A DNA stretch of 64,000 nt from Crocinitomix algicola (lineage in GTDB: Bacteria; Bacteroidota; Bacteroidia; Flavobacteriales_D; Crocinitomicaceae), in NCBI RefSeq assembly GCF_001661595.2, contig NZ_LYPF02000018.1, positions 86,254-150,253 on the forward strand, in the 5' to 3' direction. The notes under the pieces are model-generated. The model searched no databases and was not told the DNA's origin. It was given only the letters and a program-made list of their open reading frames with translations. Position numbers and translations under genes: made by a program. Shown here one piece after another: positions 1 to 64,000 of the stretch (position 1 is the first letter of the stretch; every line of letters starts with the position of its first letter).

Positions 1-439
1 CGATTTCAATTTCCATATTAAACTTAACACCTGGTTCCATTTTACAAATTACCAAATCCGGGTTTAATACTTGGAAAGCAGTTGTAAATTTCCCGATATC
101 TCCTGCAGTTAAAGCTTCTTGACCTGAAACGGAAACTATTACTTTTTCAGAATCAGTTCCTTCAATCTGTTGTTTGAAGCGAACTTGTTTTAAGTTCAAT
201 ATAATTTCTGTCACGTCATCTACAACACCTTTAATTGTTGAAAATTCGTGATCTACGCCTTCAATCTTCACAGATGAGATAGCGAAACCTTCTAAAGAAG
301 AAAGTAAAATTCTTCTAAGTGCATTACCAATTGTTACACCGTATCCTGGTTCCAATGGTCTGAATTCGAATTGACCACGAAAGTCATCCGATTCAATCAT
401 AATTACCTTATCCGGTTTCTGAAAATCTAGAATAGCCAT
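1..439 (-). CDS. rpoA: RNA polymerase alpha subunit, 3' part outside window
   Basis: The alpha subunit dimerises to seed assembly of the core RNA polymerase. Only the first 146 codons are inside the window; the gene runs off the left edge. The translation starts [14 protein letters not shown] and contains the alpha N-terminal-domain signature [11 protein letters not shown] at about residues 42-52, followed by the [11 protein letters not shown] segment. It is the last gene seen of the alpha operon, 126 bp downstream of rpsD. The start is the only ATG upstream of the conserved domain. Confidence 0.97.
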
Positions 440-456
440 GTTTTATCTTCGTTTTA

Positions 457-526
457 ATTGCGTTTTAGTTGCGCGGTTAATCCGTTTGAAGATTATACCG
501 ATCAACCCTTTCTGCTAAAACGCAAT
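457..526 (-). other. 12-bp perfect inverted repeat between rpsD and rpoA
   Basis: ATTGCGTTTTAG at 457-468 is exactly complementary to CTAAAACGCAAT at 515-526, so the transcript between rpsD and rpoA can close a 12-bp stem over a 46-nt loop. No U-tract follows it on the minus strand, so it does not look like a terminator. It may be an RNA structure that separates or regulates rpoA translation. A smaller hairpin (CTCTTT/AAAGAG, 544-558) lies next to it, just after the rpsD stop. Confidence 0.5.
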
Positions 527-565
527 GATTAATTTAATCTAATGCTCTTTTATAAAGAGGCTTTA

Positions 566-1171
566 TTATTTCGAGTATAATTCGACGATTAACTGCTCTT
601 TAATTCCTTCAGGAATCATTTCACGAGATGGTTTACTTACGAAACGACCTTCCATTGTAGAAGCATTCCAGTCTAACCATTCGAATGAGTTAATATTCGC
701 AGCAACAGATGAAGAAATAGCCTCTAATGATTTAGATTTTTCTCTAACTGCTACAACATCACCCTCTTTTAATGTATAAGAAGGTACATTTACGATCTCT
801 CCATTCACAGTAATGTGTCTATGCGTTACCATTTGTCTTGCTCCACGTCTACTTGGAGAAATACCCAAACGATAAACTGTATTATCTAAACGAGACTCAC
901 AAAGGATTAGAAGGTTCTCACCAGTAATTCCTTTCATTCGTGAAGCTTTTTTAAACAAATTAGAGAATTGTCTTTCCAAAATACCGTAAGTATATTTAGC
1001 TTTTTGTTTCTCCATTAACTGAATAGCATATTCAGATTGTTTACCTCGTCTCTTGTTAGGACCGTGTTGACCAGGTCCGTAATTTTTTCTTTCCAATGCT
1101 TTATCAGGTCCAAAAATTGGATCTCTGAATCGTCTAGCTATCTTAGATTTAGGGCCAGTATATCTTGCCAT
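566..1171 (-). CDS. rpsD: 30S ribosomal protein uS4
   Basis: uS4 is a primary 16S rRNA binder that nucleates assembly of the 30S body. The 201-residue product begins [15 protein letters not shown], with the usual basic N-terminus, and has the S4 RNA-binding domain at about residues 90-155 ([13 protein letters not shown], then [11 protein letters not shown]). Length matches the family. The N-terminus lacks the zinc-finger cysteines found in some uS4 forms. It lies between rpsK and rpoA in the alpha operon. Confidence 0.97.
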
Positions 1172-1196
1172 GTTCTCTTTTTTACAAAATTCTTAA

Positions 1197-1583
1197 TTAA
1201 ACTCTTCTTCGTTTCGGTGGTCTACAACCATTGTGAGGCATAGGTGTTACGTCTATAATTTCAGTAACTTCGACACCGCAATTATGAATTGCTCTGATGG
1301 CAGATTCTCTACCTGAACCAGGACCTTTTACGTATACTTTTACCTTTCTTAAACCAAGGTCATGTGCTTCACGAGCACAATCCTCAGCTGCAACTTGCGC
1401 TGCATAAGGAGTATTTTTCTTAGATCCTCTAAATCCCATTTTACCAGCACTTGACCAAGAAATTACTTGTCCAGCATTGTTTGTTAACGAGATAATAATG
1501 TTATTGAAAGAAGCTTGAATGTGAGCTTGTCCCACCGCTTCAACTTTAACATTTTTCTTTTTTACTTTACCTGCTTTTGCCAT
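1197..1583 (-). CDS. rpsK: 30S ribosomal protein uS11
   Basis: uS11 sits on the 30S platform near the mRNA exit/E-site. The 128-residue product has the family's central GRESAIRAI segment and the conserved C-terminal tail with [13 protein letters not shown]. Start ATG at 1583 gives the usual lysine-rich N-terminus. Its order rpsM-rpsK-rpsD-rpoA is the standard alpha operon. Confidence 0.97.
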
Positions 1584-1653
1584 ATTTATTTAGTTAGAAT
1601 ATAAATCACTCCACAAGAAATACTCTTGCTTGAACTTAAATTCTGATTACTAA

Positions 1654-2028
1654 TTATTTAGTTGCTTTCTTCTTGTTTGCAACTGTTTTTCGTCTCCCTT
1701 TACGGGTTCTTGAATTATTCTTTGTACGTTGACCTCTCAAAGGTAAACCAGCTCTATGTCTGATTCCTCTGTTACATCCAATGTCCATCAAACGTTTGAT
1801 GTTCAATTGAACCTCTGATCTTAATGCACCTTCAACTTTCATTTCTGCAACTGCAGCACGAATTTTTCCAGTCTGATCATCCGTCCAATCTTGAACTTTG
1901 ATATTTCTATCTACTCCACAATCATCTAAAATTTTTGCAGCAGTACTGTTTCCAATACCGTAAATATAGGTCAAACTAATTACCCCTCTTTTGTTCTTTG
2001 GGATATCTATTCCAGCGATTCTAGCCAT
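1654..2028 (-). CDS. rpsM: 30S ribosomal protein uS13
   Basis: uS13 is in the 30S head, contacts the P-site tRNA and forms bridges to the 50S subunit. The 124-residue product starts [15 protein letters not shown], has the helix-two-turn-helix [14 protein letters not shown] region and ends in a basic tail with [18 protein letters not shown], all typical. A candidate internal promoter lies just upstream, at 2063-2070. Confidence 0.97.
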
Positions 2029-2062
2029 AATTCTTATTTAATAGCTTCCAAAAAATTTTCGG

Positions 2063-2070
2063 CAAAAGTA
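2063..2070 (-). promoter_or_regulatory. possible internal -7 element ahead of rpsM
   Basis: Read on the minus strand this is TACTTTTG, a match to the Bacteroidetes -7 consensus TAnnTTTG, placed about 35 nt upstream of the rpsM start. No good TTG is seen at the -33 position, so this could be a weak internal alpha-operon promoter or chance in AT-rich DNA. Confidence 0.3.
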
Positions 2071-2111
2071 ATACTAATAATTTAATTTTACCGATTCTTT
2101 CTCAGAAGATT

Positions 2112-2228
2112 TTATCCTTGTCTTTGTTTAAACTTTGGGTTCTTTTTGTTTATCACGTAAACTTTCCCTTTTCTTTTAACGATTTTACAGTCAGCAGATC
2201 GTTTTTTTACTGATGCTCTTACTTTCAT
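2112..2228 (-). CDS. rpmJ: 50S ribosomal protein bL36, zinc-free form
   Basis: Small 38-residue basic protein of the 50S subunit that binds 23S rRNA. The reading begins [20 protein letters not shown] and ends KFKQRQG. It keeps the family frame but has only one of the zinc-ribbon cysteines (SADC where zinc forms have CxxC; NKKNPKFK where they have Cys and His), so it is the non-zinc type. It lies between infA and rpsM as expected. Confidence 0.95.
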
Positions 2229-2335
2229 AATTTCCAATTTTGGACGTAGATAGTTTTCTTTTTCGAAGAAAAAAGACATCTTCTTAATCGCCTTTTCTCG
2301 TCATCCACGTTGTCTTTTATCTTTCGTCTAATTTT

Positions 2336-2554
2336 TTATTTATACCTATAAGTAATTCGCCCTTTCGACAAATCATAAGGCGACATTTCTAATTTTACTT
2401 TATCCCCAGGCAAAATTTTAATGTAATGCATTCTCATTTTACCTGAAATGTGAGCTGTAATCGTATGACCGTTTTCCAACTCAACTCTAAACATTGCATT
2501 TGATAATGCCTCGATTATCGTTCCGTCTTGTTCTATTGATGCTTGTTTTGCCAT
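2336..2554 (-). CDS. infA: translation initiation factor IF-1
   Basis: IF-1 occupies the A site of the 30S subunit during initiation. The 72-residue product is a single S1/OB-fold domain: [13 protein letters not shown], then [20 protein letters not shown], and a C-terminus RITYRYK, all typical. It starts 6 bp after the secY stop, so it is co-transcribed; map or adk are not inserted here as they are in many other bacteria. Confidence 0.97.
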
Positions 2555-2560
2555 AAATCT

Positions 2561-3889
2561 TTATATCACATTACCAACTGGAGCCTCACCTCTTCGCCCA
2601 CGAATGGCGCCGCCTTCCATCAAACCGTCGTAATGTCTATTTAATAAATAGGTTTCTATTTGTTGCAGGGTATCTAAAACCACACCAACCATAATTAACA
2701 TTGATGTACCGCCCATGAACATTGCAAAGCCTTCACCAATACCAAACATCATAGCAAATGCTGGAATTATTGCAATTGCCGCCAACATTAAAGATCCAGG
2801 AAGTGTAATTCTTGACAAAATATTATCTAGAAAATCAGCTGTTTCAGACCCCGGTTTAACTCCAGGAACAAAACCACCATTTCTCTTCAAATCGTCTGCA
2901 ATTTGCTTCGGATTAATTGTAATTGCCGTATAGAAATACGTAAAAATGATAATCATTAAAGCAAATATAAAGTTATACCAGAATCCTCTAAAGTCAGCCA
3001 TAAACCCAAGAATTGAATCTTGACCAATCATCGCAGGTACCGTCATAATTGCTTGAGCAAAGATTATAGGCATTACCCCAGAAGCATTTACCTTTAACGG
3101 AATATAACTTCTTGAAGAAGCACCCATACTTGCACCTTGACCACCAACAACTTCTTTTGCATAATTAATTGGAACACGTCTTACACCTTGAACGATAAGA
3201 ACAGTTACCATAATTATTGCAAAGAATACGATTAATTCTACTAAGAACATGAATATACCTCCAGCACCATCAATACGCACACCAAATTCGGTAAGGACAG
3301 AACCAGGGAAACGAGCGAGGATACCAACCGTAATTAGCAATGAAATACCATTACCAATACCTTTGTCTGTAATTCTTTCACCTAACCACATTGCGAACAT
3401 TGTTCCTGCGATTAATAAAGCGATAGACGTCGTCCACCACATTAGAGAAGGATCTACAGCTGCTTCATAATTTAAGACATACATCGTTAAGTAAGAAGGC
3501 GCTTGAAACGCACAAATCGCAATCGTCAAGAAACGGGTATACCCATTAATTTTTCGACGACCACTTTCCCCATCTTTTTGCATTTTTTGCACAACAGGAA
3601 CGGCCATACCCAATAATTGCATGATAATAGAAGCAGAGATATACGGCATAATCCCTAAGGCCATGATTGAAGCTTTAGAGAAAGCTCCACCTGCGAACAA
3701 GTCCAATAGACCGACGAGACCACCACTTTCACCACTGCTATTAATAGCTAAAGCACCTTGGTCAACACCAGGGATAATGATGAATGAACCCACACGATAG
3801 ATTAGGATTAACCCTAGAGTTAACCCTATTCTATTTCTAAGTTCTTCAACTTTCCAAATATTTTTTATTGTTTCTATAAATTTCTTCAT
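2561..3889 (-). CDS. secY: preprotein translocase subunit SecY
   Basis: SecY is the channel of the Sec translocon in the inner membrane. The 442-residue product has the expected ten hydrophobic segments, the early plug region near residues 50-70, the MPYISASIIMQLL segment at about 82-94 and a cytosolic C-terminal loop with GGFVPGVKPG. It starts MKKFIETIKNIWKVEELRNRIG, which is conserved. Located between rplO and infA in the spc operon; it provides the export route for the many signal-peptide proteins in this window. Confidence 0.97.
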   Translation of the reverse strand: MKKFIETIKNIWKVEELRNRIGLTLGLILIYRVGSFIIIPGVDQGALAINSSGESGGLVGLLDLFAGGAFSKASIMALGIMPYISASIIMQLLGMAVPVVQKMQKDGESGRRKINGYTRFLTIAICAFQAPSYLTMYVLNYEAAVDPSLMWWTTSIALLIAGTMFAMWLGERITDKGIGNGISLLITVGILARFPGSVLTEFGVRIDGAGGIFMFLVELIVFFAIIMVTVLIVQGVRRVPINYAKEVVGGQGASMGASSRSYIPLKVNASGVMPIIFAQAIMTVPAMIGQDSILGFMADFRGFWYNFIFALMIIIFTYFYTAITINPKQIADDLKRNGGFVPGVKPGSETADFLDNILSRITLPGSLMLAAIAIIPAFAMMFGIGEGFAMFMGGTSMLIMVGVVLDTLQQIETYLLNRHYDGLMEGGAIRGRRGEAPVGNVI

Positions 3890-3907
3890 TCGAGGTGTTT
3901 ATTAGAA

Positions 3908-4354
3908 TTAAACAGTTTCTACAGAACCACCAGCAGCTTCGATTGCCGCTTTTGCAGATGCAGAAAATCCATTTGCCGTTACCTTAATAGATGCTTTTAA
4001 TTCTCCTCTTCCTAAAATTTTAACCAAATCTTTCTTTTGCGCCAATCCATTTTCACGGATTACATCTAAATTAACTTCCTTAATGTTAAGCTTTTCAACT
4101 AAATTTTGAAGTGTATCAAGGTTTATTCCCTTATATTCTACACGGTTCATATTAGTGAAGCCAAACTTAGGTACACGTCTTTGAAGTGGCATTTGTCCAC
4201 CTTCGAAACCGATTTTACGGCTGTAACCAGAACGTGACTTAGCACCTTTATGTCCTCTTGTCGAAGTTCCACCGTGTCCAGAACCTTGTCCTCGACCGAT
4301 TCGTTTTGTGCTTTTCGTCGCTCCTTTAGCCGGTTTAATATTATTTAAATTCAT
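3908..4354 (-). CDS. rplO: 50S ribosomal protein uL15
   Basis: uL15 is a late-assembly 50S protein bound to 23S rRNA. It has the glycine-rich RGQGSGHGGTSTRGHKG stretch near residues 20-38 and a globular C-terminal domain ending AAGGSVETV. I chose the ATG at 4354 (MNLNNIKPAKGA) because the open frame 10 codons upstream would overlap rpmD, and family members begin at this point. Confidence 0.95.
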   Translation of the reverse strand: MNLNNIKPAKGATKSTKRIGRGQGSGHGGTSTRGHKGAKSRSGYSRKIGFEGGQMPLQRRVPKFGFTNMNRVEYKGINLDTLQNLVEKLNIKEVNLDVIRENGLAQKKDLVKILGRGELKASIKVTANGFSASAKAAIEAAGGSVETV

Positions 4355-4376
4355 TGTACTAATGCTTATAGAATTC

Positions 4377-4553
4377 TTACTCAATTATTTCAATCATATG
4401 AGAAACTTTTTTCACCATACCTAAAATTTGTGGTGTAGCTTCTTTTTCGATTACTTGGTTCAGTTTTCTAAACCCTAATGCTTCAATCGTTCTTTTCTGA
4501 TCTTTTGGACGATTGATAGCACTTTTTACTTGTTTAATTTTAATAGTTGCCAT
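4377..4553 (-). CDS. rpmD: 50S ribosomal protein uL30
   Basis: A 58-residue product starting MATIKIKQVKSAINRPKDQK, with the family core TIEALGFRKLNQV. This is the expected gene between rpsE and rplO. It binds 23S rRNA on the solvent side of the 50S subunit. The ATG at 4553 is 11 bp after the rpsE stop. Confidence 0.95.
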   Translation of the reverse strand: MATIKIKQVKSAINRPKDQKRTIEALGFRKLNQVIEKEATPQILGMVKKVSHMIEIIE

Positions 4554-4564
4554 AATTGTCTTGA

Positions 4565-5074
4565 TTAACCGTTAAAAACTTTATCTAATGAAACACCTCT
4601 ATCGTGAGCCACTTGTACGGCGTCTCTCATCTGCTCGAGAGCATCCATAGTCGCTTTCACAACATTGTGCGGGTTTGAAGAACCTTGAGATTTTGCAAGG
4701 ATATCAGTAATACCAGCACTTTCAAGAACCGCACGCATCGCACCACCAGCAATAACACCAGTACCATGAGCTGCAGGTCTTAAGAAAACACGTGCTCCTG
4801 AGAACTTACCTTTTTGAGCATGAGGAACTGTACCTTTAATAACAGGTACACGAATTAAATTTTTCTTTGCATCGTCTACACCTTTAGAAATTGCTTCGAC
4901 AACTTCCTTTGCTTTTCCTAGACCGTGTCCTACGACACCTTCTTCGTTTCCAACCACTACTACAGCAGAGAAAGTAAAGGTTCGACCACCTTTAGTAACT
5001 TTAGTTACACGATTAAGTGCAACAAGCTTATCTTTTAATTCTAAATCTGTAGATCTAACTATATTTGCTTTCAT
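4565..5074 (-). CDS. rpsE: 30S ribosomal protein uS5
   Basis: uS5 lies at the mRNA entry side of the 30S subunit and contributes to decoding accuracy. The 169-residue product has the N-terminal double-stranded-RNA-binding-like domain ([18 protein letters not shown], about residues 19-36, with the loop where spectinomycin-resistance changes occur in other species) and the C-terminal domain with [15 protein letters not shown]. Nothing unusual. Confidence 0.97.
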
Positions 5075-5079
5075 CTTTA

Positions 5080-5433
5080 TTAAAATTTAAGTCCACCTTC
5101 TCTTGCGCCTTCAGCAAGTGATTTCACTCTTCCGTGGTATTGGTATCCATTTCTATCAAAAACAACCTGCGTTACGCCTGCTTTAATCGCTTTTTCTGCA
5201 ACATCTTTTCCAACGATTGCAGCTGCTTCAGTTTTATTTTTACCTTCTACAGCATTGTTTTTATAAGATGAAGCTGACGCCAAGGTCACTCCTTTATTAT
5301 CATCAATTACTTGCGCATAGATTTGTTTATTTGATCTAAACACACTTAATCTTGGTTGTTCAGAAGTACCGAAAACGTTCTTTCTGATTCTTCTTTTTAT
5401 TTTTGCTCTTTTTGCTACTTTATCTAAAGCCAT
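5080..5433 (-). CDS. rplR: 50S ribosomal protein uL18
   Basis: uL18 binds 5S rRNA and links it to the 50S central protuberance. The 117-residue product has the basic N-terminus ([15 protein letters not shown]) and the conserved [18 protein letters not shown] and C-terminal [17 protein letters not shown] segments. Located between rplF and rpsE as usual. Confidence 0.97.
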
Positions 5434-5441
5434 AATATCAA

Positions 5442-5993
5442 TTATTTCGCAGCTGATTTACCAGCTTTTCTTCTAATAAACTCATCAGAGTATCTGATTC
5501 CTTTTCCTTTGTAAGGTTCAGGTTTTCTTAAAGATCTAATCTTTGCAGCAGCCAAACCTAATAATTGTTTGTCATGCGACTCTAATGTAACAATTGGCGC
5601 TTTACCTTTTTGAGTTTCTGCGCTTAATTTAATTTCTGAAGGTAATTCGATAATAACTGGGTGCGAGTATCCAATAACCATTTCAAGTTTTTGACCACTA
5701 GCAGTAGCTCTATATCCAACACCGTGGAATTCTAATTTCTTTGTGAAACCTTTCGATACTCCTTCAATCATATTATTCACTAAAGCACGGTACAAACCAT
5801 GTTTAGCACGAACATCTTTATGATCGCTTGATCTTTCGAAAGTTAGTGTTCCATCTTCTTGTTTAATTGTAACACTCGGGTCTATACTCTGCGTTAATTC
5901 GCCCTTTGGTCCCTTTACAGAAATCGCTCCCTCTTCAATTTTAACTTCGACTCCACTTTCAATGGTAACCGGTGCATTTCCAATTCTAGACAT
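5442..5993 (-). CDS. rplF: 50S ribosomal protein uL6
   Basis: uL6 lies near the base of the L7/L12 stalk and the sarcin-ricin loop. The 183-residue product has two tandem L6 domains; it starts [17 protein letters not shown] and the C-terminal signature [16 protein letters not shown] is present at about residues 157-172. Length is normal. Confidence 0.97.
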
Positions 5994-6015
5994 AACTAAT
6001 TTTCTTTACTAATTA

Positions 6016-6408
6016 TTAATAAACGTAACAAATGACTTCACCACCTACGTTTTCTTTTCTCGCTTCTTTATCAGTAATTACACCTTTCGAAGTTGAAAGA
6101 ATTGCAATTCCTAAACCGTTGATTACACGTGGTAACTCACCTGCACCTACATACTTTCTTAATCCAGGAGTAGAAACTCTTTGGATTTTACGAATTGCTG
6201 GCGTACCATTAGTATATTTTAATGCAATCTTTATAATACCTTGTTTGTTGTCATCTTCAAATTTATGACTAAGGATATAACCTTTATCTTCAAGGATTTT
6301 TGTAATTTCTTTTTTGATACCTGACGCTGGAATTTCCACAACTTTGTGTCTTGCCAATTGTGCGTTTCTCACACGTGTCAAATAATCTGCTATTGGATCT
6401 GAATTCAT
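6016..6408 (-). CDS. rpsH: 30S ribosomal protein uS8
   Basis: uS8 is a primary 16S rRNA binder in the 30S body. The product begins [17 protein letters not shown] and ends with the C-terminal signature [19 protein letters not shown] near its end. I placed the start at 6408; the frame is open 10 codons further up, but family members start with this DPIADYLTR segment. 74 bp separate it from rpsN. Confidence 0.96.
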
Positions 6409-6482
6409 TTTTCTTATTTTTAGACTTGTGACCATCAATTTGAACTTTTCAAACGACAGCCGCAGTTTCTAATTTATACTAA

Positions 6483-6770
6483 TTACCAGCTTGCTTTAGT
6501 TACACCTGGGATTTTACCTGCAAGAGCCATTTCTCTAAATGTTACCCTTGAAATTCCGAATTGTCTCATATAACCTCTTGGTCTACCAGTCAATCCACAT
6601 CTATTGTGCACTCTAATCTTCATAGAGTTTTTTGGTAACTTTTGTAATGCCATCATAGCATCCCAATCACCTTCATTTGCAGCTTTTCTCAATGCTGCTC
6701 TTTTCTCAGCATATTGATCAGCCATTTTAATTTTTTTGCGTTGTTTCGCCTTCATTGATTCTTTAGCCAT
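6483..6770 (-). CDS. rpsN: 30S ribosomal protein uS14, zinc-free type
   Basis: uS14 is in the 30S head. The 95-residue product starts [13 protein letters not shown] and ends [11 protein letters not shown], with the [18 protein letters not shown] signature at about 55-72. It is the longer form without the CxxC pairs. An upstream open frame overlaps rplE; the ATG at 6770 leaves a 4-bp gap and matches the conserved N-terminus. Confidence 0.96.
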
Positions 6771-6774
6771 CTTA

Positions 6775-7326
6775 CTAATTTTTAACGAAAGGGAAACCAA
6801 ACTCATTTAATAACGCTTTACTTTCTTCATCAGAAGAAGTACTCGTTACGAAGGTGATATCCATTCCGAATATTTTATTCACTTTATCAATATCGATTTC
6901 TGGGAAAATGATATGCTCTTTAATTCCCATATTAAAGTTACCAGTACCATCAAAACCATTCGCTTTTACCCCTCTAAAATCTCTTGTACGAGGTAAAGCA
7001 ATGTTAATAAGACGATCTAAGAATTCATACATCTTATCACCTCTTAAAGTAACCTTTACTCCAACTGGCATCCCTTTTCTTAGTTTAAAGTTAGAGATAT
7101 CCTTTTTAGAGTTAGTAGCGATAGCCTTTTGACCTGCGATTAATGTCATGTCATTAACAGCTGATTCGATTAACTTTTTATCTGCGATCGCGTCACCAAC
7201 TCCCTGGCTTAAAACGATCTTTTCGAGTTTAGGTACGCGCATATTCGATTTGAAACCGAATTGCTCTTGCAATTTTTTTGCGATTTCATTCGCGTACTTT
7301 TCTCTTAGTCTTGGTGTATAGCTCAT
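6775..7326 (-). CDS. rplE: 50S ribosomal protein uL5
   Basis: uL5 binds 5S rRNA in the central protuberance and contacts the P-site tRNA. The 183-residue product shows the conserved PRLREKY start and the RTRDFRGV segment in the second half. Its first base shares position 7326 with the last base of rplX, so the two are translationally close. Confidence 0.97.
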
Positions 7327-7643
7327 TATTTAACTACCTCCCCATTCTTTTTTAAAAATCTAACTAATTTACCGTTTTCGTCTTCTTTTCTTCCAACTCG
7401 AGAAGCGACACCGTCAACCACGACCATGATATTTGATAAGTGAATTCCAGCCTCAGTCTCTTCAATACCACCCTGCGGATTAGACGCACTAGGCTTCACA
7501 TGTTTTTTTACGATGTTTACACCCTCAACAATTGCACGATTTTTCTTTCTATCAATACGTAGCACTTTTCCTTCGCTACCTTTTGATGTACCGCTGATCA
7601 CTTTTACAGTGTCTCCTACTTTTACGTGTAGTTTCTTTTGCAT
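7326..7643 (-). CDS. rplX: 50S ribosomal protein uL24
   Basis: uL24 is an assembly initiator that binds the 5' end of 23S rRNA. The 105-residue product has a KOW motif near the N-terminus ([19 protein letters not shown], residues 5-23) and the [14 protein letters not shown] segment. It overlaps the rplE start by one base. Confidence 0.97.
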
Positions 7644-7654
7644 TTTCTTTAATT

Positions 7655-8023
7655 TTAAAGTACCTCAGGTGCTAGTGAAACAACTTTCATGTATTGTTTA
7701 TCTCTTAACTCTCTTGCAACAGGTCCAAAGATACGAGTACCTCTCATTTCTCCTGCTTCGTTAAGCAATACAACAGCGTTGTCATCAAATCTAACATACG
7801 ACCCATCAGGACGTCTGATTTCTTTTTTTGTTCTAACAATAACTGCTTTAGTCACTTGTCCCTTTTTCACGTTTCCGGCAGGAATAGCACTCTTTACAGT
7901 TACAACAATTTTATCACCAACAGAAGCATATCTTCTTTTTGTTCCTCCGAGTACACGGATGCACAAAACTTCTTTTGCTCCACTATTGTCGGCTACTGCT
8001 AATCTACTTTCTGATTGAATCAT
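7655..8023 (-). CDS. rplN: 50S ribosomal protein uL14
   Basis: uL14 is an interface protein of the 50S subunit that forms an inter-subunit bridge. The 122-residue product starts [19 protein letters not shown] and carries the [13 protein letters not shown] signature near the C-terminus. Exact family length. Confidence 0.97.
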
Positions 8024-8029
8024 TGTATA

Positions 8030-8290
8030 TTATTTAGCTCTTTCAACAATTTCTACTAGTCTCCAACACTTATTTTTACTGAGTGGTCGCGTTTCCATGA
8101 TACGCACAGTATCACCTTGATTACACTCATTTTTTTCATCGTGGGCGACAAATTTAGTAGTTTTTTTCACGAACTTACCATATTTGGCATGTTTTACTTT
8201 TCTTTCTACCGAAACGACAACAGATTTATCCATTTTATCGCTGGTTACCACGCCAATACGCTCTTTTCTTAAATTTCTTTTATTTTCCAT
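8030..8290 (-). CDS. rpsQ: 30S ribosomal protein uS17
   Basis: uS17 is a primary 16S rRNA binder of OB-fold type. The 86-residue product has [19 protein letters not shown] at the N-terminus and the [19 protein letters not shown] segment at the C-terminus, both typical. Located between rpmC and rplN as expected. Confidence 0.97.
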
Positions 8291-8317
8291 ACTAGAAAGT
8301 CATTAATAAATAAAAGC

Positions 8318-8512
8318 TTAAGCTTTTAGCTCACGGCTTTTAATTTCTGTTTTTAAACGAGCGATTGTTTTACGCCCCTCTCTAATTTGAATTGGATTTT
8401 CCAGTTGAGAAACTGCATGAGTAAGCACAAGGCTTTTGTGTTGTGCAATTGCTTCATCCAATTTTTCTTTTAGGTCTTCCAAAGAAAATTCTCTTATTTC
8501 CGCTGCTTTCAT
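8318..8512 (-). CDS. rpmC: 50S ribosomal protein uL29
   Basis: Short alpha-helical 64-residue protein at the polypeptide exit, part of the docking site for trigger factor and SRP with uL23. It starts MKAAEIREFSLEDLKEKL and ends with the conserved ARLKTEIKSREL helix. Confidence 0.97.
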   Translation of the reverse strand: MKAAEIREFSLEDLKEKLDEAIAQHKSLVLTHAVSQLENPIQIREGRKTIARLKTEIKSRELKA

Positions 8513-8542
8513 TTGTTCTTAATATTAACTATTACACGTAGA

Positions 8543-8962
8543 TTAACCTACGTAATCTTTACGAACCACAAACTTGCATTTAAGCGGAAGTTTTTGAGCT
8601 GCTAAACGCATTGCCTCTCTGGCAGTTTCAACGTCAACACCTTCTGCTTCAAACAATATTCTACCTGGTCGTACCACTGCTACCCAGTGACTTGGTGCAC
8701 CTTTACCTTTACCCATACGTACCTCTGCTGGTTTTGCAGTAATTGGTTTATCAGGGAAAACGCGAATCCAGACTTTACCTTCTCTCTTCATGTAACGAGT
8801 AACGGCTATACGTGAAGCTTCAATTTGTCTAGAAGTCAACCATCCTGGCTCAAGTGACTTTAATCCAAAAGATCCGAAAGCGATCTGACTTCCTCGGTGT
8901 GCAAGACCAGTGTTTCTTCCCTTTTGAGCTTTTCTAAATTTTGTTCTTTTCGGTTGTAACAT
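8543..8962 (-). CDS. rplP: 50S ribosomal protein uL16
   Basis: uL16 helps position the A-site tRNA near the peptidyl-transferase centre. The 139-residue product starts [16 protein letters not shown] and contains the [20 protein letters not shown] region (about 67-86) and [13 protein letters not shown], all conserved. Nothing unusual. Confidence 0.97.
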
Positions 8963-8981
8963 TCTCTAATGTTTTAACTAA

Positions 8982-9689
8982 TTATTTTCTTCTATTCTGA
9001 AATTTAGGATTACGTTTCCCACCTTTCTTTTGTTGTAAACCAACATTCGGCGAAAGGTCTCTTTTACCATAAACCTCACCCTTACAAATCCAAACTTTAA
9101 TTCCGATTCTTCCGTAAGTTGTGTGTGCTTCTGATAATGCGTAATCGATGTCAGCTCTAAAAGTATGCAATGGAGTTCGCCCATCTTTATACATTTCATT
9201 ACGTGCCATCTCAGCCCCATTTAAACGACCAGAAATCTTTACCTTGATTCCTTCGGCACCCATTCTCATTGTAGATTGGATTGCCATTTTAATTGCTCTT
9301 CTAAAAGAAATTCTTCCTTCAATTTGGCGAGCAATACTATCAGCAACTAATTTTGCATCTAGCTCAGGACGCTTAATTTCAAAAATATTGATTTGAACTT
9401 CTTTACCAGTAATCTTTTTAAGCTCTTCTTTTAGTTTGTCAACCTCTTGACCACCTTTACCGATGATAACACCAGGACGAGCCGTATTAATTGTTACTGT
9501 TACTAATTTAATTGTACGTTCAATGATAATTTTAGAGATACTTGCTTTTTGCAAACGAGCAGATAGATATTCTCTAATTTTTTGATCTTCAACAATTTTA
9601 GCAGAATAGTCATTTCCACCAAACCAGTTTGATTCCCATCCTTGGATGAATCCCAATCTATTACCTATTGGATTAGTCTTTTGTCCCAT
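8982..9689 (-). CDS. rpsC: 30S ribosomal protein uS3
   Basis: uS3 lies at the mRNA entry tunnel of the 30S head. The 235-residue product starts [17 protein letters not shown], has a KH type II domain with the GxxG loop in [15 protein letters not shown] (about 73-87), and the C-terminal domain with [19 protein letters not shown]. The tail ([15 protein letters not shown]) is strongly basic. Confidence 0.97.
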
Positions 9690-9691
9690 TC

Positions 9692-10093
9692 TTATTTTGT
9701 TTTTACACTATCAACGATGATAGTTGTGTGATTTGATCTTTTTCTAATTCTATGTGCTCTACCTTGCGGTGCTGGTTGAATTCTCTTCAACATACCTGCA
9801 ACATCTACTCGAATTTCAGACACAATTAGGGTTTCATCCTCTAAATTTTTGTCTTCATTTTTTTGTTCCCAGTTAGCGATTGCAGAACGCAACAATTTCT
9901 CTAAACGACCTGCTGCTTCTTTTGAATTGTGAGAAAGGATATTTAAAGCTTTATTTACTTCAACACCTCTTACGATATCAGCTACAAGTCTCATTTTTCT
10001 AGCCGAGATAGGACAATTGTTTAATTTAGCAATTGCTACTTGCGACTTTTCTTCCTTCAGCTTTTCAGCCTTTAATCTTTTTCTAGCTCCCAT
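9692..10093 (-). CDS. rplV: 50S ribosomal protein uL22
   Basis: uL22 lines the nascent-peptide exit tunnel through a long beta-hairpin. In the 133-residue product the hairpin corresponds to the [20 protein letters not shown] stretch (about 99-118). The N-terminus is extended and basic compared with E. coli, as is common in this phylum. Confidence 0.97.
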
Positions 10094-10113
10094 GTTATCT
10101 GATGTTTAGCCAA

Positions 10114-10386
10114 TTATTTCTTTTTCTTTTTGTCCGCGTGACCTCTAAAGGTTCTAGTCGGAGCAAATTCACCTAATTTATGACCTACCATATTTTCAGT
10201 AACATAAACAGGAATGAATTTATTTCCATTATGAACCGCGATTGTTAAGCCCACGAAATCTGGCGTGATAGTTGAAGATCTCGACCAAGTTTTAATCACA
10301 GCTTTCTTCTGAGACTCTTGTGCTTCTTCTACTCTTTGCATTAATTTATAATGTACAAAAGGTGGTTTTTTTAATGATCTACTCAT
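10114..10386 (-). CDS. rpsS: 30S ribosomal protein uS19
   Basis: uS19 in the 30S head contacts uS13 and the 50S subunit. The 90-residue product starts [15 protein letters not shown] and has the signature [16 protein letters not shown] near its C-terminus. Located between rplB and rplV. Confidence 0.97.
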
Positions 10387-10393
10387 GCCTTAA

Positions 10394-11218
10394 TTATTTC
10401 TTTCTCTTTTCAATTATATACTTAGAAGAGTATTTTTTCTTCGATCTTGTTTTGTATCCTTTAGCCGGCATACCGTTTCTTGATCTTGGGTGACCTCCTG
10501 AAGACTTACCTTCACCACCACCCATTGGGTGATCAACTGGGTTCATAACAACACCTCTTACTCTTGGTCGACGACCTTTCCATCTTGAACGTCCTGCTTT
10601 ACCAGAAACCAATAACATGTGTTCAGAATTGGAAACTGCACCAATCGTCGCTAAACAAGTCGTTAAAATCATTCTTGTTTCACCAGAAGGCAATTTTACG
10701 ATTGCGTACTTACCTTCACGTGCTTGTAATTGTGCATAAGTTCCAGCTCCACGCGCTATTGCTGCACCTTTTCCAGGTTTCAATTCAATATTGTGAATAA
10801 CTGTTCCGAGAGGAATATCAGCAAGATAAAGTGTATTTCCTACTTCAGGTTCAACACCCTTTCCAGAATTAATCACTGCCCCAACCTTTAATCCTTCTGG
10901 ATGAATGATATATCTTTTTTCACCATCAGCATAGAACAATAAGGCAATTCTTGCTGAACGATTTGGATCATATTCGATCGCTTTTACCGTTGCAGGGATA
11001 CCAAATTTTTCTCTTTTAAAGTCTACTATTCTGTACTTCTTTTTGTGACCACCACCGAGGTATCTCATGGTCATTTTTCCGGCATTATTTCTACCGCCTG
11101 ATTTTTTCTTGCTCGCTAACAAAGACTTTTCTGGCGTTGATTTAGTTATTTCACTAAAATCACTTGCGATTTTATGTCTTTGACCCGGTGTCGTTGGTTT
11201 TAACTTTCTAACTCCCAT
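10394..11218 (-). CDS. rplB: 50S ribosomal protein uL2
   Basis: uL2 is required for subunit association and peptidyl transfer. The 274-residue product contains the OB-fold and SH3-like domains and the conserved [20 protein letters not shown] stretch (about 226-245), which reaches toward the catalytic centre. Length matches the family. Confidence 0.97.
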
Positions 11219-11229
11219 TTTAACTAATC

Positions 11230-11526
11230 TTAAATGTTTTCGTACAAGTTAATATCCTGACCTTCAGCAACTGTTACAATTGCTTTCTTCCATACCGGTT
11301 TAGACTCTTCGGAAATACCTCTTGAAGTATACTTCTTTTTTGGTTTCCCGCCACCATAGGTCATTGTACGAACGTTTTCTACTGTGACGCTATATTCTTT
11401 CTCAATAGCATCTTTAATTTCCAATTTATTTGCTCTTCTATCAACAACAAAAGCATATCTGTTGTTTACTTCGCTATCCAACGTTGCTTTCTCTGTTAAT
11501 AAAGGCTTTTTTATAATACTGTTCAT
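11230..11526 (-). CDS. rplW: 50S ribosomal protein uL23
   Basis: uL23 sits at the exit of the peptide tunnel and docks trigger factor and SRP. The 98-residue product has the expected [16 protein letters not shown] start and the [18 protein letters not shown] segment that packs on 23S rRNA. Normal length. Confidence 0.97.
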
Positions 11527-11537
11527 CTCTTCAACTA

Positions 11538-12164
11538 TTAATTCAATATAGATTCAATTTTTTCAACAGCTCCTTCTACGATCACTAACTTATTAGCGTT
11601 AAGAATTTCGTAGGTATTTAAGCTATCAACAGTCACAACATTAGCGCCTTGAATATTGCGAGCAGAAAGAAAAACATTTTTGTTATCTTCTGGTAAAACA
11701 AACAATACTTTTTCATAAGCGATCTCCATATCAGCCATGATACTCATAAAGTTTTTCGTTTTAACCTCATTCAAATCCATATTATTTACGACAATAATAT
11801 TTTTTTCTTGAGCTTTGTATGATAATGCAGACTTTCGTGCTAAACGTTTTAATTTCACGTTCAATTTAAAGTCATAATTTCTTGGTTTTGGACCAAAAAC
11901 ACGTCCACCACCTCTGAAAACCGGAGATTTAATGCTACCCGCACGAGCTGTACCTGTACCTTTTTGCTTTTTGATCTTACGTGTTGATCCAGCGATATCA
12001 GCTCTTTCTTTTGACTTGTGCGTACCTTGACGTTGAGCAGCTAAATACTGTTTTACATCAAGATAAATTGCATGATCATTTGGCTCGATACCGTAGATAG
12101 AATCAGCAAGCTTAACCTTTGCGGCAGTCTCCTTACCTTTTATGTCAACTACTTTAATATCCAT
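11538..12164 (-). CDS. rplD: 50S ribosomal protein uL4
   Basis: uL4 contacts the exit tunnel by an extended loop, here the basic [19 protein letters not shown] region at about residues 62-80, where macrolide-resistance changes occur in other species. Start: the ATG at 12164 ([10 protein letters not shown]) leaves a 1-bp gap after rplC; the frame is open four codons further but would overlap rplC. Confidence 0.96.
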
Positions 12165-12165
12165 C

Positions 12166-12780
12166 TTATTTCTCAATTATTACGTAAGAACCTTTCGCTC
12201 CAGGTATAGAACCTTTCACTAAAATCAAATTCTTATCAGTTAAAACTTTTAATATTTGCAAGTTTGGTTGAGTAACGCGAGCGTTACCCGTTTGACCTGC
12301 CATTCTCATTCCTTTAAATACTCTTGCAGGATAAGAAGCTGCACCGATTGAACCTGGTGCTCTTAAACGGTTATGTTGACCATGAGTAGATTGTCCAACA
12401 CCACCAAAACCGTGACGTTTAACTACCCCTTGAAAACCTTTACCTTTTGACGTACCGATTACATCAACAAAAGTGTTTTCCTCAAAAATATCAACACTGA
12501 CAACATCTCCAAGATTTAAATCTTCAAAACCGTCAAACTCAACCAATTTAGCTTTTGGCGTAGTTTTAGCTTTTTTGAAATGACCTTGTAGGGCATTTGG
12601 TGTGTTCTTAGCTCTTTTGTCTCCAAAAGCCAATTGTACAGCCTTGTACCCATCTTTTTCTTCGGTTTTAACTTGCGTCACAACGCAAGGACCAGCCTCT
12701 ATCACTGTGCATGGCGTTGCCTTGCCCTCGGCACTGTAGATGCTAGTCATCCCGATTTTCTTTCCAATAATCCCTGGCAT
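12166..12780 (-). CDS. rplC: 50S ribosomal protein uL3
   Basis: uL3 is an early 50S assembly protein with a loop near the peptidyl-transferase centre. The 204-residue product starts [16 protein letters not shown] and contains the [20 protein letters not shown] and [16 protein letters not shown] segments. Placement after rpsJ starts the S10 part of the operon. Confidence 0.97.
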
Positions 12781-12797
12781 ACTTTACTTATTACTAA

Positions 12798-13103
12798 TTA
12801 AACTTTAATTTCAACGTTAACACCACTTGGCAATTCGAGCTTCATCAAAGCATCAACCGTTTTAGATGATGAGCTATAGATGTCAATTAATCTCTTATAT
12901 GCAGACAATTGAAATTGCTCTCTTGCTTTTTTATTTACGTGTGGTGATTTCAATACAGTATAAATTCTTTTGTGCGTTGGTAGAGGAATTGGTCCACTTA
13001 CCACTGCACCTGTCGCTTTTACTGCTTTTACAATCTTTTCAGCAGATTTATCCACTAAATTATGATCGTAAGACTTTAATTTTATTCTAATTTTTTGGCT
13101 CAT
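12798..13103 (-). CDS. rpsJ: 30S ribosomal protein uS10
   Basis: uS10 is in the 30S head; in other bacteria it also joins NusB in antitermination. The 101-residue product has [20 protein letters not shown] at the start and the [20 protein letters not shown] loop at about 37-56. It follows fusA by 15 bp, so the str and S10 operons are continuous and tuf is not between them. Confidence 0.97.
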
Positions 13104-13118
13104 TTTTATAGCTCTTTA

Positions 13119-15257
13119 TTATGCTTCAATTTTACCTTGTACTTTCTTAATTACTGCGTCAGCAATATTCTTAGGAGTAGTTGCGTAATGCGAGAACTCC
13201 ATAGTTGATGTCGCACGACCAGACGATAATGTTCTTAATGTCGTAACATAACCAAACATTTCTGCCAATGGAACATCTGCTTTAACAACTTTCGCTCCAG
13301 AGCGATCATCCATACCATTAATTTGTCCTCGACGTTTATTCAAATCGGCAACGATATCTCCCATATACTCTTCAGGAGTAACCACTTCAACTTTCATAAT
13401 TGGCTCCAATAACTCAGGACTTGCATTTTTCAATCCATGTCTATAAGCCATTTTAGCACAAACTTCAAATGAAAGTGCATCTGAATCAACATCATGGTAC
13501 GAACCATCGTTCAATTCAACTACAAGGCTATCAATTGGGAACCCAGCTAATACACCGTTCTTCATTGAGTCCTTAAATCCTTTTTCAACAGAAGGGATAA
13601 ATTCTTTTGGAATGTTACCACCTTTAATGTTGTTAATAAATTCAAGTCCAGTTTTTTCAGCATCTTCTTGTGGGTAGATTTTAACAGAAATATCTGCGAA
13701 TTTACCACGACCACCAGATTGCTTTTTATACACCTCTTTGTGCTCAACTGAAGCATTAATTTTCTCTTTGTAGGCAACCTGAGGAGCACCTTCATTTACT
13801 TCTACACCGAACTCTCTTTTCAAACGATCAATTAAAACCTCAAGGTGAAGCTCACCCATTCCAGAGATTACAGTTTGACCAGAATCATCATTTGTAGAAA
13901 TTTGGAAAGTTGGATCCTCTTCAGATAATTTATTAAGACCCATTCCTAATTTATCAACATCAGCCTGTGTTTTAGGCTCGATTGCGATACCAATTACTGG
14001 ATCTGGGAAATCCATTGATTCTAATACGATTGGGTGTTTTTCATCACACAATGTATCACCAGTTCTGATATCTTTGAAACCTACACCGGCACCTATATCA
14101 CCAGCCTCGATCATATCAATTGCATTCTGTTTATTCGAGTGCATTTGGAAGATACGAGAAATACGCTCTTTTTTATCCGTTCTAGTATTGTGGATATAAG
14201 AACCTGAATCAATTTTACCAGAATACATTCTAAAGAAACAAAGTCTTCCTACGAATGGATCAGTAGCAATCTTAAACGCTAAAGCCGCTGTAGGCTCATC
14301 AATACTTGGTTTTCTGAATGCAGGCTCATCAGTCTTAGGGTTGATCCCTTCAACAGCCTCTTTATCCATTGGAGAAGGAAGGAATGCCATTACCGCATCC
14401 AACATAGTTTGTACCCCTTTATTTTTGAAAGCAGATCCACACATGATAGGTTGGATAGACATATCTATTGTTGCTTTTCTGATAGCAGCAAACATTTCCT
14501 CTTTAGTAATTGAATCAGAATCTTCGAAGAATTTTTCCATAAGCGCTTCATCAGATTCAGCTACCGCTTCAATTAACTTGTCTCTCCACTCTTGTGCCTC
14601 ATCTACTAAATCAGCAGGAATTTCAACTTCCTCATATGTTGATCCGAAATTCTCATCATCCCATATGATTCCTTTCATTGTAATTAAGTCTACAACACCT
14701 TTGAATTCATCTTCAGCTCCAATTGGAATTTGAAGTGGCAACGGATTACCACCAAGACGCTCACGCACTTCTTTCACACAACGCATGAAGTCTGCACCAG
14801 CACGATCCATTTTATTAACGAAACAAATTCTTGGAACACCATATTTATCTGCTTGTCTCCAAACAGTTTCTGATTGTGGCTCAACACCCGACGCAGCACA
14901 AATAAGAGCTACTGCACCATCCAAAACACGTAAAGAACGCTCTACCTCAACGGTAAAGTCAACGTGACCTGGAGTATCAATAATATTAATACGATAATCT
15001 TTTGTATTATCAACAGGTTGCCCTTGTACCGTTGGATATTTCCAGAAACAAGTTGTTGCAGCAGAAGTAATTGTAATACCTCTCTCCTGCTCCTGCTCCA
15101 TCCAGTCCATAGTAGCAGCACCATCATGAACCTCACCAATCTTATGGCTTACACCAGTATAAAAAAGGATACGCTCAGTTGTTGTAGTTTTACCTGCATC
15201 AACATGGGCCATAATCCCAATATTTCTTGTATATGTTAAATCTCTTTTCTTAGCCAT
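13119..15257 (-). CDS. fusA: elongation factor G
   Basis: EF-G is the GTPase that drives translocation of tRNA and mRNA. The 712-residue product has the P-loop [15 protein letters not shown] (about 17-31), the switch [17 protein letters not shown], the NKMD specificity motif and the C-terminal domains IV-V ([24 protein letters not shown] near the end). It sits 2 bp after rpsG, in the str operon. Length is normal; no sign of a specialised paralogue. Confidence 0.98.
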
Positions 15258-15259
15258 TA

Positions 15260-15733
15260 CTAGAATCTATTAAAGTGTGAAAATGCTTTATTTGCTTCTG
15301 CCATTCTGTGCATATCTTCTTTCTTTTTGAAAGCAGCACCTTCTTCTTTAGCAGCCGCCATAATTTCGAATGCTAATTTTTGAGCCATTGTTTTCTCGTT
15401 TCTTTTTCTAGAGAAACCAATTAACCATTTCATTGCAAGAGATTGTTTTCTATTATCTCGAACAGGAGTAGGAATTTGGAAAGTTGCCCCACCAACTCTT
15501 CTACTTCTAACCTCTACATTAGGAGTAACATTATTCAATGCTCTTTTCCATACATCTACAGGGCTCTCTTCCTCATTCTTTTCAGCAACGATATCCATTG
15601 CATCGTAGAAAATCTTGAAAGAAACACTCTTCTTTCCGTGAAGCATTAAATTATTAACAAATTTAGTTACCAATACATCCTTATACTTAGGATCAGGCAA
15701 TATCGTGTGTTTTTTTGCTTGTCTTCTTCTCAT
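15260..15733 (-). CDS. rpsG: 30S ribosomal protein uS7
   Basis: uS7 nucleates the 30S head and contacts mRNA at the E site. The 157-residue product starts [19 protein letters not shown] and contains the [17 protein letters not shown] beta-hairpin region at about 75-91. It lies between rpsL and fusA, the usual str order. Confidence 0.97.
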
Positions 15734-15740
15734 GATTCAC

Positions 15741-16115
15741 TTATTTCTTAGGACGTTTAGCACCGTATTTAGATCTTCTTTGTAGTCTTCCTTCAACACC
15801 TGCAGTATCTAATGCACCACGAACAATGTGATAACGAACTCCTGGTAAATCTTTTACTCTTCCTCCTCGCACAAGAACAATTGAGTGCTCTTGTAAGTTA
15901 TGACCTTCTCCTCCGATATAAGCATTCACTTCTTTACCATTGGTTAGTCTTACCCTAGCTACTTTACGCATAGCTGAGTTCGGTTTTTTCGGTGTGGTAG
16001 TGTAAACTCTTACACATACTCCTCTTCGCTGCGGGCAAGAATCGAGAGCCGCTGACTTACTCGTTTTCACCTGCGCTACTCTACCTTTTCTAATTAATTG
16101 TTGAATAGTTGGCAT
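15741..16115 (-). CDS. rpsL: 30S ribosomal protein uS12
   Basis: uS12 is at the decoding centre. The 124-residue product carries the [18 protein letters not shown] loop and [18 protein letters not shown]. The lysines that are altered in streptomycin-resistant mutants of other species are present in the unmutated form, and the aspartate of KDLPG is the residue methylthiolated by RimO in E. coli. First gene of the super-operon, about 65 nt downstream of the predicted transcription start. Confidence 0.97.
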
Positions 16116-16188
16116 AGTACCTTTAAATGTTGTTTTTATCTATTTATTTCACAATATATTGCGCCCAAATTCGTAAAAATTCGGAGTG

Positions 16189-16218
16189 CAAAGGTATTAA
16201 GTTTTTTTTATTATACAA
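16189..16218 (-). promoter_or_regulatory. promoter of the rpsL-rpoA super-operon
   Basis: On the minus strand, TTG (16218-16216) is followed by exactly 19 bp and then TACCTTTG (16196-16189). This is a full match to the Bacteroidetes primary-sigma promoter, TTG-N19-TAnnTTTG. A start a few bases beyond the -7 element would give a leader of roughly 65 nt before rpsL. Based on sequence match only. Confidence 0.75.
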
Positions 16219-16366
16219 CTTTTGCCTTGTTAATTTTTTGATTTTTCACAAATTACTGTTGAAAATATAAAATGGCATGAAAAGAAGCGGATGAAAAAAT
16301 CCTCTTTAAAAACACAAAAATAGAACTAAATTAAATAGAGATAAATCAGGATCATTAATATTTATA

Positions 16367-16374
16367 TATTTTTG
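16367..16374 (+). promoter_or_regulatory. -7 element abutting the uvrD-like gene start
   Basis: TATTTTTG matches the TAnnTTTG consensus, and its G is only 5 nt before the ATG at 16380. If it is used, the transcript would have almost no leader. No TTG is seen 19 bp upstream, so the -33 part is weak. Confidence 0.4.
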
Positions 16375-16379
16375 TTCCT

Positions 16380-18662
16380 ATGGATTATTTATCGACGTTA
16401 AATCCTGCACAGCGGGATGCAGTTTTACATACTGAAGGAGCAACAATGGTTATCGCAGGAGCTGGATCAGGTAAAACGAGAGTACTAACATATCGTATAG
16501 CGCACATGATTAAAAATGGCGTTGATCCTTTCAACATCCTAGCCTTAACATTTACCAACAAGGCAGCAAAAGAAATGAAGGAACGTATTTCTCAAATAAT
16601 TGGAGGTAGTGAAGCGAAGAATATTTCCATGGGGACATTTCACTCTGTGTTTGCACGAATTCTTCGACATCACTCTGATAAGTTAGGTTACCCGTCCAAT
16701 TTTACAATCTATGACACACAAGATTCAAGAAGTTTATTAAAAACGATAATTAAAGAACTTCGGTTAGACGATAAAATGTATAAACCGAATTTAATTTCAG
16801 GTAGAATTTCATCAGCGAAAAACAACCTTATCTCAGCGGCAGCCTATGAGGCCAATACTGAAATTGTTGCTGAAGATCGAATGAGCGGTAAACCCCGGCT
16901 TTTTGAAGTCTATCGTTTATATGAAAAGCGATGTTTTATGGCTGGTGCGATGGATTTTGATGACCTTCTTTTTAAAACTAACATCCTTTTAAGGGACCAT
17001 CCCGATGTGTTGCATTACTATCAGCATAAGTTTAAATATATTTTGGTTGATGAGTATCAGGACACCAACTATTCCCAATATTTAATTGTTAAAAAACTCG
17101 CTGCCGTCTTCAATAATATATGTGTTGTAGGAGACGATGCTCAAAGTATCTATTCATTTAGAGGAGCAAATATTGAGAACATCTTAAATTTTAAGAATGA
17201 CTATAAAGATCATCGTATATTCAAACTAGAGCAAAATTATCGCAGCACAAAAACTATAGTTAACGCAGCCAATAGCGTAATAGCTAAAAACAAAGACCAA
17301 ATCCAAAAGACTGTTTGGACAGACAATAATGAAGGGAATAAGATAAAAGTACTACGCTCCTTAACAGACAATGAAGAAGGTAAAGCGATAAGTAACATGA
17401 TTTTTGAAACAAAAAATTTGGAACAGGCGGCCAACTCTGATTTTGCCATCTTGTATCGAACTAATGCGCAATCGAGATCATTTGAGGAATCCTTAAGGAA
17501 ATTAAATTTACCCTATAAAATATACGGAGGCTTATCTTTCTATCAACGTAAAGAGATTAAAGATTTATTAGCCTATTTTAGATTGACTGCAAATCCCACA
17601 GATGAAGAAGCCTTAAAAAGGGTAATTAATTACCCCAAACGAGGGATTGGTAAAACTACGATTGAAAAAATTATAATTGCCGCAGTAGAACATGAAACAA
17701 GTCTTTGGGAAATTATTACCAATCTGCCAAAATTTAATGTTGGAATTAGCAGTACTGCCAAGCAAAAAATTAATGCTTTTGTGACTTCTATTAACAGTTA
17801 TGCTGTACAGTTAGAAAAACTTGACGCGTACTCACTTGCCGAGCACATTGCAAAAAACTCCGGAATATTAAGAGACTTGTATGAAGATAAATCGCCGGAG
17901 GGTGTGTCCAGACATGAAAACATACAAGCATTACTTTCTGGTATAAAGGAATTTGTTGAATCAACTGATGAGAATGAGACCGCATATTTGAGTGATTTTA
18001 TGGTTGATGTAGCTTTGTTAACTGATGCAGATCAAGACACAGAAGAAGACAAAGACAAAATTACATTAATGACCATTCACGCTTCAAAAGGACTTGAGTT
18101 CCCCTATGTCTATATTGTAGGATTGGAAGAGAACCTATTCCCTTCGCAATTGGCATTAAACTCTAGAACGGAATTAGAAGAAGAGCGGCGGTTATTTTAT
18201 GTAGCAATTACTAGAGCAGAGAAGCAAGCTACGCTTTCTTATGCGACGAGTCGATTTAGATGGGGAAATATAGTCACAAGTGAACCTAGCCGGTTCATAG
18301 AAGAAATTGACAACGAACATTTGGAATTATTGAATATACCAGGCGGACGCAGTTTGGGTGGAGGAAGATCCATGAATCAAGTAAACATGGAAAGAAAAAT
18401 AGGTTCGAAAAAACAGCCTTTATTTTCAGAAAGGCGAAAACTCACACCTGTCAATCAAGCCAAACCTAAAAAAGCGACCAAGGGTGTAACTGCGAATAAC
18501 TTAGATTTGAAGGTAGGTAATAATGTAATTCATGAACGATTCGGTAAAGGTAAAGTGGTAGGTTTGGATGGTAATCCACCTTCAAAAGCAACAGTATTCT
18601 TTCCGAAAGCTGGAAACAAACAATTATTATTAAAATTCGCGAAACTTGAAATTGTAGACTAG
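16380..18662 (+). CDS. UvrD/PcrA-type ATP-dependent 3'-5' DNA helicase
   Basis: Superfamily 1A helicase of the UvrD/PcrA/Rep group, acting in excision repair, mismatch repair or clearing of replication forks. All helicase motifs are visible in 760 residues: Walker A AGAGSGKT (26-33), LTFTNKAAKEM, Walker B VDEYQDTN, GDDAQSIYSFRGA, LEQNYRST, TIHASKGLEFPYV and RRLFYVAITRA. The C-terminal tail has the VGNNVIHERFGKGKVVGLDG Tudor-like segment typical of PcrA/UvrD, which in PcrA binds RNA polymerase. A single-gene unit divergent from rpsL; its 3' end overlaps the convergent sensor gene by 4 bp. Whether it is called uvrD or pcrA is a matter of naming. Confidence 0.95.
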   Translation: MDYLSTLNPAQRDAVLHTEGATMVIAGAGSGKTRVLTYRIAHMIKNGVDPFNILALTFTNKAAKEMKERISQIIGGSEAKNISMGTFHSVFARILRHHSDKLGYPSNFTIYDTQDSRSLLKTIIKELRLDDKMYKPNLISGRISSAKNNLISAAAYEANTEIVAEDRMSGKPRLFEVYRLYEKRCFMAGAMDFDDLLFKTNILLRDHPDVLHYYQHKFKYILVDEYQDTNYSQYLIVKKLAAVFNNICVVGDDAQSIYSFRGANIENILNFKNDYKDHRIFKLEQNYRSTKTIVNAANSVIAKNKDQIQKTVWTDNNEGNKIKVLRSLTDNEEGKAISNMIFETKNLEQAANSDFAILYRTNAQSRSFEESLRKLNLPYKIYGGLSFYQRKEIKDLLAYFRLTANPTDEEALKRVINYPKRGIGKTTIEKIIIAAVEHETSLWEIITNLPKFNVGISSTAKQKINAFVTSINSYAVQLEKLDAYSLAEHIAKNSGILRDLYEDKSPEGVSRHENIQALLSGIKEFVESTDENETAYLSDFMVDVALLTDADQDTEEDKDKITLMTIHASKGLEFPYVYIVGLEENLFPSQLALNSRTELEEERRLFYVAITRAEKQATLSYATSRFRWGNIVTSEPSRFIEEIDNEHLELLNIPGGRSLGGGRSMNQVNMERKIGSKKQPLFSERRKLTPVNQAKPKKATKGVTANNLDLKVGNNVIHERFGKGKVVGLDGNPPSKATVFFPKAGNKQLLLKFAKLEIVD

Positions 18663-21600
18663 ACCAGAAGCCGCATAATTACTTTTGTTCCTTTTGAGGT
18701 CCCGTTCTCTTCAAATAGATCTACAATTTCGAATGGATTGAAATTTTGGCTTTGATTGATATTAGCCAATCGTTCTTGTGCCACTTGTAATGCCGTGGAT
18801 TTATGATAGACATCTTTTTGCGCATTTCTTTTTGCGGAAACCATTCTTCCCACGCCATTATCTTGAACACTGCAAACTAAAACGTTTTCATTCATCCAAT
18901 CGAAAGAAACAACAATCTTACCTTTTTTACCACTTCCCATTAATCCGTGGATAATAGCATTTTCAACAAATGGTTGAATCATTAATGGCGGTAGTACCTC
19001 CTCTTCTGTATCGACTAAATCACCTATTATAAACTCAAGTTCTACGTCAATATTAGATGTTAAACGCTCTAATTGAACATAATTCTTTAACGTCTTCATC
19101 TCGTCATCAATGGAAATCAGTTTTTCGCGAGAATTTTCAAGTACTTGACGCATCAATTTTGAAAATTTTGACAAGGCATACCTCGCCTTATCAGAGTCAT
19201 TTAATATTATTAGGTTATGAATTGAATTGAGAACATTAAATATAAAATGAGGATTCATCTGCAACCTCAATGCTTTTTGTTCTAACTCAAGAAGATTTTT
19301 TTCAAGCTTTAACTTCTCGTTTAATTCTTTATTTTTTCGTTTTTGTCTTTTAAATAAGAGCAATATAACTAAGATTAAAATCAATCCTCCAGTGGAGTAA
19401 TACGCAAATTTAAACCAGAATTTATCCCAATAAGGTTTGTCGATAGTAAAATCTACAGTCAATGGGGTTAATTTCCATTGATCATCCACTGAAGCTTGAA
19501 CATTAAAAGTATATTTACCAGGTAACAAGTTTGGATAAGTTGCAATATTAACTTTAGTAGCGGGGTTCCAATCAGATTCAACACCATCTAACTTCCAGCG
19601 GTACTTGATTCGTTCAGGAAAACTATAATGAATGGCTTTAAAAGAGAAGCTTATATGATTCTCATTATAATTCAAAAGAATTGACTTAATCACCTTACCT
19701 TTCTCAAAATTCTTGGCAAATCTGGTATTTTCAATTGATTCAAAAACAATTCGAAAATCACTTAAAGTCAATGTTGGTGGATTTTCACGCAATATATTTG
19801 GGCTTAGCCCCTTATACAAATACAAGCCGTCAACTGTACCAGACCAAAAGTTACCTGCTTTATCAAAATGACCTGCATTAATATTTGTTTCAACACCTTC
19901 GAATCCTTCTTCATACCCAAAATGCTCTGATTTTTGGATAACATGGCTTGAATCCAACTCCAAACGATCCAACCCTCTCTCTGTTCCCACCCATAATTGG
20001 TTTTTATGCAATACCAATTGATACACATTATTCGATGCAATTACTCCAGAGTTGGCAGCGGTGATCCACTTTGTATGGACTAAACTGTCACCTGATATTT
20101 TAATTTTAAGAATACCATTATCTTTTGTTCCTAACCAAAAAACACTATCACTTCCAACTATATTCCTAAAGCTAACCTTCGGCTCAAAAAATCGTTTACA
20201 TTCCTGATTTGAAGAATAAAAGCCATAATCTCCAGCAGCAGTTACATACCACAGGCGGTTATTATTAAAATGCAAATCACCCACTCCTTTAAGATCACCT
20301 AATGTTTCATCCTTTAAACGCTTGAAACTAATATTCTGATAATTTTTAGAATTATAATTCATGTAAAAAATTCCATTCTCGGATGAACCGATATAAATAC
20401 GTTTATTTTTCTGATCTTCAGCGAAACTTCTTATCCAGTTACCATAAAGACCAGCGCTTGCATTAAATTTATATATGGTGTCTTTATTATCAACAGAACT
20501 GTAGAGACCTACGCCTTTACCCTCTGTACCCAACCAAATATTTCCTTGACTATCTTCAAAAATTGCTTTGACCTTTTCCGAATAAAACCCATACTCCTCA
20601 TCAAACAAAACACGCGAAGTATCATTTATTCTCATGACCCCTGTACCCTCCGTTCCGAGCCACAGATTATTTTTAGAATCATTTAATACGGAGAAAACAT
20701 AATTCCCATTTAAACCAGAAGAACTAGTATATTTTAGGAAAGGGCTATTTTGATAAACTGAAATACCTCCTCCACTAGTCCCAATCCAGATATTACCCCA
20801 AACATCAGATTTAATAGTTTTGATATGATTTCCAGATAACCCATTAGATGTCTTAAAATTTCGAAGATCGTCGGTTTCAGCAACATATCTAAAAACTCCT
20901 TTGTTTAATGTTCCGATCCATAATTCATTCTGCTTAGAGACATATAACGATAAAATAATTGCATCATTTAAATCTCTGAATTTCTCCTTTTGATAAATTT
21001 CATTTTTCTTATAAAAATTAAGCCCACCTCCGTAAGTACCTAATACCCATTCATCATTAAAAACAACAACTTCTTGCACATTATTATGAGACAATCCCTT
21101 TCCTTTATTCAATTTACCAAAAACATTGTCGAAACTTATTAAGCCCTTTTCAGTACAGAGCCATAAATTTGATGAGTCAGGGGTAAAAAACTTAAAAATG
21201 TTCAGTTGTTTTAGATTCGGATTATCAAGAAAAGGCTCAACCTTATTTTCATTTATAGTTAACAAGCCATCATTACTTGCTAAGTAGATCTGATCATCGA
21301 AAAACACTATATCTTGAATGGTTTGATTTGGGTTATCAGAATAATAGTTGCAAACAAAACTACCATCAGAATTAAAGACTGACACCCCTCCTTTTTGTCC
21401 AATCCATAGCTGGTTATTAATATTCTCTAAAGAATATATTCTATTTGACAACAAAGAGTCATTTTTAGTGAAATATAGAAACTCTTTACCATCATACCGG
21501 CAAAGTCCCCCTCCTTGCGTTCCGATCCAAACTTGATTATCATCATCAAAATCCAAACAAAAAGCCTGAGATTGCGGTAAACCGTTTTGAATAGATAAAA

Positions 21601-21688
21601 AATTAAAATTATATGCCTGTGCAAATAATTGTGAGGATCCAATTATTATTAGAAAAGAAACAAATAAGCTCTTCAACAAATTAGGCAC
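18659..21688 (-). CDS. membrane sensor histidine kinase with two-component propeller repeats
   Basis: A 1009-residue sensor. Order: signal peptide (1-24, ends LFAQ); about 600 residues of Reg_prop beta-propeller repeats (recurrent LWIGTxxxG and NIWIGTSGGGI units); a Y_Y_Y domain (FKAIHYSFPERIKYRWKLDG, then LLPGKYTFNVQAS); one membrane span at about 757-777; a short coiled coil; then a LytS-type kinase core with NPHFIFNVLNSIHNL at about 810 and a HATPase domain with PPLMIQPFVENAIIHG and VQDNGVGR. The periplasmic propeller would sense a ligand, possibly a glycan or wall fragment. No LytTR-type regulator is adjacent, so its partner is unknown. Ligand identity is not predictable. Confidence 0.9.
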   Translation of the reverse strand: MPNLLKSLFVSFLIIIGSSQLFAQAYNFNFLSIQNGLPQSQAFCLDFDDDNQVWIGTQGGGLCRYDGKEFLYFTKNDSLLSNRIYSLENINNQLWIGQKGGVSVFNSDGSFVCNYYSDNPNQTIQDIVFFDDQIYLASNDGLLTINENKVEPFLDNPNLKQLNIFKFFTPDSSNLWLCTEKGLISFDNVFGKLNKGKGLSHNNVQEVVVFNDEWVLGTYGGGLNFYKKNEIYQKEKFRDLNDAIILSLYVSKQNELWIGTLNKGVFRYVAETDDLRNFKTSNGLSGNHIKTIKSDVWGNIWIGTSGGGISVYQNSPFLKYTSSSGLNGNYVFSVLNDSKNNLWLGTEGTGVMRINDTSRVLFDEEYGFYSEKVKAIFEDSQGNIWLGTEGKGVGLYSSVDNKDTIYKFNASAGLYGNWIRSFAEDQKNKRIYIGSSENGIFYMNYNSKNYQNISFKRLKDETLGDLKGVGDLHFNNNRLWYVTAAGDYGFYSSNQECKRFFEPKVSFRNIVGSDSVFWLGTKDNGILKIKISGDSLVHTKWITAANSGVIASNNVYQLVLHKNQLWVGTERGLDRLELDSSHVIQKSEHFGYEEGFEGVETNINAGHFDKAGNFWSGTVDGLYLYKGLSPNILRENPPTLTLSDFRIVFESIENTRFAKNFEKGKVIKSILLNYNENHISFSFKAIHYSFPERIKYRWKLDGVESDWNPATKVNIATYPNLLPGKYTFNVQASVDDQWKLTPLTVDFTIDKPYWDKFWFKFAYYSTGGLILILVILLLFKRQKRKNKELNEKLKLEKNLLELEQKALRLQMNPHFIFNVLNSIHNLIILNDSDKARYALSKFSKLMRQVLENSREKLISIDDEMKTLKNYVQLERLTSNIDVELEFIIGDLVDTEEEVLPPLMIQPFVENAIIHGLMGSGKKGKIVVSFDWMNENVLVCSVQDNGVGRMVSAKRNAQKDVYHKSTALQVAQERLANINQSQNFNPFEIVDLFEENGTSKGTKVIMRLLV

Positions 21689-21858
21689 AAACGGTCGTAT
21701 AAAAAATGAACGTACTCGGATAATAAAAGTCGTTTTAATTATTAGATTATTTCATTAGATTCGTTTCGAAGTATGTCAATAAAAACATAAAAATCGCATA
21801 AGTTTAAACAATCTAAAGATACTATTTGAAACGGATAAAAAAAATAAAAGACGGATTC

Positions 21859-24195
21859 ATGATGTTTATAAAAAAACAGCGCTATCCTATTGCTCTATTC
21901 TCTATTATTCTATTCACAACATGGTATTTTTGCCTACCAGACCAATTGTTCGACAAACCTACAAGCACTGTTATTTTGGATCAAGACGGTAATTTATTAG
22001 CTGCGAGTATTGCAGAAGACGGTCAATGGAGGTTTCCTCAAAACGATTCTGTACCTTATAAATTTGAAAAAGCTATAATACAATTTGAAGACAGGAATTT
22101 CAGGAATCATCTGGGAATTAGCGTTAAAGGAATAGGCAGAGCATTGTATCAAAATTTAAAATCAGGTAAAAAAGTAAGTGGAGGAAGTACTATTACCATG
22201 CAAATAATGCGCATGAGCAGAGGAAATAGGTCGAGAACTATTTGGCAAAAAATAATTGAAATGTTCTGGGCGAGTAGAGCAGAATGGCGTTTTAACAAAG
22301 ATGAATTACTAGCAATATATGCTTCAAATGCGCCCATGGGTGGGAATGTTGTAGGATTAGATGCAGCAGCTTGGAGATATTTTGGGCGATCCGCTAACGA
22401 GTTGTCTTGGGCAGAAACTGCGACTCTTGCCGTTTTGCCAAATGCACCATCTCTGATGCATCCTGGAAAAAATAGAGTTGCCCTTAAAGCAAAAAGAAAC
22501 CGCTTACTCGATAGACTTTATGAGGTTGGAGAAATGGACTCTATCATGTGGGAATTATCGAAGCTTGAACCACTCCCCAGCAAGCCACATCCAATACCTA
22601 GAATAGCACCACATTTAATGAATCGTGCAATTGCCGACGGGCTATCTGGTCAGGTAGTTAAAACAACTGTAAACGCAGGTTTACAGGCGCGAATTAATGC
22701 AATTTTAAAACATCACCATCGCCAATTATCAGAAAATGAAATTCATAATGCTGCCGTTATGGTAATGGATGTAAAAACAGGTGAGGTTTTAGCCTACAAC
22801 GGAAACGTTTTAAGCACGGGAACTGAACACAGTAAAGACGTAGATATTATAACAGCTCCAAGATCATCGGGGAGCATATTAAAACCATTTTTATATGCCT
22901 CAAACCTTGAAAGTGGTACTATTACACCTAGTATGGCAGTTCAAGATATTCCAACAGTCATGTCAGGTTATTCTCCAAAAAACTATAACTTGAAGTATGA
23001 CGGCATCGTTCCTATTGACGAAGCTCTATCACGATCATTAAATGTTCCAATGGTTAGATTATTAACCCAGTTTGGAATTGAAAAATTTCACTATACTTTA
23101 AAAAAAATTGGCTTTACAACGATTACTAAAAGCCCTAAACATTATGGACTATCGTTAATCTTAGGCGGAGCAGAAGTTAACTTATGGGATTTAGTAAATA
23201 TCTATGCTAAAATGGCTCGTTGTTTGAATCAATACCCAACTATTGAAAAAGGCGTAAATCGTGATGCAAGTTATTTAAAAAAAGACCACAATTATGAAAT
23301 GGAACGCCCCATTTTCTCGGCTGCCACTTGCTGGTTCACTTTCAAAGCTATGCGCGAAGTTGAACGACCAGAAGAAGATATAAACTGGGAATTATTCAAT
23401 ACCTCACAAGAAATAGCATGGAAAACAGGAACTAGTTTTGGATTCAGAGATGCTTGGGCCGTGGGTACCAACTCAAAATATGTAGTAGGAGTTTGGGTAG
23501 GCAATGCCGATGGAGAAGGAAGACCTGGTCTAATTGGAAGAACAGCTGCTGCCCCCATACTATTTGACGTTTTTTCGAGCTTACCAAAAGCTGAATGGTT
23601 TAATCCGCCATTTGACGAATTAGAGCAAGTAAAAATTTGTAGTAAAACTGGTTATCGAGCTAATTCCGCATGCGAGCAAATCAATCTATCCTATGTACCC
23701 AAATCGTCATTAAAAACTAAAGAATGTATCTATCATAAATTCATTCATCTGGACAGTACAAAAAAGTATCAAGTCAATGCATCCTGCTACCCATTATCTA
23801 ACGCAATAAAAACACCTTGGTTTAAACTTCCTGCTATTGCCGAATTTTATTATAAGAATCACGATCCCAACTTCAAAAAACCCCCAAGCTATTTCCCAGG
23901 GTGTAGCGGAAAAAATGACAATGAAGAACTAGCAATCCTTTACCCCAAATCTAATAGTACGATTTTTATACCTTTAAATTTTGAAGAGGAAAATGAATCT
24001 ATTTTCTTTGAAGCTACTTTAGTGAATAGTGCTCACACTTTATACTGGCATTTAGATGAAAATTTCATTGGTCAAACTAATAAAATTCATCAAATAGAAT
24101 TTAAGCCAACAACCGGAAAACACCGATTAATGATAATTGATGAAAAAGGTAATCAAACGCATGTTGATTTTGAAGTGGTTGTAAGTAATAACTAA
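21859..24195 (+). CDS. pbpC: penicillin-binding protein 1C, transglycosylase/transpeptidase
   Basis: Bifunctional class A PBP that polymerises and crosslinks peptidoglycan in the periplasm. Visible: a short cytosolic N-terminus and membrane anchor (IALFSIILFTTWYFCLP); GT51 transglycosylase motifs EDRNFRNHLGIS and GGSTITMQ; transpeptidase active site SILK (within SSGSILKPFLYA, about residue 336), SLN (SRSLNVPMV) and KTGTSFG (about 520); and a C-terminal PBP1C domain with an Ig-like tail. Start: a TTG 11 codons upstream (21826) is also in frame, but I prefer the ATG at 21859. The alpha-2-macroglobulin partner gene often found beside pbpC is not here. The 3' end overlaps ispF by 4 bp, convergently. 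Confidence 0.93.
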   Translation: MMFIKKQRYPIALFSIILFTTWYFCLPDQLFDKPTSTVILDQDGNLLAASIAEDGQWRFPQNDSVPYKFEKAIIQFEDRNFRNHLGISVKGIGRALYQNLKSGKKVSGGSTITMQIMRMSRGNRSRTIWQKIIEMFWASRAEWRFNKDELLAIYASNAPMGGNVVGLDAAAWRYFGRSANELSWAETATLAVLPNAPSLMHPGKNRVALKAKRNRLLDRLYEVGEMDSIMWELSKLEPLPSKPHPIPRIAPHLMNRAIADGLSGQVVKTTVNAGLQARINAILKHHHRQLSENEIHNAAVMVMDVKTGEVLAYNGNVLSTGTEHSKDVDIITAPRSSGSILKPFLYASNLESGTITPSMAVQDIPTVMSGYSPKNYNLKYDGIVPIDEALSRSLNVPMVRLLTQFGIEKFHYTLKKIGFTTITKSPKHYGLSLILGGAEVNLWDLVNIYAKMARCLNQYPTIEKGVNRDASYLKKDHNYEMERPIFSAATCWFTFKAMREVERPEEDINWELFNTSQEIAWKTGTSFGFRDAWAVGTNSKYVVGVWVGNADGEGRPGLIGRTAAAPILFDVFSSLPKAEWFNPPFDELEQVKICSKTGYRANSACEQINLSYVPKSSLKTKECIYHKFIHLDSTKKYQVNASCYPLSNAIKTPWFKLPAIAEFYYKNHDPNFKKPPSYFPGCSGKNDNEELAILYPKSNSTIFIPLNFEEENESIFFEATLVNSAHTLYWHLDENFIGQTNKIHQIEFKPTTGKHRLMIIDEKGNQTHVDFEVVVSNN

Positions 24196-24671
24196 ACATA
24201 GATTAAAGCCGAAGCATACGCCTGTATGCCATCACCATTTCCTACAAACCCCATTTTTTCTCCTCTCGTAGCCTTTATAGAAATCCTGTCAATATCTACC
24301 TGCAAAAGCTCTGCAATCACATTTTGCATCGCAGGAATATGGGGGTTAACTTTTGGCGCCTCAAGTAAGACCGTGCAGTCAATATTTCCAACTTTATACC
24401 CTTTATCTTTAATTAATTTATACGATTCTTTTAGGAGCTTCTTACTATCTGCACCTTTATATCGTGGATCAGTATCTGGAAAATGAAATCCAATGTCTCT
24501 CAAGTTTGCCGCACCTAGAATAGCATCACATATTGCATGGAGCAATACATCGGCATCAGAATGTCCAAGCGCACCAAATTCGGAATCAAATTTCACCCCT
24601 CCAATAATTAGATCACGGCCAGGTACAAGTTGGTGAATATCTACACCAAAGCCAATTCGAATATTAGGCAT
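24192..24671 (-). CDS. ispF: 2-C-methyl-D-erythritol 2,4-cyclodiphosphate synthase
   Basis: MEP-pathway enzyme that cyclises CDP-methylerythritol 2-phosphate to the 2,4-cyclodiphosphate, with release of CMP, on the way to isoprenoids. The product starts MPNIRIGFGVDIHQLVPG; metal and substrate residues lie in GFGVDIHQL, GHSDADVLLHAICDA and FPDTDPRYKGADS. The C-terminal ISIKATRGEKMGFVGNGDGI is also conserved. I chose the ATG at 24671, which leaves 4 bp after porV; an in-frame ATG 7 codons upstream would overlap porV. Probably co-transcribed with porV. Confidence 0.95.
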   Translation of the reverse strand: MPNIRIGFGVDIHQLVPGRDLIIGGVKFDSEFGALGHSDADVLLHAICDAILGAANLRDIGFHFPDTDPRYKGADSKKLLKESYKLIKDKGYKVGNIDCTVLLEAPKVNPHIPAMQNVIAELLQVDIDRISIKATRGEKMGFVGNGDGIQAYASALIYV

Positions 24672-24675
24672 CGAA

Positions 24676-25908
24676 CTATTCTCCAGCTGCATTATTTAAT
24701 TTATTGTTACCAAATTTAAATTTAAGCGAGAATCTGACAGTATTAGAAAGCGGATTATTTCTTCGAAGAGCTGCTAAGTATGAAACGTCAATACCAAAAA
24801 CGCTATAATATAAACCTGCTCCAAATGTAAAATATTTACGATTTCCTTTAGCTCTATGCTCATAAAAGTAACCTCCTCTTAATGCGAGTACATCACCATA
24901 CCAATACTCTAGACCACCTCCAATATTTATTTCATTTAATTCTTCTTTTAATCGGCTGCCACTTTGTACTTCAAAATCACCATTATCATCTTCAATTACA
25001 TTACCTGGAGCATCATAAAATGACTGCAACATCCCTAATGTTACCCCGACGTTGTTTTCATATCCCGACAAAATTTCGCCATCTCCATTTCTTCTTGGCA
25101 ATGTTGGCACAAGAAGTTTATTAAAGTCTACTGTTGTTGTTAATGAGTTATAGTCATCAAAAATAAACTTCATTGCTGACCCCAGTCTTAAGTTGGTGGG
25201 TAAAAAATCCCTATCTGCTTCATCGGTGTAAGACATTTTATTTCCAATATTAGAGATTGTCGCACCCCAAGAGAAAACAGCATCATAATCAGCCACATCA
25301 ACATCTTCATTGACATAAGAATATGACAAGTCAACCGCTCCTGCCAACCCAGCTTTTGTCGCTGTATTACCAGAATTTACACCACCAGTTAAGTTCGAGT
25401 AAATAAATTTACCATTAAAACCTATTGCACTTCGATCAGACATTTGAAAGGCATAACCTCCGAGTATTTCAAATTCATTTGGACTAAATTCGCGAATTAA
25501 ATTTCCTTGATTATCTGTAAATGTGATGTTACCAAGTGAAAAGTATCGCATCGAACCTCCAAAGGTATGGTTTTTACCAACTTTTGTATACCCGCTAATG
25601 TACGAGAGGTGAATATCATCAACAAGTTGCTTTAACCAAGGAGAATAAGACACCCCAAATTCAGCTTTCTCTTTGGAAAAAGCCAATTTTGCTGTATTCC
25701 AATGAAAAGAATTTGCATCAGCGCTAGTCGCAGCACCGGCATCACCAATAGCACTTGCACGTGAGTCGGGAGCGATAATCGCGAATGGAACAGCAGTGGT
25801 TATCGTGTTTAGTTGGATAGGAAATTCATCTCCATCCTTAGACACATTTTGCGCATTTACACCGGTTACAAATAGCAGCGATGCGATATAAGCTATACTT
25901 TTTTTCAT
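24676..25908 (-). CDS. porV: type IX secretion outer-membrane protein PorV (LptO)
   Basis: PorV is an outer-membrane barrel of the FadL-like type that takes T9SS cargo from the translocon and hands it to the PorU sortase. The 410-residue product has a signal peptide (1-19, ends VNAQ), then the family's conserved SRASAIGDAGAATSADANSFHWN segment, and alternating beta strands ending in an aromatic strand (VRFSLKFKFGN). It lies next to porU, as in Flavobacterium johnsoniae and relatives. A promoter-like TATATTTG lies about 95 bp upstream. Confidence 0.93.
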   Translation of the reverse strand: MKKSIAYIASLLFVTGVNAQNVSKDGDEFPIQLNTITTAVPFAIIAPDSRASAIGDAGAATSADANSFHWNTAKLAFSKEKAEFGVSYSPWLKQLVDDIHLSYISGYTKVGKNHTFGGSMRYFSLGNITFTDNQGNLIREFSPNEFEILGGYAFQMSDRSAIGFNGKFIYSNLTGGVNSGNTATKAGLAGAVDLSYSYVNEDVDVADYDAVFSWGATISNIGNKMSYTDEADRDFLPTNLRLGSAMKFIFDDYNSLTTTVDFNKLLVPTLPRRNGDGEILSGYENNVGVTLGMLQSFYDAPGNVIEDDNGDFEVQSGSRLKEELNEINIGGGLEYWYGDVLALRGGYFYEHRAKGNRKYFTFGAGLYYSVFGIDVSYLAALRRNNPLSNTVRFSLKFKFGNNKLNNAAGE

Positions 25909-26003
25909 TTAAAAATAATCTGTTGTAAATATTTCAGTTCAATTTCATCAAGCCTAAAGCTCTGTTCTGCCGCCTCAAACTGACTGAATCTCTATACTTG
26001 ACC

Positions 26004-26011
26004 CAAATATA
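26004..26011 (-). promoter_or_regulatory. -7 promoter element upstream of porV
   Basis: On the minus strand this is TATATTTG, an exact TAnnTTTG match in the 178-bp gap between porU and porV. The -33 position is not a clear TTG. It suggests that porV-ispF has its own promoter, with a leader of about 90 nt. Confidence 0.4.
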
Positions 26012-26086
26012 CGTATTAATCAAAGCTTTATTGTAAACGAATATAAAATTTCGTTGAATCTATTTTTAAAATCGTTCAATTGCCGT

Positions 26087-29000
26087 CTAGAGCAAAACTA
26101 ACTTCTCAATTTTTTCAGCCTTTTTACCCTCCTCTGTTTCAATAGATAAACGATAAACGTAAACTCCACGACCTAAACGATCTCCAAAATCATCTCTTCC
26201 ATCCCAATTAATACCGTCACTTCTGAAACCTTGCGAATGAACAGTTTGAAGAATTGTTTTGACTAATTTTCCTGAAACTGTAAAAATTTCAACCTTTACA
26301 TCCAAAGAATTACAAACTTGGTTATGTTCGAAGTAAAAATCGGTATTGGTTGTAAATGGGTTTGGATAATTTAACAAATGTGAAATCCCTATTTCCTCTT
26401 CATTATGTACCACAAATTCCAAAGTAGATTCTGATGAGTTATTGTTTACGTCCCACACTTTAAAAGTAATTGTATGTGAACCTTCCTCTAGTTCAGACAG
26501 TTGATAATTAACTTTACCACTTTGATAGGTATCCAAATCGGCTTCATAAAAATTGTTCAGCACAATTGGATCTGACGTGTTCCCGTCCAATATCAAAGTA
26601 ATATCATGACCAATTCCATTGCCCGTTGTATTGACACCATTTTCATCAGAAATATGAGCTATAAAAAGTGGATTTTTATTGGTCATCCCACCATTCACAA
26701 AGTGCTCATCGTTCATATACAATTCAATCTCCGGACCAATTTCATCATCAAGACCATCTGGATTGACACCTCCTACAACTATAGATGTATCATATCCGTA
26801 ATTATTCTCATTTTCAGTATTCCCGTAATAGCTTATTTTTCCTTTGCCGTAAGCATAATCAATGTCCTTTGGTACAACAAAAGTAAACTCAAACTCACCG
26901 TTGGTAACCGTGGATTTTCCTTTATAAATTATATTGTTTTGAGTTTCAAATGGTAAAACCGGAGACTCAGGATCTTGCCCTAAAGAATAGCGTGTTTTCC
27001 ATTTATCATAAACGGTAGGTGTTACATACCCGTTATAACTATTTAACAACTCACCCATTTCATTTTCAAGGTGACCTTTCACTGTAATTTTTGAAAGCGC
27101 CTTAATGGAATCTGTTTCCATTGTGATGCTGACTCCATTAATACTATCGGTTACAATTCGTGGTTTTGGTTTACCTAACTCCATAGCCGGATCACCTAAA
27201 AGCGTAAAATTTCTCATATTCTGATCGCCAGCCGTCAAATTCTTTGTTCGTCTGATAATTTCACCTAATGTTAGCGCCTTTCCATCTTCTTCCTTAAACA
27301 ATTGGGTGTACATATTTCTAACCATCGTTGTATTCGTCCCAATATTCACCAAACGCGTAGTTGTCAATAATCCAACGGCACCTCCATAAGGTGTTGTTAA
27401 AGTAAATTCACCAGCTGATACTCGAGCTGGGTCATCAAACCGACTAAATTCACAAGTAGCAGAAATGAAGACTGTCATGTTATTAACATTGGCCCAATTT
27501 TGGATCATTGGAATGGTTACCACACGCTCATGAGCCAAACCTGTTTCACCACCATGTCCAACATAATTAAAAACAAGTGCACCTTTGTTCATATTTTGAT
27601 TAATTGCTTCTTCTACATCGGGGTATCGTCCACCTCCTGAAGTAACAATTTGTTTATAAGCATCCAAATACACCTTTACAATATTCATTTCAGGAAAATA
27701 TTTTTCAGTTGTATCACTCATCGACTCACAATCTAAAATAAATTGACCAGAATCTTCGTCATCCGCCATTAACACCAGTCGATTTCTCCAATCACCAAAT
27801 GTTGAAGCATAACCATCGTCACCGCATTGAACCCCATCAGCATTAGAATATAACATAGAACCATAGTTCATGTAATGATCTATTTTATCGACAACTTGCT
27901 CTGCACTATTGACATCTGAAACCGGTATACGACCAACTCCTATATCGATTAAATCAGAAGACGACATACTTTCATTATCATCTAAAATACCAAAGAAATC
28001 ATCGGATGTAAATGCACTTGAATAGAATTGATTTCCGTCTTCTACACTATTATATGTTGGTAATAAATAATTATTATCATCTAGACGATTTAATGGGTCA
28101 TAAGAACCATCACCAAATAAACATAAATATTTTATTGAATTTTCAGGATCTAAATCAGACCTGTCGTAAAACATCTTCGCCATCCATCTCACAGCAACTG
28201 GATCAGAAACTCCACCACTGAACTCATTGTAGACTTTTTGGATATCTACAACATGTACCGTAGTGCCAAAATTTCGATGAATATCAGCTAAACGATCAGC
28301 CTGTGCTCTTAAACTTTCATGCGTAATAATTAAATAATCTACTTGTGGTAATGCATGTAAATTTTGATTTGGAATCTTGCCTAAGTACTTTCCTGACAAA
28401 ATAGGAGTTTTTCCTTGGCTGGAATTATACGCTAGAAAGGCCCTTAACGAATCAGCGTTCATCTTAAATTCGTAGTTTGATCCGCTAAGCGAACCATTTA
28501 CTAGGGAAATATTAGCTGGGTCGGTAATTTCCCAAACTCGTGTATTGGAATTGGCATTTGAAATGCTATACTTTGCTACCTCCCCTAACCCTACAGACTG
28601 CATATCCCTTATAATCAACGCATCGCTACCCATCCTAAGATGTCTTCTATAGTTAAAAAGAAGATAATTCACCCATGCTTCACCAGAAGGAGATGTTCGA
28701 TAAAATTCAACTTCTACATTAAAACTTGAACTTGCTGAAGTAAACGTTGAAGCCGTAGCATTCCTTTTCGCTATTGTCGAAGCACCATTGGCTAAAATTT
28801 CAATATCATCAACAACCCCTCCATTTACTTTAATTGTTGCCCCACCCGTTCCAGACAACATCGATGAATAAATTTCTGCCTCCAAAAACACAGGCTCACT
28901 TGTCACTCTATTCTCAACATTCAAACTAAAAGAAGTCGTAAGTTCAGAACCTTCTAAATTTTCTCCGAACCATGCATCACCAGAATGCAATAGATTTTCC

Positions 29001-29926
29001 TCATTCTTTTCGTGTAAAGAATAGCCGTTATAAGTGGTTACATTTTTTGTTTCCGGATTGGGTGATTGTGATACTGAAGAAATTCTCTTGGGCGAATCTG
29101 AAGGGTCAATGTGAATAAAATAATAGGTCAATGAATCTATTTTATTCTTTCGAGCATTAAAATCAAAAGTATTCGCAAAGACATTATCAGGTCCTTTAGC
29201 ATAAAACAATACATAGTCACTTGCATCAAATGACAGGTCAGCCTCACCCGAAATCAAAATGGCATTTTTTAGCAAATCATCTGGTCTATAAGCCGCGTTA
29301 TTATGGGACAATTCAGTTTGATGATTCCCATAAATATTTATACTTTTCGGATTAATAGATTCAACAGGAATTCCAAGCGAACTTAAGTTAATGTATGTTA
29401 ATTTATACAAACCATCTGAAGGAATTCCAATTTTATACCAGTCCCCAGAAGCCAATACGGAAGAACTTGCAAATTCAACTTCTCTTGAATCTCCACCATT
29501 AACAGTAGAAGCATTAACCTTAATTGACAATTCTTTAATTAGTTCAACGCCACCATTCCTTTGAACTAAGGGTTGGTATCGCACTGAAAGAAAATTCTCT
29601 CCTCTACTCTTCCCAAAATTAACTTCCAAATCCAACTCTTTAGGCAACAAAGACTTGTCGTAACGAGCCGGCAAATCAATTGTTTGATAAATAACATCTT
29701 CTACTTCATATGTGAATTCATTATCACCACGCAAGCCTATATTTTTAGTAATTGTTGTAAAAACTTCGGCTGTAATTGAATTATAATCACATGGAGCGCA
29801 AGTACTTGACTGAGCATCCCATGAAGTTGAAAACACAAACTCTTTAGTTTGAGCACCGATAAAAAAGCTTGACATTAAGATACTTAGCACTAAAAACAAT
29901 GATTTATTGTAGATTACTTCCTTCAT
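26087..29926 (-). CDS. porU: type IX secretion system sortase PorU
   Basis: PorU is the gingipain-like cysteine protease that removes the C-terminal signal of T9SS cargo and attaches the cargo to the cell surface. The product (about 1279 residues) has a signal peptide (ends FFIGAQ), a long N-terminal region, a peptidase C25 domain with catalytic His in NYVGHGGETG (about residue 790) and Cys in ISATCEFSRFDDP (about 824), an Ig-like region, and its own C-terminal T9SS-type domain (LNYPNPFTTNTDF to KLVLL). I took the ATG at 29926 (MKEVIYNKSLF), which starts the signal peptide; a TTG 7 codons upstream is also open. Divergent from the PorP-like gene. Confidence 0.95.
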   Translation of the reverse strand: MKEVIYNKSLFLVLSILMSSFFIGAQTKEFVFSTSWDAQSSTCAPCDYNSITAEVFTTITKNIGLRGDNEFTYEVEDVIYQTIDLPARYDKSLLPKELDLEVNFGKSRGENFLSVRYQPLVQRNGGVELIKELSIKVNASTVNGGDSREVEFASSSVLASGDWYKIGIPSDGLYKLTYINLSSLGIPVESINPKSINIYGNHQTELSHNNAAYRPDDLLKNAILISGEADLSFDASDYVLFYAKGPDNVFANTFDFNARKNKIDSLTYYFIHIDPSDSPKRISSVSQSPNPETKNVTTYNGYSLHEKNEENLLHSGDAWFGENLEGSELTTSFSLNVENRVTSEPVFLEAEIYSSMLSGTGGATIKVNGGVVDDIEILANGASTIAKRNATASTFTSASSSFNVEVEFYRTSPSGEAWVNYLLFNYRRHLRMGSDALIIRDMQSVGLGEVAKYSISNANSNTRVWEITDPANISLVNGSLSGSNYEFKMNADSLRAFLAYNSSQGKTPILSGKYLGKIPNQNLHALPQVDYLIITHESLRAQADRLADIHRNFGTTVHVVDIQKVYNEFSGGVSDPVAVRWMAKMFYDRSDLDPENSIKYLCLFGDGSYDPLNRLDDNNYLLPTYNSVEDGNQFYSSAFTSDDFFGILDDNESMSSSDLIDIGVGRIPVSDVNSAEQVVDKIDHYMNYGSMLYSNADGVQCGDDGYASTFGDWRNRLVLMADDEDSGQFILDCESMSDTTEKYFPEMNIVKVYLDAYKQIVTSGGGRYPDVEEAINQNMNKGALVFNYVGHGGETGLAHERVVTIPMIQNWANVNNMTVFISATCEFSRFDDPARVSAGEFTLTTPYGGAVGLLTTTRLVNIGTNTTMVRNMYTQLFKEEDGKALTLGEIIRRTKNLTAGDQNMRNFTLLGDPAMELGKPKPRIVTDSINGVSITMETDSIKALSKITVKGHLENEMGELLNSYNGYVTPTVYDKWKTRYSLGQDPESPVLPFETQNNIIYKGKSTVTNGEFEFTFVVPKDIDYAYGKGKISYYGNTENENNYGYDTSIVVGGVNPDGLDDEIGPEIELYMNDEHFVNGGMTNKNPLFIAHISDENGVNTTGNGIGHDITLILDGNTSDPIVLNNFYEADLDTYQSGKVNYQLSELEEGSHTITFKVWDVNNNSSESTLEFVVHNEEEIGISHLLNYPNPFTTNTDFYFEHNQVCNSLDVKVEIFTVSGKLVKTILQTVHSQGFRSDGINWDGRDDFGDRLGRGVYVYRLSIETEEGKKAEKIEKLVLL

Positions 29927-30087
29927 AATTATAAAATGTGATGCCAAATTTGTTTTAAAAACGAACTAAAATAATTATTATTGCAAACCTTGTTAAAGAA
30001 TTTGACTTTCGTAACCTTTCTAAAAACAAAGTCGTATTCCCTATGCAAAGTTGATGAAATTTATGGATAACAAAAGCCATACTTGAG

Positions 30088-31080
30088 ATGAAAAAATTTT
30101 TTATTGGGTTATTGGTTCTCTGTATGAATGTAACATCATTCGCGCAAGACCCTGAATTCACCCAGTTTTATGCGAACCCTATTTATTTAAATCCTGCCAT
30201 GGCAGGAACGCATGGATGTCCGCGTTTAAACTTAAATTACCGAAACCAATGGCCTTCTATTTCAGGCGCATTTGTTACCAATAGTATTTCATACGATCAA
30301 TTTGTGAACGTATTGCAAGGCGGTGTAGCCCTAATGGTAACAAATGACATGGCAGGTAAAAATACTTTAAACTGGACGACCATTAACTTGGCCTATTCTT
30401 ACCACCTACAAGTAAGCAGAAAGTTTACAATGTTGTTTGGTGCACAAGCAGGATGGAATCAAAAGTTTTTAGATTGGAGTAAATTAACTTTTGGTGATCA
30501 AATTGATCCAAGACGAGGATTCATATACCAAACGGGGGATTTACCAAGAGGTAACTTCTGGAATGATGGCAGTAGCTGGGGAACAAAAGGTTTTTTTGAT
30601 TTATCAGCAGGGTTTGTAGGATATTCAGAAAATTTTTATTTCGGTTTTGCAGCAAAGCACTTGAACACGCCAGAGGAAAGTTTAATTTTGAATCCTGACG
30701 GTGAAAGTAGACTCCCTATGCGATTTACTGGACATGTTGGAGCGAATATTGAATTTGGAAAAGGTTCTCAATATCAAAATGTAACCTCAATTTCACCAAA
30801 CGTTATTTATACTTATCAAGATGGGTTTATGCAATTAAACTTTGGAACCTACATTAAGTATGGTATATTTACGGCAGGAGCATGGTGGAGAGCAAGAGAC
30901 GCTTTTATATTGTCTGTTGGAGTAGATGCTGGAACATTTAGATTTGGTTATAGTTACGATATCACTATCTCACCTTTGACGAATGCTTCAGGTGGATCAC
31001 ATGAATTATCCATGGGATTCAATTTTAATTGTAAAGAAAAACCTAAAAAGTTTAGAACAATATCTTGTCCTTCTTTTTAA
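30088..31080 (+). CDS. PorP/SprF family type IX secretion membrane protein
   Basis: Outer-membrane beta-barrel protein of the PorP/SprF family; members pair with particular surface substrates (SprF with the SprB adhesin) or with the PorK-PorN ring. The 330-residue product has a signal peptide (1-20, ends TSFAQ), the signature DPEFTQFYANPIYLNPAMAGTHGCPRL... start (first residues 21-40 diagnostic), and a C-terminal strand region with SHELSMGFNFNC. It lies between porU (divergent) and gldJ (53 bp downstream, same strand), so it is probably co-expressed with gldJ. Which partner it serves is not known from sequence. Confidence 0.9.
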   Translation: MKKFFIGLLVLCMNVTSFAQDPEFTQFYANPIYLNPAMAGTHGCPRLNLNYRNQWPSISGAFVTNSISYDQFVNVLQGGVALMVTNDMAGKNTLNWTTINLAYSYHLQVSRKFTMLFGAQAGWNQKFLDWSKLTFGDQIDPRRGFIYQTGDLPRGNFWNDGSSWGTKGFFDLSAGFVGYSENFYFGFAAKHLNTPEESLILNPDGESRLPMRFTGHVGANIEFGKGSQYQNVTSISPNVIYTYQDGFMQLNFGTYIKYGIFTAGAWWRARDAFILSVGVDAGTFRFGYSYDITISPLTNASGGSHELSMGFNFNCKEKPKKFRTISCPSF

Positions 31081-31133
31081 GGAAAAGTGTAACCAATGAA
31101 TTGGGAATTGTTATAGCAGAAAGGAAATAAAAA

Positions 31134-33188
31134 ATGAAAACGCGAAATAAACCATATAAGATGAAAGGGATTAAGTTTTTAGTAGTGTTGTTGGCTGGAA
31201 TTTCAATCGTTGCTTGTCAGCGAGAAAGATCTAATACAACAGGCTGGGAATACAACAGACCGGAGAACGGTGGATTCCAAAAAGTACCTTATTTTGACCA
31301 AGAAACAGGTCCAGGTCTCATTCTTGTTGAAGGAGGTACCTTTACTATGGGTCGTGCAGAACAAGACGTTACTTATGAGTGGAATAACATTCCTCGAAGA
31401 GTAACAGTTTCTTCCTTCTACATTGACCAATTTGAGGTAACAAACTTTAACTGGTTAGAATATTTATATTGGGTAGGCAGAACATACGAAGAGTATCCAA
31501 TGATTTACCAAAACGCACTTCCTGACACATTGTGTTGGCGTTCACCTTTATCGTACAACGAACCGTATGTGGAGTATTACTTGAGACACCCTTCATACCA
31601 AAATTACCCAGTTGTAGGAGTGAGTTGGGCGCAAGCAAATGATTTTTGTAAATGGAGAACGGATCGTGTAAATGAATATATCTTAATTCGCGAAGGTATT
31701 TTACAAATGAATCCAGATCAAGCAGGTGAGCCATTTACCACAGACGCTTATTTGGCTGGACAATATGAACCAGAAGGAACACAATTTTTAAGAGACTTAA
31801 ATCCAAACCAAGGATGGAGTGGTAAGAAAAAAGATTTAGGACAACGAATTGTTCGTATGGAGGATGGAATTTTACTTCCGAGATACCGACTACCGACTGA
31901 AGCTGAATGGGAATTTGCTTATTACGGATTAATTGGTTCGATGACTAACCCTGAAGATGGTGGTGTGATTGAAAACAGAAGAACGTACCCTTGGACAGGT
32001 CACTGGGTTCGTCAAGACGATAAAGAATTTCAAGGAGATATCCGAGCAAACTTTGTGAGAGGTAGAGGTGATTACATGGGAGTTGCTGGAAACCTTAATG
32101 ACGCTGCTGATGTTACTGCTCCAGTAGATTCATATTGGCCAAATGACTATGGTCTTTATCATATGGCCGGAAACGTTTCAGAATGGGTGTTGGATGTGTA
32201 CAGACCTCTTTCACATGAAGATTTTGAAGAATTCAGACCTTTTAGAGGTAATGTTTTCAAAACAAAAGTTCTAGGAAATGACGGAGTGATTGACGAAAAA
32301 ACAATTCAGGTTATTTATGACCCACACGGTATTAAAGAATACTTGCATGAATTTGAAAGTAAACGTTTTCAGCGTATTTCAGCTCAAGAGCATATTCCAG
32401 AACCAACTGACACAGCAGATTTAATGTTCCCTGGAATGTCACAAGGTGTGAAATCTAGAAATGATATTGACTACTATAATAATCCACCTGAACAAGTTTA
32501 CTTATCTCGTAATAAAGCTAAAGACTCATTGGAATTATTATTACTTGATGAATTAAACAGAGTTGTAGATGATGCCATTCGAGCTGCTGACAACGAATTT
32601 TACATGGAAGCGTCAGAAATTATTCAAACTAATATTTTCGACGGTTTATTCGATGGTGTTGATCAACGTTTTATTCGAATGGATGAAATGCAAAATGAAT
32701 ACCCATTAGAAATAATTCCAATTTTACGAGAAGGTATTTCCGAATATATTGTAAACACACCAGGTCGTTTAAAATGGAGAGAAGTTGTTGCTGAGGAAAA
32801 TGTTGGCCGTTTAAATTATCGTAATTCAGATTATAGAGATGAACGCGATGGAGATTTCGAATCTTCAATTTATTATGGTGACGACAAACGTAAGAACGAT
32901 ATAAATCAAGGTGTTCGAGATCAATCATTGGTGATGTATCAGAATGAACACGAAGAGTATGATCTAAATGGTAGAACAATTAAACCAAACGATCGTACAA
33001 GTTGGCCAACAACTTTAATTTCGGACAACTCACGTGTCTATAAAGGAGGTTCTTGGAAAGATAGGGCTTACTGGATTGTAGGTTCTCACCGTAGATTCTT
33101 AGATCAAGAACAATCGTCTGCCACTATTGGATTCAGATGTGCGATGGATCGTATGGGTAGTCCAAGAGGATTAGGAAGATCTAGATAG
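31134..33188 (+). CDS. gldJ: gliding motility/T9SS lipoprotein GldJ
   Basis: GldJ is an essential gliding lipoprotein that stabilises GldK and the T9SS machinery. The 684-residue product has a lipoprotein signal with the lipobox cysteine at residue 28 (SIVAC), then a formylglycine-generating-enzyme-like (FGE-sulfatase) fold: GGTFTMGRAEQD, FYIDQFEVTNFNWLEYL, RLPTEAEWEFAYYG, GLYHMAGNVSEWVLDVYRP and C-terminal YKGGSWKDRAYW...GFRCAMDRM. A long insertion splits the FGE domain, as in known GldJ proteins. The in-frame ATG at residue 10 could also be the start. Followed by a strong terminator. Confidence 0.95.
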   Translation: MKTRNKPYKMKGIKFLVVLLAGISIVACQRERSNTTGWEYNRPENGGFQKVPYFDQETGPGLILVEGGTFTMGRAEQDVTYEWNNIPRRVTVSSFYIDQFEVTNFNWLEYLYWVGRTYEEYPMIYQNALPDTLCWRSPLSYNEPYVEYYLRHPSYQNYPVVGVSWAQANDFCKWRTDRVNEYILIREGILQMNPDQAGEPFTTDAYLAGQYEPEGTQFLRDLNPNQGWSGKKKDLGQRIVRMEDGILLPRYRLPTEAEWEFAYYGLIGSMTNPEDGGVIENRRTYPWTGHWVRQDDKEFQGDIRANFVRGRGDYMGVAGNLNDAADVTAPVDSYWPNDYGLYHMAGNVSEWVLDVYRPLSHEDFEEFRPFRGNVFKTKVLGNDGVIDEKTIQVIYDPHGIKEYLHEFESKRFQRISAQEHIPEPTDTADLMFPGMSQGVKSRNDIDYYNNPPEQVYLSRNKAKDSLELLLLDELNRVVDDAIRAADNEFYMEASEIIQTNIFDGLFDGVDQRFIRMDEMQNEYPLEIIPILREGISEYIVNTPGRLKWREVVAEENVGRLNYRNSDYRDERDGDFESSIYYGDDKRKNDINQGVRDQSLVMYQNEHEEYDLNGRTIKPNDRTSWPTTLISDNSRVYKGGSWKDRAYWIVGSHRRFLDQEQSSATIGFRCAMDRMGSPRGLGRSR

Positions 33189-33212
33189 ATTAATCTAAAA
33201 AATATATTTTAC

Positions 33213-33246
33213 AAAGCTGATTCATAATTGAGTCAGCTTTTTTTTT
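33213..33246 (+). terminator. rho-independent terminator after gldJ
   Basis: AAAGCTGATTCA (33213-33224) pairs with TGAGTCAGCTTT (33229-33240) over a TAAT loop, with one G-U pair, giving a 12-bp stem, followed by a run of T to 33246. It lies 25 bp after the gldJ stop. Confidence 0.85.
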
Positions 33247-33289
33247 GAACCTAATGAAACTTCGTTTGTACAATATCAAAAAACGAACG

Positions 33290-34981
33290 ATGAAAACATT
33301 ATTATTTATATTTAGCCTAGCACTATTTCAAGGCTTCTCAAATGAAGATTACACCATTAAATCAAAAATTAATAACGTAGTAGTTTATCAACAAGGTGCC
33401 CAAATCAATCGAACCGGAACCTATACTGTGCGAAAAGGAATAACTGAACTTCATATTACTGGAATCAGCAGTCAAATAAACCCTCAAACTTTACAAATAA
33501 AGGCCAGCGGTAACATCGTCATTTTAGACTCTAAACACAACAGGTTTTACCCTGAGCCAGAAGCGACATCCAATCAAAACCTTGAAGTACCTCTAAAAGT
33601 AAAGCGACAAATCAATACGTTAAAAGACTCTTTATTTGAATTAAGTTTTGAATTGAACACCCTTAAAAATGAAATTAGTGTATTGCAAAATGAGAAAAGA
33701 ATCATTGAAAATAACGGTACAATAAAGGGAGTTGGCAAGGTAAATGATTCAATACCACTTTTAAAAGATGCCCTAACCTTTTACCATAACCAAATGAACA
33801 AGATTAATGCCTCTATACTGAATCTCAGTCGTAAAGAAATGAAATTCAACAAACTAAACGCCTTAATGAAAGAACGGCTCAACGAATTAGAAAATTATAG
33901 TCTTCAAAATAAACCCGTTTCGCCTCAATCGTATGCGCCAATAGACGAAATTATAATTACCGTTTCAGCTAAAGAGTACGTTTCAGGAACCTTAAAAGTA
34001 TCATACCTTGTTAATGGAGCTGGTTGGACACCTTTATATGACATAAGAAGTAACGGAAATCAAGAAACCATCGAACTTACATATAAGGCTCAAGTTTATC
34101 AAAACACAGGCATCAATTGGGAAAATACTTCTTTATCAGTTTCAACGAATAATCCTTATACAAATAAAACAAAACCCACCCTAAAACCATGGTATCTGGC
34201 AATTCAAAATAACTCGTATAATTCAATTCCGCAACCTCAATATCAACGAGAGGCCAAAAAAACAGAAGCTTTTAATCAAGAGGAAATTACAGATGATGAA
34301 TTATCATTTGATTATGAAGAAACAAGCGCCATACACGCAAATCAATTTATGACAATGATTGATCAATCAATTGCTGTTGAATATAAGATTGATCTCCCCT
34401 ACACTATTAAATCTGACAACCAGAAAAACATGGTCCTTGTAAAACAAGCAACGCTAAAATCAGAATACACCCATTATACCGCACCCAAACTCGATAAAAG
34501 CGTTTATCTAATCGCACAAGTCACAAACTTGGATGAATTAAACCTCATCCCTGGAACTGCAACCATTTTTCATGATGGCACTTATCTAGGAAATACTTAT
34601 CTAAACCCAACCACCTTAAGTGACACATTAGATCTAAGTCTTGGAAGAGCTACCCAACTGCAAGTAGAACGTAAATTACTTAAAAATGCAACAAAAGAAA
34701 GAATAGTTGGCGATAAGGTAGAAAAAACCTATACCTACAACATTGAGGTTAAGAATCACAGTAAGCAAACAATGACATATATTTTAGAGGATCAAATTCC
34801 AATCACTAGAAATGAAATAATCATGGTTGAATTACTTGAAGGTTCAAAAGGAAAATTGAATGAAATAAATGGAACGATTACTTGGAATGAAAAAATAAAG
34901 CCGGGAAGTAAAAACAACTATGAACTAATCTTTAAAGTAACCTATCCAAAAGCGCAACCTATAAATTTAGCGCTGAATTAA
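33290..34981 (+). CDS. DUF4139/mucoidy-inhibitor-A-like exported protein
   Basis: Exported protein of the MuiA-like family. The signal peptide is residues 1-18 (MKTLLFIFSLALFQGFSN). Then comes a DUF4140-like N-terminal domain (VVVYQQGAQINRTGTYTVRKG, about 30-50), a coiled coil at about 100-210, and the C-terminal DUF4139 domain (VSYLVNGAGWTPLYDIRSNG; KERIVGDKVEKTYTYNIEVKN). Function is unknown; the family was named from a plasmid gene that suppresses mucoidy. Start: ATG 33290 opens the signal peptide; a TTG at 33245 is also open but lies in the terminator T-tract. A stand-alone gene between two terminators. Confidence 0.85.
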   Translation: MKTLLFIFSLALFQGFSNEDYTIKSKINNVVVYQQGAQINRTGTYTVRKGITELHITGISSQINPQTLQIKASGNIVILDSKHNRFYPEPEATSNQNLEVPLKVKRQINTLKDSLFELSFELNTLKNEISVLQNEKRIIENNGTIKGVGKVNDSIPLLKDALTFYHNQMNKINASILNLSRKEMKFNKLNALMKERLNELENYSLQNKPVSPQSYAPIDEIIITVSAKEYVSGTLKVSYLVNGAGWTPLYDIRSNGNQETIELTYKAQVYQNTGINWENTSLSVSTNNPYTNKTKPTLKPWYLAIQNNSYNSIPQPQYQREAKKTEAFNQEEITDDELSFDYEETSAIHANQFMTMIDQSIAVEYKIDLPYTIKSDNQKNMVLVKQATLKSEYTHYTAPKLDKSVYLIAQVTNLDELNLIPGTATIFHDGTYLGNTYLNPTTLSDTLDLSLGRATQLQVERKLLKNATKERIVGDKVEKTYTYNIEVKNHSKQTMTYILEDQIPITRNEIIMVELLEGSKGKLNEINGTITWNEKIKPGSKNNYELIFKVTYPKAQPINLALN

Positions 34982-34986
34982 AAAAG

Positions 34987-35019
34987 AAGTCAGTCTAATT
35001 TTGGTTAGACTGGCTTTTT
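34987..35019. terminator. bidirectional terminator between convergent genes
   Basis: AAGTCAGTCTAA (34987-34998) pairs with TTAGACTGGCTT (35005-35016) with one G-U pair. A T-run follows on the plus side and an A-run precedes it, so it can end both the plus-strand DUF4139 gene and the minus-strand acyltransferase gene. It overlaps the last codons of the latter. Confidence 0.85.
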
Positions 35020-35768
35020 AAATTTTCATCATGCCAATTATATGATGGTGATTGTTCTATTGCATCCATGATCTGATCCAAGATATCTTCGACCTTATCA
35101 TCGTAATTAATATTCATAGGTGGTTTTACAGTCATACTTAATACCGAACCACGTTTTTTATTCTTTAGTCCTTTTTTATCAAACGCCCTCCTAAAACCGT
35201 CTATTACTACAGGGACAACGATAGGTTGATGCTTCTTGACTAATATTGCTGTTCCAATACGCCCCTTTGTATAAGGCGTTGTTGTTCCTTGCGGGAAGGT
35301 TATTGTCCAACCAGTTTTAATAGCCGTATCAATTTTTTGAGTTTCAGATCTATCAACTTTTCTTCTTACATTTTTACCATTTGCTCTCCATGACCGATTT
35401 ACCGTAACAGCACCTGAATAAGCCAACATTTTGGGTAAAAACCCTGATTTCATTGTCTCTTCTGCAGCGACATAATAAATGTTATGTTTTTTACAGAACA
35501 AAAAACCCGGATATTTTATATTGTTGGGCCTACCACCTAGCGATGAATATATAGCGTGAAGGAAAAATGAAACATCTGCGAAATAGGTTTGATGATTGGA
35601 TACAATTAGGACATTTTCATTCGGTAGATCTCTAAATATCTCCGCTCCTCTCACTCGAGGTTTATGAACCCAATTGAATCTAAAATAAACAATTGTTCCA
35701 AACAATCTAATAATTACTCTTTTGAGAAAAATTGATTGACCAAAAACATTTTTTTTAAATAATCCCAT
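34995..35768 (-). CDS. 1-acyl-glycerol-3-phosphate acyltransferase-like protein
   Basis: PlsC-family acyltransferase that probably transfers an acyl chain to a lysophospholipid or a related lipid at the inner membrane. Visible: block I VSNHQTYFADVSFF (about 52-65), in which His and Asp are separated by five residues rather than the usual four; a block III-like TFPQGTTTPYTKGR (about 155-168, equivalent to FPEGTR); and IVVPVVIDGFRRAF. 257 residues, normal for the family. Substrate unknown; it may be a hemolysin-type or ornithine-lipid acyltransferase rather than PlsC itself. Confidence 0.8.
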   Translation of the reverse strand: MGLFKKNVFGQSIFLKRVIIRLFGTIVYFRFNWVHKPRVRGAEIFRDLPNENVLIVSNHQTYFADVSFFLHAIYSSLGGRPNNIKYPGFLFCKKHNIYYVAAEETMKSGFLPKMLAYSGAVTVNRSWRANGKNVRRKVDRSETQKIDTAIKTGWTITFPQGTTTPYTKGRIGTAILVKKHQPIVVPVVIDGFRRAFDKKGLKNKKRGSVLSMTVKPPMNINYDDKVEDILDQIMDAIEQSPSYNWHDENLKSQSNQN

Positions 35769-35786
35769 ACCTGATTTAAACCTTTA

Positions 35787-35794
35787 CAAAGATA
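35787..35794 (-). promoter_or_regulatory. -7 element upstream of the acyltransferase gene
   Basis: On the minus strand this reads TATCTTTG, an exact TAnnTTTG match 18 bp upstream of the ATG, implying a leader of only about 12 nt. No clear TTG is seen at the -33 position. Confidence 0.35.
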
Positions 35795-35920
35795 ATCAAT
35801 CTAAAAAGTATTACTTGGATAGAACACATATTTAGTTTAAATAACATAACAAGATTAACGAAATAAGATTTTTTATTATTCATTCAATAATTCGTATCTT
35901 GTGCGTTCATAAATTTTACC

Positions 35921-37741
35921 ATGAAAAAAACGCTACTTATTATTACTATATGCTTTACGGCATTAAATTCACTTGGGCAAACACCAGAGGTAAGTTTTGA
36001 CCAACCACGAAGTTTTTATAAAACACCACCATTACGTGACCTATTAAGAACAATTCAACCCGTAAACGATAGTATTATCCATCTTTCAGATGCACCAAAG
36101 CCAATAAAAACATTTCGTTATGGAGACACTACGCTTCTTGATCATTCTGTCTATAAGGAAGATGATGCCATTCAAACCGAACAAGGCAACAGAAGCGATC
36201 GCGGATATCGCTGGAGTTTAAACATTGATGGACAATTTGGCGCCTTTCCACCTGACCCTACTGGAGCCGCAGGTGCAAATTATTATGTGCAAGCCGTGAA
36301 TAGTACTTTCCGAGTTTTCACCAAAGATGGTGACCCTGAAACTCCACCGTATCCCCTAAACACTTTATGGGACCGATCAGGAAATGGCGACCCTATTGTA
36401 ATGTACGACCGATTTGCTGAACGATGGTTCATAAGTCAATTCTATTTTAACGATGTTTCGGAGGAATATGGACTTTTAATTGCAATATCGGTTACATCTG
36501 ATCCGTTAGGTGAATATTATACATACGATTATGATTTTGCGCTTTTCCCTGATTATCCAAAGTATGCAGTTTGGTCTAACGCCTACTTCATGTCAGGAAA
36601 TTCATCTTCAGCAGACTGTTGCGCTTTTGAAAGAGAGAAAATGTTAGTTGGAGACCCTACCGCGGGAGTAATCAAAATGACATTCCCTTCTTTGTATTTG
36701 CAATTTAACAGCCTTGCCCCTGCTTATGCTGAAGGATATGTAGAACCTGACTCTGATGAACCAGGTTATTTCTTTGCTGTGCAAGACAATAGTTATCCTG
36801 GTGTATCTACTGACCATATCAAAATTCTTAAAGCTGATATTAATTGGGATAGCCCTGGTACTTCAACAGTTTCAATTCATCAAGAATTAAATACAGCCTC
36901 TTTTAATTCTGTTTTCGGAGGTGGTTGGACAGAAAACATTACTCAAAAAGGTACATCACAGCGCTTGGATGCAATTCCTGGAATATTTATGTATCGTGCT
37001 CAATATAGAAGATTTGATGGCTATAATACAATCATGCTTTGTCATAATGTTAATGTGGGGGGAAGCAGAGCAGGTATGCGATGGTATGAATTACGCGACA
37101 ACAACGATGGAGTTTGGAACATACATCAACAAGGAACTTATGCTCCTTCAGACGGCAATAGTAGATGGTTGGGTAATTTAGCTATGGATGCTCATGGAAA
37201 CATTGCTATGGCTTATTCTTTCACCGGTTCGGATGATTACGCAGGAATAAGATATACAGGTCGATTTGCAGATGATCCGTTGAACGAAATGACCGTTCCT
37301 GAACAGATTGCAGTTGAAGGAGAAGGAGCTCAAACTGGCGGAGGTCGATTTGGTGATTATTCTCAAATGACAATGGATCCTTCAGACGACATGACATTTT
37401 GGTATACTGGAGAATATCTTGGTGCTGGAGGATCTCGAAAAACAAGAATACTGGCTTTATCTACTTGGTATTTCTTAGGAACGGAGGAAGAGAAACCAGC
37501 TATATTCAATGCATTTCAACCTTATCCTAATCAACTACAATTGGATTGGTCGAATTTAAAAGATGAAGATATAGTTGTATCAGTATTGAATATAGATGGA
37601 AAGGAAATTATTAATAAACAAATTAAATCATCAACTACAGATAGGTTAGTACATCTACCAAACAATCTTTCTGGTATATTCATTGTAAGGTTAATTGGAG
37701 AAAACACTAATCTTAACAAGAAAATTTATTTGGGGAATTAA
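35921..37741 (+). CDS. secreted protein with T9SS type A sorting domain
   Basis: A 606-residue exported protein that I do not recognise by function. Signal peptide 1-19 (ends NSLGQ). The central part (about 75-510) is rich in Asp, Gly and aromatic residues, with GQFGAFPPDPTGAAGANYYVQAVNS and FGDYSQMTMDPSDDMTFWYTGEY, suggesting a beta-rich, possibly propeller fold. The last ~80 residues (FNAFQPYPNQLQLDWSN, VVSVLNIDGKEI, SGIFIVRLIG, KKIYLGN) form a type A T9SS C-terminal domain. It should be exported by Sec and then by the T9SS encoded nearby. It ends just before a lipoprotein gene. Confidence 0.8.
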   Translation: MKKTLLIITICFTALNSLGQTPEVSFDQPRSFYKTPPLRDLLRTIQPVNDSIIHLSDAPKPIKTFRYGDTTLLDHSVYKEDDAIQTEQGNRSDRGYRWSLNIDGQFGAFPPDPTGAAGANYYVQAVNSTFRVFTKDGDPETPPYPLNTLWDRSGNGDPIVMYDRFAERWFISQFYFNDVSEEYGLLIAISVTSDPLGEYYTYDYDFALFPDYPKYAVWSNAYFMSGNSSSADCCAFEREKMLVGDPTAGVIKMTFPSLYLQFNSLAPAYAEGYVEPDSDEPGYFFAVQDNSYPGVSTDHIKILKADINWDSPGTSTVSIHQELNTASFNSVFGGGWTENITQKGTSQRLDAIPGIFMYRAQYRRFDGYNTIMLCHNVNVGGSRAGMRWYELRDNNDGVWNIHQQGTYAPSDGNSRWLGNLAMDAHGNIAMAYSFTGSDDYAGIRYTGRFADDPLNEMTVPEQIAVEGEGAQTGGGRFGDYSQMTMDPSDDMTFWYTGEYLGAGGSRKTRILALSTWYFLGTEEEKPAIFNAFQPYPNQLQLDWSNLKDEDIVVSVLNIDGKEIINKQIKSSTTDRLVHLPNNLSGIFIVRLIGENTNLNKKIYLGN

Positions 37742-37742
37742 T

Positions 37743-38108
37743 ATGAAGTACGTTATAATTATTCTTAGCATGTCATTACTCGCTTGTGCCACAAGAAAAG
37801 AGGAGCAATATGAGAAACAAGCCACTGAAAATTCATCTCAACAAGAGAGCATTTCAGACCACACGGAACACAAAGGAATTATTTGGGTAGACGGCGTAAT
37901 TGTACAACAAACCGAAACTAAACCAGAATGCGAATTCTTAATTGAAGTCGTTTTGGACAACCAAAAACAGCAGTTGGTGCCATTACATATACCAGAAGAA
38001 CACAAAATTGATGGTAAAAAAATTAGATTCTATTATTCAATGTCAAGAAGACAGTCGAGTTGTGGAAATGCAATACCGATTGTTATTGAGGAGATTGAAC
38101 AGAAATAG
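37743..38108 (+). CDS. small lipoprotein of unknown function
   Basis: A 121-residue predicted lipoprotein: signal peptide with lipobox SLLAC, lipidated Cys at 15, then a charged linker and a compact C-terminal part with two cysteines (ETKPECEF and RQSSCGNAIP) that could pair. Start ATG 37743 lies 1 bp after the upstream stop codon, so it is probably co-transcribed with the T9SS cargo gene. No family recognised. Confidence 0.75.
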   Translation: MKYVIIILSMSLLACATRKEEQYEKQATENSSQQESISDHTEHKGIIWVDGVIVQQTETKPECEFLIEVVLDNQKQQLVPLHIPEEHKIDGKKIRFYYSMSRRQSSCGNAIPIVIEEIEQK

Positions 38109-38115
38109 TTTTATT

Positions 38116-38142
38116 AAGCCATCTTTCGGGATGGTTTTTTTT
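38116..38142 (+). terminator. hairpin with T-run just upstream of moaA
   Basis: AAGCCATC (38116-38123) pairs with GATGGTTT (38130-38137), with one G-U pair and a 6-nt loop, followed by T to 38142. It follows the lipoprotein stop by 7 bp and precedes the moaA ATG by only 10 bp. Confidence 0.75.
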
Positions 38143-38152
38143 AAAATTTTAA

Positions 38153-39148
38153 ATGGCAAATACACTAATTGACAATTTTGGTCGTCAACACGATTATCTG
38201 CGCATATCTTTAATTGAACGTTGCAATTTACGTTGTACATATTGTATGCCAGAAGAAGGCATTCGGTTACGTGACAAATCTGAATTCATGACTCAAGAAG
38301 AGTTAATTCACTTGGCAAAAACTTTTGTCGATTTAGGGGTGAGAAAAATTCGATTAACAGGTGGTGAACCGTTGATAAAAAAAGATTTTGCTGAAATTTT
38401 GTTCCAACTTGGTCAATTGCCTGTAGAACTGGCAATAACCACAAATGGCGTGTTATTGGACAAATATTTTCCCGCAATGCGAAAAGCAGGTCTAAAAAAG
38501 CTGAACATTAGTTTAGATTCCCTTAATGAAGAAAAGTTTAACGCAATATCGAGACGAAAGAATTTTAAACGAATATGGAAAAACATAAATACTGCTGTAC
38601 GTGAAGGTTTTGATGTTAAAATCAACGTTGTACTTATGAAAAACGTTAATGATAACGAAATAATTGACTTTATTCGACTTTCTAAATCAGCCCCCTTAAA
38701 AATTCGCTTTATCGAATTTATGCCTTTTAATGGAAATGAGTGGGATTGGACTAAAACCGTAAGACATTCTGAAATTATAGACCAGGTCGATAAATATTAC
38801 GCGCAGCAGTATTCACAGCAAAACACAAAGAAAAATAGTACTTCTAAGAACTATAAAATAAATGGTTTTAAGGGAGATTTTGGTATCATTAGTACATTAA
38901 CCAACCCTTTTTGTGATGGCTGCAATCGAATTCGTTTGACAGCAGACGGAAAAATTAAAAACTGCCTGTTTTCTTCGGACGAAACCGATCTACTAACTGC
39001 TTTTCGGAATGGTGAAGATATTGTGCCATTAATCAAATCTTCAATTCAGTCCAAACATGAAAAAAAAGCTGGAATTAAAACATTTAGAAATGATGACGAT
39101 GCTTCTATTTACAATAACAATCGCTCAATGACTACAATTGGAGGTTAA
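38153..39148 (+). CDS. moaA: GTP 3',8-cyclase (molybdenum cofactor biosynthesis)
   Basis: Radical SAM enzyme that turns GTP into 3',8-cyclo-GTP in the first step of molybdopterin synthesis, together with MoaC. The 331-residue product has the radical SAM Cys cluster C24-x3-C28-x2-C31 (ERCNLRCTYCMPEEG), RLTGGEPL, and the second C-terminal cluster NPFCDGCNRIRLTADGKIKNCLF. It ends with the Gly-Gly tail (TTIGG) required for activity in characterised MoaA. No other moa or moe gene is in the window. Confidence 0.95.
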   Translation: MANTLIDNFGRQHDYLRISLIERCNLRCTYCMPEEGIRLRDKSEFMTQEELIHLAKTFVDLGVRKIRLTGGEPLIKKDFAEILFQLGQLPVELAITTNGVLLDKYFPAMRKAGLKKLNISLDSLNEEKFNAISRRKNFKRIWKNINTAVREGFDVKINVVLMKNVNDNEIIDFIRLSKSAPLKIRFIEFMPFNGNEWDWTKTVRHSEIIDQVDKYYAQQYSQQNTKKNSTSKNYKINGFKGDFGIISTLTNPFCDGCNRIRLTADGKIKNCLFSSDETDLLTAFRNGEDIVPLIKSSIQSKHEKKAGIKTFRNDDDASIYNNNRSMTTIGG

Positions 39149-39153
39149 GTTGG

Positions 39154-39588
39154 TTAAGTTAACTGCAATCGTTTAAGCTCATTAACAATACGATCTATTT
39201 GAATTTCGGTTAAGTAATTTACCTCTAATTTATCCGACCATGAGCTTTTAAATCTGGTAACATTATAACCTGATTTCTGTCCAAACTCTTGTATGGCACT
39301 AAACACCTTTTCTGTTCGCATTGCTGAACATAAAATAAAATCACAAGCGCTATGATCTAGGTTTCGAATCGAATTAATTAGGCGTTCTTCTTTTTTATCT
39401 TCAATTGCAATTCCAATTTTTAAAGCGTTTAATTCTATGATTGTGCTATTACTATCCATTAAGTCAATTGCCCCTATATCCCTTATTGCTTCATCACTCA
39501 ATCCAATCAATATTTGACTGACTGTTCTAATAATTGAAGACTTCTTTTCTCCCCAACCGTTCTCTATAACAATAATCGCTTTATTCAC
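39154..39588 (-). CDS. hypothetical protein with degenerate P-loop-like start
   Basis: A 144-residue soluble protein that I do not recognise. The N-terminus (KAIIVIENGWGEKKSSIIRTV) looks like a beta strand, a degraded Walker A loop and a helix: GEKKSS in place of GxGKST. ELNALKIGIAIED follows, and DHSACDFILCSAMRTEKVF looks like a further strand-loop segment, so the fold could be a shrunken P-loop NTPase. No signal peptide or membrane span. It converges on moaA with a 5-bp gap. Function not inferred. Confidence 0.65.
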   Translation of the reverse strand: MNKAIIVIENGWGEKKSSIIRTVSQILIGLSDEAIRDIGAIDLMDSNSTIIELNALKIGIAIEDKKEERLINSIRNLDHSACDFILCSAMRTEKVFSAIQEFGQKSGYNVTRFKSSWSDKLEVNYLTEIQIDRIVNELKRLQLT

Positions 39589-39730
39589 TTTCCTAAATCG
39601 TTTTACTTTTTGCTTTTAGCATTTTGATTCACGGAACAAAGATGAACCTTTTTGGTCATTTATAAAACAGTAGAAAAACGGTGACGTAGCACAATTTAAT
39701 AGGTAAAAATGCTTAAGTTTAGGTAATAAG

Positions 39731-40399
39731 CTATACCAAACCTAAACGAATTGCATATTTAATTAAACCGGCAGTATTTTTAACCTGAAGTTTAGAGAGG
39801 ATATTTTGACGATGCGAATCGATGGTACGTTTGCTCAATTCAAACTTTTTTGCAATTTCTTCATTTGTATATTCATTAGCAATTAATCGAAGTACTTCTA
39901 ATTCACGTCTGGTTAAAGACACCTTTCGCTTGTCAATTGCAGATGAGTTCTTACTTTCCGACAAATCACCATCATATGGTTCCATAAGTTTTAATGCCAC
40001 TTCGTTACTATAATACTTACCGCCACCCATTACTGTTTTGATTGCGTTCGCTAGAACTTCGGAACCCGTATTTTTTAGCAAGTAGCCTTTAGCTCCAGCC
40101 TTTATCATTGAACGAATTTCATAGTCGTCACTGTGCATTGAAAGTGCGATTACGCGTATCTCTGGATTATCTTTTACCAATTGAGCTGTGGCTTTAATTC
40201 CATCCATTTCGGGCATATTGATATCCATAAGAATTATGTCATAAGTAAAAATCTTTGCTCGTTCTACAGCTTCTTTGCCATTTACAACCTCATCAATGCG
40301 CTCAATAAAATTTGCATTTTCTCCAGATGTCAACGTATACCGAATACCCGTTCTTACAAGCTTATGGTCATCAGCAATTAAAATTTTTATCTTTTCCAT
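39731..40399 (-). CDS. NarL/FixJ-family response regulator
   Basis: DNA-binding response regulator. Receiver domain with phospho-acceptor Asp59 (IILMDINMPEMDG), acidic pair DD at 10-11 and Lys at about 109 (KGYLLKN). LuxR-type helix-turn-helix at about 157-222 (LTRRELEVLRLIANEYTNEEIAKKFELSKRTIDSH). Total 222 residues. The start is 3 bp after the upstream kinase gene stop, so it is the cognate partner of that kinase. Its target is probably the operon itself or nearby genes. Confidence 0.92.
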   Translation of the reverse strand: MEKIKILIADDHKLVRTGIRYTLTSGENANFIERIDEVVNGKEAVERAKIFTYDIILMDINMPEMDGIKATAQLVKDNPEIRVIALSMHSDDYEIRSMIKAGAKGYLLKNTGSEVLANAIKTVMGGGKYYSNEVALKLMEPYDGDLSESKNSSAIDKRKVSLTRRELEVLRLIANEYTNEEIAKKFELSKRTIDSHRQNILSKLQVKNTAGLIKYAIRLGLV

Positions 40400-40402
40400 A
40401 TA

Positions 40403-41563
40403 TTAAATTTTGGGGAATTTTACTTGTAACGAAGTTCCCACACCAATTTCACTTTTTAATTCATGTTGGCCATTAAACGCTTTTACCTTAGTGCCTATAT
40501 TACTAATCCCTCTATTCTCTCCTACATTTACCAATTTTGCCATATCAAAACCTTGACCGTTTTCCTTCATGAAAACCTCAATCATATCTGTCGTTTCAAC
40601 CAGTCTAATTTCCAAGTTCTTTGCGGTAGAATGTTTAATCATATTATTGATAAATTCTTGAATAATGCGATACATAACAATCTCTAATTCAGAGAATAAT
40701 CTAGGGAAATTTTCGGTACTTACAAAATCAACATTAATATTATCTGATTTTTTTAATTTACCAACTAATGTCTCTACAGCTAACTTGACACCACCTTTAA
40801 CCAAAACATTTGGCATTAGGTCAAAACAAATTTCCCTCAATCGTTTAATCGCATTTCCCATAATGTCATCACAAAGTTCTATTAAATTCATGAATTCTGG
40901 GTCATCAACCTTAAATCTTTTAAAGTTAGAAATCATTAATTGCGCCATGGATAATTCTTGTCCGAGAGAATCATGCAAGTCATCAGCCACTCTACTTTGT
41001 TCTGCACTTTGAGTTGATAGAATTGTTTTTAGAATTAATTTCTCATGTTCTTTCTGCTCTGTAATATCTTTTACTGAAATTAGATAACCATTAAATTTTC
41101 CGAATCTATCAAAAATTTTTGCGCATGTAAATAATCCATAGATGACAATGCCTTCTTTTGTTATTATCTCAGATTCTACCGTAAAATGATTTTTTTCATT
41201 TTTCAATTCGTGTTGAATTCGCTTAAAAAAACCTTGATTTTCTTTACTTAAAAGCAAGGATAAATGAGCTTCTAAAAGATCTTCACGTTCGTAGCCCGAG
41301 TGATTAATTATGGATTGATTAACATCATTTAAAACTCCATTTTCATCGGCAATCACCACCATATCGGTAACTGTATTAAAAATACTCGAGAAATATTCTT
41401 TAGAAACATTGGTAGACAACAACTCTTCCCCAAGCATATTTATACCTGAGATAATCATATCTATTTCATCTACATTTTCAGAAATCTCACCTTTAACGTG
41501 ATAATCCCCTGCAGAGTATGATAGTAAAAGATCACTTATTTCGTCAATTTGTGATTTTCGCAT
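40403..41563 (-). CDS. PAS-domain sensor histidine kinase, NarX/DegS type
   Basis: Cytosolic sensor kinase of 386 residues with no membrane span. A short N-terminal region is followed by a PAS domain (about 60-175: FSSIFNTVTDMVVIADENG... and a PAC end ISVKDITEQKEHEK), then a HisKA_3 dimerisation domain with the phosphorylated His at about 197 (VADDLHDSLGQEL), and a HATPase domain with N box FINNMIKHSTAKNLEI and GQGFDM, GENRGISNI. The PAS domain probably senses an internal signal such as redox state or a small ligand. Operon with the response regulator. Confidence 0.9.
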   Translation of the reverse strand: MRKSQIDEISDLLLSYSAGDYHVKGEISENVDEIDMIISGINMLGEELLSTNVSKEYFSSIFNTVTDMVVIADENGVLNDVNQSIINHSGYEREDLLEAHLSLLLSKENQGFFKRIQHELKNEKNHFTVESEIITKEGIVIYGLFTCAKIFDRFGKFNGYLISVKDITEQKEHEKLILKTILSTQSAEQSRVADDLHDSLGQELSMAQLMISNFKRFKVDDPEFMNLIELCDDIMGNAIKRLREICFDLMPNVLVKGGVKLAVETLVGKLKKSDNINVDFVSTENFPRLFSELEIVMYRIIQEFINNMIKHSTAKNLEIRLVETTDMIEVFMKENGQGFDMAKLVNVGENRGISNIGTKVKAFNGQHELKSEIGVGTSLQVKFPKI

Positions 41564-41583
41564 GAAACTTTAAGTTATGGGTC

Positions 41584-41599
41584 TACTTTGTACAAAGTA
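41584..41599. promoter_or_regulatory. 16-bp perfect palindrome upstream of the kinase gene
   Basis: TACTTTGTACAAAGTA is self-complementary over all 16 bases and lies 21-36 bp upstream of the kinase start. LuxR-type response regulators commonly bind inverted repeats as dimers, so this is a candidate operator for autoregulation of the kinase/regulator pair. The half-site also resembles the TTTG of a -7 element. Confidence 0.5.
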
Positions 41600-41635
41600 A
41601 CAAAATATTACTAATAAATCTTGATTTTTTTTAAA

Positions 41636-42019
41636 CTATTCAAATTGTCTTAACCATTTGATGGCGTCTTCATAATTCGAAAATAATCTTCCTGGCATAG
41701 GTCCTTGGTTAAAAGGAATTTTAAGGAAGAAATTCGCTAAATGCCGTGTAAAAGCAGAGTCTGTAACGATTGCTCCAGCTTTTAATCCTTCAGAACCTTT
41801 TTTGGACGACAAAAAACTCCTTGCATCGCGATCAACTCCTTTTGTTCCAATAACATCTACTAATATTAAAGTCTCCTCCCCTTTCATCAATTCTAATCGC
41901 TTGTCAACAATCTCTTTTGCAAGCTCTAACGTTATTGGTCCATCCAAGTATGTACCAAAAAGAATCCCATCCTCGTATTTGAATTTATAGTGTTTCGATT
42001 CGAATGAAAAATCTTCCAT
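41636..42019 (-). CDS. STAS-like/SpoIIAA-fold hypothetical protein
   Basis: A 127-residue soluble protein with an alternating strand-helix pattern like SpoIIAA/STAS-fold proteins: GILFGTYLDGPITLELAKEIVDKRLELM, then TLILVDVIGTKGVDRDARSFL and KAGAIVTDSAFTRHLANFFL. Such proteins in Bacteroidota are often found as unassigned regulators. No phosphorylatable Ser/Thr site can be named with confidence. The gene stands alone, 72 bp upstream of the sensor kinase gene on the same strand. Confidence 0.65.
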   Translation of the reverse strand: MEDFSFESKHYKFKYEDGILFGTYLDGPITLELAKEIVDKRLELMKGEETLILVDVIGTKGVDRDARSFLSSKKGSEGLKAGAIVTDSAFTRHLANFFLKIPFNQGPMPGRLFSNYEDAIKWLRQFE

Positions 42020-42234
42020 GGAGCTTTTTTAACTAAAGTACAAATTTTTGCCGTAAACAGTAGCTTTTAAAGTACAATTTTTCGACAAACAAACAAAAAC
42101 TTGCGCTTAAAGACTTACGTTTTTGCTCTTAAAATAAATGGTAAAAAAACTAAAACTGTCCGTTTTTAATCTGTTGTAGATAAACGTGATATAGATGAAT
42201 TTTACAATGAATTACAAACTAAACACAATTTCAA

Positions 42235-44688
42235 ATGAGTAAAAAATCTATTATTGAAACAGTAGACCAAATTATTAACCACGCAAAAGACCGTGGTGTA
42301 ATCCATTTAGCAACCGAAGATACAAAACTTCAACAAAACATTATTACCATCAACGACAAACCTTTAGTTAATTTTGGGTCATGTAGTTATTTGGGACTCG
42401 AATTTAATGAAAAATTACGAAACGGAGCTAAAAATGCCATCGATGATTATGGTACCCAATTTTCGTCTTCACGTGCATATGTTTCGCCCAAGTTTTATGT
42501 TGATTTAGAAGATAAACTTACCCGAATTTTCGGTAGCCCCACGATAGTAACTGCCACAACTACTTTAGGTCACCAAGCAGCGCTCCCAGTGCTTGTTGGA
42601 CCTAATGATGTCGTGATACTCGACCATCAAGTTCATAGTTCAATTCAATCTGCAGCACAACAATTAAAAGCTAAAAAGATTCCTGTTGAACTGATTCGAC
42701 ATAACAGAATGGACTTACTTGAAAAAAGAATTTTAGAGTTAAAAGGTCAGTATGAAAATATTTGGTACATGGCAGATGGAATCTATTCGATGTATGGTGA
42801 CACGACACCAATTGATGAAATATATTCACTTTTAGACAAATATCCTTCATTCAATTTTTATGTTGATGACGCCCATGCCATGAGTTGTTTTGGAGAAAAT
42901 GGCAGAGGTTTCGTGTTAGCCGACCGAAAAATTCATGAGCGAATGGTTGTTGCTACATCATTTGCAAAAGCCTTTGCAACGGGTGGAGGAGCTTTGATAT
43001 TTCCGAATAAAGAAATGGCTCAAAAAGTAAGAAACTGCGGTGGTACACTCATCACATCAGGACCAATGCAACCAAGCGCTTTAGGTGCTGCAAATGCATG
43101 CGCAGACATCCACTTATCAGGAGAGATAAAAGAACTACAAGAAGACCTTCAAGAAAACATCAAGTATACCACTCTATTGTTAAAGAAGTATGGTTTACCA
43201 AATTTATCGGAAAAATCATCTCCAATATTCTTTATCGCGGTTGGATTACCGAAAATCGGTTACAATTTAATCGAGCGATTAATGGGAGAAGGTTTTTATT
43301 TGAACTTAGGTATTTTCCCAGCAGTTCCGATTAAAAATACTGGCGTACGATTTACCATTACGCGACTACATACTTTTGAGCAAATCGAAGCAATGGTAGC
43401 AGCGATGGCTCACCACTTTCATATTGCGGTTGAAGAAGAGTCGTATTCTTTAGAGCAAATTTACAAAGCTTTTAAAATTGAACAAAAAACAAATCACACG
43501 CAAGAAAACAGCCAAAAATCAAATTTAAAACTTGAACGCCTCAATTCAATTGAAAAAATTGATAGTAACGAGTGGGATTCAATAATGGCTGAAAGAGGTG
43601 CTTTTGATTCAGAATATCTTTCAATATTAGAACAATCATTTAAAGGCCATCAAGCAAAAGAAAATAATTGGACATTTGATTACTTTCTTGTGCGTGATGA
43701 AAACGGTAAGATTGTCCTAGCAACTTTTACAACATTAGCACTGCTTAAAGATGACATGTTGATGCCTCACTATATTTCCAACGAGGTTGAACAAAAAAGA
43801 CAAGATGACCCTTATTATTTAACAACAAAGACCTTAACAGTAGGCTCTCCAATTTCAGAAGGCGACCATCTCTATCTTAATCGATCAAACAAAAACTGGA
43901 AAAAAGCATTACTCATATTCATGAATGAGCTAGAAAAAGTTCAACAAGAATATAACGCTGAGAACATCATCATCAGAGACTTAAAAGACAACGACGATGA
44001 ATTAGATGCCTTTATGGTTGACAATGGATTTTTCAAAACTTCAATGCCTGATTCGGGAATAATTGAGAAAATGGATTGGAATTCGGAAGAAGATTTTTAT
44101 CTTGCACTTTCTACACGATCAAAACGTCATTTCCGTGAAAACATTAGAAGGTTTGAAGGAGAGTTCAATGTAGAGATCGTTAAAAATCCAACCAACAGCC
44201 AACTGCAATCGTATTACGACTTGTATTTAAACGTAAAAAAGAACAGCCTAGATTTAAATACATTTCAATTGCCTTACGCATTTTTTGAGGCAATGATACC
44301 ATCCAAAAACTGGGAATTTATTGAGCTTTCATTGAAAAATGATCCAAATAAAAAACCAGTTGGGGTAGTATTCGCGTATATGACAAAGGACATTTACAAT
44401 GGCCTGATTGTTGGGATAGACTATGAGAAAAATTATGAATTCAATGTCTATCGCCAATGCATGTATCAGGTCATTAAACGAGGAAAAGCTTTAAATTCAA
44501 AATTTCTCCCACTTGGGTTTTCTGCAATCGTCGAAAAGAAAAAATTTGGTGCTTCAGTGCATGGTTCATGCGCTTATATGCAAGCCAAAGACAATTTTAA
44601 CATGGAATTGCTAGGCACAATTTCAGGTAAAGATGAAAAAAAGACAGACAATTATGGTATTAACAAAAGAAGAATTTTGCCTATTTAA
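42235..44688 (+). CDS. fusion of oxoamine-synthase-like PLP enzyme with GNAT-like domain
   Basis: An 817-residue fusion. Residues ~1-400 look like an alpha-oxoamine synthase (AONS, serine palmitoyltransferase, CqsA group): FGSCSYLGLEFNEKLR, the ring-stacking His in ILDHQVHSSIQSA (about 133), the Asp of YVDDAHAMSCFGENGRG, and the PLP Lys in TSFAKAFATGGG (about 244). These enzymes condense an amino acid with an acyl-thioester. Residues ~430-817 are a GNAT/FemAB-like acyltransferase region (RSKRHFRENIRRFEGEF; KPVGVVFAYMTKDIYNGLIVGID). The pair may make and then N-acylate an amino ketone or a sphingoid/sulfonolipid-type base; that is inference. No signal peptide. A single gene, followed by a small ORF. 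Confidence 0.85.
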   Translation: MSKKSIIETVDQIINHAKDRGVIHLATEDTKLQQNIITINDKPLVNFGSCSYLGLEFNEKLRNGAKNAIDDYGTQFSSSRAYVSPKFYVDLEDKLTRIFGSPTIVTATTTLGHQAALPVLVGPNDVVILDHQVHSSIQSAAQQLKAKKIPVELIRHNRMDLLEKRILELKGQYENIWYMADGIYSMYGDTTPIDEIYSLLDKYPSFNFYVDDAHAMSCFGENGRGFVLADRKIHERMVVATSFAKAFATGGGALIFPNKEMAQKVRNCGGTLITSGPMQPSALGAANACADIHLSGEIKELQEDLQENIKYTTLLLKKYGLPNLSEKSSPIFFIAVGLPKIGYNLIERLMGEGFYLNLGIFPAVPIKNTGVRFTITRLHTFEQIEAMVAAMAHHFHIAVEEESYSLEQIYKAFKIEQKTNHTQENSQKSNLKLERLNSIEKIDSNEWDSIMAERGAFDSEYLSILEQSFKGHQAKENNWTFDYFLVRDENGKIVLATFTTLALLKDDMLMPHYISNEVEQKRQDDPYYLTTKTLTVGSPISEGDHLYLNRSNKNWKKALLIFMNELEKVQQEYNAENIIIRDLKDNDDELDAFMVDNGFFKTSMPDSGIIEKMDWNSEEDFYLALSTRSKRHFRENIRRFEGEFNVEIVKNPTNSQLQSYYDLYLNVKKNSLDLNTFQLPYAFFEAMIPSKNWEFIELSLKNDPNKKPVGVVFAYMTKDIYNGLIVGIDYEKNYEFNVYRQCMYQVIKRGKALNSKFLPLGFSAIVEKKKFGASVHGSCAYMQAKDNFNMELLGTISGKDEKKTDNYGINKRRILPI

Positions 44689-44710
44689 TGTAAAGTCGAA
44701 ATTAAAATTA

Positions 44711-44908
44711 ATGGAGAAAGATGGTTGCTTTCTGACAACTAAAGTTAGTCAGAACAACTATCTTATTTCGCTTTACGAGATTTATGGTTTCTACGTAGAG
44801 TCGACCTATGACTGTGTTCAAATGAAAACAGTTAGAGTTGAACCTGTGCTCAGTTCTAATGTACTTGAGTTGTATCCTCCAGCGAAACAACTTCAGTTCT
44901 TGAATTAA
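44711..44908 (+). CDS. small conserved-looking hypothetical protein
   Basis: A 65-residue frame, 22 bp after the fusion gene. MEKDGCFLTTKVSQNNYLI, then YEIYGFYVESTYDCVQMKTVRVEPVLSS and a C-terminal LELYPPAKQLQFLN. The pattern (short strand, FYVES.YD, then a turn and a helix) resembles small Flavobacteriia proteins that I have seen described only as hypothetical. The ATG at 44711 is chosen because upstream ATGs in frame overlap the preceding gene. The hairpin at 44926-44960 follows it. Confidence 0.5.
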   Translation: MEKDGCFLTTKVSQNNYLISLYEIYGFYVESTYDCVQMKTVRVEPVLSSNVLELYPPAKQLQFLN

Positions 44909-44925
44909 AAGCCATTTTTTCATTT

Positions 44926-44960
44926 AATCAACCATTCGACTATTGTTGGATGGTTGATTT
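44926..44960 (+). terminator. terminator-like hairpin after the small ORF
   Basis: AATCAACCAT (44926-44935) is complementary to ATGGTTGATT (44950-44959), a perfect 10-bp stem with a 14-nt loop. Only TTT follows, so it is a weak terminator. It lies 18 bp after the small ORF. Confidence 0.5.
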
Positions 44961-45002
44961 GTCGTACAATAATACCAACAAACCTATAGGTTTAATGAAC
45001 TC

Positions 45003-45145
45003 CCGCCAAGGATGGCAATGACAGCTTACGGCATTAAAAAACTGGACAAAACTTTTTGAGCCAACGTGGAGCGTAGCAAACGCTTGGGAAAAATGAATTT
45101 GTAGTTTTTTAAAACGGAACTAAAATGAACAGCCTGTATTGGCGG
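45003..45145. repeat. candidate palindromic repeat element of about 143 bp
   Basis: Three nested inverted repeats share one axis region: outer CCGCCAA (45003-45009)/TTGGCGG (45139-45145), middle TTAAAAAACT (45034-45043)/AGTTTTTTAA (45103-45112), inner AGCGT (45070-45074)/ACGCT (45080-45084). No ORF of note. This is the layout of a foldable mobile or structural element (MITE-like, REP-like or a structured RNA). It does not show the RYYYAAC/GTTRRRY core of an integron attC site. Copy number cannot be judged from one window. Confidence 0.5.
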
Positions 45146-45217
45146 CTATCAAAATTAATTTTCTGAATTAAATTCAAACACTTTATTTATCAAAAGAAGA
45201 ACATAACTTAAAACCAT

Positions 45218-45248
45218 AAAAAACCCACCTTGGAAAACCAAGGTGGGT
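45218..45248 (-). terminator. rho-independent terminator of the outer-membrane protein gene
   Basis: ACCCACCTTGG (45223-45233) pairs perfectly with CCAAGGTGGGT (45238-45248) over an AAAA loop. On the minus strand a T-run follows (45222-45218). 34 bp after the stop of the gene at 45282-45920. Confidence 0.9.
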
Positions 45249-45281
45249 CATAAAATAAATTAGGAAATATCTCCAGACTTA

Positions 45282-45920
45282 TTACAATTTATATGTAATT
45301 CCTAAGGAAATATTTGTCATACCTTTCGATCCAGAAACTAATGTATTTCCAATTTCACGGTCTAAAGAATATGTCTGATTGAACATCATGAAATATGCTA
45401 TATCCAAAGAAAACGAAATATTTTCATCGAGATGGTATTTGGGAGTTATTCCAAATATGGCATTAAAGGAATCATCATTCCCTTTGAACAATTTATCATT
45501 CCACTCTCTAGTCTCTTCATACCTTCTTTTATATCCTGGATTTCCAATAGTACTTATTCCACCACCAGCGTGAACAAATAGGTCAAATTTTTCGGTACCA
45601 AAACCTGCTAATTCTGAAACTCCTAAAACCGCTTCTGCCGTGATGTTTAGTAAGTAGGATCTATCATCAACACCGCTTTCGATTACATTAACGGCTTTAA
45701 CTGTGTTAAATCCAAGCTTTCCTTGAACCCCAATAAAATTATTGAACATATACCCTACTCCGCCATGCAAATGGAATCCAGGATCAACTGTACTTTTAGA
45801 AGAAGTTTCTCCTCCTAATCTAACTCCCGCATTCGCGTCAAAAAACAGACCTTTTTCTGTTTGAGCTGATGCGCCAAATATCATAAATGACAGCATAGCC
45901 ATAATTGTAATTTTCTTCAT
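45282..45920 (-). CDS. outer-membrane beta-barrel protein
   Basis: A 212-residue exported protein with signal peptide 1-19 (ends FGASA, then QTEKG). It has the alternating strand pattern of a small (eight-strand type) porin-family barrel: GLFFDANAGVRLGGETSS, LHGGVGYMFNNFIGVQGKLGFN, and a last strand MTNISLGITYKL ending in a hydrophobic/aromatic residue, as barrel assembly signals do. Function unspecified; such proteins anchor or stabilise the outer membrane. It has its own promoter and a strong terminator, so it is monocistronic. Confidence 0.85.
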   Translation of the reverse strand: MKKITIMAMLSFMIFGASAQTEKGLFFDANAGVRLGGETSSKSTVDPGFHLHGGVGYMFNNFIGVQGKLGFNTVKAVNVIESGVDDRSYLLNITAEAVLGVSELAGFGTEKFDLFVHAGGGISTIGNPGYKRRYEETREWNDKLFKGNDDSFNAIFGITPKYHLDENISFSLDIAYFMMFNQTYSLDREIGNTLVSGSKGMTNISLGITYKL

Positions 45921-45963
45921 TTCTAAAAATTGTTTGTGCTTTAATCTAGGTTAATATTCGACG

Positions 45964-45994
45964 CAAATCTAGTAAAACAAAACACATAAAACAA
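45964..45994 (-). promoter_or_regulatory. promoter of the outer-membrane protein gene
   Basis: On the minus strand, TTG (45994-45992) is followed by 20 bp and then TAGATTTG (45971-45964), a good match to the Bacteroidetes promoter consensus. The predicted leader is about 40 nt. Confidence 0.65.
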
Positions 45995-46207
45995 TGAAGA
46001 AATCAAAATTTATTTCATTTTTTAACAAAAAAATAATCGGCTTATTTTTATGAAAAGCAGTTTTTAATCAACGACTTACAAAAAACCCAGTAACTATAAG
46101 GAGTTGCGTATAAGCTTACTTTTTAAATTCATTCAATTATGATACTTAAAAATAAACGAATAACGTTATTTAAGAATAATCATAGAAACTAAATACTATG
46201 GAATACT

Positions 46208-46215
46208 TATCTTTG
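46208..46215 (+). promoter_or_regulatory. -7 element of the polysaccharide locus
   Basis: TATCTTTG, an exact TAnnTTTG match, 71 bp upstream of the first gene. The -33 position (46186-46188) is AAA rather than TTG, so the promoter may need an activator. The palindrome AATAACGTTATT (46159-46170) sits 38 bp upstream of it. Confidence 0.5.
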
Positions 46216-46286
46216 TGCAAATTTATTTGACTTTAGAGCGTTTCAGTTCAAATCGCATGTAAATTTTATATAATATCACATTCGAC

Positions 46287-48617
46287 ATGAAAAAACTTTT
46301 AACCCTTTTTTCTTTTATTTTTATTTGCAATTATTGTTTTAGCCAAGACATTATAGGATATGAAGACCTATCTAACTTCGATGTTAGCTTACTTACAGAC
46401 AAGGAACTATATGCCATCCATAAGGAACTAAATGCTAGAAACATGACATTGGCAGATGCCCGTCCTATTGTAATTGAAAAAGGAATGTCGCAAGAGCAGT
46501 TTAAGCTACTAGAGGAGCGATTAGCATTAATAGACCCGCAAGAGGAAGATATCATTGACATGGAATCAAAAGCCTTAGACTATAAACACATTCCTTACTC
46601 TGAAGAAAGCGATTTTGAAAAAAAAGATGGATGGATTTATGGGTCAGAAATTTTTGCGAATAAAGCCCTAAGTTTTGAACCTAATCAAGTTCTTTCTTCG
46701 CCAGAAGCATATCAACTTGGCACAGGTGATCAATTAGAAGTTGTAATTTTTGGTGTTCAACAATTTTCTCAAACCGTAAGAATTAACCAGAACGGCACGA
46801 TTTTCCTAAAAAATATTGGAGCTGTGGCTATTGGTGGTCTACAATTGGGTGCAGCTTCTCAATTAATTAAGGATAAGGCAAGTAAAATTTACAAAACAAT
46901 TCAGACTGGTAATTCGCAAATATCTGTTACGATTACAGATTTCAAAACGATACAAGTTACAATGATTGGTGTAATACAACCAGGGAATTACGCACTTTCT
47001 TCACTTTCAACAGTTTTTAATGCTTTACATGTTGCAGGCGGACCCAATAAAAATGGAACATACAGAGAGATTCAGCTCATTCGAAATAATACGATTTATA
47101 AGACAATAGATTTATATGATTTCTTGACTGCAGGTGATTTAACAGGGAATGTATCGTTACAAAACAACGATATAATTCGTGTTCCAACCTATCAAAAGCG
47201 TGTAGAGGTAATAGGAGAGGTAAAGCGCCCAGGACTATTTGAATTAATAGATGGAGAAACCTTTGATGACTTAATGACATATTGCAGTGGATTTAATGAA
47301 GGCGCCTACACAAAAAATATAAAACTAACAACGACCACAGAATCAGAGTATAAAATCACAACGGTTACACAGGACAAATTTGATGCATTAGAATTTAAGT
47401 CAGGTGACAAATTACAAGTCGATAAAATCCGAGAAACGTATGAGAATAGGGTCATCGTTTCAGGTGCTGTTTTCCGTCCTGCTGAGTACGAATTAACTGA
47501 TGGAATGCGCGTATTAGATTTATTACAAAAAGCAGATGGAACCACAGCGGATGCTTTTACAGATCGGGCCTTAATAGTACGACGCGATGAAAAACTGCAA
47601 CCTGAAATTATTGGAGTAAATTTACTAAAAATCCAAGAAGACCCTTCCTCAGAAGATAACATACCACTATTAAAAGATGATGAACTCATTGTTTCCTCCA
47701 TTACCGATTTAAAAGAAAGTCAATCCGTTGTTTTATCAGGTGAAGTGATGAATCCTGGTATTTTTCAATTTGCCAATAATATGAGCTTGTACGACTTAAT
47801 CATATTGGGTGGCGGATTAAAGACATCAGCATCTACTAAAGTTGAAATTGCCAGAACATCAAGTAATGAAAGTAATGAGACTAAAATTATCCAGGTTGAA
47901 ATCGACCTTTCGTTAAACTCAACGTCGAGCAACTACCAACTACAACCAAATGATGTAATTTCAGTTAGAAAACAATTCAATTATTCGGAAGCAGAAGAAA
48001 TTTCTCTTGCTGGAGAAGTACAATACCCTGGCACTTACGCTATAAAATCTGAAAATGAAAGAGTTGGAAGTGTAATTGATCGTTCAGGGGGACTAACAAA
48101 CAGGGCTAATCCTAAAGGAATTAAAATCATTCGACAACTCGATATTAATTCAACGTCATTAGAGGATAATAGCGTTGTTGTTATTCCTATTAATTATGAG
48201 GCTATTAAAAAAAACCCGGACAGTAAAGCAAATATTTTAATCCAAGAGGGAGATGAAATTAGAGTTGAAAAACTAGTTGAAACGACTGTAGTAACAGGAG
48301 CCGTAGAAATGGAAACTGAAATACCTATAAATGGAAATAAAAGTGCTAAATACTACATTAAAGCCTCAGGAGGTTTTAAGGAAAATGCGAATAAAAAGAA
48401 AACGTATGTTATTTATTCAAATGGAATGGCTAAAACAACCAAACGTTTCGCATTTTTCAAATTTTATCCAAAACCTGATTTTGGTTCAACAATCATTGTA
48501 CCAGAACAAGCCGAAAAAGTTGACGGATTAACTACGCAAGAAATGGTTGCCCTTTCTGCTATACTTAGTAGTGCAACTGGAGTAACAGTTGCCATTATCT
48601 CATTATTAAAACCGTAA
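46287..48617 (+). CDS. Wza-like polysaccharide export protein with six SLBB repeats
   Basis: Outer-membrane/periplasmic exporter for capsule or exopolysaccharide. Signal peptide 1-20 (ends YCFSQ, no lipobox Cys). Polysaccharide-export domain at about 140-225 (YQLGTGDQLEVVIFGVQQF). Then six SLBB-type units, each with a G-x-V-x2-P-G-like turn (IGVIQPGNY, IGEVKRPGLF, SGAVFRPAEY, SGEVMNPGIF, AGEVQYPGTY, TGAVEMETEI). A C-terminal hydrophobic helix (about 752-774) could span the membrane. At 776 residues it is about twice the length of E. coli Wza. First gene of the locus; its stop overlaps the next start by 1 bp. Confidence 0.88.
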   Translation: MKKLLTLFSFIFICNYCFSQDIIGYEDLSNFDVSLLTDKELYAIHKELNARNMTLADARPIVIEKGMSQEQFKLLEERLALIDPQEEDIIDMESKALDYKHIPYSEESDFEKKDGWIYGSEIFANKALSFEPNQVLSSPEAYQLGTGDQLEVVIFGVQQFSQTVRINQNGTIFLKNIGAVAIGGLQLGAASQLIKDKASKIYKTIQTGNSQISVTITDFKTIQVTMIGVIQPGNYALSSLSTVFNALHVAGGPNKNGTYREIQLIRNNTIYKTIDLYDFLTAGDLTGNVSLQNNDIIRVPTYQKRVEVIGEVKRPGLFELIDGETFDDLMTYCSGFNEGAYTKNIKLTTTTESEYKITTVTQDKFDALEFKSGDKLQVDKIRETYENRVIVSGAVFRPAEYELTDGMRVLDLLQKADGTTADAFTDRALIVRRDEKLQPEIIGVNLLKIQEDPSSEDNIPLLKDDELIVSSITDLKESQSVVLSGEVMNPGIFQFANNMSLYDLIILGGGLKTSASTKVEIARTSSNESNETKIIQVEIDLSLNSTSSNYQLQPNDVISVRKQFNYSEAEEISLAGEVQYPGTYAIKSENERVGSVIDRSGGLTNRANPKGIKIIRQLDINSTSLEDNSVVVIPINYEAIKKNPDSKANILIQEGDEIRVEKLVETTVVTGAVEMETEIPINGNKSAKYYIKASGGFKENANKKKTYVIYSNGMAKTTKRFAFFKFYPKPDFGSTIIVPEQAEKVDGLTTQEMVALSAILSSATGVTVAIISLLKP

Positions 48618-49678
48618 TGAAAACGAAAAAAGACGAAATAACGTTTCTTGAAATTTTTATAAACCTCAAAAGTGCATTCAATTTTTTATGGAAGAAAAAG
48701 TTGCTCATCGCCATTATTTCTATACTGGGAGGTTTAACCGGACTTACAATATCTTATTTGAGTCCCATTAAGTATAAAGCTGAACTTACTTTTGTAATAG
48801 AAGAATCTTCTTCTTCTAGTCTTGGCGGACTGACTGGAATTGCGAGCTCTTTTGGAATTTCATCCTTCTCAATTGAGAATGGTCTCTATGAAAATAGTAC
48901 AAATTTAATTAGCTATTTTCAATCTCGATCAGTTATTGAAAAGGCATTAACTTCTGTAATGCCAGATACAAAAGAGACATACGCCCATGTATTTTCGGAA
49001 CTCATTGAATGGCGTGATTTACCCGAATTAGAAGATATAAATTTGAATTCGCCTCAAACCTATACCATTAAAGAAGACAGTATACTCGCTGAAATGTACA
49101 ATTATATTTTTGAAAAAGGAATTCTATCAGTTTCTGTGCCCAATGATGAAGGAAGTATTTTAAAAATTCAGTTCATATCAGAAAACCAAAAATTTGCACA
49201 GCATTTTACTGAACGACTGGTCGAAATAGTAACTACTAACTACCTGGACACCAAAACAAAATTAGCCAGAACAAATGTAGATATCCTACAGACGCAAGTT
49301 GATTCCGTTAGAGAAGTCCTAAATAATGCCTTAGCCGAAACAGCAAATGAATCCGATCAAGTTTTCGGATTAAACCCAGCATTTGCCATAGAAAGGGTTC
49401 CTGCTACAAAAAAACAAATTGATATTGAAATGTCAAGTGCTGTATTAAAGGAGTTGATTAAAAACCTTGAGCTAGCTAAGGTTCGTCTTATGGACCAAAC
49501 CCCTTTGATAGAAATCATCGATCGACCTAAACTGCCTCTGCAAGAAATTAAACGAAGTAAAATATCAACAAGTATTAAAGGCATGGTTTTAGCTATCACG
49601 CTTACCGTACTAATTTTACTTGCTGATCGCTTTTTCAAAAAACTACAAGCAGCAACTACTCAAAACGATAAAAATTAA
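48617..49678 (+). CDS. Wzz-type chain-length determinant protein
   Basis: Inner-membrane protein of 353 residues controlling polysaccharide chain length or export. Two membrane spans flank a periplasmic domain: about 27-47 (KLLIAIISILGGLTGLTIS) and about 322-341 (GMVLAITLTVLILLADRFF). There is a predicted coiled coil near 215-285 and a Pro-rich segment just before the second span (PLIEIIDRPKLPLQEIKRSK), typical of Wzz. No cytosolic tyrosine-kinase domain. Directly coupled to the wza-like gene (TAATG). Confidence 0.88.
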   Translation: MKTKKDEITFLEIFINLKSAFNFLWKKKLLIAIISILGGLTGLTISYLSPIKYKAELTFVIEESSSSSLGGLTGIASSFGISSFSIENGLYENSTNLISYFQSRSVIEKALTSVMPDTKETYAHVFSELIEWRDLPELEDINLNSPQTYTIKEDSILAEMYNYIFEKGILSVSVPNDEGSILKIQFISENQKFAQHFTERLVEIVTTNYLDTKTKLARTNVDILQTQVDSVREVLNNALAETANESDQVFGLNPAFAIERVPATKKQIDIEMSSAVLKELIKNLELAKVRLMDQTPLIEIIDRPKLPLQEIKRSKISTSIKGMVLAITLTVLILLADRFFKKLQAATTQNDKN

Positions 49679-50698
49679 ATGATTGACTTAACACATAAAA
49701 GTATATTAATTACAGGCGGAACTGGATCTTTAGGTAAAGCCTTAGTTAAAACGATTTTCGAAAAATGGCCAAATATTAAAAGACTTGTCATTTTTTCGCG
49801 CGATGAACAGAAGCAGTTTCTAATGGCGCAAGAATATCCTATAGACGAATTTCCGCAAATTCGTTTTTTTGTCGGTGACGTAAGAGACCAAGAAAGATTG
49901 ATACGGGCTTTTGAAGGCATTGATTATGTTATTCATGCAGCAGCAATGAAACATGTTCACATCGCCGAATACAACCCAAGCGAATGTGTGAAAACAAATG
50001 TGGGGGGTGCTGAAAACGTTATTCATGCTGCAATCACGACAGGTGTAAAACATGTTGTCGCTTTGTCAACTGATAAAGCATGTGCTCCTATTAATTTATA
50101 TGGTGCTACTAAACTAACTTCCGATAAGCTATTTGTTGCTGCCAACAATATTAAAGGTGGGCACGATATAAAGTTTTCAGTTGTACGCTATGGAAACGTA
50201 ATGGGCTCAAATGGATCCGTAATTCCATTCTTCTTAAAAAAGAAAAAAACCGATGGAATTTTACCGATAACTGTAGAGTCGATGACACGTTTCAATATAA
50301 CACTTGATGGAGGAGTAAACATGGTACTTAACGCGCTTGAAAACGCATGGGGAGGAGAAATTTTTATTCCTAAAATTCCATCATACAACCTAGTGGATGT
50401 AGCTGAAGCTATTGGACCAGAATGCGAAAAACCAATAATTGGAATTCGACCAGGTGAAAAAATACATGAGGAAATGATTACACCTTCAGATTCTTTTTTC
50501 ACCTATGATATTGGTGAATATTATACAATTTTACCGCAACATCCAAACTGGAAATTAGAAGCTTTTGTCAATAAATTTAATGCGAAAAAAGTACCTGAAG
50601 GTTTTGCATACAACTCAGGAACGAATCAACAGTGGGAAAGCATAGATAGTTTGCGAGCTTTAATCAAAGAACATGTAGACCCAAATTTTCAAGTTTAA
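49679..50698 (+). CDS. pseB: UDP-N-acetylglucosamine 4,6-dehydratase (inverting), PseB
   Basis: First step of pseudaminic acid synthesis: converts UDP-GlcNAc to a UDP-4-keto-6-deoxy-L-arabino sugar with inversion at C5. NAD(P)-binding GGTGSLGKAL (about 13-22), then DVRDQERLIRAFEGIDYVIHAAAMKHV, and the catalytic STDKA and YGATK (Y-x3-K) motifs. 339 residues, normal for PseB. Abuts the Wzz stop and overlaps pseC by 1 bp. Confidence 0.92.
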   Translation: MIDLTHKSILITGGTGSLGKALVKTIFEKWPNIKRLVIFSRDEQKQFLMAQEYPIDEFPQIRFFVGDVRDQERLIRAFEGIDYVIHAAAMKHVHIAEYNPSECVKTNVGGAENVIHAAITTGVKHVVALSTDKACAPINLYGATKLTSDKLFVAANNIKGGHDIKFSVVRYGNVMGSNGSVIPFFLKKKKTDGILPITVESMTRFNITLDGGVNMVLNALENAWGGEIFIPKIPSYNLVDVAEAIGPECEKPIIGIRPGEKIHEEMITPSDSFFTYDIGEYYTILPQHPNWKLEAFVNKFNAKKVPEGFAYNSGTNQQWESIDSLRALIKEHVDPNFQV

Positions 50699-51852
50699 TG
50701 ACAGATTTTAAAATCCCATATGGCCGCCAAAATATTCAACAGGATGACCTTGATGCAATTACTAAAACTTTAAAATCTGACTTTTTAACTCAAGGACCAA
50801 AGGTAAAAGAGTTTGAAGAAAAATTTGCAGAATATGTAAGTGCCAACTATGCCGTTGCAGTGAGTAATGCAACTGCAGGTTTGCATCTTTCCGTATTAGC
50901 AATGAACCTAAAAAAAGGAGAACGCGTTATAACGACTCCTATTACTTTTGCTGCCTCTGCGAATTGTGTCCGATATGCTGGTGGTGAAGTTTGGTTTGCA
51001 GATATAGATCCGGACACCTATTTGCTCTCCATCAAACACGTTAGAAAATTGATTGAAAGCAAACCAAAAGGCTTTTTTAAAGGCATTATACCTGTTGATT
51101 TTGCTGGTTTACCTGTGAATTTAGAAGAATTTAGAGCACTTGCAAATGAACATGATTTATGGATAATTGAAGATGCATGCCACGCACCGGGCGGATATTT
51201 TATTGATTCATCAAATCAAAAACAATTTTGTGGAAACGGAAATTACGCAGATGTTGCTGTTTTCTCGTTTCACCCCGTAAAGCATATTGCTTGTGGCGAA
51301 GGAGGAATGATTACAACAAATTCAAAAGACATATACCAAAAAATTTTATTGCTCCGAACACATGGTATAACTAAAAATAACATGAGTGAAAACCATGGAG
51401 GATGGTTTTATGAAATGCAAGAATTGGGATTTAATTATAGACTAACCGATTTTCAATCTGCCCTTGGTATAACACAGCTTTCTAAAAACAAAAAAGGAGT
51501 CGAAAAAAGAAATAACATTGCTGAAAAATACAAGAAAGCATTTGAAGGCAAAATAAAATTTCAACACTTACCCCCTAACCTGTACAATGCCCACCACTTG
51601 TTTGTAATTGAAACGGACAAAAGAAAAGAACTTTACGATTTTTTAATATCAAACAATATTTTTGTCCAAATCCATTACATCCCCGTTCATAACTTACCAT
51701 ACTACAAAATGATTGGTTATGAAAATGCGTCCTTAACGAATGCAGAACAGTATTATTCGCGTTGTTTAAGTCTCCCCATGTTCCCTACTTTATCGGATGA
51801 GGAGCAGAATTTTGTAATTAGAAAAATAAACGATTTTTATGACAAAAATTAA
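50698..51852 (+). CDS. pseC: UDP-4-amino-4,6-dideoxy-sugar aminotransferase, PseC
   Basis: PLP-dependent aminotransferase of the DegT/DnrJ/EryC1 family that adds the 4-amino group to the PseB product, with glutamate as donor. IPYGRQNIQQDDLDAI start; substrate/PLP residues in AVSNATAGLHLS, IIEDACHAPGG and the PLP lysine in FSFHPVKHIACGEGG (about 202). 384 residues. Placed after pseB; overlaps the cytidylyltransferase gene by 14 bp. Confidence 0.92.
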   Translation: MTDFKIPYGRQNIQQDDLDAITKTLKSDFLTQGPKVKEFEEKFAEYVSANYAVAVSNATAGLHLSVLAMNLKKGERVITTPITFAASANCVRYAGGEVWFADIDPDTYLLSIKHVRKLIESKPKGFFKGIIPVDFAGLPVNLEEFRALANEHDLWIIEDACHAPGGYFIDSSNQKQFCGNGNYADVAVFSFHPVKHIACGEGGMITTNSKDIYQKILLLRTHGITKNNMSENHGGWFYEMQELGFNYRLTDFQSALGITQLSKNKKGVEKRNNIAEKYKKAFEGKIKFQHLPPNLYNAHHLFVIETDKRKELYDFLISNNIFVQIHYIPVHNLPYYKMIGYENASLTNAEQYYSRCLSLPMFPTLSDEEQNFVIRKINDFYDKN

Positions 51853-52576
51853 GGTCGGAATTATATCGCAAGCAAGAATGACCAGTACACGTTTGCCCGG
51901 TAAGGTATTGAAAAAAATAAACAATAAACCCTTGCTTTGGTATCATATTAATCGTCTGCAAAAATCGGGGTTGCCAATTTTTGTCGCAACAACTACAAAC
52001 CGAGAAGATGATCCAATTGTTGAATTTTGTCTCCAAAACAATCTAAATTTTTTTAGAGGAGACGAAGCCAATGTATTAGAGCGTTTTTATTTATGTGCAA
52101 AGGAATATGATTTGGATGTAATCGTACGTGTAACATCAGATTGTCCACTTATTGATGGTGCATTAATTGAAGAGGGAGTGGATAGGTATACATCTCGAAA
52201 AAATTCAGACCTGTATTTGTCAAATTCCTTAAGTGAAACGTACCCTCGAGGACTGGATTATGAGATTTTCAGTTTTAAACTATTAGAAGAAGCTTTTAAA
52301 AACGCGACATACTCATGGCAAAAAGAGCATGTAACGCCTTATTTTTACAACGAACATAAAGCCCACATTTCTAATGAATTTATCGCGAATAAAGAAAAAA
52401 AGAATCAATATAGAATAACAGTTGATACGACGGAAGATTTTCAACTTATCGAACGATTAATTAAAGAATTTAACGCTCATAAAAAAAGCTATTCGGAAAT
52501 AATTCAAATTATGGATGTAAATTCTGATTTAGCCAATATTAATAGGCATATCGAGCAAAAAAAATTAAAAGAATAA
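51839..52576 (+). CDS. SpsF-type cytidylyltransferase, probable CMP-nonulosonate synthetase
   Basis: 245-residue nucleotidyltransferase. The start IISQARMTSTRLPGKVLKKI is the signature of the SpsF/COG1861 group, not of classical PseF/NeuA (which have ARGGSKRIPxKN). RVTSDCPLIDGALIEEGVDRY follows. In this locus it is the only candidate to activate the nonulosonic acid with CMP. Because it is interleaved with pseC by 14 bp, it belongs to the same pathway. The assignment of the reaction is by context. Confidence 0.75.
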   Translation: MTKIKVGIISQARMTSTRLPGKVLKKINNKPLLWYHINRLQKSGLPIFVATTTNREDDPIVEFCLQNNLNFFRGDEANVLERFYLCAKEYDLDVIVRVTSDCPLIDGALIEEGVDRYTSRKNSDLYLSNSLSETYPRGLDYEIFSFKLLEEAFKNATYSWQKEHVTPYFYNEHKAHISNEFIANKEKKNQYRITVDTTEDFQLIERLIKEFNAHKKSYSEIIQIMDVNSDLANINRHIEQKKLKE

Positions 52577-52616
52577 AAGACTTTAATTGTCTACAACAAC
52601 CAAAACGTATAAAAGT

Positions 52617-53405
52617 ATGGAACTGATTAACAAAATGTATCATTTTAAGTATAATGATCAAACTAAAAGAATTGAAGGTTTTTCAGAACAAGATATCATT
52701 CATATTCGAGAGAAGATAAATCGTGGTGAGGTCATCATCTTAAAAAACTGTTTCGATCGCGAGGCTAGTATTGAAATACGAAAAAAAACATTCGCCTATT
52801 TTCAAAATAACGAACCTTTAAACCTTCCCATAACCAATGACACACCTAATTTCTATAGACGGGACAACAATCCTGAAAAATCTGCTGTAAAAAGAGTTAA
52901 GCAAGCGTACAATGCGTTTTATTGGAATAAAGGTTTAGGTGATGACGTCCACTACTTACGTGCAATGTCCATTTTAAGAAATAAAATAGCAGAATTACCA
53001 ACTGAATATGCAACGCAACAAATTGAACCGGACCATTTCATAACATTATCGTCTGTTGCTCAATATCCATTAGGTGGTGGTTACTTAAGTAAACATGTCG
53101 ATCCTTTAAATAAACAATTTTGTGTTATCATAAGCTGCTTATCAGAAAAAGGTCCTGATTTCCCTAAAGGGGGACTCTATATCGAAGTAAATAATGAACG
53201 AATTTATTTAGATGATGAAATAGAAATTGGTGATGTTTACCTTATGAACCCGTCCACAATTCATGGAGTGGAACCTATTGATGAGGGTGATCAACCAGAA
53301 TGGTCTAACGAGAAAGGAAGATGGATACTCTTTCCTTCACTTGTAGAGCTTAAAACACTTTATGGAGAAAAAGTGAAAGGTTTAAAGGACTTGAACGAAA
53401 AGTAA
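52617..53405 (+). CDS. 2-oxoglutarate/Fe(II)-dependent oxygenase-like protein
   Basis: 262-residue protein of the phytanoyl-CoA-dioxygenase-like fold. Visible iron ligands: H-x-D in GGYLSKHVDPLNKQF (about 160-175) and the distal His in NPSTIHGVEPI; Arg in GRWILFPSL could bind 2-oxoglutarate. EVIILKNCFDREASIEIRKK near the start is typical of the family. It would hydroxylate a small substrate or a sugar-nucleotide. Not a standard Pse gene. Start: a TTG 10 codons upstream is also open; I chose the ATG at 52617. The next gene begins directly at its stop. Confidence 0.75.
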   Translation: MELINKMYHFKYNDQTKRIEGFSEQDIIHIREKINRGEVIILKNCFDREASIEIRKKTFAYFQNNEPLNLPITNDTPNFYRRDNNPEKSAVKRVKQAYNAFYWNKGLGDDVHYLRAMSILRNKIAELPTEYATQQIEPDHFITLSSVAQYPLGGGYLSKHVDPLNKQFCVIISCLSEKGPDFPKGGLYIEVNNERIYLDDEIEIGDVYLMNPSTIHGVEPIDEGDQPEWSNEKGRWILFPSLVELKTLYGEKVKGLKDLNEK

Positions 53406-54599
53406 ATGAAAAAAAAACAAGTATTAATTATTAATTGTGGTTGGGAACAGGAAACTTTAATCAGAAGGTGTGCCGAAAAATTTTCTGTCATAGGCATACA
53501 CCATAACGATGATTATGTTTTAAAAAATAAAATCGAAAAAGTTTATATTGGTGATTTAAGAGATTTAAAGTTTATTGAGGCTGTTTACAATAGACATAAC
53601 TTTACAGCAGTACTTTCCAATCAGTGCGACTATAGTTTATTTAGTCAATCTTACTTATGCACAAAGTATAATTTACCCGGTCCTAACCTAAAAGCAGCGC
53701 AACTGTCCAACTCTAAGTATTTACAACGAAAGGTAGGAGCTCAAAAAGGAATAAACGCACCTGACTACAAATTAGTTTGGAGTTTAGAAGAAGCGCGAAG
53801 GGCTATCAAGAAAATTGGTTTACCCGCCATTATCAAGCCTAATGATAATAGAGGTAGCTTTGGGGTAAGTAAAATAGAAACACAAAACGAATTAAAGGAA
53901 GCCTATTTTCATGCACTTCAAAATTCAATAAGCAGAGGCGTAATAATTGAATCTTATATAAAGGGACTTCATGTTGCAGTTGATGGTTATTATTTCAAAG
54001 GTGAATATAAATCACTTGCACTTGGATGGCGACACATGGACACGAACAAGGAGCAAGTTGCAGTGCGAATGACTTATGGAGTCGGTGATACAGCTATAGA
54101 AAATAAAATAATGAAAATCCATGAAAAAGTTTGTAGCGAATTCAATTATGATTTTGGATTTAACCATGGAGAATACATCGTTGATAATAAGGGGGGAGTA
54201 TATCTTGTAGAAAACACAAATCGAGGTGGAGGTGTTTATCTATCTGAAATTGTTGTTCCCGCTGTTTCTGGAATTGATCATGTTGGCAACCTTATCAATG
54301 ATGCAACATCTAATTTAAAAATAAATACGCCCAAGAAAATAGCTCGAAAGCCAGTAAGTGTTTCATTTATAAAATTTAATCCTGGAAAGATAAAAGCAAT
54401 TGGGTATCCAAAAGAAAAGGATGATAGAATCATTAAAGAAAAATTGTTTAGAAAGGTAAATGATACGATCAAACCTATTCATTCTGGTGCTGACAGAGAT
54501 GGAATAATCATTATTTCTGGAACTGAGGATGTAGATCATCTTACCCAAAACTATCAAAATTCCGTTGAGTTACAATATACTTCTGTAAAGTCAAATTAA
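53406..54599 (+). CDS. ATP-grasp family ligase
   Basis: 397-residue ATP-grasp protein that would form an amide or similar bond between a carboxylate and an amine. N-terminal Rossmann-like part with VLIINCGWEQETLIRRC; central ATP-grasp domain with LPAIIKPNDNRGSFGVSKIE (about 139-158) and metal/ATP residues in YLVENTNRGGGVYL (about 268-281); then a C-terminal domain (PKKIARKPVSVSFIKFNPG). Resembles biotin-carboxylase/carbamoyl-phosphate-type ligases, not a specific known ligase. Gene order puts it between the oxygenase and PseI. It could attach an amino acid to a free amine made by the PIG-L protein; inference only. Confidence 0.8.
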   Translation: MKKKQVLIINCGWEQETLIRRCAEKFSVIGIHHNDDYVLKNKIEKVYIGDLRDLKFIEAVYNRHNFTAVLSNQCDYSLFSQSYLCTKYNLPGPNLKAAQLSNSKYLQRKVGAQKGINAPDYKLVWSLEEARRAIKKIGLPAIIKPNDNRGSFGVSKIETQNELKEAYFHALQNSISRGVIIESYIKGLHVAVDGYYFKGEYKSLALGWRHMDTNKEQVAVRMTYGVGDTAIENKIMKIHEKVCSEFNYDFGFNHGEYIVDNKGGVYLVENTNRGGGVYLSEIVVPAVSGIDHVGNLINDATSNLKINTPKKIARKPVSVSFIKFNPGKIKAIGYPKEKDDRIIKEKLFRKVNDTIKPIHSGADRDGIIIISGTEDVDHLTQNYQNSVELQYTSVKSN

Positions 54600-54623
54600 T
54601 TTAAAAAAGCTTAAAAATAGAAT

Positions 54624-55661
54624 ATGACACAACATTCAAAGTCAATAACAGTTGGCGATACAAAGATAAAAAAAGGAAACTGTTTCATTATCGCAGATGT
54701 TGGATCCAATCATATGCAAGATTTAAACCTTGCACTTGAGACAATTGATGCCGCAGCAGAAAATGGGGCACATGCTGTCAAATTTCAATCACTTGACATT
54801 GAAAAATTATACTTTGACCCAACAGAGGACATTAAATCTCTTTATTCAAAAATTTACTTAAATGAGGAGTGGTATTACCAATTAAATGAACGGTGTAACC
54901 AAAGAGGTGTTCATTTTTTCTCATCTCCCACCTATATGGATTCTATAGAGGCTTTGGAAAAACTAGATACAAAAATCTATAAACTAGCTTCGGCTCAAAT
55001 TGGTACTTTTCCTCAGATAATTCAAAAAGTAGCAGAACTTAAAAAGCCTACAATCTTTTCAACCGGTTTAGTGTCGTATGGAGAATTAGAAAATGCTGTT
55101 AAAATTTTCGAAAAAAATAAAAATGATGACTATATCATTCTTCATTGTAATGCAATATATCCAACTACTCCCGATCGTGTCAATCTTGAAAGGATGTTAA
55201 TTTATGAAAAGATGTTTAATTGTTTGGTCGGATTCTCGGATCATACATTAGGAAACTATTGTTCTTTTGCCGCGGTTGCTAAAGGAGCTACGGTTATTGA
55301 ACGTCATTTTACGAGTAGTAACTCAGTAAAGTCTCCTGATATGGTAGTCTCGATTAACCCTGACCAATTACGGGATTTATCAAGGGGTATTGCGGACATT
55401 CAAAAAAGTCTTGTTACGCAACCAAGACTTACAATTGAAACTGAAGAATTATCGTTTAAAAAATCTTTGACATATAGAATTGTATTTAACCGTGCGCTAA
55501 AAACGGGTGACAAAATTAAACTTCAAGACTTAAAATTTCTGCGTCACACAGAAGGTGTTGATTGTAAAGACTTGGATTTTATCCTCAGTAAAAATGCCCG
55601 GGTAAACGCGGATAAACTTTCGGGAGAATTATTAAATTGGGCTGATTTAAAATTTGAGTAA
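54624..55661 (+). CDS. pseI: pseudaminic acid synthase-like protein
   Basis: Condenses a 6-carbon amino sugar with phosphoenolpyruvate to form the 9-carbon nonulosonic acid (PseI/NeuB family). N-terminal TIM barrel with NCFIIADVGSNHMQDLNLAL (about 17-36) and metal residues such as VIERHF and SDHTLGNY, and a C-terminal SAF (antifreeze-like) domain (about 285-345: RIVFNRALKTGDKIKLQDLKF). 345 residues, normal. With PseB/C/G/H present it is most likely PseI, not NeuB or LegI. Confidence 0.85.
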   Translation: MTQHSKSITVGDTKIKKGNCFIIADVGSNHMQDLNLALETIDAAAENGAHAVKFQSLDIEKLYFDPTEDIKSLYSKIYLNEEWYYQLNERCNQRGVHFFSSPTYMDSIEALEKLDTKIYKLASAQIGTFPQIIQKVAELKKPTIFSTGLVSYGELENAVKIFEKNKNDDYIILHCNAIYPTTPDRVNLERMLIYEKMFNCLVGFSDHTLGNYCSFAAVAKGATVIERHFTSSNSVKSPDMVVSINPDQLRDLSRGIADIQKSLVTQPRLTIETEELSFKKSLTYRIVFNRALKTGDKIKLQDLKFLRHTEGVDCKDLDFILSKNARVNADKLSGELLNWADLKFE

Positions 55662-55663
55662 TT

Positions 55664-56488
55664 ATGAACATATTTGACTTTAATGTCCACTTACAACCAA
55701 TTGGAGATCAAAATGTTGTTCACGACAAATTAGCGCAAGAAGGAACTTTGTTTCCTGCTGATACAATCAATTTTTTCACAAAATACTGGGAAAAGTTTAA
55801 ATCATTAAAAGGTTTAAATTTGATGATATTCAATAAGAACTATTTTCATGATAAAGATGAAAACATCAAATTAATGCGTTTTTTAGATGCACATTTCGAG
55901 TCGCACACCTTTACCTATCTAATTGACTTTAGGGATGATAACTGGAAGACTTTAATTGATAACGCAAGTGAAAATGGTGTTAAATTTATAAAATTTCATT
56001 GTTATTTTATGTGTTTAACAGCTGAATATCATGATAGAGGAGTAGAAATTTCTCAATATGCGGCAAGTAAAAAAATTGGCATTGTCATATGCACGAGCTT
56101 CGGCACCAGCGCCATGTATAGCATTGACAGTATGAGTTTCGCTTGTAAAGTTGCTGACCAAGTAAATGATGTACCAATCATTCTCTTACATTCTGGCGGC
56201 GCTAGGATTCATCATGCTTTACTACTTGCATTGGACAAACCCAATATTTACTTAGAAACTTCCTTTACTTTACCTTTTTATGTTGGGTCCTCTCTTGAAA
56301 AAGACTTTGCATTCTGTTATAAAAAATTAGGGATAGAAAAAGTGCTCTTTGCTAGTGACCATCCATATGTAGATATAAATCATGCAATTCAAGAAAACAT
56401 TTCGTTTTTCGAAAGACATCATTTTTCTAAGGCGGATACTCAAGCCATACTATTCGAAAATGCTAAAAAACTAATAAGTAGTTTTTAG
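55664..56488 (+). CDS. amidohydrolase-fold protein, TIM-barrel
   Basis: 274-residue protein of the amidohydrolase 2/metal-dependent hydrolase type, starting MNIFDFNVHLQPIGD. In the family the N-terminal metal motif is usually D-x-H-x-H; here the first His is replaced by Asn (N-V-H-L). Other likely metal/active-site residues are His in KFIKFHCYF, His in ILLHSGGARIHHA and Asp in FASDHPYVD. Such proteins hydrolyse amide, ester or lactone bonds, or decarboxylate. In the Pse operon, directly after pseI (2-bp gap). Its substrate is unknown. Confidence 0.7.
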   Translation: MNIFDFNVHLQPIGDQNVVHDKLAQEGTLFPADTINFFTKYWEKFKSLKGLNLMIFNKNYFHDKDENIKLMRFLDAHFESHTFTYLIDFRDDNWKTLIDNASENGVKFIKFHCYFMCLTAEYHDRGVEISQYAASKKIGIVICTSFGTSAMYSIDSMSFACKVADQVNDVPIILLHSGGARIHHALLLALDKPNIYLETSFTLPFYVGSSLEKDFAFCYKKLGIEKVLFASDHPYVDINHAIQENISFFERHHFSKADTQAILFENAKKLISSF

Positions 56489-56514
56489 TTTTTTAGGTAA
56501 AATTAGAGTAAATC

Positions 56515-57474
56515 ATGAAAATTGTCATATTAACAGAAGCTGGGGAAGGAATTGGATTAGGCCACTATATGCGAACCAAAATGGTTTACCAAGAGTTTCT
56601 AAACAATGGAATTGAATCAAAGTATTATCTGGCTAAAGCTGGGGATTTATATCGATTCGATCATGTTATTTTACTAGACTGGCTATCTAAAATCACTTCT
56701 ATAAAAGATGAGCTTATTGATGCAATTGTAATTGTTGATAGTTATTTAGTAAAGATTGAAGTTTTGAATTACATTAATCTAATTTGCAAAGAATTAATTA
56801 TATATGATGATTATCAGAGAATTCAGTACCCTAAAAATGCAGCAATATTAAATGTTAATATCTACGGAGACGAAATAAACTACGAACAAATTCGAGTTGC
56901 CTCTGGTAAAAAATACACCTGTGTTCGTCCTAAATTTAGAGAAGAAAGGAATAAATACTCCATTCGAGAAAAACTCGAAAAAGTACTTATCACTTTAGGT
57001 GGTTCAGATTATAGAAATAGATTACCTATTATAATCGATATTTGTGATTCTTTAGGACTTGATATTCGCGTTGTAGCCGGTAATGATAGTTTAAAGTTGA
57101 AACTATGCGAAAAATTTCCAGAAATGAACATTTTTGGCTTTATCAATGAGGATGACATGAAAAACTTAATGAACTCATCTGATTTGGCAATTTCGGCTGG
57201 TGGTCAAACCCTACACGAATTAAGTATTTTAGGGATTCCAACTATAGGCATATGTATCGATAATGATCAAGAAAAAAACTTAAGTTTTTATACAAGAACA
57301 GGCTTCATAAAAAAGAGCATAATGTGGAATGATCCTCTTTTTTCAAAAAAACTTGAAAATGCAATTGAACACATGGGGCCCAAAGAAACAAGACTAAAGT
57401 GTTCAAATATTGGACAAAAGTTAGTAGATGGTAAAGGACAAGAAAATATATTCAAATGGATATTGAACTTATAA
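56515..57474 (+). CDS. pseG: UDP-sugar hydrolase, PseG
   Basis: Removes UDP from UDP-2,4-diacetamido-2,4,6-trideoxy-L-altrose to release the free sugar for PseI. MurG-like GT-B fold. N-terminal GIGLGHYMRTKM (H about 17, as in GxGHxxR), then LITLGGSDYRNRLPII and DLAISAGGQTLHELSILGIP, the typical PseG C-terminal region. 319 residues. Overlaps pseH by 19 bp, in another frame. Confidence 0.85.
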   Translation: MKIVILTEAGEGIGLGHYMRTKMVYQEFLNNGIESKYYLAKAGDLYRFDHVILLDWLSKITSIKDELIDAIVIVDSYLVKIEVLNYINLICKELIIYDDYQRIQYPKNAAILNVNIYGDEINYEQIRVASGKKYTCVRPKFREERNKYSIREKLEKVLITLGGSDYRNRLPIIIDICDSLGLDIRVVAGNDSLKLKLCEKFPEMNIFGFINEDDMKNLMNSSDLAISAGGQTLHELSILGIPTIGICIDNDQEKNLSFYTRTGFIKKSIMWNDPLFSKKLENAIEHMGPKETRLKCSNIGQKLVDGKGQENIFKWILNL

Positions 57475-57926
57475 CTTACAGAAAGGTTCATAAAAATGAT
57501 ATGAAAATATTATTTGAATGGGCCAATGATCCAATTGTTAGGAAGAATGCCTTTTCTAATGACGCTATACAATGGTCGGATCACGTTAATTGGTTTTTAG
57601 ATAAACTAAACGACCCAAACTGTTTATTTTTCATATTTTATTTAAAATCAACTCCAATCGGACAGATTAGGATAGACTTTAAAGACAATGAGGGCATAAT
57701 AGACTATAGTGTCGCTCCAAATCATCGAGGTAAAGGACTAGGAACAGCTCTACTTAAAATAATTTCTTCAATTTATCCACCTCACCTTAGTTTACCTCTA
57801 AAAGGAATTGTTAAAACATCTAATGTTGGTTCAATTAAAGCTTTTCAATTTGCTAACTTTACCGAATTAGATAAGGTTATTATACGCAACAGTACATGCA
57901 GCGTATTTAAAAAATTCATAAAATGA
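57456..57926 (+). CDS. pseH: GNAT acetyltransferase, PseH-like
   Basis: N-acetyltransferase for the amino sugar that PseG cleaves. 156-residue RimJ/RimL-type GNAT: RKVHKNDMKILFEWANDP at the start, IGQIRIDF, and the acetyl-CoA loop APNHRGKGLGTALL (about 89-102). Sequence features (HVNWFLDKL; YSVAPNHRGKG) fit the PseH group. It overlaps the end of pseG by 19 bp and the PIG-L gene by 4 bp. Confidence 0.8.
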   Translation: MDIELITYRKVHKNDMKILFEWANDPIVRKNAFSNDAIQWSDHVNWFLDKLNDPNCLFFIFYLKSTPIGQIRIDFKDNEGIIDYSVAPNHRGKGLGTALLKIISSIYPPHLSLPLKGIVKTSNVGSIKAFQFANFTELDKVIIRNSTCSVFKKFIK

Positions 57927-58636
57927 ACGGTATTACTTTTGAAAATAAAAAAATATTAGTGGTAGTAGCACATCCTGATGACGAGTTGCTGGGACTAGGA
58001 GGAACATTACATCGCTTAAAACGTGAAAATGAGGCCACTATCAAAGTGGTTATATTAGGGGAGGGAATAACAAGTCGTTCAAATACAAGAGATGCGGAAC
58101 TTTGGAACAAAGAACTACATGTCCACAATAACAACATATTAGAAGCAAAGCGTAAAATAGGTTATGATGACTTAAGTGTATATCAATTTCCAGATAACCG
58201 TTTTGATTCCGTCGATTTATTAGACATAATTAAAGTGATTGAAAAAGAAAAAAATGATTTTCAACCAGACATCATTTTCACACATCATGGTGGAGATCTA
58301 AACATAGATCATCAACGAACATTTGACGCCGTTATAACCGCAAGTAGACCAATGGAAAGTGAAACGACAAACACAATCATTACTTTTGAGACTCCGAGTG
58401 GAACAGAGTGGCGCGCTTCTAGTCATCCTATGCATTTTATTCCTAATCTCTACGTAAAAATTGAAGAAGAAGATTTAGCGGCTAAAATTTCTGGAATGGA
58501 GTGCTACCAATTCGAAAAACGAACTTACCCCCATCCTAGAAGTCCTGAAGCCCTTCGAATTCAAGCTCAGCGATCAGGAATAATAATCGGTGAAATGTAC
58601 GCAGAAGCTTTTGTTATAGTTCGTTCAAAAATATAA
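57923..58636 (+). CDS. PIG-L/LmbE family N-deacetylase
   Basis: 237-residue zinc-dependent deacetylase. Metal motifs AHPDDELLGLGG (about 14-25) and HHGGDLNIDHQR (H-x3-D, about 128-139) with H further on (SSHPMHFI). These enzymes remove N-acetyl groups from sugars and similar molecules. Directly coupled to pseH (ATGA-type overlap), so it probably acts on a Pse intermediate or product, e.g. to free an amine for another acyl group. The substrate is inferred from position only. Confidence 0.85.
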   Translation: MNGITFENKKILVVVAHPDDELLGLGGTLHRLKRENEATIKVVILGEGITSRSNTRDAELWNKELHVHNNNILEAKRKIGYDDLSVYQFPDNRFDSVDLLDIIKVIEKEKNDFQPDIIFTHHGGDLNIDHQRTFDAVITASRPMESETTNTIITFETPSGTEWRASSHPMHFIPNLYVKIEEEDLAAKISGMECYQFEKRTYPHPRSPEALRIQAQRSGIIIGEMYAEAFVIVRSKI

Positions 58637-58667
58637 ACTTTCTAAAACATTTTTTGGCTTTATTCAA

Positions 58668-60002
58668 ATGAAAATATTATTCGTAGAAAACAGGTATAAA
58701 ACTGATCTTTGGGAAATTATTGCTCGAGTTTATCAAGACCTAGGTCATGAGATTCACTGGATTGTTCAAAATGCTGAATTCACACCAAGTATTGGGAAAG
58801 TTCATATTATTCCATATCCTAAAAAATCTGATTTAAATAAGGTAACAAAAACAGCGAACCTGGACAGAATTATACATACCAACAGGGGTATACGCTACTT
58901 TGAAATTCAAAATGAAAACTTTATTTTCTATTATAATGATCGCATTACTTCATTAATTGAAACGATTCAACCAAATTTGGCTTTTGGTGAAGCAACAGCT
59001 TTTCATGAATTATTAGTTATCAAATCCTGCGAAGAAAATAAAATTTTATACTTAAACCCTTGTACTTCACGATATCCAAGTAAACGTTTTTCATTTTACA
59101 AGTTTGACACAACAACCCCATACTTCGGTTCAAATGAAACTTATTCTGAAGATGAAGCTATTTCGTTTGTGAACGAAATTACAGGTCGAAAAGTTAAGCC
59201 TGACTACATGAAGAACTCACAAATATCATTAACGAATCAGGATAAAATTAAAGACAAAATTAAATTAATTAAAGGTTTCTACAGAGGTGAAAAATACAAC
59301 ACTCCATCTCCATTTGTAAAAAGAAAATTAAATAAAATCAGTGCAAAAAACATTCGCCATTGGGATCAATTATCCACTCCTTTCAATCAAATAACTGGAG
59401 AATTCAAACTTTTGTATCCTTTACAAATGCAGCCTGAGGCTAATATAGATGTTTGGGGTCACCCACACTCGGATCAACATGTAATTATCCGAGAAACTCT
59501 TAAACAGCTAAGAAATAATGAAGTTTTAATTTTAAAACCAAACCCTAAGTCAAAATATGAAATAGATGATCAAATACTTGACTTGATAAAAAGTAACCCA
59601 AAAAAACTTTATTGCCTCCATCATTCTAGCAGCATGACTGATATTTGGAACGAAATTCATTTAATTTTAACGGTAACCGGAACCGTTTCAATAGAGTGTG
59701 TTTTTTCTAATAAACCAATTGTAATGTTGGGGGATGGTATTCAATTGGAACAAAAAAACTGCATCAAAATAGATAGTTACCAAAAACTACCAGCTATAAT
59801 TGACCAAATCAAAACCGAATCATTCCCAAAACTCACATTAACCGAAAAGCAACACTTTTTGAACCGATTAGTCTCGTCTAGCTACCAAGGTATTGTGGCT
59901 GATGGACTAAACTTCAAAGACCATTTACAAGATGATGAAAATAAGAAGTTATTGATTTCAGCCTTTAAAAATATTTTAAGTCGGTTTGAACACTCCAATT
60001 AG
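58668..60002 (+). CDS. KpsS-like capsule protein, candidate nonulosonate transferase
   Basis: 444-residue cytosolic protein that resembles capsule polysaccharide biosynthesis/KpsS-type GT-B proteins. N-terminal domain starts MKILFVENRYKTDLWEIIARVYQ; C-terminal half has YPLQMQPEANIDVWGHPHSDQ, EVLILKPNPKSKYEID, LTVTGTVSIECVFSNKPIVMLGD, typical of the Kdo/nonulosonate transferase fold. A KpsS-type protein has been described as a retaining pseudaminyl transferase in Acinetobacter, so this is the best candidate in the locus. It has no classical Pse-transferase name here. The 3' end overlaps the polymerase gene by 17 bp. Confidence 0.6.
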   Translation: MKILFVENRYKTDLWEIIARVYQDLGHEIHWIVQNAEFTPSIGKVHIIPYPKKSDLNKVTKTANLDRIIHTNRGIRYFEIQNENFIFYYNDRITSLIETIQPNLAFGEATAFHELLVIKSCEENKILYLNPCTSRYPSKRFSFYKFDTTTPYFGSNETYSEDEAISFVNEITGRKVKPDYMKNSQISLTNQDKIKDKIKLIKGFYRGEKYNTPSPFVKRKLNKISAKNIRHWDQLSTPFNQITGEFKLLYPLQMQPEANIDVWGHPHSDQHVIIRETLKQLRNNEVLILKPNPKSKYEIDDQILDLIKSNPKKLYCLHHSSSMTDIWNEIHLILTVTGTVSIECVFSNKPIVMLGDGIQLEQKNCIKIDSYQKLPAIIDQIKTESFPKLTLTEKQHFLNRLVSSSYQGIVADGLNFKDHLQDDENKKLLISAFKNILSRFEHSN

Positions 60003-61245
60003 AAATAACGAATTTTTAAAGAAAATTAATCCGATAAAAACGACCGTTATGGCGTTTTTGGTTTGGGCAATATTATTCTTTACAGCACCTTTGAAAGTTA
60101 ATATCGAATTAAGTTGGAACGCTTACTTTTTGATGGCTTTAACCATGTTTTCGTTTCTTTTTGCATGTTATATACCATCGCGGTCATTTAAATCTTTCGA
60201 AATCAACGCAGATAGATTGAAATCTATATTTATAATCATTCTAACGCTCGCTTTAATCGGTGTACTTCTCAAACTATTTGATCGATTTGTCATACGTGGA
60301 ATTTCTTTAGGCGCCGGCAATATGTTTAATAGGGAACAAATGGAAACTGGAAGCGGTAACCCCTTAGGAATTATTGCTTCCACGATTGCTCCTTTCGGTT
60401 ACATACCAATTTTCCTAATGTGGAAATACAAATTAAAACTTTGGTGGCCCATAAAGGTCATAGTATATTTTGTGTTTTTTGCTCAAATTTTTGATGCTTT
60501 TTTAGTAGGGTCACGTTCTGTAATCTTTGTAAACCTGATGTTCTTATTACTTCATTTAATATACTTGAAAAGAATCATCTTAAAAACTAAAACTTATCTA
60601 ATACTTGGTTTAACAGGACTGGTAGTTTTTGGTATCATGAATTATATTTTCATTGAACGATCTAAAGAGTTTTTAGGTGACAAAGTATATGACTTAGCAT
60701 TAAACGAATCAAACTTCAATTTTACAGCTAATAGAACAAATGAGTTTCAGCGAAATTTTGATAAAAAAAATGACATTGAAAAAAGTATTAGTTTCTCATA
60801 TATGATAACAGTTCAGTATTTCACACATGGAATGATTGAATACTCGTATCTAGTTTCTAACTACAACAGTAACCATACATATGGTGCTTATACTTTTAAT
60901 GTTTACTATAGATTCATCGATAAAATCTTTGGAACAAACTTGTCCATCGAGAATTTGAAGTCTATTTTACCTCGATATGGTGTTTATACCACTTTATTAG
61001 GATCTATATTTGTCGATTTTGGATGGTTTATCATTGTTTTTATGTTTCTATTCGGTAGGCTAGTAAAAATTGTTTACGAGACAGCTTTGAAAGGCACTGA
61101 TTGGGCAATTTTAATGTATTTCTACATATTTATCATTCTGGTTTTTTGGCCAGTATTTAACTTTATAAATGGTGCGGGCGGCTTATTTACAATTACAAGT
61201 TTAATCTGCTTTTCAGTTCTAAGTAGGTACTTGGTAAAAGAATAA
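59986..61245 (+). CDS. wzy: O-antigen/oligosaccharide repeat-unit polymerase, Wzy-like
   Basis: 419-residue integral membrane protein with about ten hydrophobic segments and a large periplasmic loop (about 230-320, NRTNEFQRNFDKKNDIEKS...), the layout of Wzy polymerases that link repeat units in the periplasm. No sequence signature is diagnostic, so the call rests on topology and on its place next to a Wzx-like flippase and Wzz. The chosen start is TTG at 59986, since the next ATG (60049) would lose part of the first span. Confidence 0.7.
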   Translation: MNTPIRNNEFLKKINPIKTTVMAFLVWAILFFTAPLKVNIELSWNAYFLMALTMFSFLFACYIPSRSFKSFEINADRLKSIFIIILTLALIGVLLKLFDRFVIRGISLGAGNMFNREQMETGSGNPLGIIASTIAPFGYIPIFLMWKYKLKLWWPIKVIVYFVFFAQIFDAFLVGSRSVIFVNLMFLLLHLIYLKRIILKTKTYLILGLTGLVVFGIMNYIFIERSKEFLGDKVYDLALNESNFNFTANRTNEFQRNFDKKNDIEKSISFSYMITVQYFTHGMIEYSYLVSNYNSNHTYGAYTFNVYYRFIDKIFGTNLSIENLKSILPRYGVYTTLLGSIFVDFGWFIIVFMFLFGRLVKIVYETALKGTDWAILMYFYIFIILVFWPVFNFINGAGGLFTITSLICFSVLSRYLVKE

Positions 61246-61392
61246 ATAAAAAAAAAACAATTTAAACAACCGTTCAAGCGTATTGTACGTTATTAATATT
61301 CTTGGTACAGATATTGTAATAACTGTAACTAGCACCCAACTAAAAACTGAAAGTTCTACTATAGAGAGATAAACGATTGTGTAAGTGGCAAT
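61246..61392. other. gap between polymerase and flippase genes
   Basis: 147 bp, very AT-rich. I see no ORF, no terminator hairpin with T-run and no clear TAnnTTTG promoter. Several short repeats of TATTGTA and GTTATTA are present, probably chance. Confidence 0.4.
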
Positions 61393-62700
61393 ATGCTTAC
61401 TACTAGCTATATGAAGAATAAAATTATCGCTTTTTCGCGACAATACAATAATCAACTAAAAGGTGTTGTAGGACTAATTACCATTTTTATGGTTTTAAAG
61501 TCTGTCGCTTATTTTGCGCCGTTAATTCTAAGTCAAATAGCCACAACATTCGTCTACGGAGAATTCGAGTACTCTTTGAACATTGGTCTAATCTTAATAA
61601 GTGTGTTTTCTTTTGGGCTACCAGGTAGTTTCGCATACTTTGTGATGAAACACAAGAGAGATGAACTTATTCCTGTATTTCATTGGCACTTTGTCATTTT
61701 GTCAGTATTAATCACTTTACCCGTAATTTTTTTCCCTTCGCTTTTGTCGAATAACTGGTATGGAGCATTGGTAATTGGTGTGGCTTTAGCGGATCAAGCC
61801 TTGGTCTCTGCGATATTAAAAAGTAGCGGTAAAAATGCATTTTCAGTGGTCATCGACACAGGTATTTATTTAGTTCTTGGAGCATTAATCACTCTTGATT
61901 TATTAAACATACTCGCTTTTTCTAAAGAATTATGGTTTCTAACTATTTTAATAGTGTTCAACATCTTTGTCGCTTTTACACATTATTCTAAACTTAACGG
62001 AATTTCAAAAGTTTCTAAAAAGGCGATTAGAGAACTTTATGGGTTTGGATTTTTAATCTTACTCTCGGGACCTTTAATAATGCTTGTAACTAATAGCACT
62101 AGAATATATTTAGAACAATTCTTAGGATTAGAAAGTGTTAGTATTTATTCTTTCTATTTCAGAGTTGCCACATTACTATTAATAATCTATCGTGTATCTT
62201 ATATACTTTTGTTTCGAAAAATATTTTTAGAAGAACATAAAAAGCTTGACCTGTGGATAACAATCATCATGATAATGATTGGTGTTTCAGGAGTGGTACT
62301 TACGCTTCTGTTTTACTTCGATATCCTAGGTTATTTTTTTAACATCGACAATATTTATAAAAGTAATTTTCACCTTTTACCTTTAGTGGTGTTTCAAACT
62401 TTTTTCTGGATAAACTCGGCTTTTTTAGAAGGTTTGATTGTTCGAGAAAGGTTATTAAGAAAATTCGTTCTTGTAATTTTTAGTTTTTTAACATTGTTAG
62501 TTAGTTATTTATATGTGTATTCTCAATATTATGTACTGACGATACAACATATCATTATTGCAAACACATTAATAATATTTGGCATGGTGCTTGGACAGTA
62601 TTTCATCTTAGCACAAAAAAAGATATACTATCGTAAATCACTAGTCCTAAACATTAGTATTGCTTTAGTTTATCTGGTTTATCTTAATTTTACATTTTAA
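61393..62700 (+). CDS. wzx: Wzx-type oligosaccharide flippase
   Basis: 435-residue membrane protein with about twelve spans, of the polysaccharide-translocase (MATE/MOP) type. It would flip lipid-linked repeat units across the inner membrane. Supports: hydrophobic pattern, MOP-like segment ILISVFSFGLPGSFAYFVMK near 71-90, and its place between Wzy-like and glycosyltransferase genes. ATG 61393 or 61411 could be the start. Confidence 0.75.
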   Translation: MLTTSYMKNKIIAFSRQYNNQLKGVVGLITIFMVLKSVAYFAPLILSQIATTFVYGEFEYSLNIGLILISVFSFGLPGSFAYFVMKHKRDELIPVFHWHFVILSVLITLPVIFFPSLLSNNWYGALVIGVALADQALVSAILKSSGKNAFSVVIDTGIYLVLGALITLDLLNILAFSKELWFLTILIVFNIFVAFTHYSKLNGISKVSKKAIRELYGFGFLILLSGPLIMLVTNSTRIYLEQFLGLESVSIYSFYFRVATLLLIIYRVSYILLFRKIFLEEHKKLDLWITIIMIMIGVSGVVLTLLFYFDILGYFFNIDNIYKSNFHLLPLVVFQTFFWINSAFLEGLIVRERLLRKFVLVIFSFLTLLVSYLYVYSQYYVLTIQHIIIANTLIIFGMVLGQYFILAQKKIYYRKSLVLNISIALVYLVYLNFTF

Positions 62701-62722
62701 TCCAAAACAAAAACACGGAGAT

Positions 62723-63886
62723 ATGAAAGTGGCGTTAGTTCAAGATTGGCTCACAACGATGGGTGGAGCTGAAAAAGTTTTTAAAGAAATCATAAAATTA
62801 TACCCAAATGCTGATGTATATACCTTGGTATACAATGATGACATAATTGAGAAACTCGGGATTAAAAAAGAAAAAGTAACGGCATCTTATATTCAAAAAT
62901 TACCGTTTGCTCGAACGAAACATCGTAATTATTTACCACTATTTAAAAAAGCCATAGAGAGCTTTGACTTGACTGAATATGATCTAATTATTTCTTCATC
63001 CTATTCCGTTGCTAAAGGCGTGTTATCTCATGGAAACCAAACACATATTTGTTATTGTCACTCTCCAGTTCGCTATGCTTGGGATCTTTACCATCAATAT
63101 ATGAAGATTAGTAACCTTAAAAGAGGCCCTAAAACTTGGATGGTTAAACGCGAATTGCATAAATTGAGAATTTGGGATGTAATTAGTGCTAACCGAGTAG
63201 ATTATTTCATTTCTAATTCGGATTTTATCAAAACAAGAATTAATAAGATCTACAGACGGGAAGCAGAAACAATTTACCCGCCAGTTGATCTCGATAAATT
63301 TACGCTAAAGACGGAGAAAGAAGATTTTTACATCACTTGTTCTAGACTTGTTCCATATAAAAAAGTAGACTTAATCGTTAAAGCGTTCCAAAATATGCCG
63401 GATAAAAAATTAAAAGTCATTGGCACTGGGCCTGAGTTAAAGCGTATTAAAAAAATGGCAGGACCTAACGTGGAAATGATGGGATTTCAATCAGATGAGA
63501 TATTACGTGATGAAATTTCCAAAGCAAGAGGCTTTATATTTGCCGCTAAAGAAGATTTTGGCATTGTTCCTGTGGAAGCTCAAGCATGTGGTACACCCGT
63601 AATAGCTTTTGCTGAAGGAGGATCACTTGAAACGGTAATAAATCATAAAACTGGTGTTTATTTTTATGAACAAACAGCAAGTTCCATAGAAAAAGCAATT
63701 GCTGAATTTGAATATATCGAAAATGAATTCAATCCGCTTGCTATTCGTGAACATGCAGAGAAATTTGACACACCAACATTTCATAAAAACTTCAAAAAAT
63801 TTATTGATAACCATATTGATTCAGGTCATCCCCGATGCAAAAGTGTAAATAAAACCAGCACTCCATTAATTTTTCAAAGTGCATAA
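62723..63886 (+). CDS. glycosyltransferase family 4 protein
   Basis: 387-residue GT-B glycosyltransferase that adds a sugar to the lipid-linked repeat unit. N-terminal VALVQDWLTTMGGAEKVF with the donor-side GG; C-terminal E-x7-E motif in AKEDFGIVPVEAQACGTPVIAFAEGG (Glu residues at about 277 and 285), and ITCSRLVPYKKVDLIVKAF. This resembles mannosyl/rhamnosyl-type enzymes; the sugar is not predictable. The tail ends CKSVNKTSTPLIFQSA, without family similarity that I can see. Confidence 0.88.
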   Translation: MKVALVQDWLTTMGGAEKVFKEIIKLYPNADVYTLVYNDDIIEKLGIKKEKVTASYIQKLPFARTKHRNYLPLFKKAIESFDLTEYDLIISSSYSVAKGVLSHGNQTHICYCHSPVRYAWDLYHQYMKISNLKRGPKTWMVKRELHKLRIWDVISANRVDYFISNSDFIKTRINKIYRREAETIYPPVDLDKFTLKTEKEDFYITCSRLVPYKKVDLIVKAFQNMPDKKLKVIGTGPELKRIKKMAGPNVEMMGFQSDEILRDEISKARGFIFAAKEDFGIVPVEAQACGTPVIAFAEGGSLETVINHKTGVYFYEQTASSIEKAIAEFEYIENEFNPLAIREHAEKFDTPTFHKNFKKFIDNHIDSGHPRCKSVNKTSTPLIFQSA

Positions 63887-64000
63887 TAGGAATATTAGGC
63901 TACTTATACTGTTTTTATAAACGATATGAGTGCCACCAATACACTAAGGTATAGCTCATCCTTTAAACACTGTAATTATAGGCTAATTTTTAAATAAAAG
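63887..64000. other. right edge, no gene seen
   Basis: 114 bp after the last gene. No start of a further ORF, no hairpin with T-run and no clean promoter were found. The polysaccharide locus probably continues past the window, since no initiating phosphoglycosyl transferase is seen. Confidence 0.5.

What the first reader, a model, noticed from the sequence alone, without database searches (positions are those of the whole stretch)
49679..58636. Pseudaminic-acid-type pathway interleaved with four non-canonical tailoring enzymes
Seen: PseB, PseC, an SpsF-like cytidylyltransferase, PseI, PseG and PseH in one tight run, with an Fe/2OG oxygenase (52617-53405), an ATP-grasp ligase (53406-54599), an amidohydrolase-fold protein (55664-56488) and a PIG-L deacetylase (57923-58636) placed between them at gaps of 0-40 bp or with overlaps. 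Known: ordinary Pse5Ac7Ac needs only the six Pse enzymes; natural variants carry other N-acyl groups. Inference: PIG-L frees an amine, ATP-grasp attaches an amino or hydroxy acid, perhaps one hydroxylated by the oxygenase, and the amidohydrolase edits. This could be an undescribed nonulosonic acid.
Basis: partly seen in the sequence, partly recalled or inferred. Interest (0 to 1): 0.75.

Follow-up and report, generated by a model that had tools for sequence, protein, structure and literature searches.

The report
Sugar-acid pathway with swappable acyl-tailoring module
A bacterial surface-polysaccharide locus carries genes for a likely sialic-acid-like sugar interleaved with extra enzymes, and relatives of these enzymes recur beside the same sugar genes in distant bacterial groups; they are predicted to strip an acetyl group from the sugar and put a different, possibly hydroxylated, acid in its place, which would give a surface sugar that may be undescribed.

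Summary
In detail: ten tightly packed + strand genes (49679-58636) of the families named, in a surface-polysaccharide locus. Among 20 genomes with a clear amidohydrolase relative (window included), 15 carry the ATP-grasp ligase, 14 the PIG-L protein and 16 a pseI or pseG gene on the same contig. Of the 19 other loci, 13 add a methyltransferase and 14 have exactly one of RraA aldolase, HMGL-type aldolase or PhyH oxygenase; the window has only its own Fe/2OG oxygenase. A planctomycete locus repeats oxygenase, ATP-grasp, amidohydrolase, PIG-L and pseBCIG. Corrections: PIG-L is a wider accessory of such clusters, also found beside formyltransferases; the oxygenase is rare and interchangeable; nine of twelve cassette PseIs form their own clade. 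Best reading: PIG-L frees an amine and the ligase attaches a non-acetyl acid shaped by the variable enzyme. All chemistry is inferred; no product or assay was seen. Paper searches in the held library found no description of the cassette; Shewanella sfmABCDE is the nearest analogue. New variant of a known kind.

The parts
49679..50698 (+). PseB, UDP-GlcNAc 4,6-dehydratase (inverting)
   Evidence: TIGR03589 489.5 bits, above its cut-off 407.75
50698..51852 (+). PseC, aminotransferase
   Evidence: TIGR03588 448.3 bits, above its cut-off 423.5
51839..52576 (+). SpsF-like cytidylyltransferase, predicted CMP-NulO synthetase
52617..53405 (+). Fe(II)/2-oxoglutarate oxygenase (OXY), alternative start TTG 52587
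   Evidence: H160xD162, H216, R235 invariant; beta-helix model; repeats in planctomycete locus L045
53406..54599 (+). ATP-grasp, predicted carboxylate-amine ligase (GRASP)
   Evidence: PF13535; E256, E269, R273 invariant and N272 nearly invariant; profile matches 4dim (1.2e-38) and L-amino acid ligase BL00235, 3vot (9e-36)
54624..55661 (+). NeuB/PseI-family nonulosonic acid synthase, cassette-type subgroup
   Evidence: PF03102; tree clade 100/99; phylum survey
55664..56488 (+). Amidohydro_2 TIM-barrel protein (AMH), role uncertain, perhaps lactonase or deacylase
   Evidence: PF04909; model pLDDT 93.6; fold matches
56515..57474 (+). PseG-like UDP-sugar hydrolase
   Evidence: TIGR03590 118 bits, below its cut-off 153.55
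57456..57926 (+). PseH-like GNAT N-acetyltransferase
   Evidence: TIGR03585 45.2 bits, below its cut-off 93.1; PF00583
57923..58636 (+). PIG-L family, predicted de-N-acetylase
   Evidence: PF02585 77.5 bits; HPDD and DH motifs aligned to PDB chain 3wl4_A; the next two matches are named diacetylchitobiose deacetylase
46287..48617 (+). SLBB polysaccharide export protein (context)
   Evidence: PF10531, PF02563
48617..49678 (+). Wzz chain-length protein (context)
   Evidence: PF02706
59986..61245 (+). oligosaccharide repeat unit polymerase (context)
   Evidence: TIGR04370 75.7 bits, above its cut-off 40
62723..63886 (+). group 1 glycosyltransferase (context)
   Evidence: PF00534

Best explanation
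The genes encode a likely pseudaminic-acid-type nonulosonic acid pathway carrying a tailoring cassette that recurs in distant bacteria and is predicted to replace one N-acetyl group of the sugar with a different, possibly hydroxylated, acid. PseB and PseC would make the 4-amino sugar nucleotide (firm family assignment). PseH, PseG, the NeuB/PseI-type synthase and the cytidylyltransferase would acetylate it, release it, extend it with PEP and activate it (weaker assignment). PIG-L would remove an N-acetyl group and expose an amine; the ATP-grasp ligase would activate a carboxylic acid and join it to that amine as an amide. The variable enzyme would shape the acid: an aldolase, usually with a methyltransferase, in many relatives, and here the Fe/2OG oxygenase, probably hydroxylating the acid or the attached chain. 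The amidohydrolase may open a lactone form of the hydroxy acid or hydrolyse an intermediate; this is the least certain step. The sugar would enter the surface polysaccharide encoded around it.
For: Recurrence: of 20 genomes with an AMH relative (window included), 15 carry GRASP, 14 PIG-L and 16 PseI or PseG on the same contig; no locus holds two of RraA, HMGL and PhyH. L045 repeats OXY (47%), GRASP, AMH, PIG-L and PseB/C/I/G plus methyltransferase, HMGL aldolase and aminotransferase. GRASP's two best profile matches are 4dim, deposited as phosphoribosylglycinamide synthetase, and an L-amino acid ligase. PIG-L keeps its HPDD motif. In nine fetched PIG-L loci with PseI or PseG but no cassette, three have formyltransferases next to PIG-L (L087, L091, L092), L085 has a GNAT next to it and L089 a different ATP-grasp two ORFs away, as a deacetylate-then-reacylate step would predict. 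Of 12 cassette PseIs, 9 form a 100/99 clade with no non-cassette row; of 108 genomes with a PseI-family match among 296 of the phylum, only the window's and G259 exceed 38% identity, and G259 has the cassette. Shewanella sfmABCDE joins a NeuB protein with ATP-grasp and methyltransferase; its flagellin bears a NulO-like residue with one N-acetyl plus a second moiety of up to 264 Da (PMC3765264, passages).
Against: No product structure or enzyme assay. PseG, PseH and PseI score below their equivalog cut-offs, so configuration and acyl positions are uncertain. The window cassette lacks the methyltransferase and aldolase of most relatives, so its acid need not resemble theirs. AMH occurs without GRASP in L015 (13 kb) and L017, and L041 has GRASP and AMH but no PIG-L in 20 kb. 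Cassette loci L005, L014 and L041 have PseIs outside the 9-row clade. The strong OXY-cassette link outside the window was read directly in one genome only. Three of the nine non-cassette PIG-L loci (L093, L094, L096) showed no clear alternative N-acylating enzyme beside PIG-L among the one or two neighbours checked in each. PIG-L is not cassette-specific. AMH was found in none of the 8 other genomes of the window's genus.
Confidence: 0.62

Rival explanations
1. The ATP-grasp, PIG-L, oxygenase and amidohydrolase modify a different amino sugar of the same polysaccharide, and the NulO itself is plain.
For: The genes lie in a surface-polysaccharide locus, and gene linkage cannot say which sugar is the substrate.
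Against: GRASP and AMH lie among pseI and pseG in several distant genomes, and 9 of 12 cassette PseIs form their own clade; a substrate outside the NulO pathway would not predict that.
Confidence: 0.15
2. The extra enzymes build a different carbon skeleton or precursor used by the unusual PseI subtype, instead of an acyl side chain.
For: Cassette PseIs mostly form their own clade, and pyruvate-type aldolases (RraA, HMGL) recur in relatives.
Against: PseB, PseC, PseG and PseI are all kept in the window, so the normal skeleton route is present; ATP-grasp plus PIG-L points to amide chemistry; the window cassette has no such aldolase.
Confidence: 0.13
3. The acid is attached early, on the UDP-sugar or free amino sugar, in place of PseH acetylation, and PIG-L only trims mis-acetylated intermediates.
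For: PseC yields a free 4-amine that PseH normally acetylates (PMC7910423, passages), and a separate PseI subtype could reflect a bulkier substrate.
Against: A PseH-like GNAT gene is kept and overlaps the PIG-L gene; PIG-L recurs with formyltransferases where no GRASP exists.
Confidence: 0.1

Closest known systems
Canonical Pse5Ac7Ac pathway (PseB, C, H, G, I, F)
   Same: PseB and PseC above equivalog cut-offs; PseH-, PseG- and NeuB/PseI-family members in one run.
   Different: A CTP_transf_3 protein that is not PseF; PseG, PseH and PseI below equivalog cut-offs; four extra enzymes; PseI in a cassette-linked clade.
Shewanella oneidensis sfmABCDE flagellin modification operon (PMC3765264, passages seen)
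   Same: NeuB-family synthase in one operon with an ATP-grasp protein and tailoring enzymes; product is a NulO-like residue with one N-acetyl plus a second moiety of up to 264 Da.
   Different: Its five genes are NeuB, TPP enzyme, reductase, methyltransferase and ATP-grasp, with no PIG-L, amidohydrolase or oxygenase; the window cassette has those three and no methyltransferase. Sequences of the two ATP-grasp proteins were not compared.
PIG-L plus formyltransferase NulO clusters (L087, L091, L092)
   Same: PIG-L next to NulO genes and an enzyme family that acylates amines.
   Different: Formyltransferases present, GRASP, AMH and OXY absent.
Mycothiol MshB/MshC logic (recalled, no call)
   Same: A PIG-L-family deacetylase exposes a sugar amine that an ATP-dependent ligase then acylates.
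   Different: MshC is tRNA-synthetase-like, not ATP-grasp; glucosamine-inositol, not NulO.
Treponema denticola flagellar NulO with a 2-methoxy-4,5,6-trihydroxyhexanoyl group (recalled; PMID 27696564 not held; nothing seen)
   Same: A NulO with a long O-methylated hydroxy-acyl amide, the kind of product the aldolase plus methyltransferase versions could make.
   Different: Genes not compared here.

Membership tests
Canonical pseudaminic acid pathway | PseB and PseC above equivalog cut-offs | tested here: met
Canonical pseudaminic acid pathway | PseI above TIGR03586 cut-off | tested here: not met
   228.6 of 340.25 bits; NeuB model 247.8 of 399.65
Canonical pseudaminic acid pathway | PseG and PseH above cut-offs | tested here: not met
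   118 of 153.55 and 45.2 of 93.1 bits
Canonical pseudaminic acid pathway | PseF cytidylyltransferase | tested here: not met
   20.8 of 205.7 bits; a CTP_transf_3 protein stands in its place
Fe(II)/2-oxoglutarate oxygenase | HxD...H iron triad and a downstream 2OG-binding Arg (motif recalled) | tested here: met
   H160, D162, H216, R235 invariant in 21 rows
Fe(II)/2-oxoglutarate oxygenase | double-stranded beta-helix fold | tested here: met
   predicted model and its matches
Fe(II)/2-oxoglutarate oxygenase | 2OG-dependent turnover of a substrate | not testable with these tools
   needs an assay
ATP-grasp carboxylate-amine ligase | ATP-grasp domain with acidic metal ligands (recalled) | tested here: met
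   PF13535; E256, E269 invariant and N272 nearly invariant; 4dim and 3vot profile matches
ATP-grasp carboxylate-amine ligase | amide-bond formation on an amine | not testable with these tools
   needs an assay
PIG-L de-N-acetylase | PF02585 and HPDD zinc motif (motif recalled) | tested here: met
PIG-L de-N-acetylase | deacetylase activity | not testable with these tools
   needs an assay
Amidohydro_2 superfamily | PF04909 and TIM-barrel fold | tested here: met
Amidohydro_2 superfamily | canonical first HxH metal pair (recalled; not universal in the superfamily) | tested here: not met
   D5-x-N7-x-H9, each nearly invariant in 32 rows
Shewanella sfm-type operon | NeuB-family synthase in one run with ATP-grasp | tested here: met
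   sfm described
Shewanella sfm-type operon | SAM methyltransferase, TPP enzyme and reductase in the operon | tested here: not met
   none among the ten ORFs by Pfam; the cassette-type methyltransferase was also not found in the genome

The most novel reading that the evidence does not exclude
A modular, horizontally spread system makes a whole family of undescribed nonulosonic acids. A PIG-L deacetylase and an ATP-grasp ligase swap an acetyl group for a custom acid, and the acid-building enzyme in a single slot (RraA aldolase, HMGL aldolase, PhyH oxygenase or this Fe/2OG oxygenase) is exchanged between lineages to change the surface sugar, with a dedicated synthase subtype that accepts the acylated sugar.
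Probability: 0.42. Interest if true: 0.72.

Novelty: new variant of a known kind. Interest (0 to 1): 0.57.

Why it matters
Bacterial nonulosonic acids carry many N-acyl groups besides acetyl, and for many of these I know of no assigned enzyme (recalled background). A cassette that recurs in distant bacteria with one interchangeable enzyme slot gives a gene-to-structure handle: the slot enzyme should predict the acyl group, and the set can be tested with purified enzymes on Pse intermediates that can be made in vitro. The cassette PseI subtype could serve as a sequence marker for such sugars, with the exceptions reported.

Tried and rejected
Oxygenase alignment A2 against genome contigs gave no confirmed relative (87 pattern matches); none of the 17 genomes of loci L004-L020 has it (no positive control inside that call, the window genome matches). 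Among 200 genomes of the family of G451 one match was interrupted by stops and was not followed. Among 199 of the family of G460 two matched, G480 strongly and G501 weakly. Around the weak OXY hits in G501, G305 and G427 blastp showed no GRASP, AMH or PIG-L. Rows dropped before the count of 20: L022-L031 (10 of the 28 loci, 23-32% identity, no other cassette gene by blastp); weak AMH matches of the genome search in G050 (region L044 had no cassette gene), in G472, G520, G537, G575 and in G863, G866, G867, G870, G884, G885, G886, none of the last eleven looked at further; L086, taken as the same locus as L006; and a third, partial AMH copy in G458. Rejected: plain Pse5Ac7Ac with passenger genes, because the extra genes recur with pse genes. 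The structure search gives the amidohydrolase a fold, not a function: lactonases, decarboxylases and dihydroorotases all match, and the best two rows are tied and uncharacterised. Paper searches: listings only, except passages of PMC3765264, PMC4758666 (nothing on the cassette) and PMC7910423. PseI tree: two fragments under 300 aa (L012_22, L094_13218) were dropped. GC content is 0.316-0.332 over 52-64 kb against 0.322-0.385 before it: too slight to use.
Full report
Observation. The ten ORFs at 49679-58636 are real, on one strand and closely packed. PseB and PseC are above their equivalog cut-offs. The cytidylyltransferase, synthase, PseG and PseH are family members below the equivalog cut-offs. 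The oxygenase has no Pfam or NCBIfam match, but its 21-row alignment keeps H160, D162, H216 and R235 in every row, and its model is a double-stranded beta-helix matching 2-oxoglutarate oxygenases. Flanking genes are a polysaccharide export protein and Wzz upstream, and a repeat-unit polymerase and a glycosyltransferase downstream. The window ends at the contig end (150253), so the rest of the locus is unseen.

Recurrence. The amidohydrolase profile found 28 loci in genome contigs; ten distant ones (L022-L031) carried no other cassette gene and were dropped. The other 18 loci are 17 genomes, since L020 and L021 are two contigs of one. With the window, L041 (G030, found with the same profile) and L045 (G480, found with the oxygenase and then with this profile) there are 20 genomes; weaker whole-genome matches were not counted (listed under Tried and rejected). 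By profile search GRASP is on the AMH contig in 15 of 20, PIG-L in 14 of 20, PseI or PseG in 16 of 20, and the methyltransferase in 13 of 20. Of the five without GRASP, three (L016, L018, L020/L021) are cut by contig ends; L015 and L017 have sequence upstream and no GRASP. L041 has no PIG-L in 20 kb. Record titles name Sulfurimonas, Sulfuricurvum, Spirochaetaceae, Leptospirales, Pirellulaceae, Rhodohalobacter, Saprospiraceae, a gammaproteobacterium, a cyanobacterium and a Paceibacterota genome among others. Within the window's own genus none of 8 other genomes has the AMH, and 3 of 59 relatives searched match, one of them the window's genome and one weak, so the cassette is not part of the lineage's core.

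The variable slot. In relatives the stretch near GRASP and AMH often holds a SAM methyltransferase and one other enzyme: RraA aldolase (7 loci), HMGL-type aldolase (5) or PhyH oxygenase (2). No locus has two of these three (families; counts). Of the 15 GRASP loci, 14 have one of them or OXY; L006 has none, but has an unassigned protein of about 480 aa between PseI and GRASP. The window has OXY alone, and L045 has OXY together with HMGL, so OXY need not be a plain substitute for the aldolase. The window genome gave no match to the cassette methyltransferase, while the same search finds it in four control genomes at E 6.5e-72 or better; G453 (L006) and G030 (L041) gave only weak matches, E 1.7e-6 or worse.

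The oxygenase link. OXY is rare: 3 of 395 genomes of the phylum, the window's own and two weak, and 2 of 199 in the family of G460, one weak. In G480 (L045) the strong match lies in a full cassette: PseB, PseC, cytidylyltransferase, PseI, aminotransferase, two unassigned ORFs, OXY, GRASP, methyltransferase, AMH, HMGL aldolase, PseG and PIG-L. Three more oxygenase proteins share an exact longest-contig length with an amidohydrolase (74017, 44373, 19249). That suggests, but does not show, the same contigs.

PIG-L. Of 375 genomes of the phylum, 26 (window's own included) have a PIG-L match at E 1e-25 or better. I fetched regions for 20 of these. Ten hold PseI or PseG by profile; the other ten do not, some being short contigs. 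Of the other nine, L087, L091 and L092 have formyltransferases next to PIG-L, L085 has a GNAT next to it, L089 has a different ATP-grasp two ORFs away (36 bits to the GRASP profile), and L084 has a carbamoyltransferase and PhyH in the cluster; for L093, L094 and L096 I checked one or two neighbours each, finding a dehydrogenase, a methyltransferase-like and a WbqC protein, and a hexapeptide transferase. So PIG-L fits a general deacetylation step that precedes various acylations. This is inference from neighbourhood.

PseI subtype. In a tree of 20 PseI rows, nine of the 12 cassette rows, window included, form a 100/99 clade with no non-cassette row; named members belong to Bacteroidota, Balneolota, Spirochaetota, Campylobacterota and Planctomycetota. 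L014 is next to it, and L005 and L041 group with non-cassette rows. The non-cassette rows were chosen through PIG-L, so they are not a full sample. Among 296 genomes of the phylum, 108 have a PseI-family match at 1e-30 or better; only the window genome and G259 (50%) exceed 38% identity, and G259 holds the cassette (L086). This suggests a synthase fitted to the altered sugar, with exceptions.

Mechanism and limits. The route to CMP-Pse5Ac7Ac is established in C. jejuni and H. pylori (PMC7910423, passages seen). PIG-L and ATP-grasp suggest deacetylation and amide formation; the ligase profile's best matches are 4dim, deposited as phosphoribosylglycinamide synthetase (1.2e-38), and the L-amino acid ligase BL00235 (9e-36). 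The amidohydrolase has an Asn in place of the first metal His (motif recalled) and a fold shared by lactonases, decarboxylases and others, so its role is a guess. Shewanella sfmABCDE is the nearest described analogue I saw (PMC3765264, passages seen): there, loss of the ATP-grasp gene lowered flagellin mass slightly less than loss of the other genes. Searches for the cassette itself in the held library gave no description; that library lacks most subscription papers.

Noticed in passing
L011:1-12781: A Leptospirales locus carries two successive copies of the cassette (GRASP, PhyH, AMH, PseG twice); in the first copy the PhyH part is split over two ORFs and no methyltransferase ORF was called.
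   Followed up: partly
L020:931-2304: A B12-binding radical SAM protein sits between the RraA aldolase and the methyltransferase, a possible extra methylation of the acid.
   Followed up: no
L006:7239-8711: A protein of about 480 aa with no Pfam or NCBIfam match sits between PseI and GRASP in the one GRASP locus lacking any known slot enzyme.
   Followed up: no
L089:9543-12903: PIG-L beside a metallophosphoesterase and near a different ATP-grasp (PF15632) in a NulO cluster: possibly a second ligase system.
   Followed up: no
L045:11041-12167: Two ORFs with no Pfam match lie between the aminotransferase and the oxygenase in the planctomycete cassette.
   Followed up: no
window 42235-44688: An 817 aa protein joining a class I/II aminotransferase-fold domain with a GNAT/FemAB-like domain.
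   Followed up: no
window 58668-60002: A 444 aa protein directly after PIG-L with no Pfam or NCBIfam match, a candidate transferase for the sugar.
   Followed up: partly
window 26087-29947: A large Peptidase C25 protein with a FlgD-like Ig domain.
   Followed up: no
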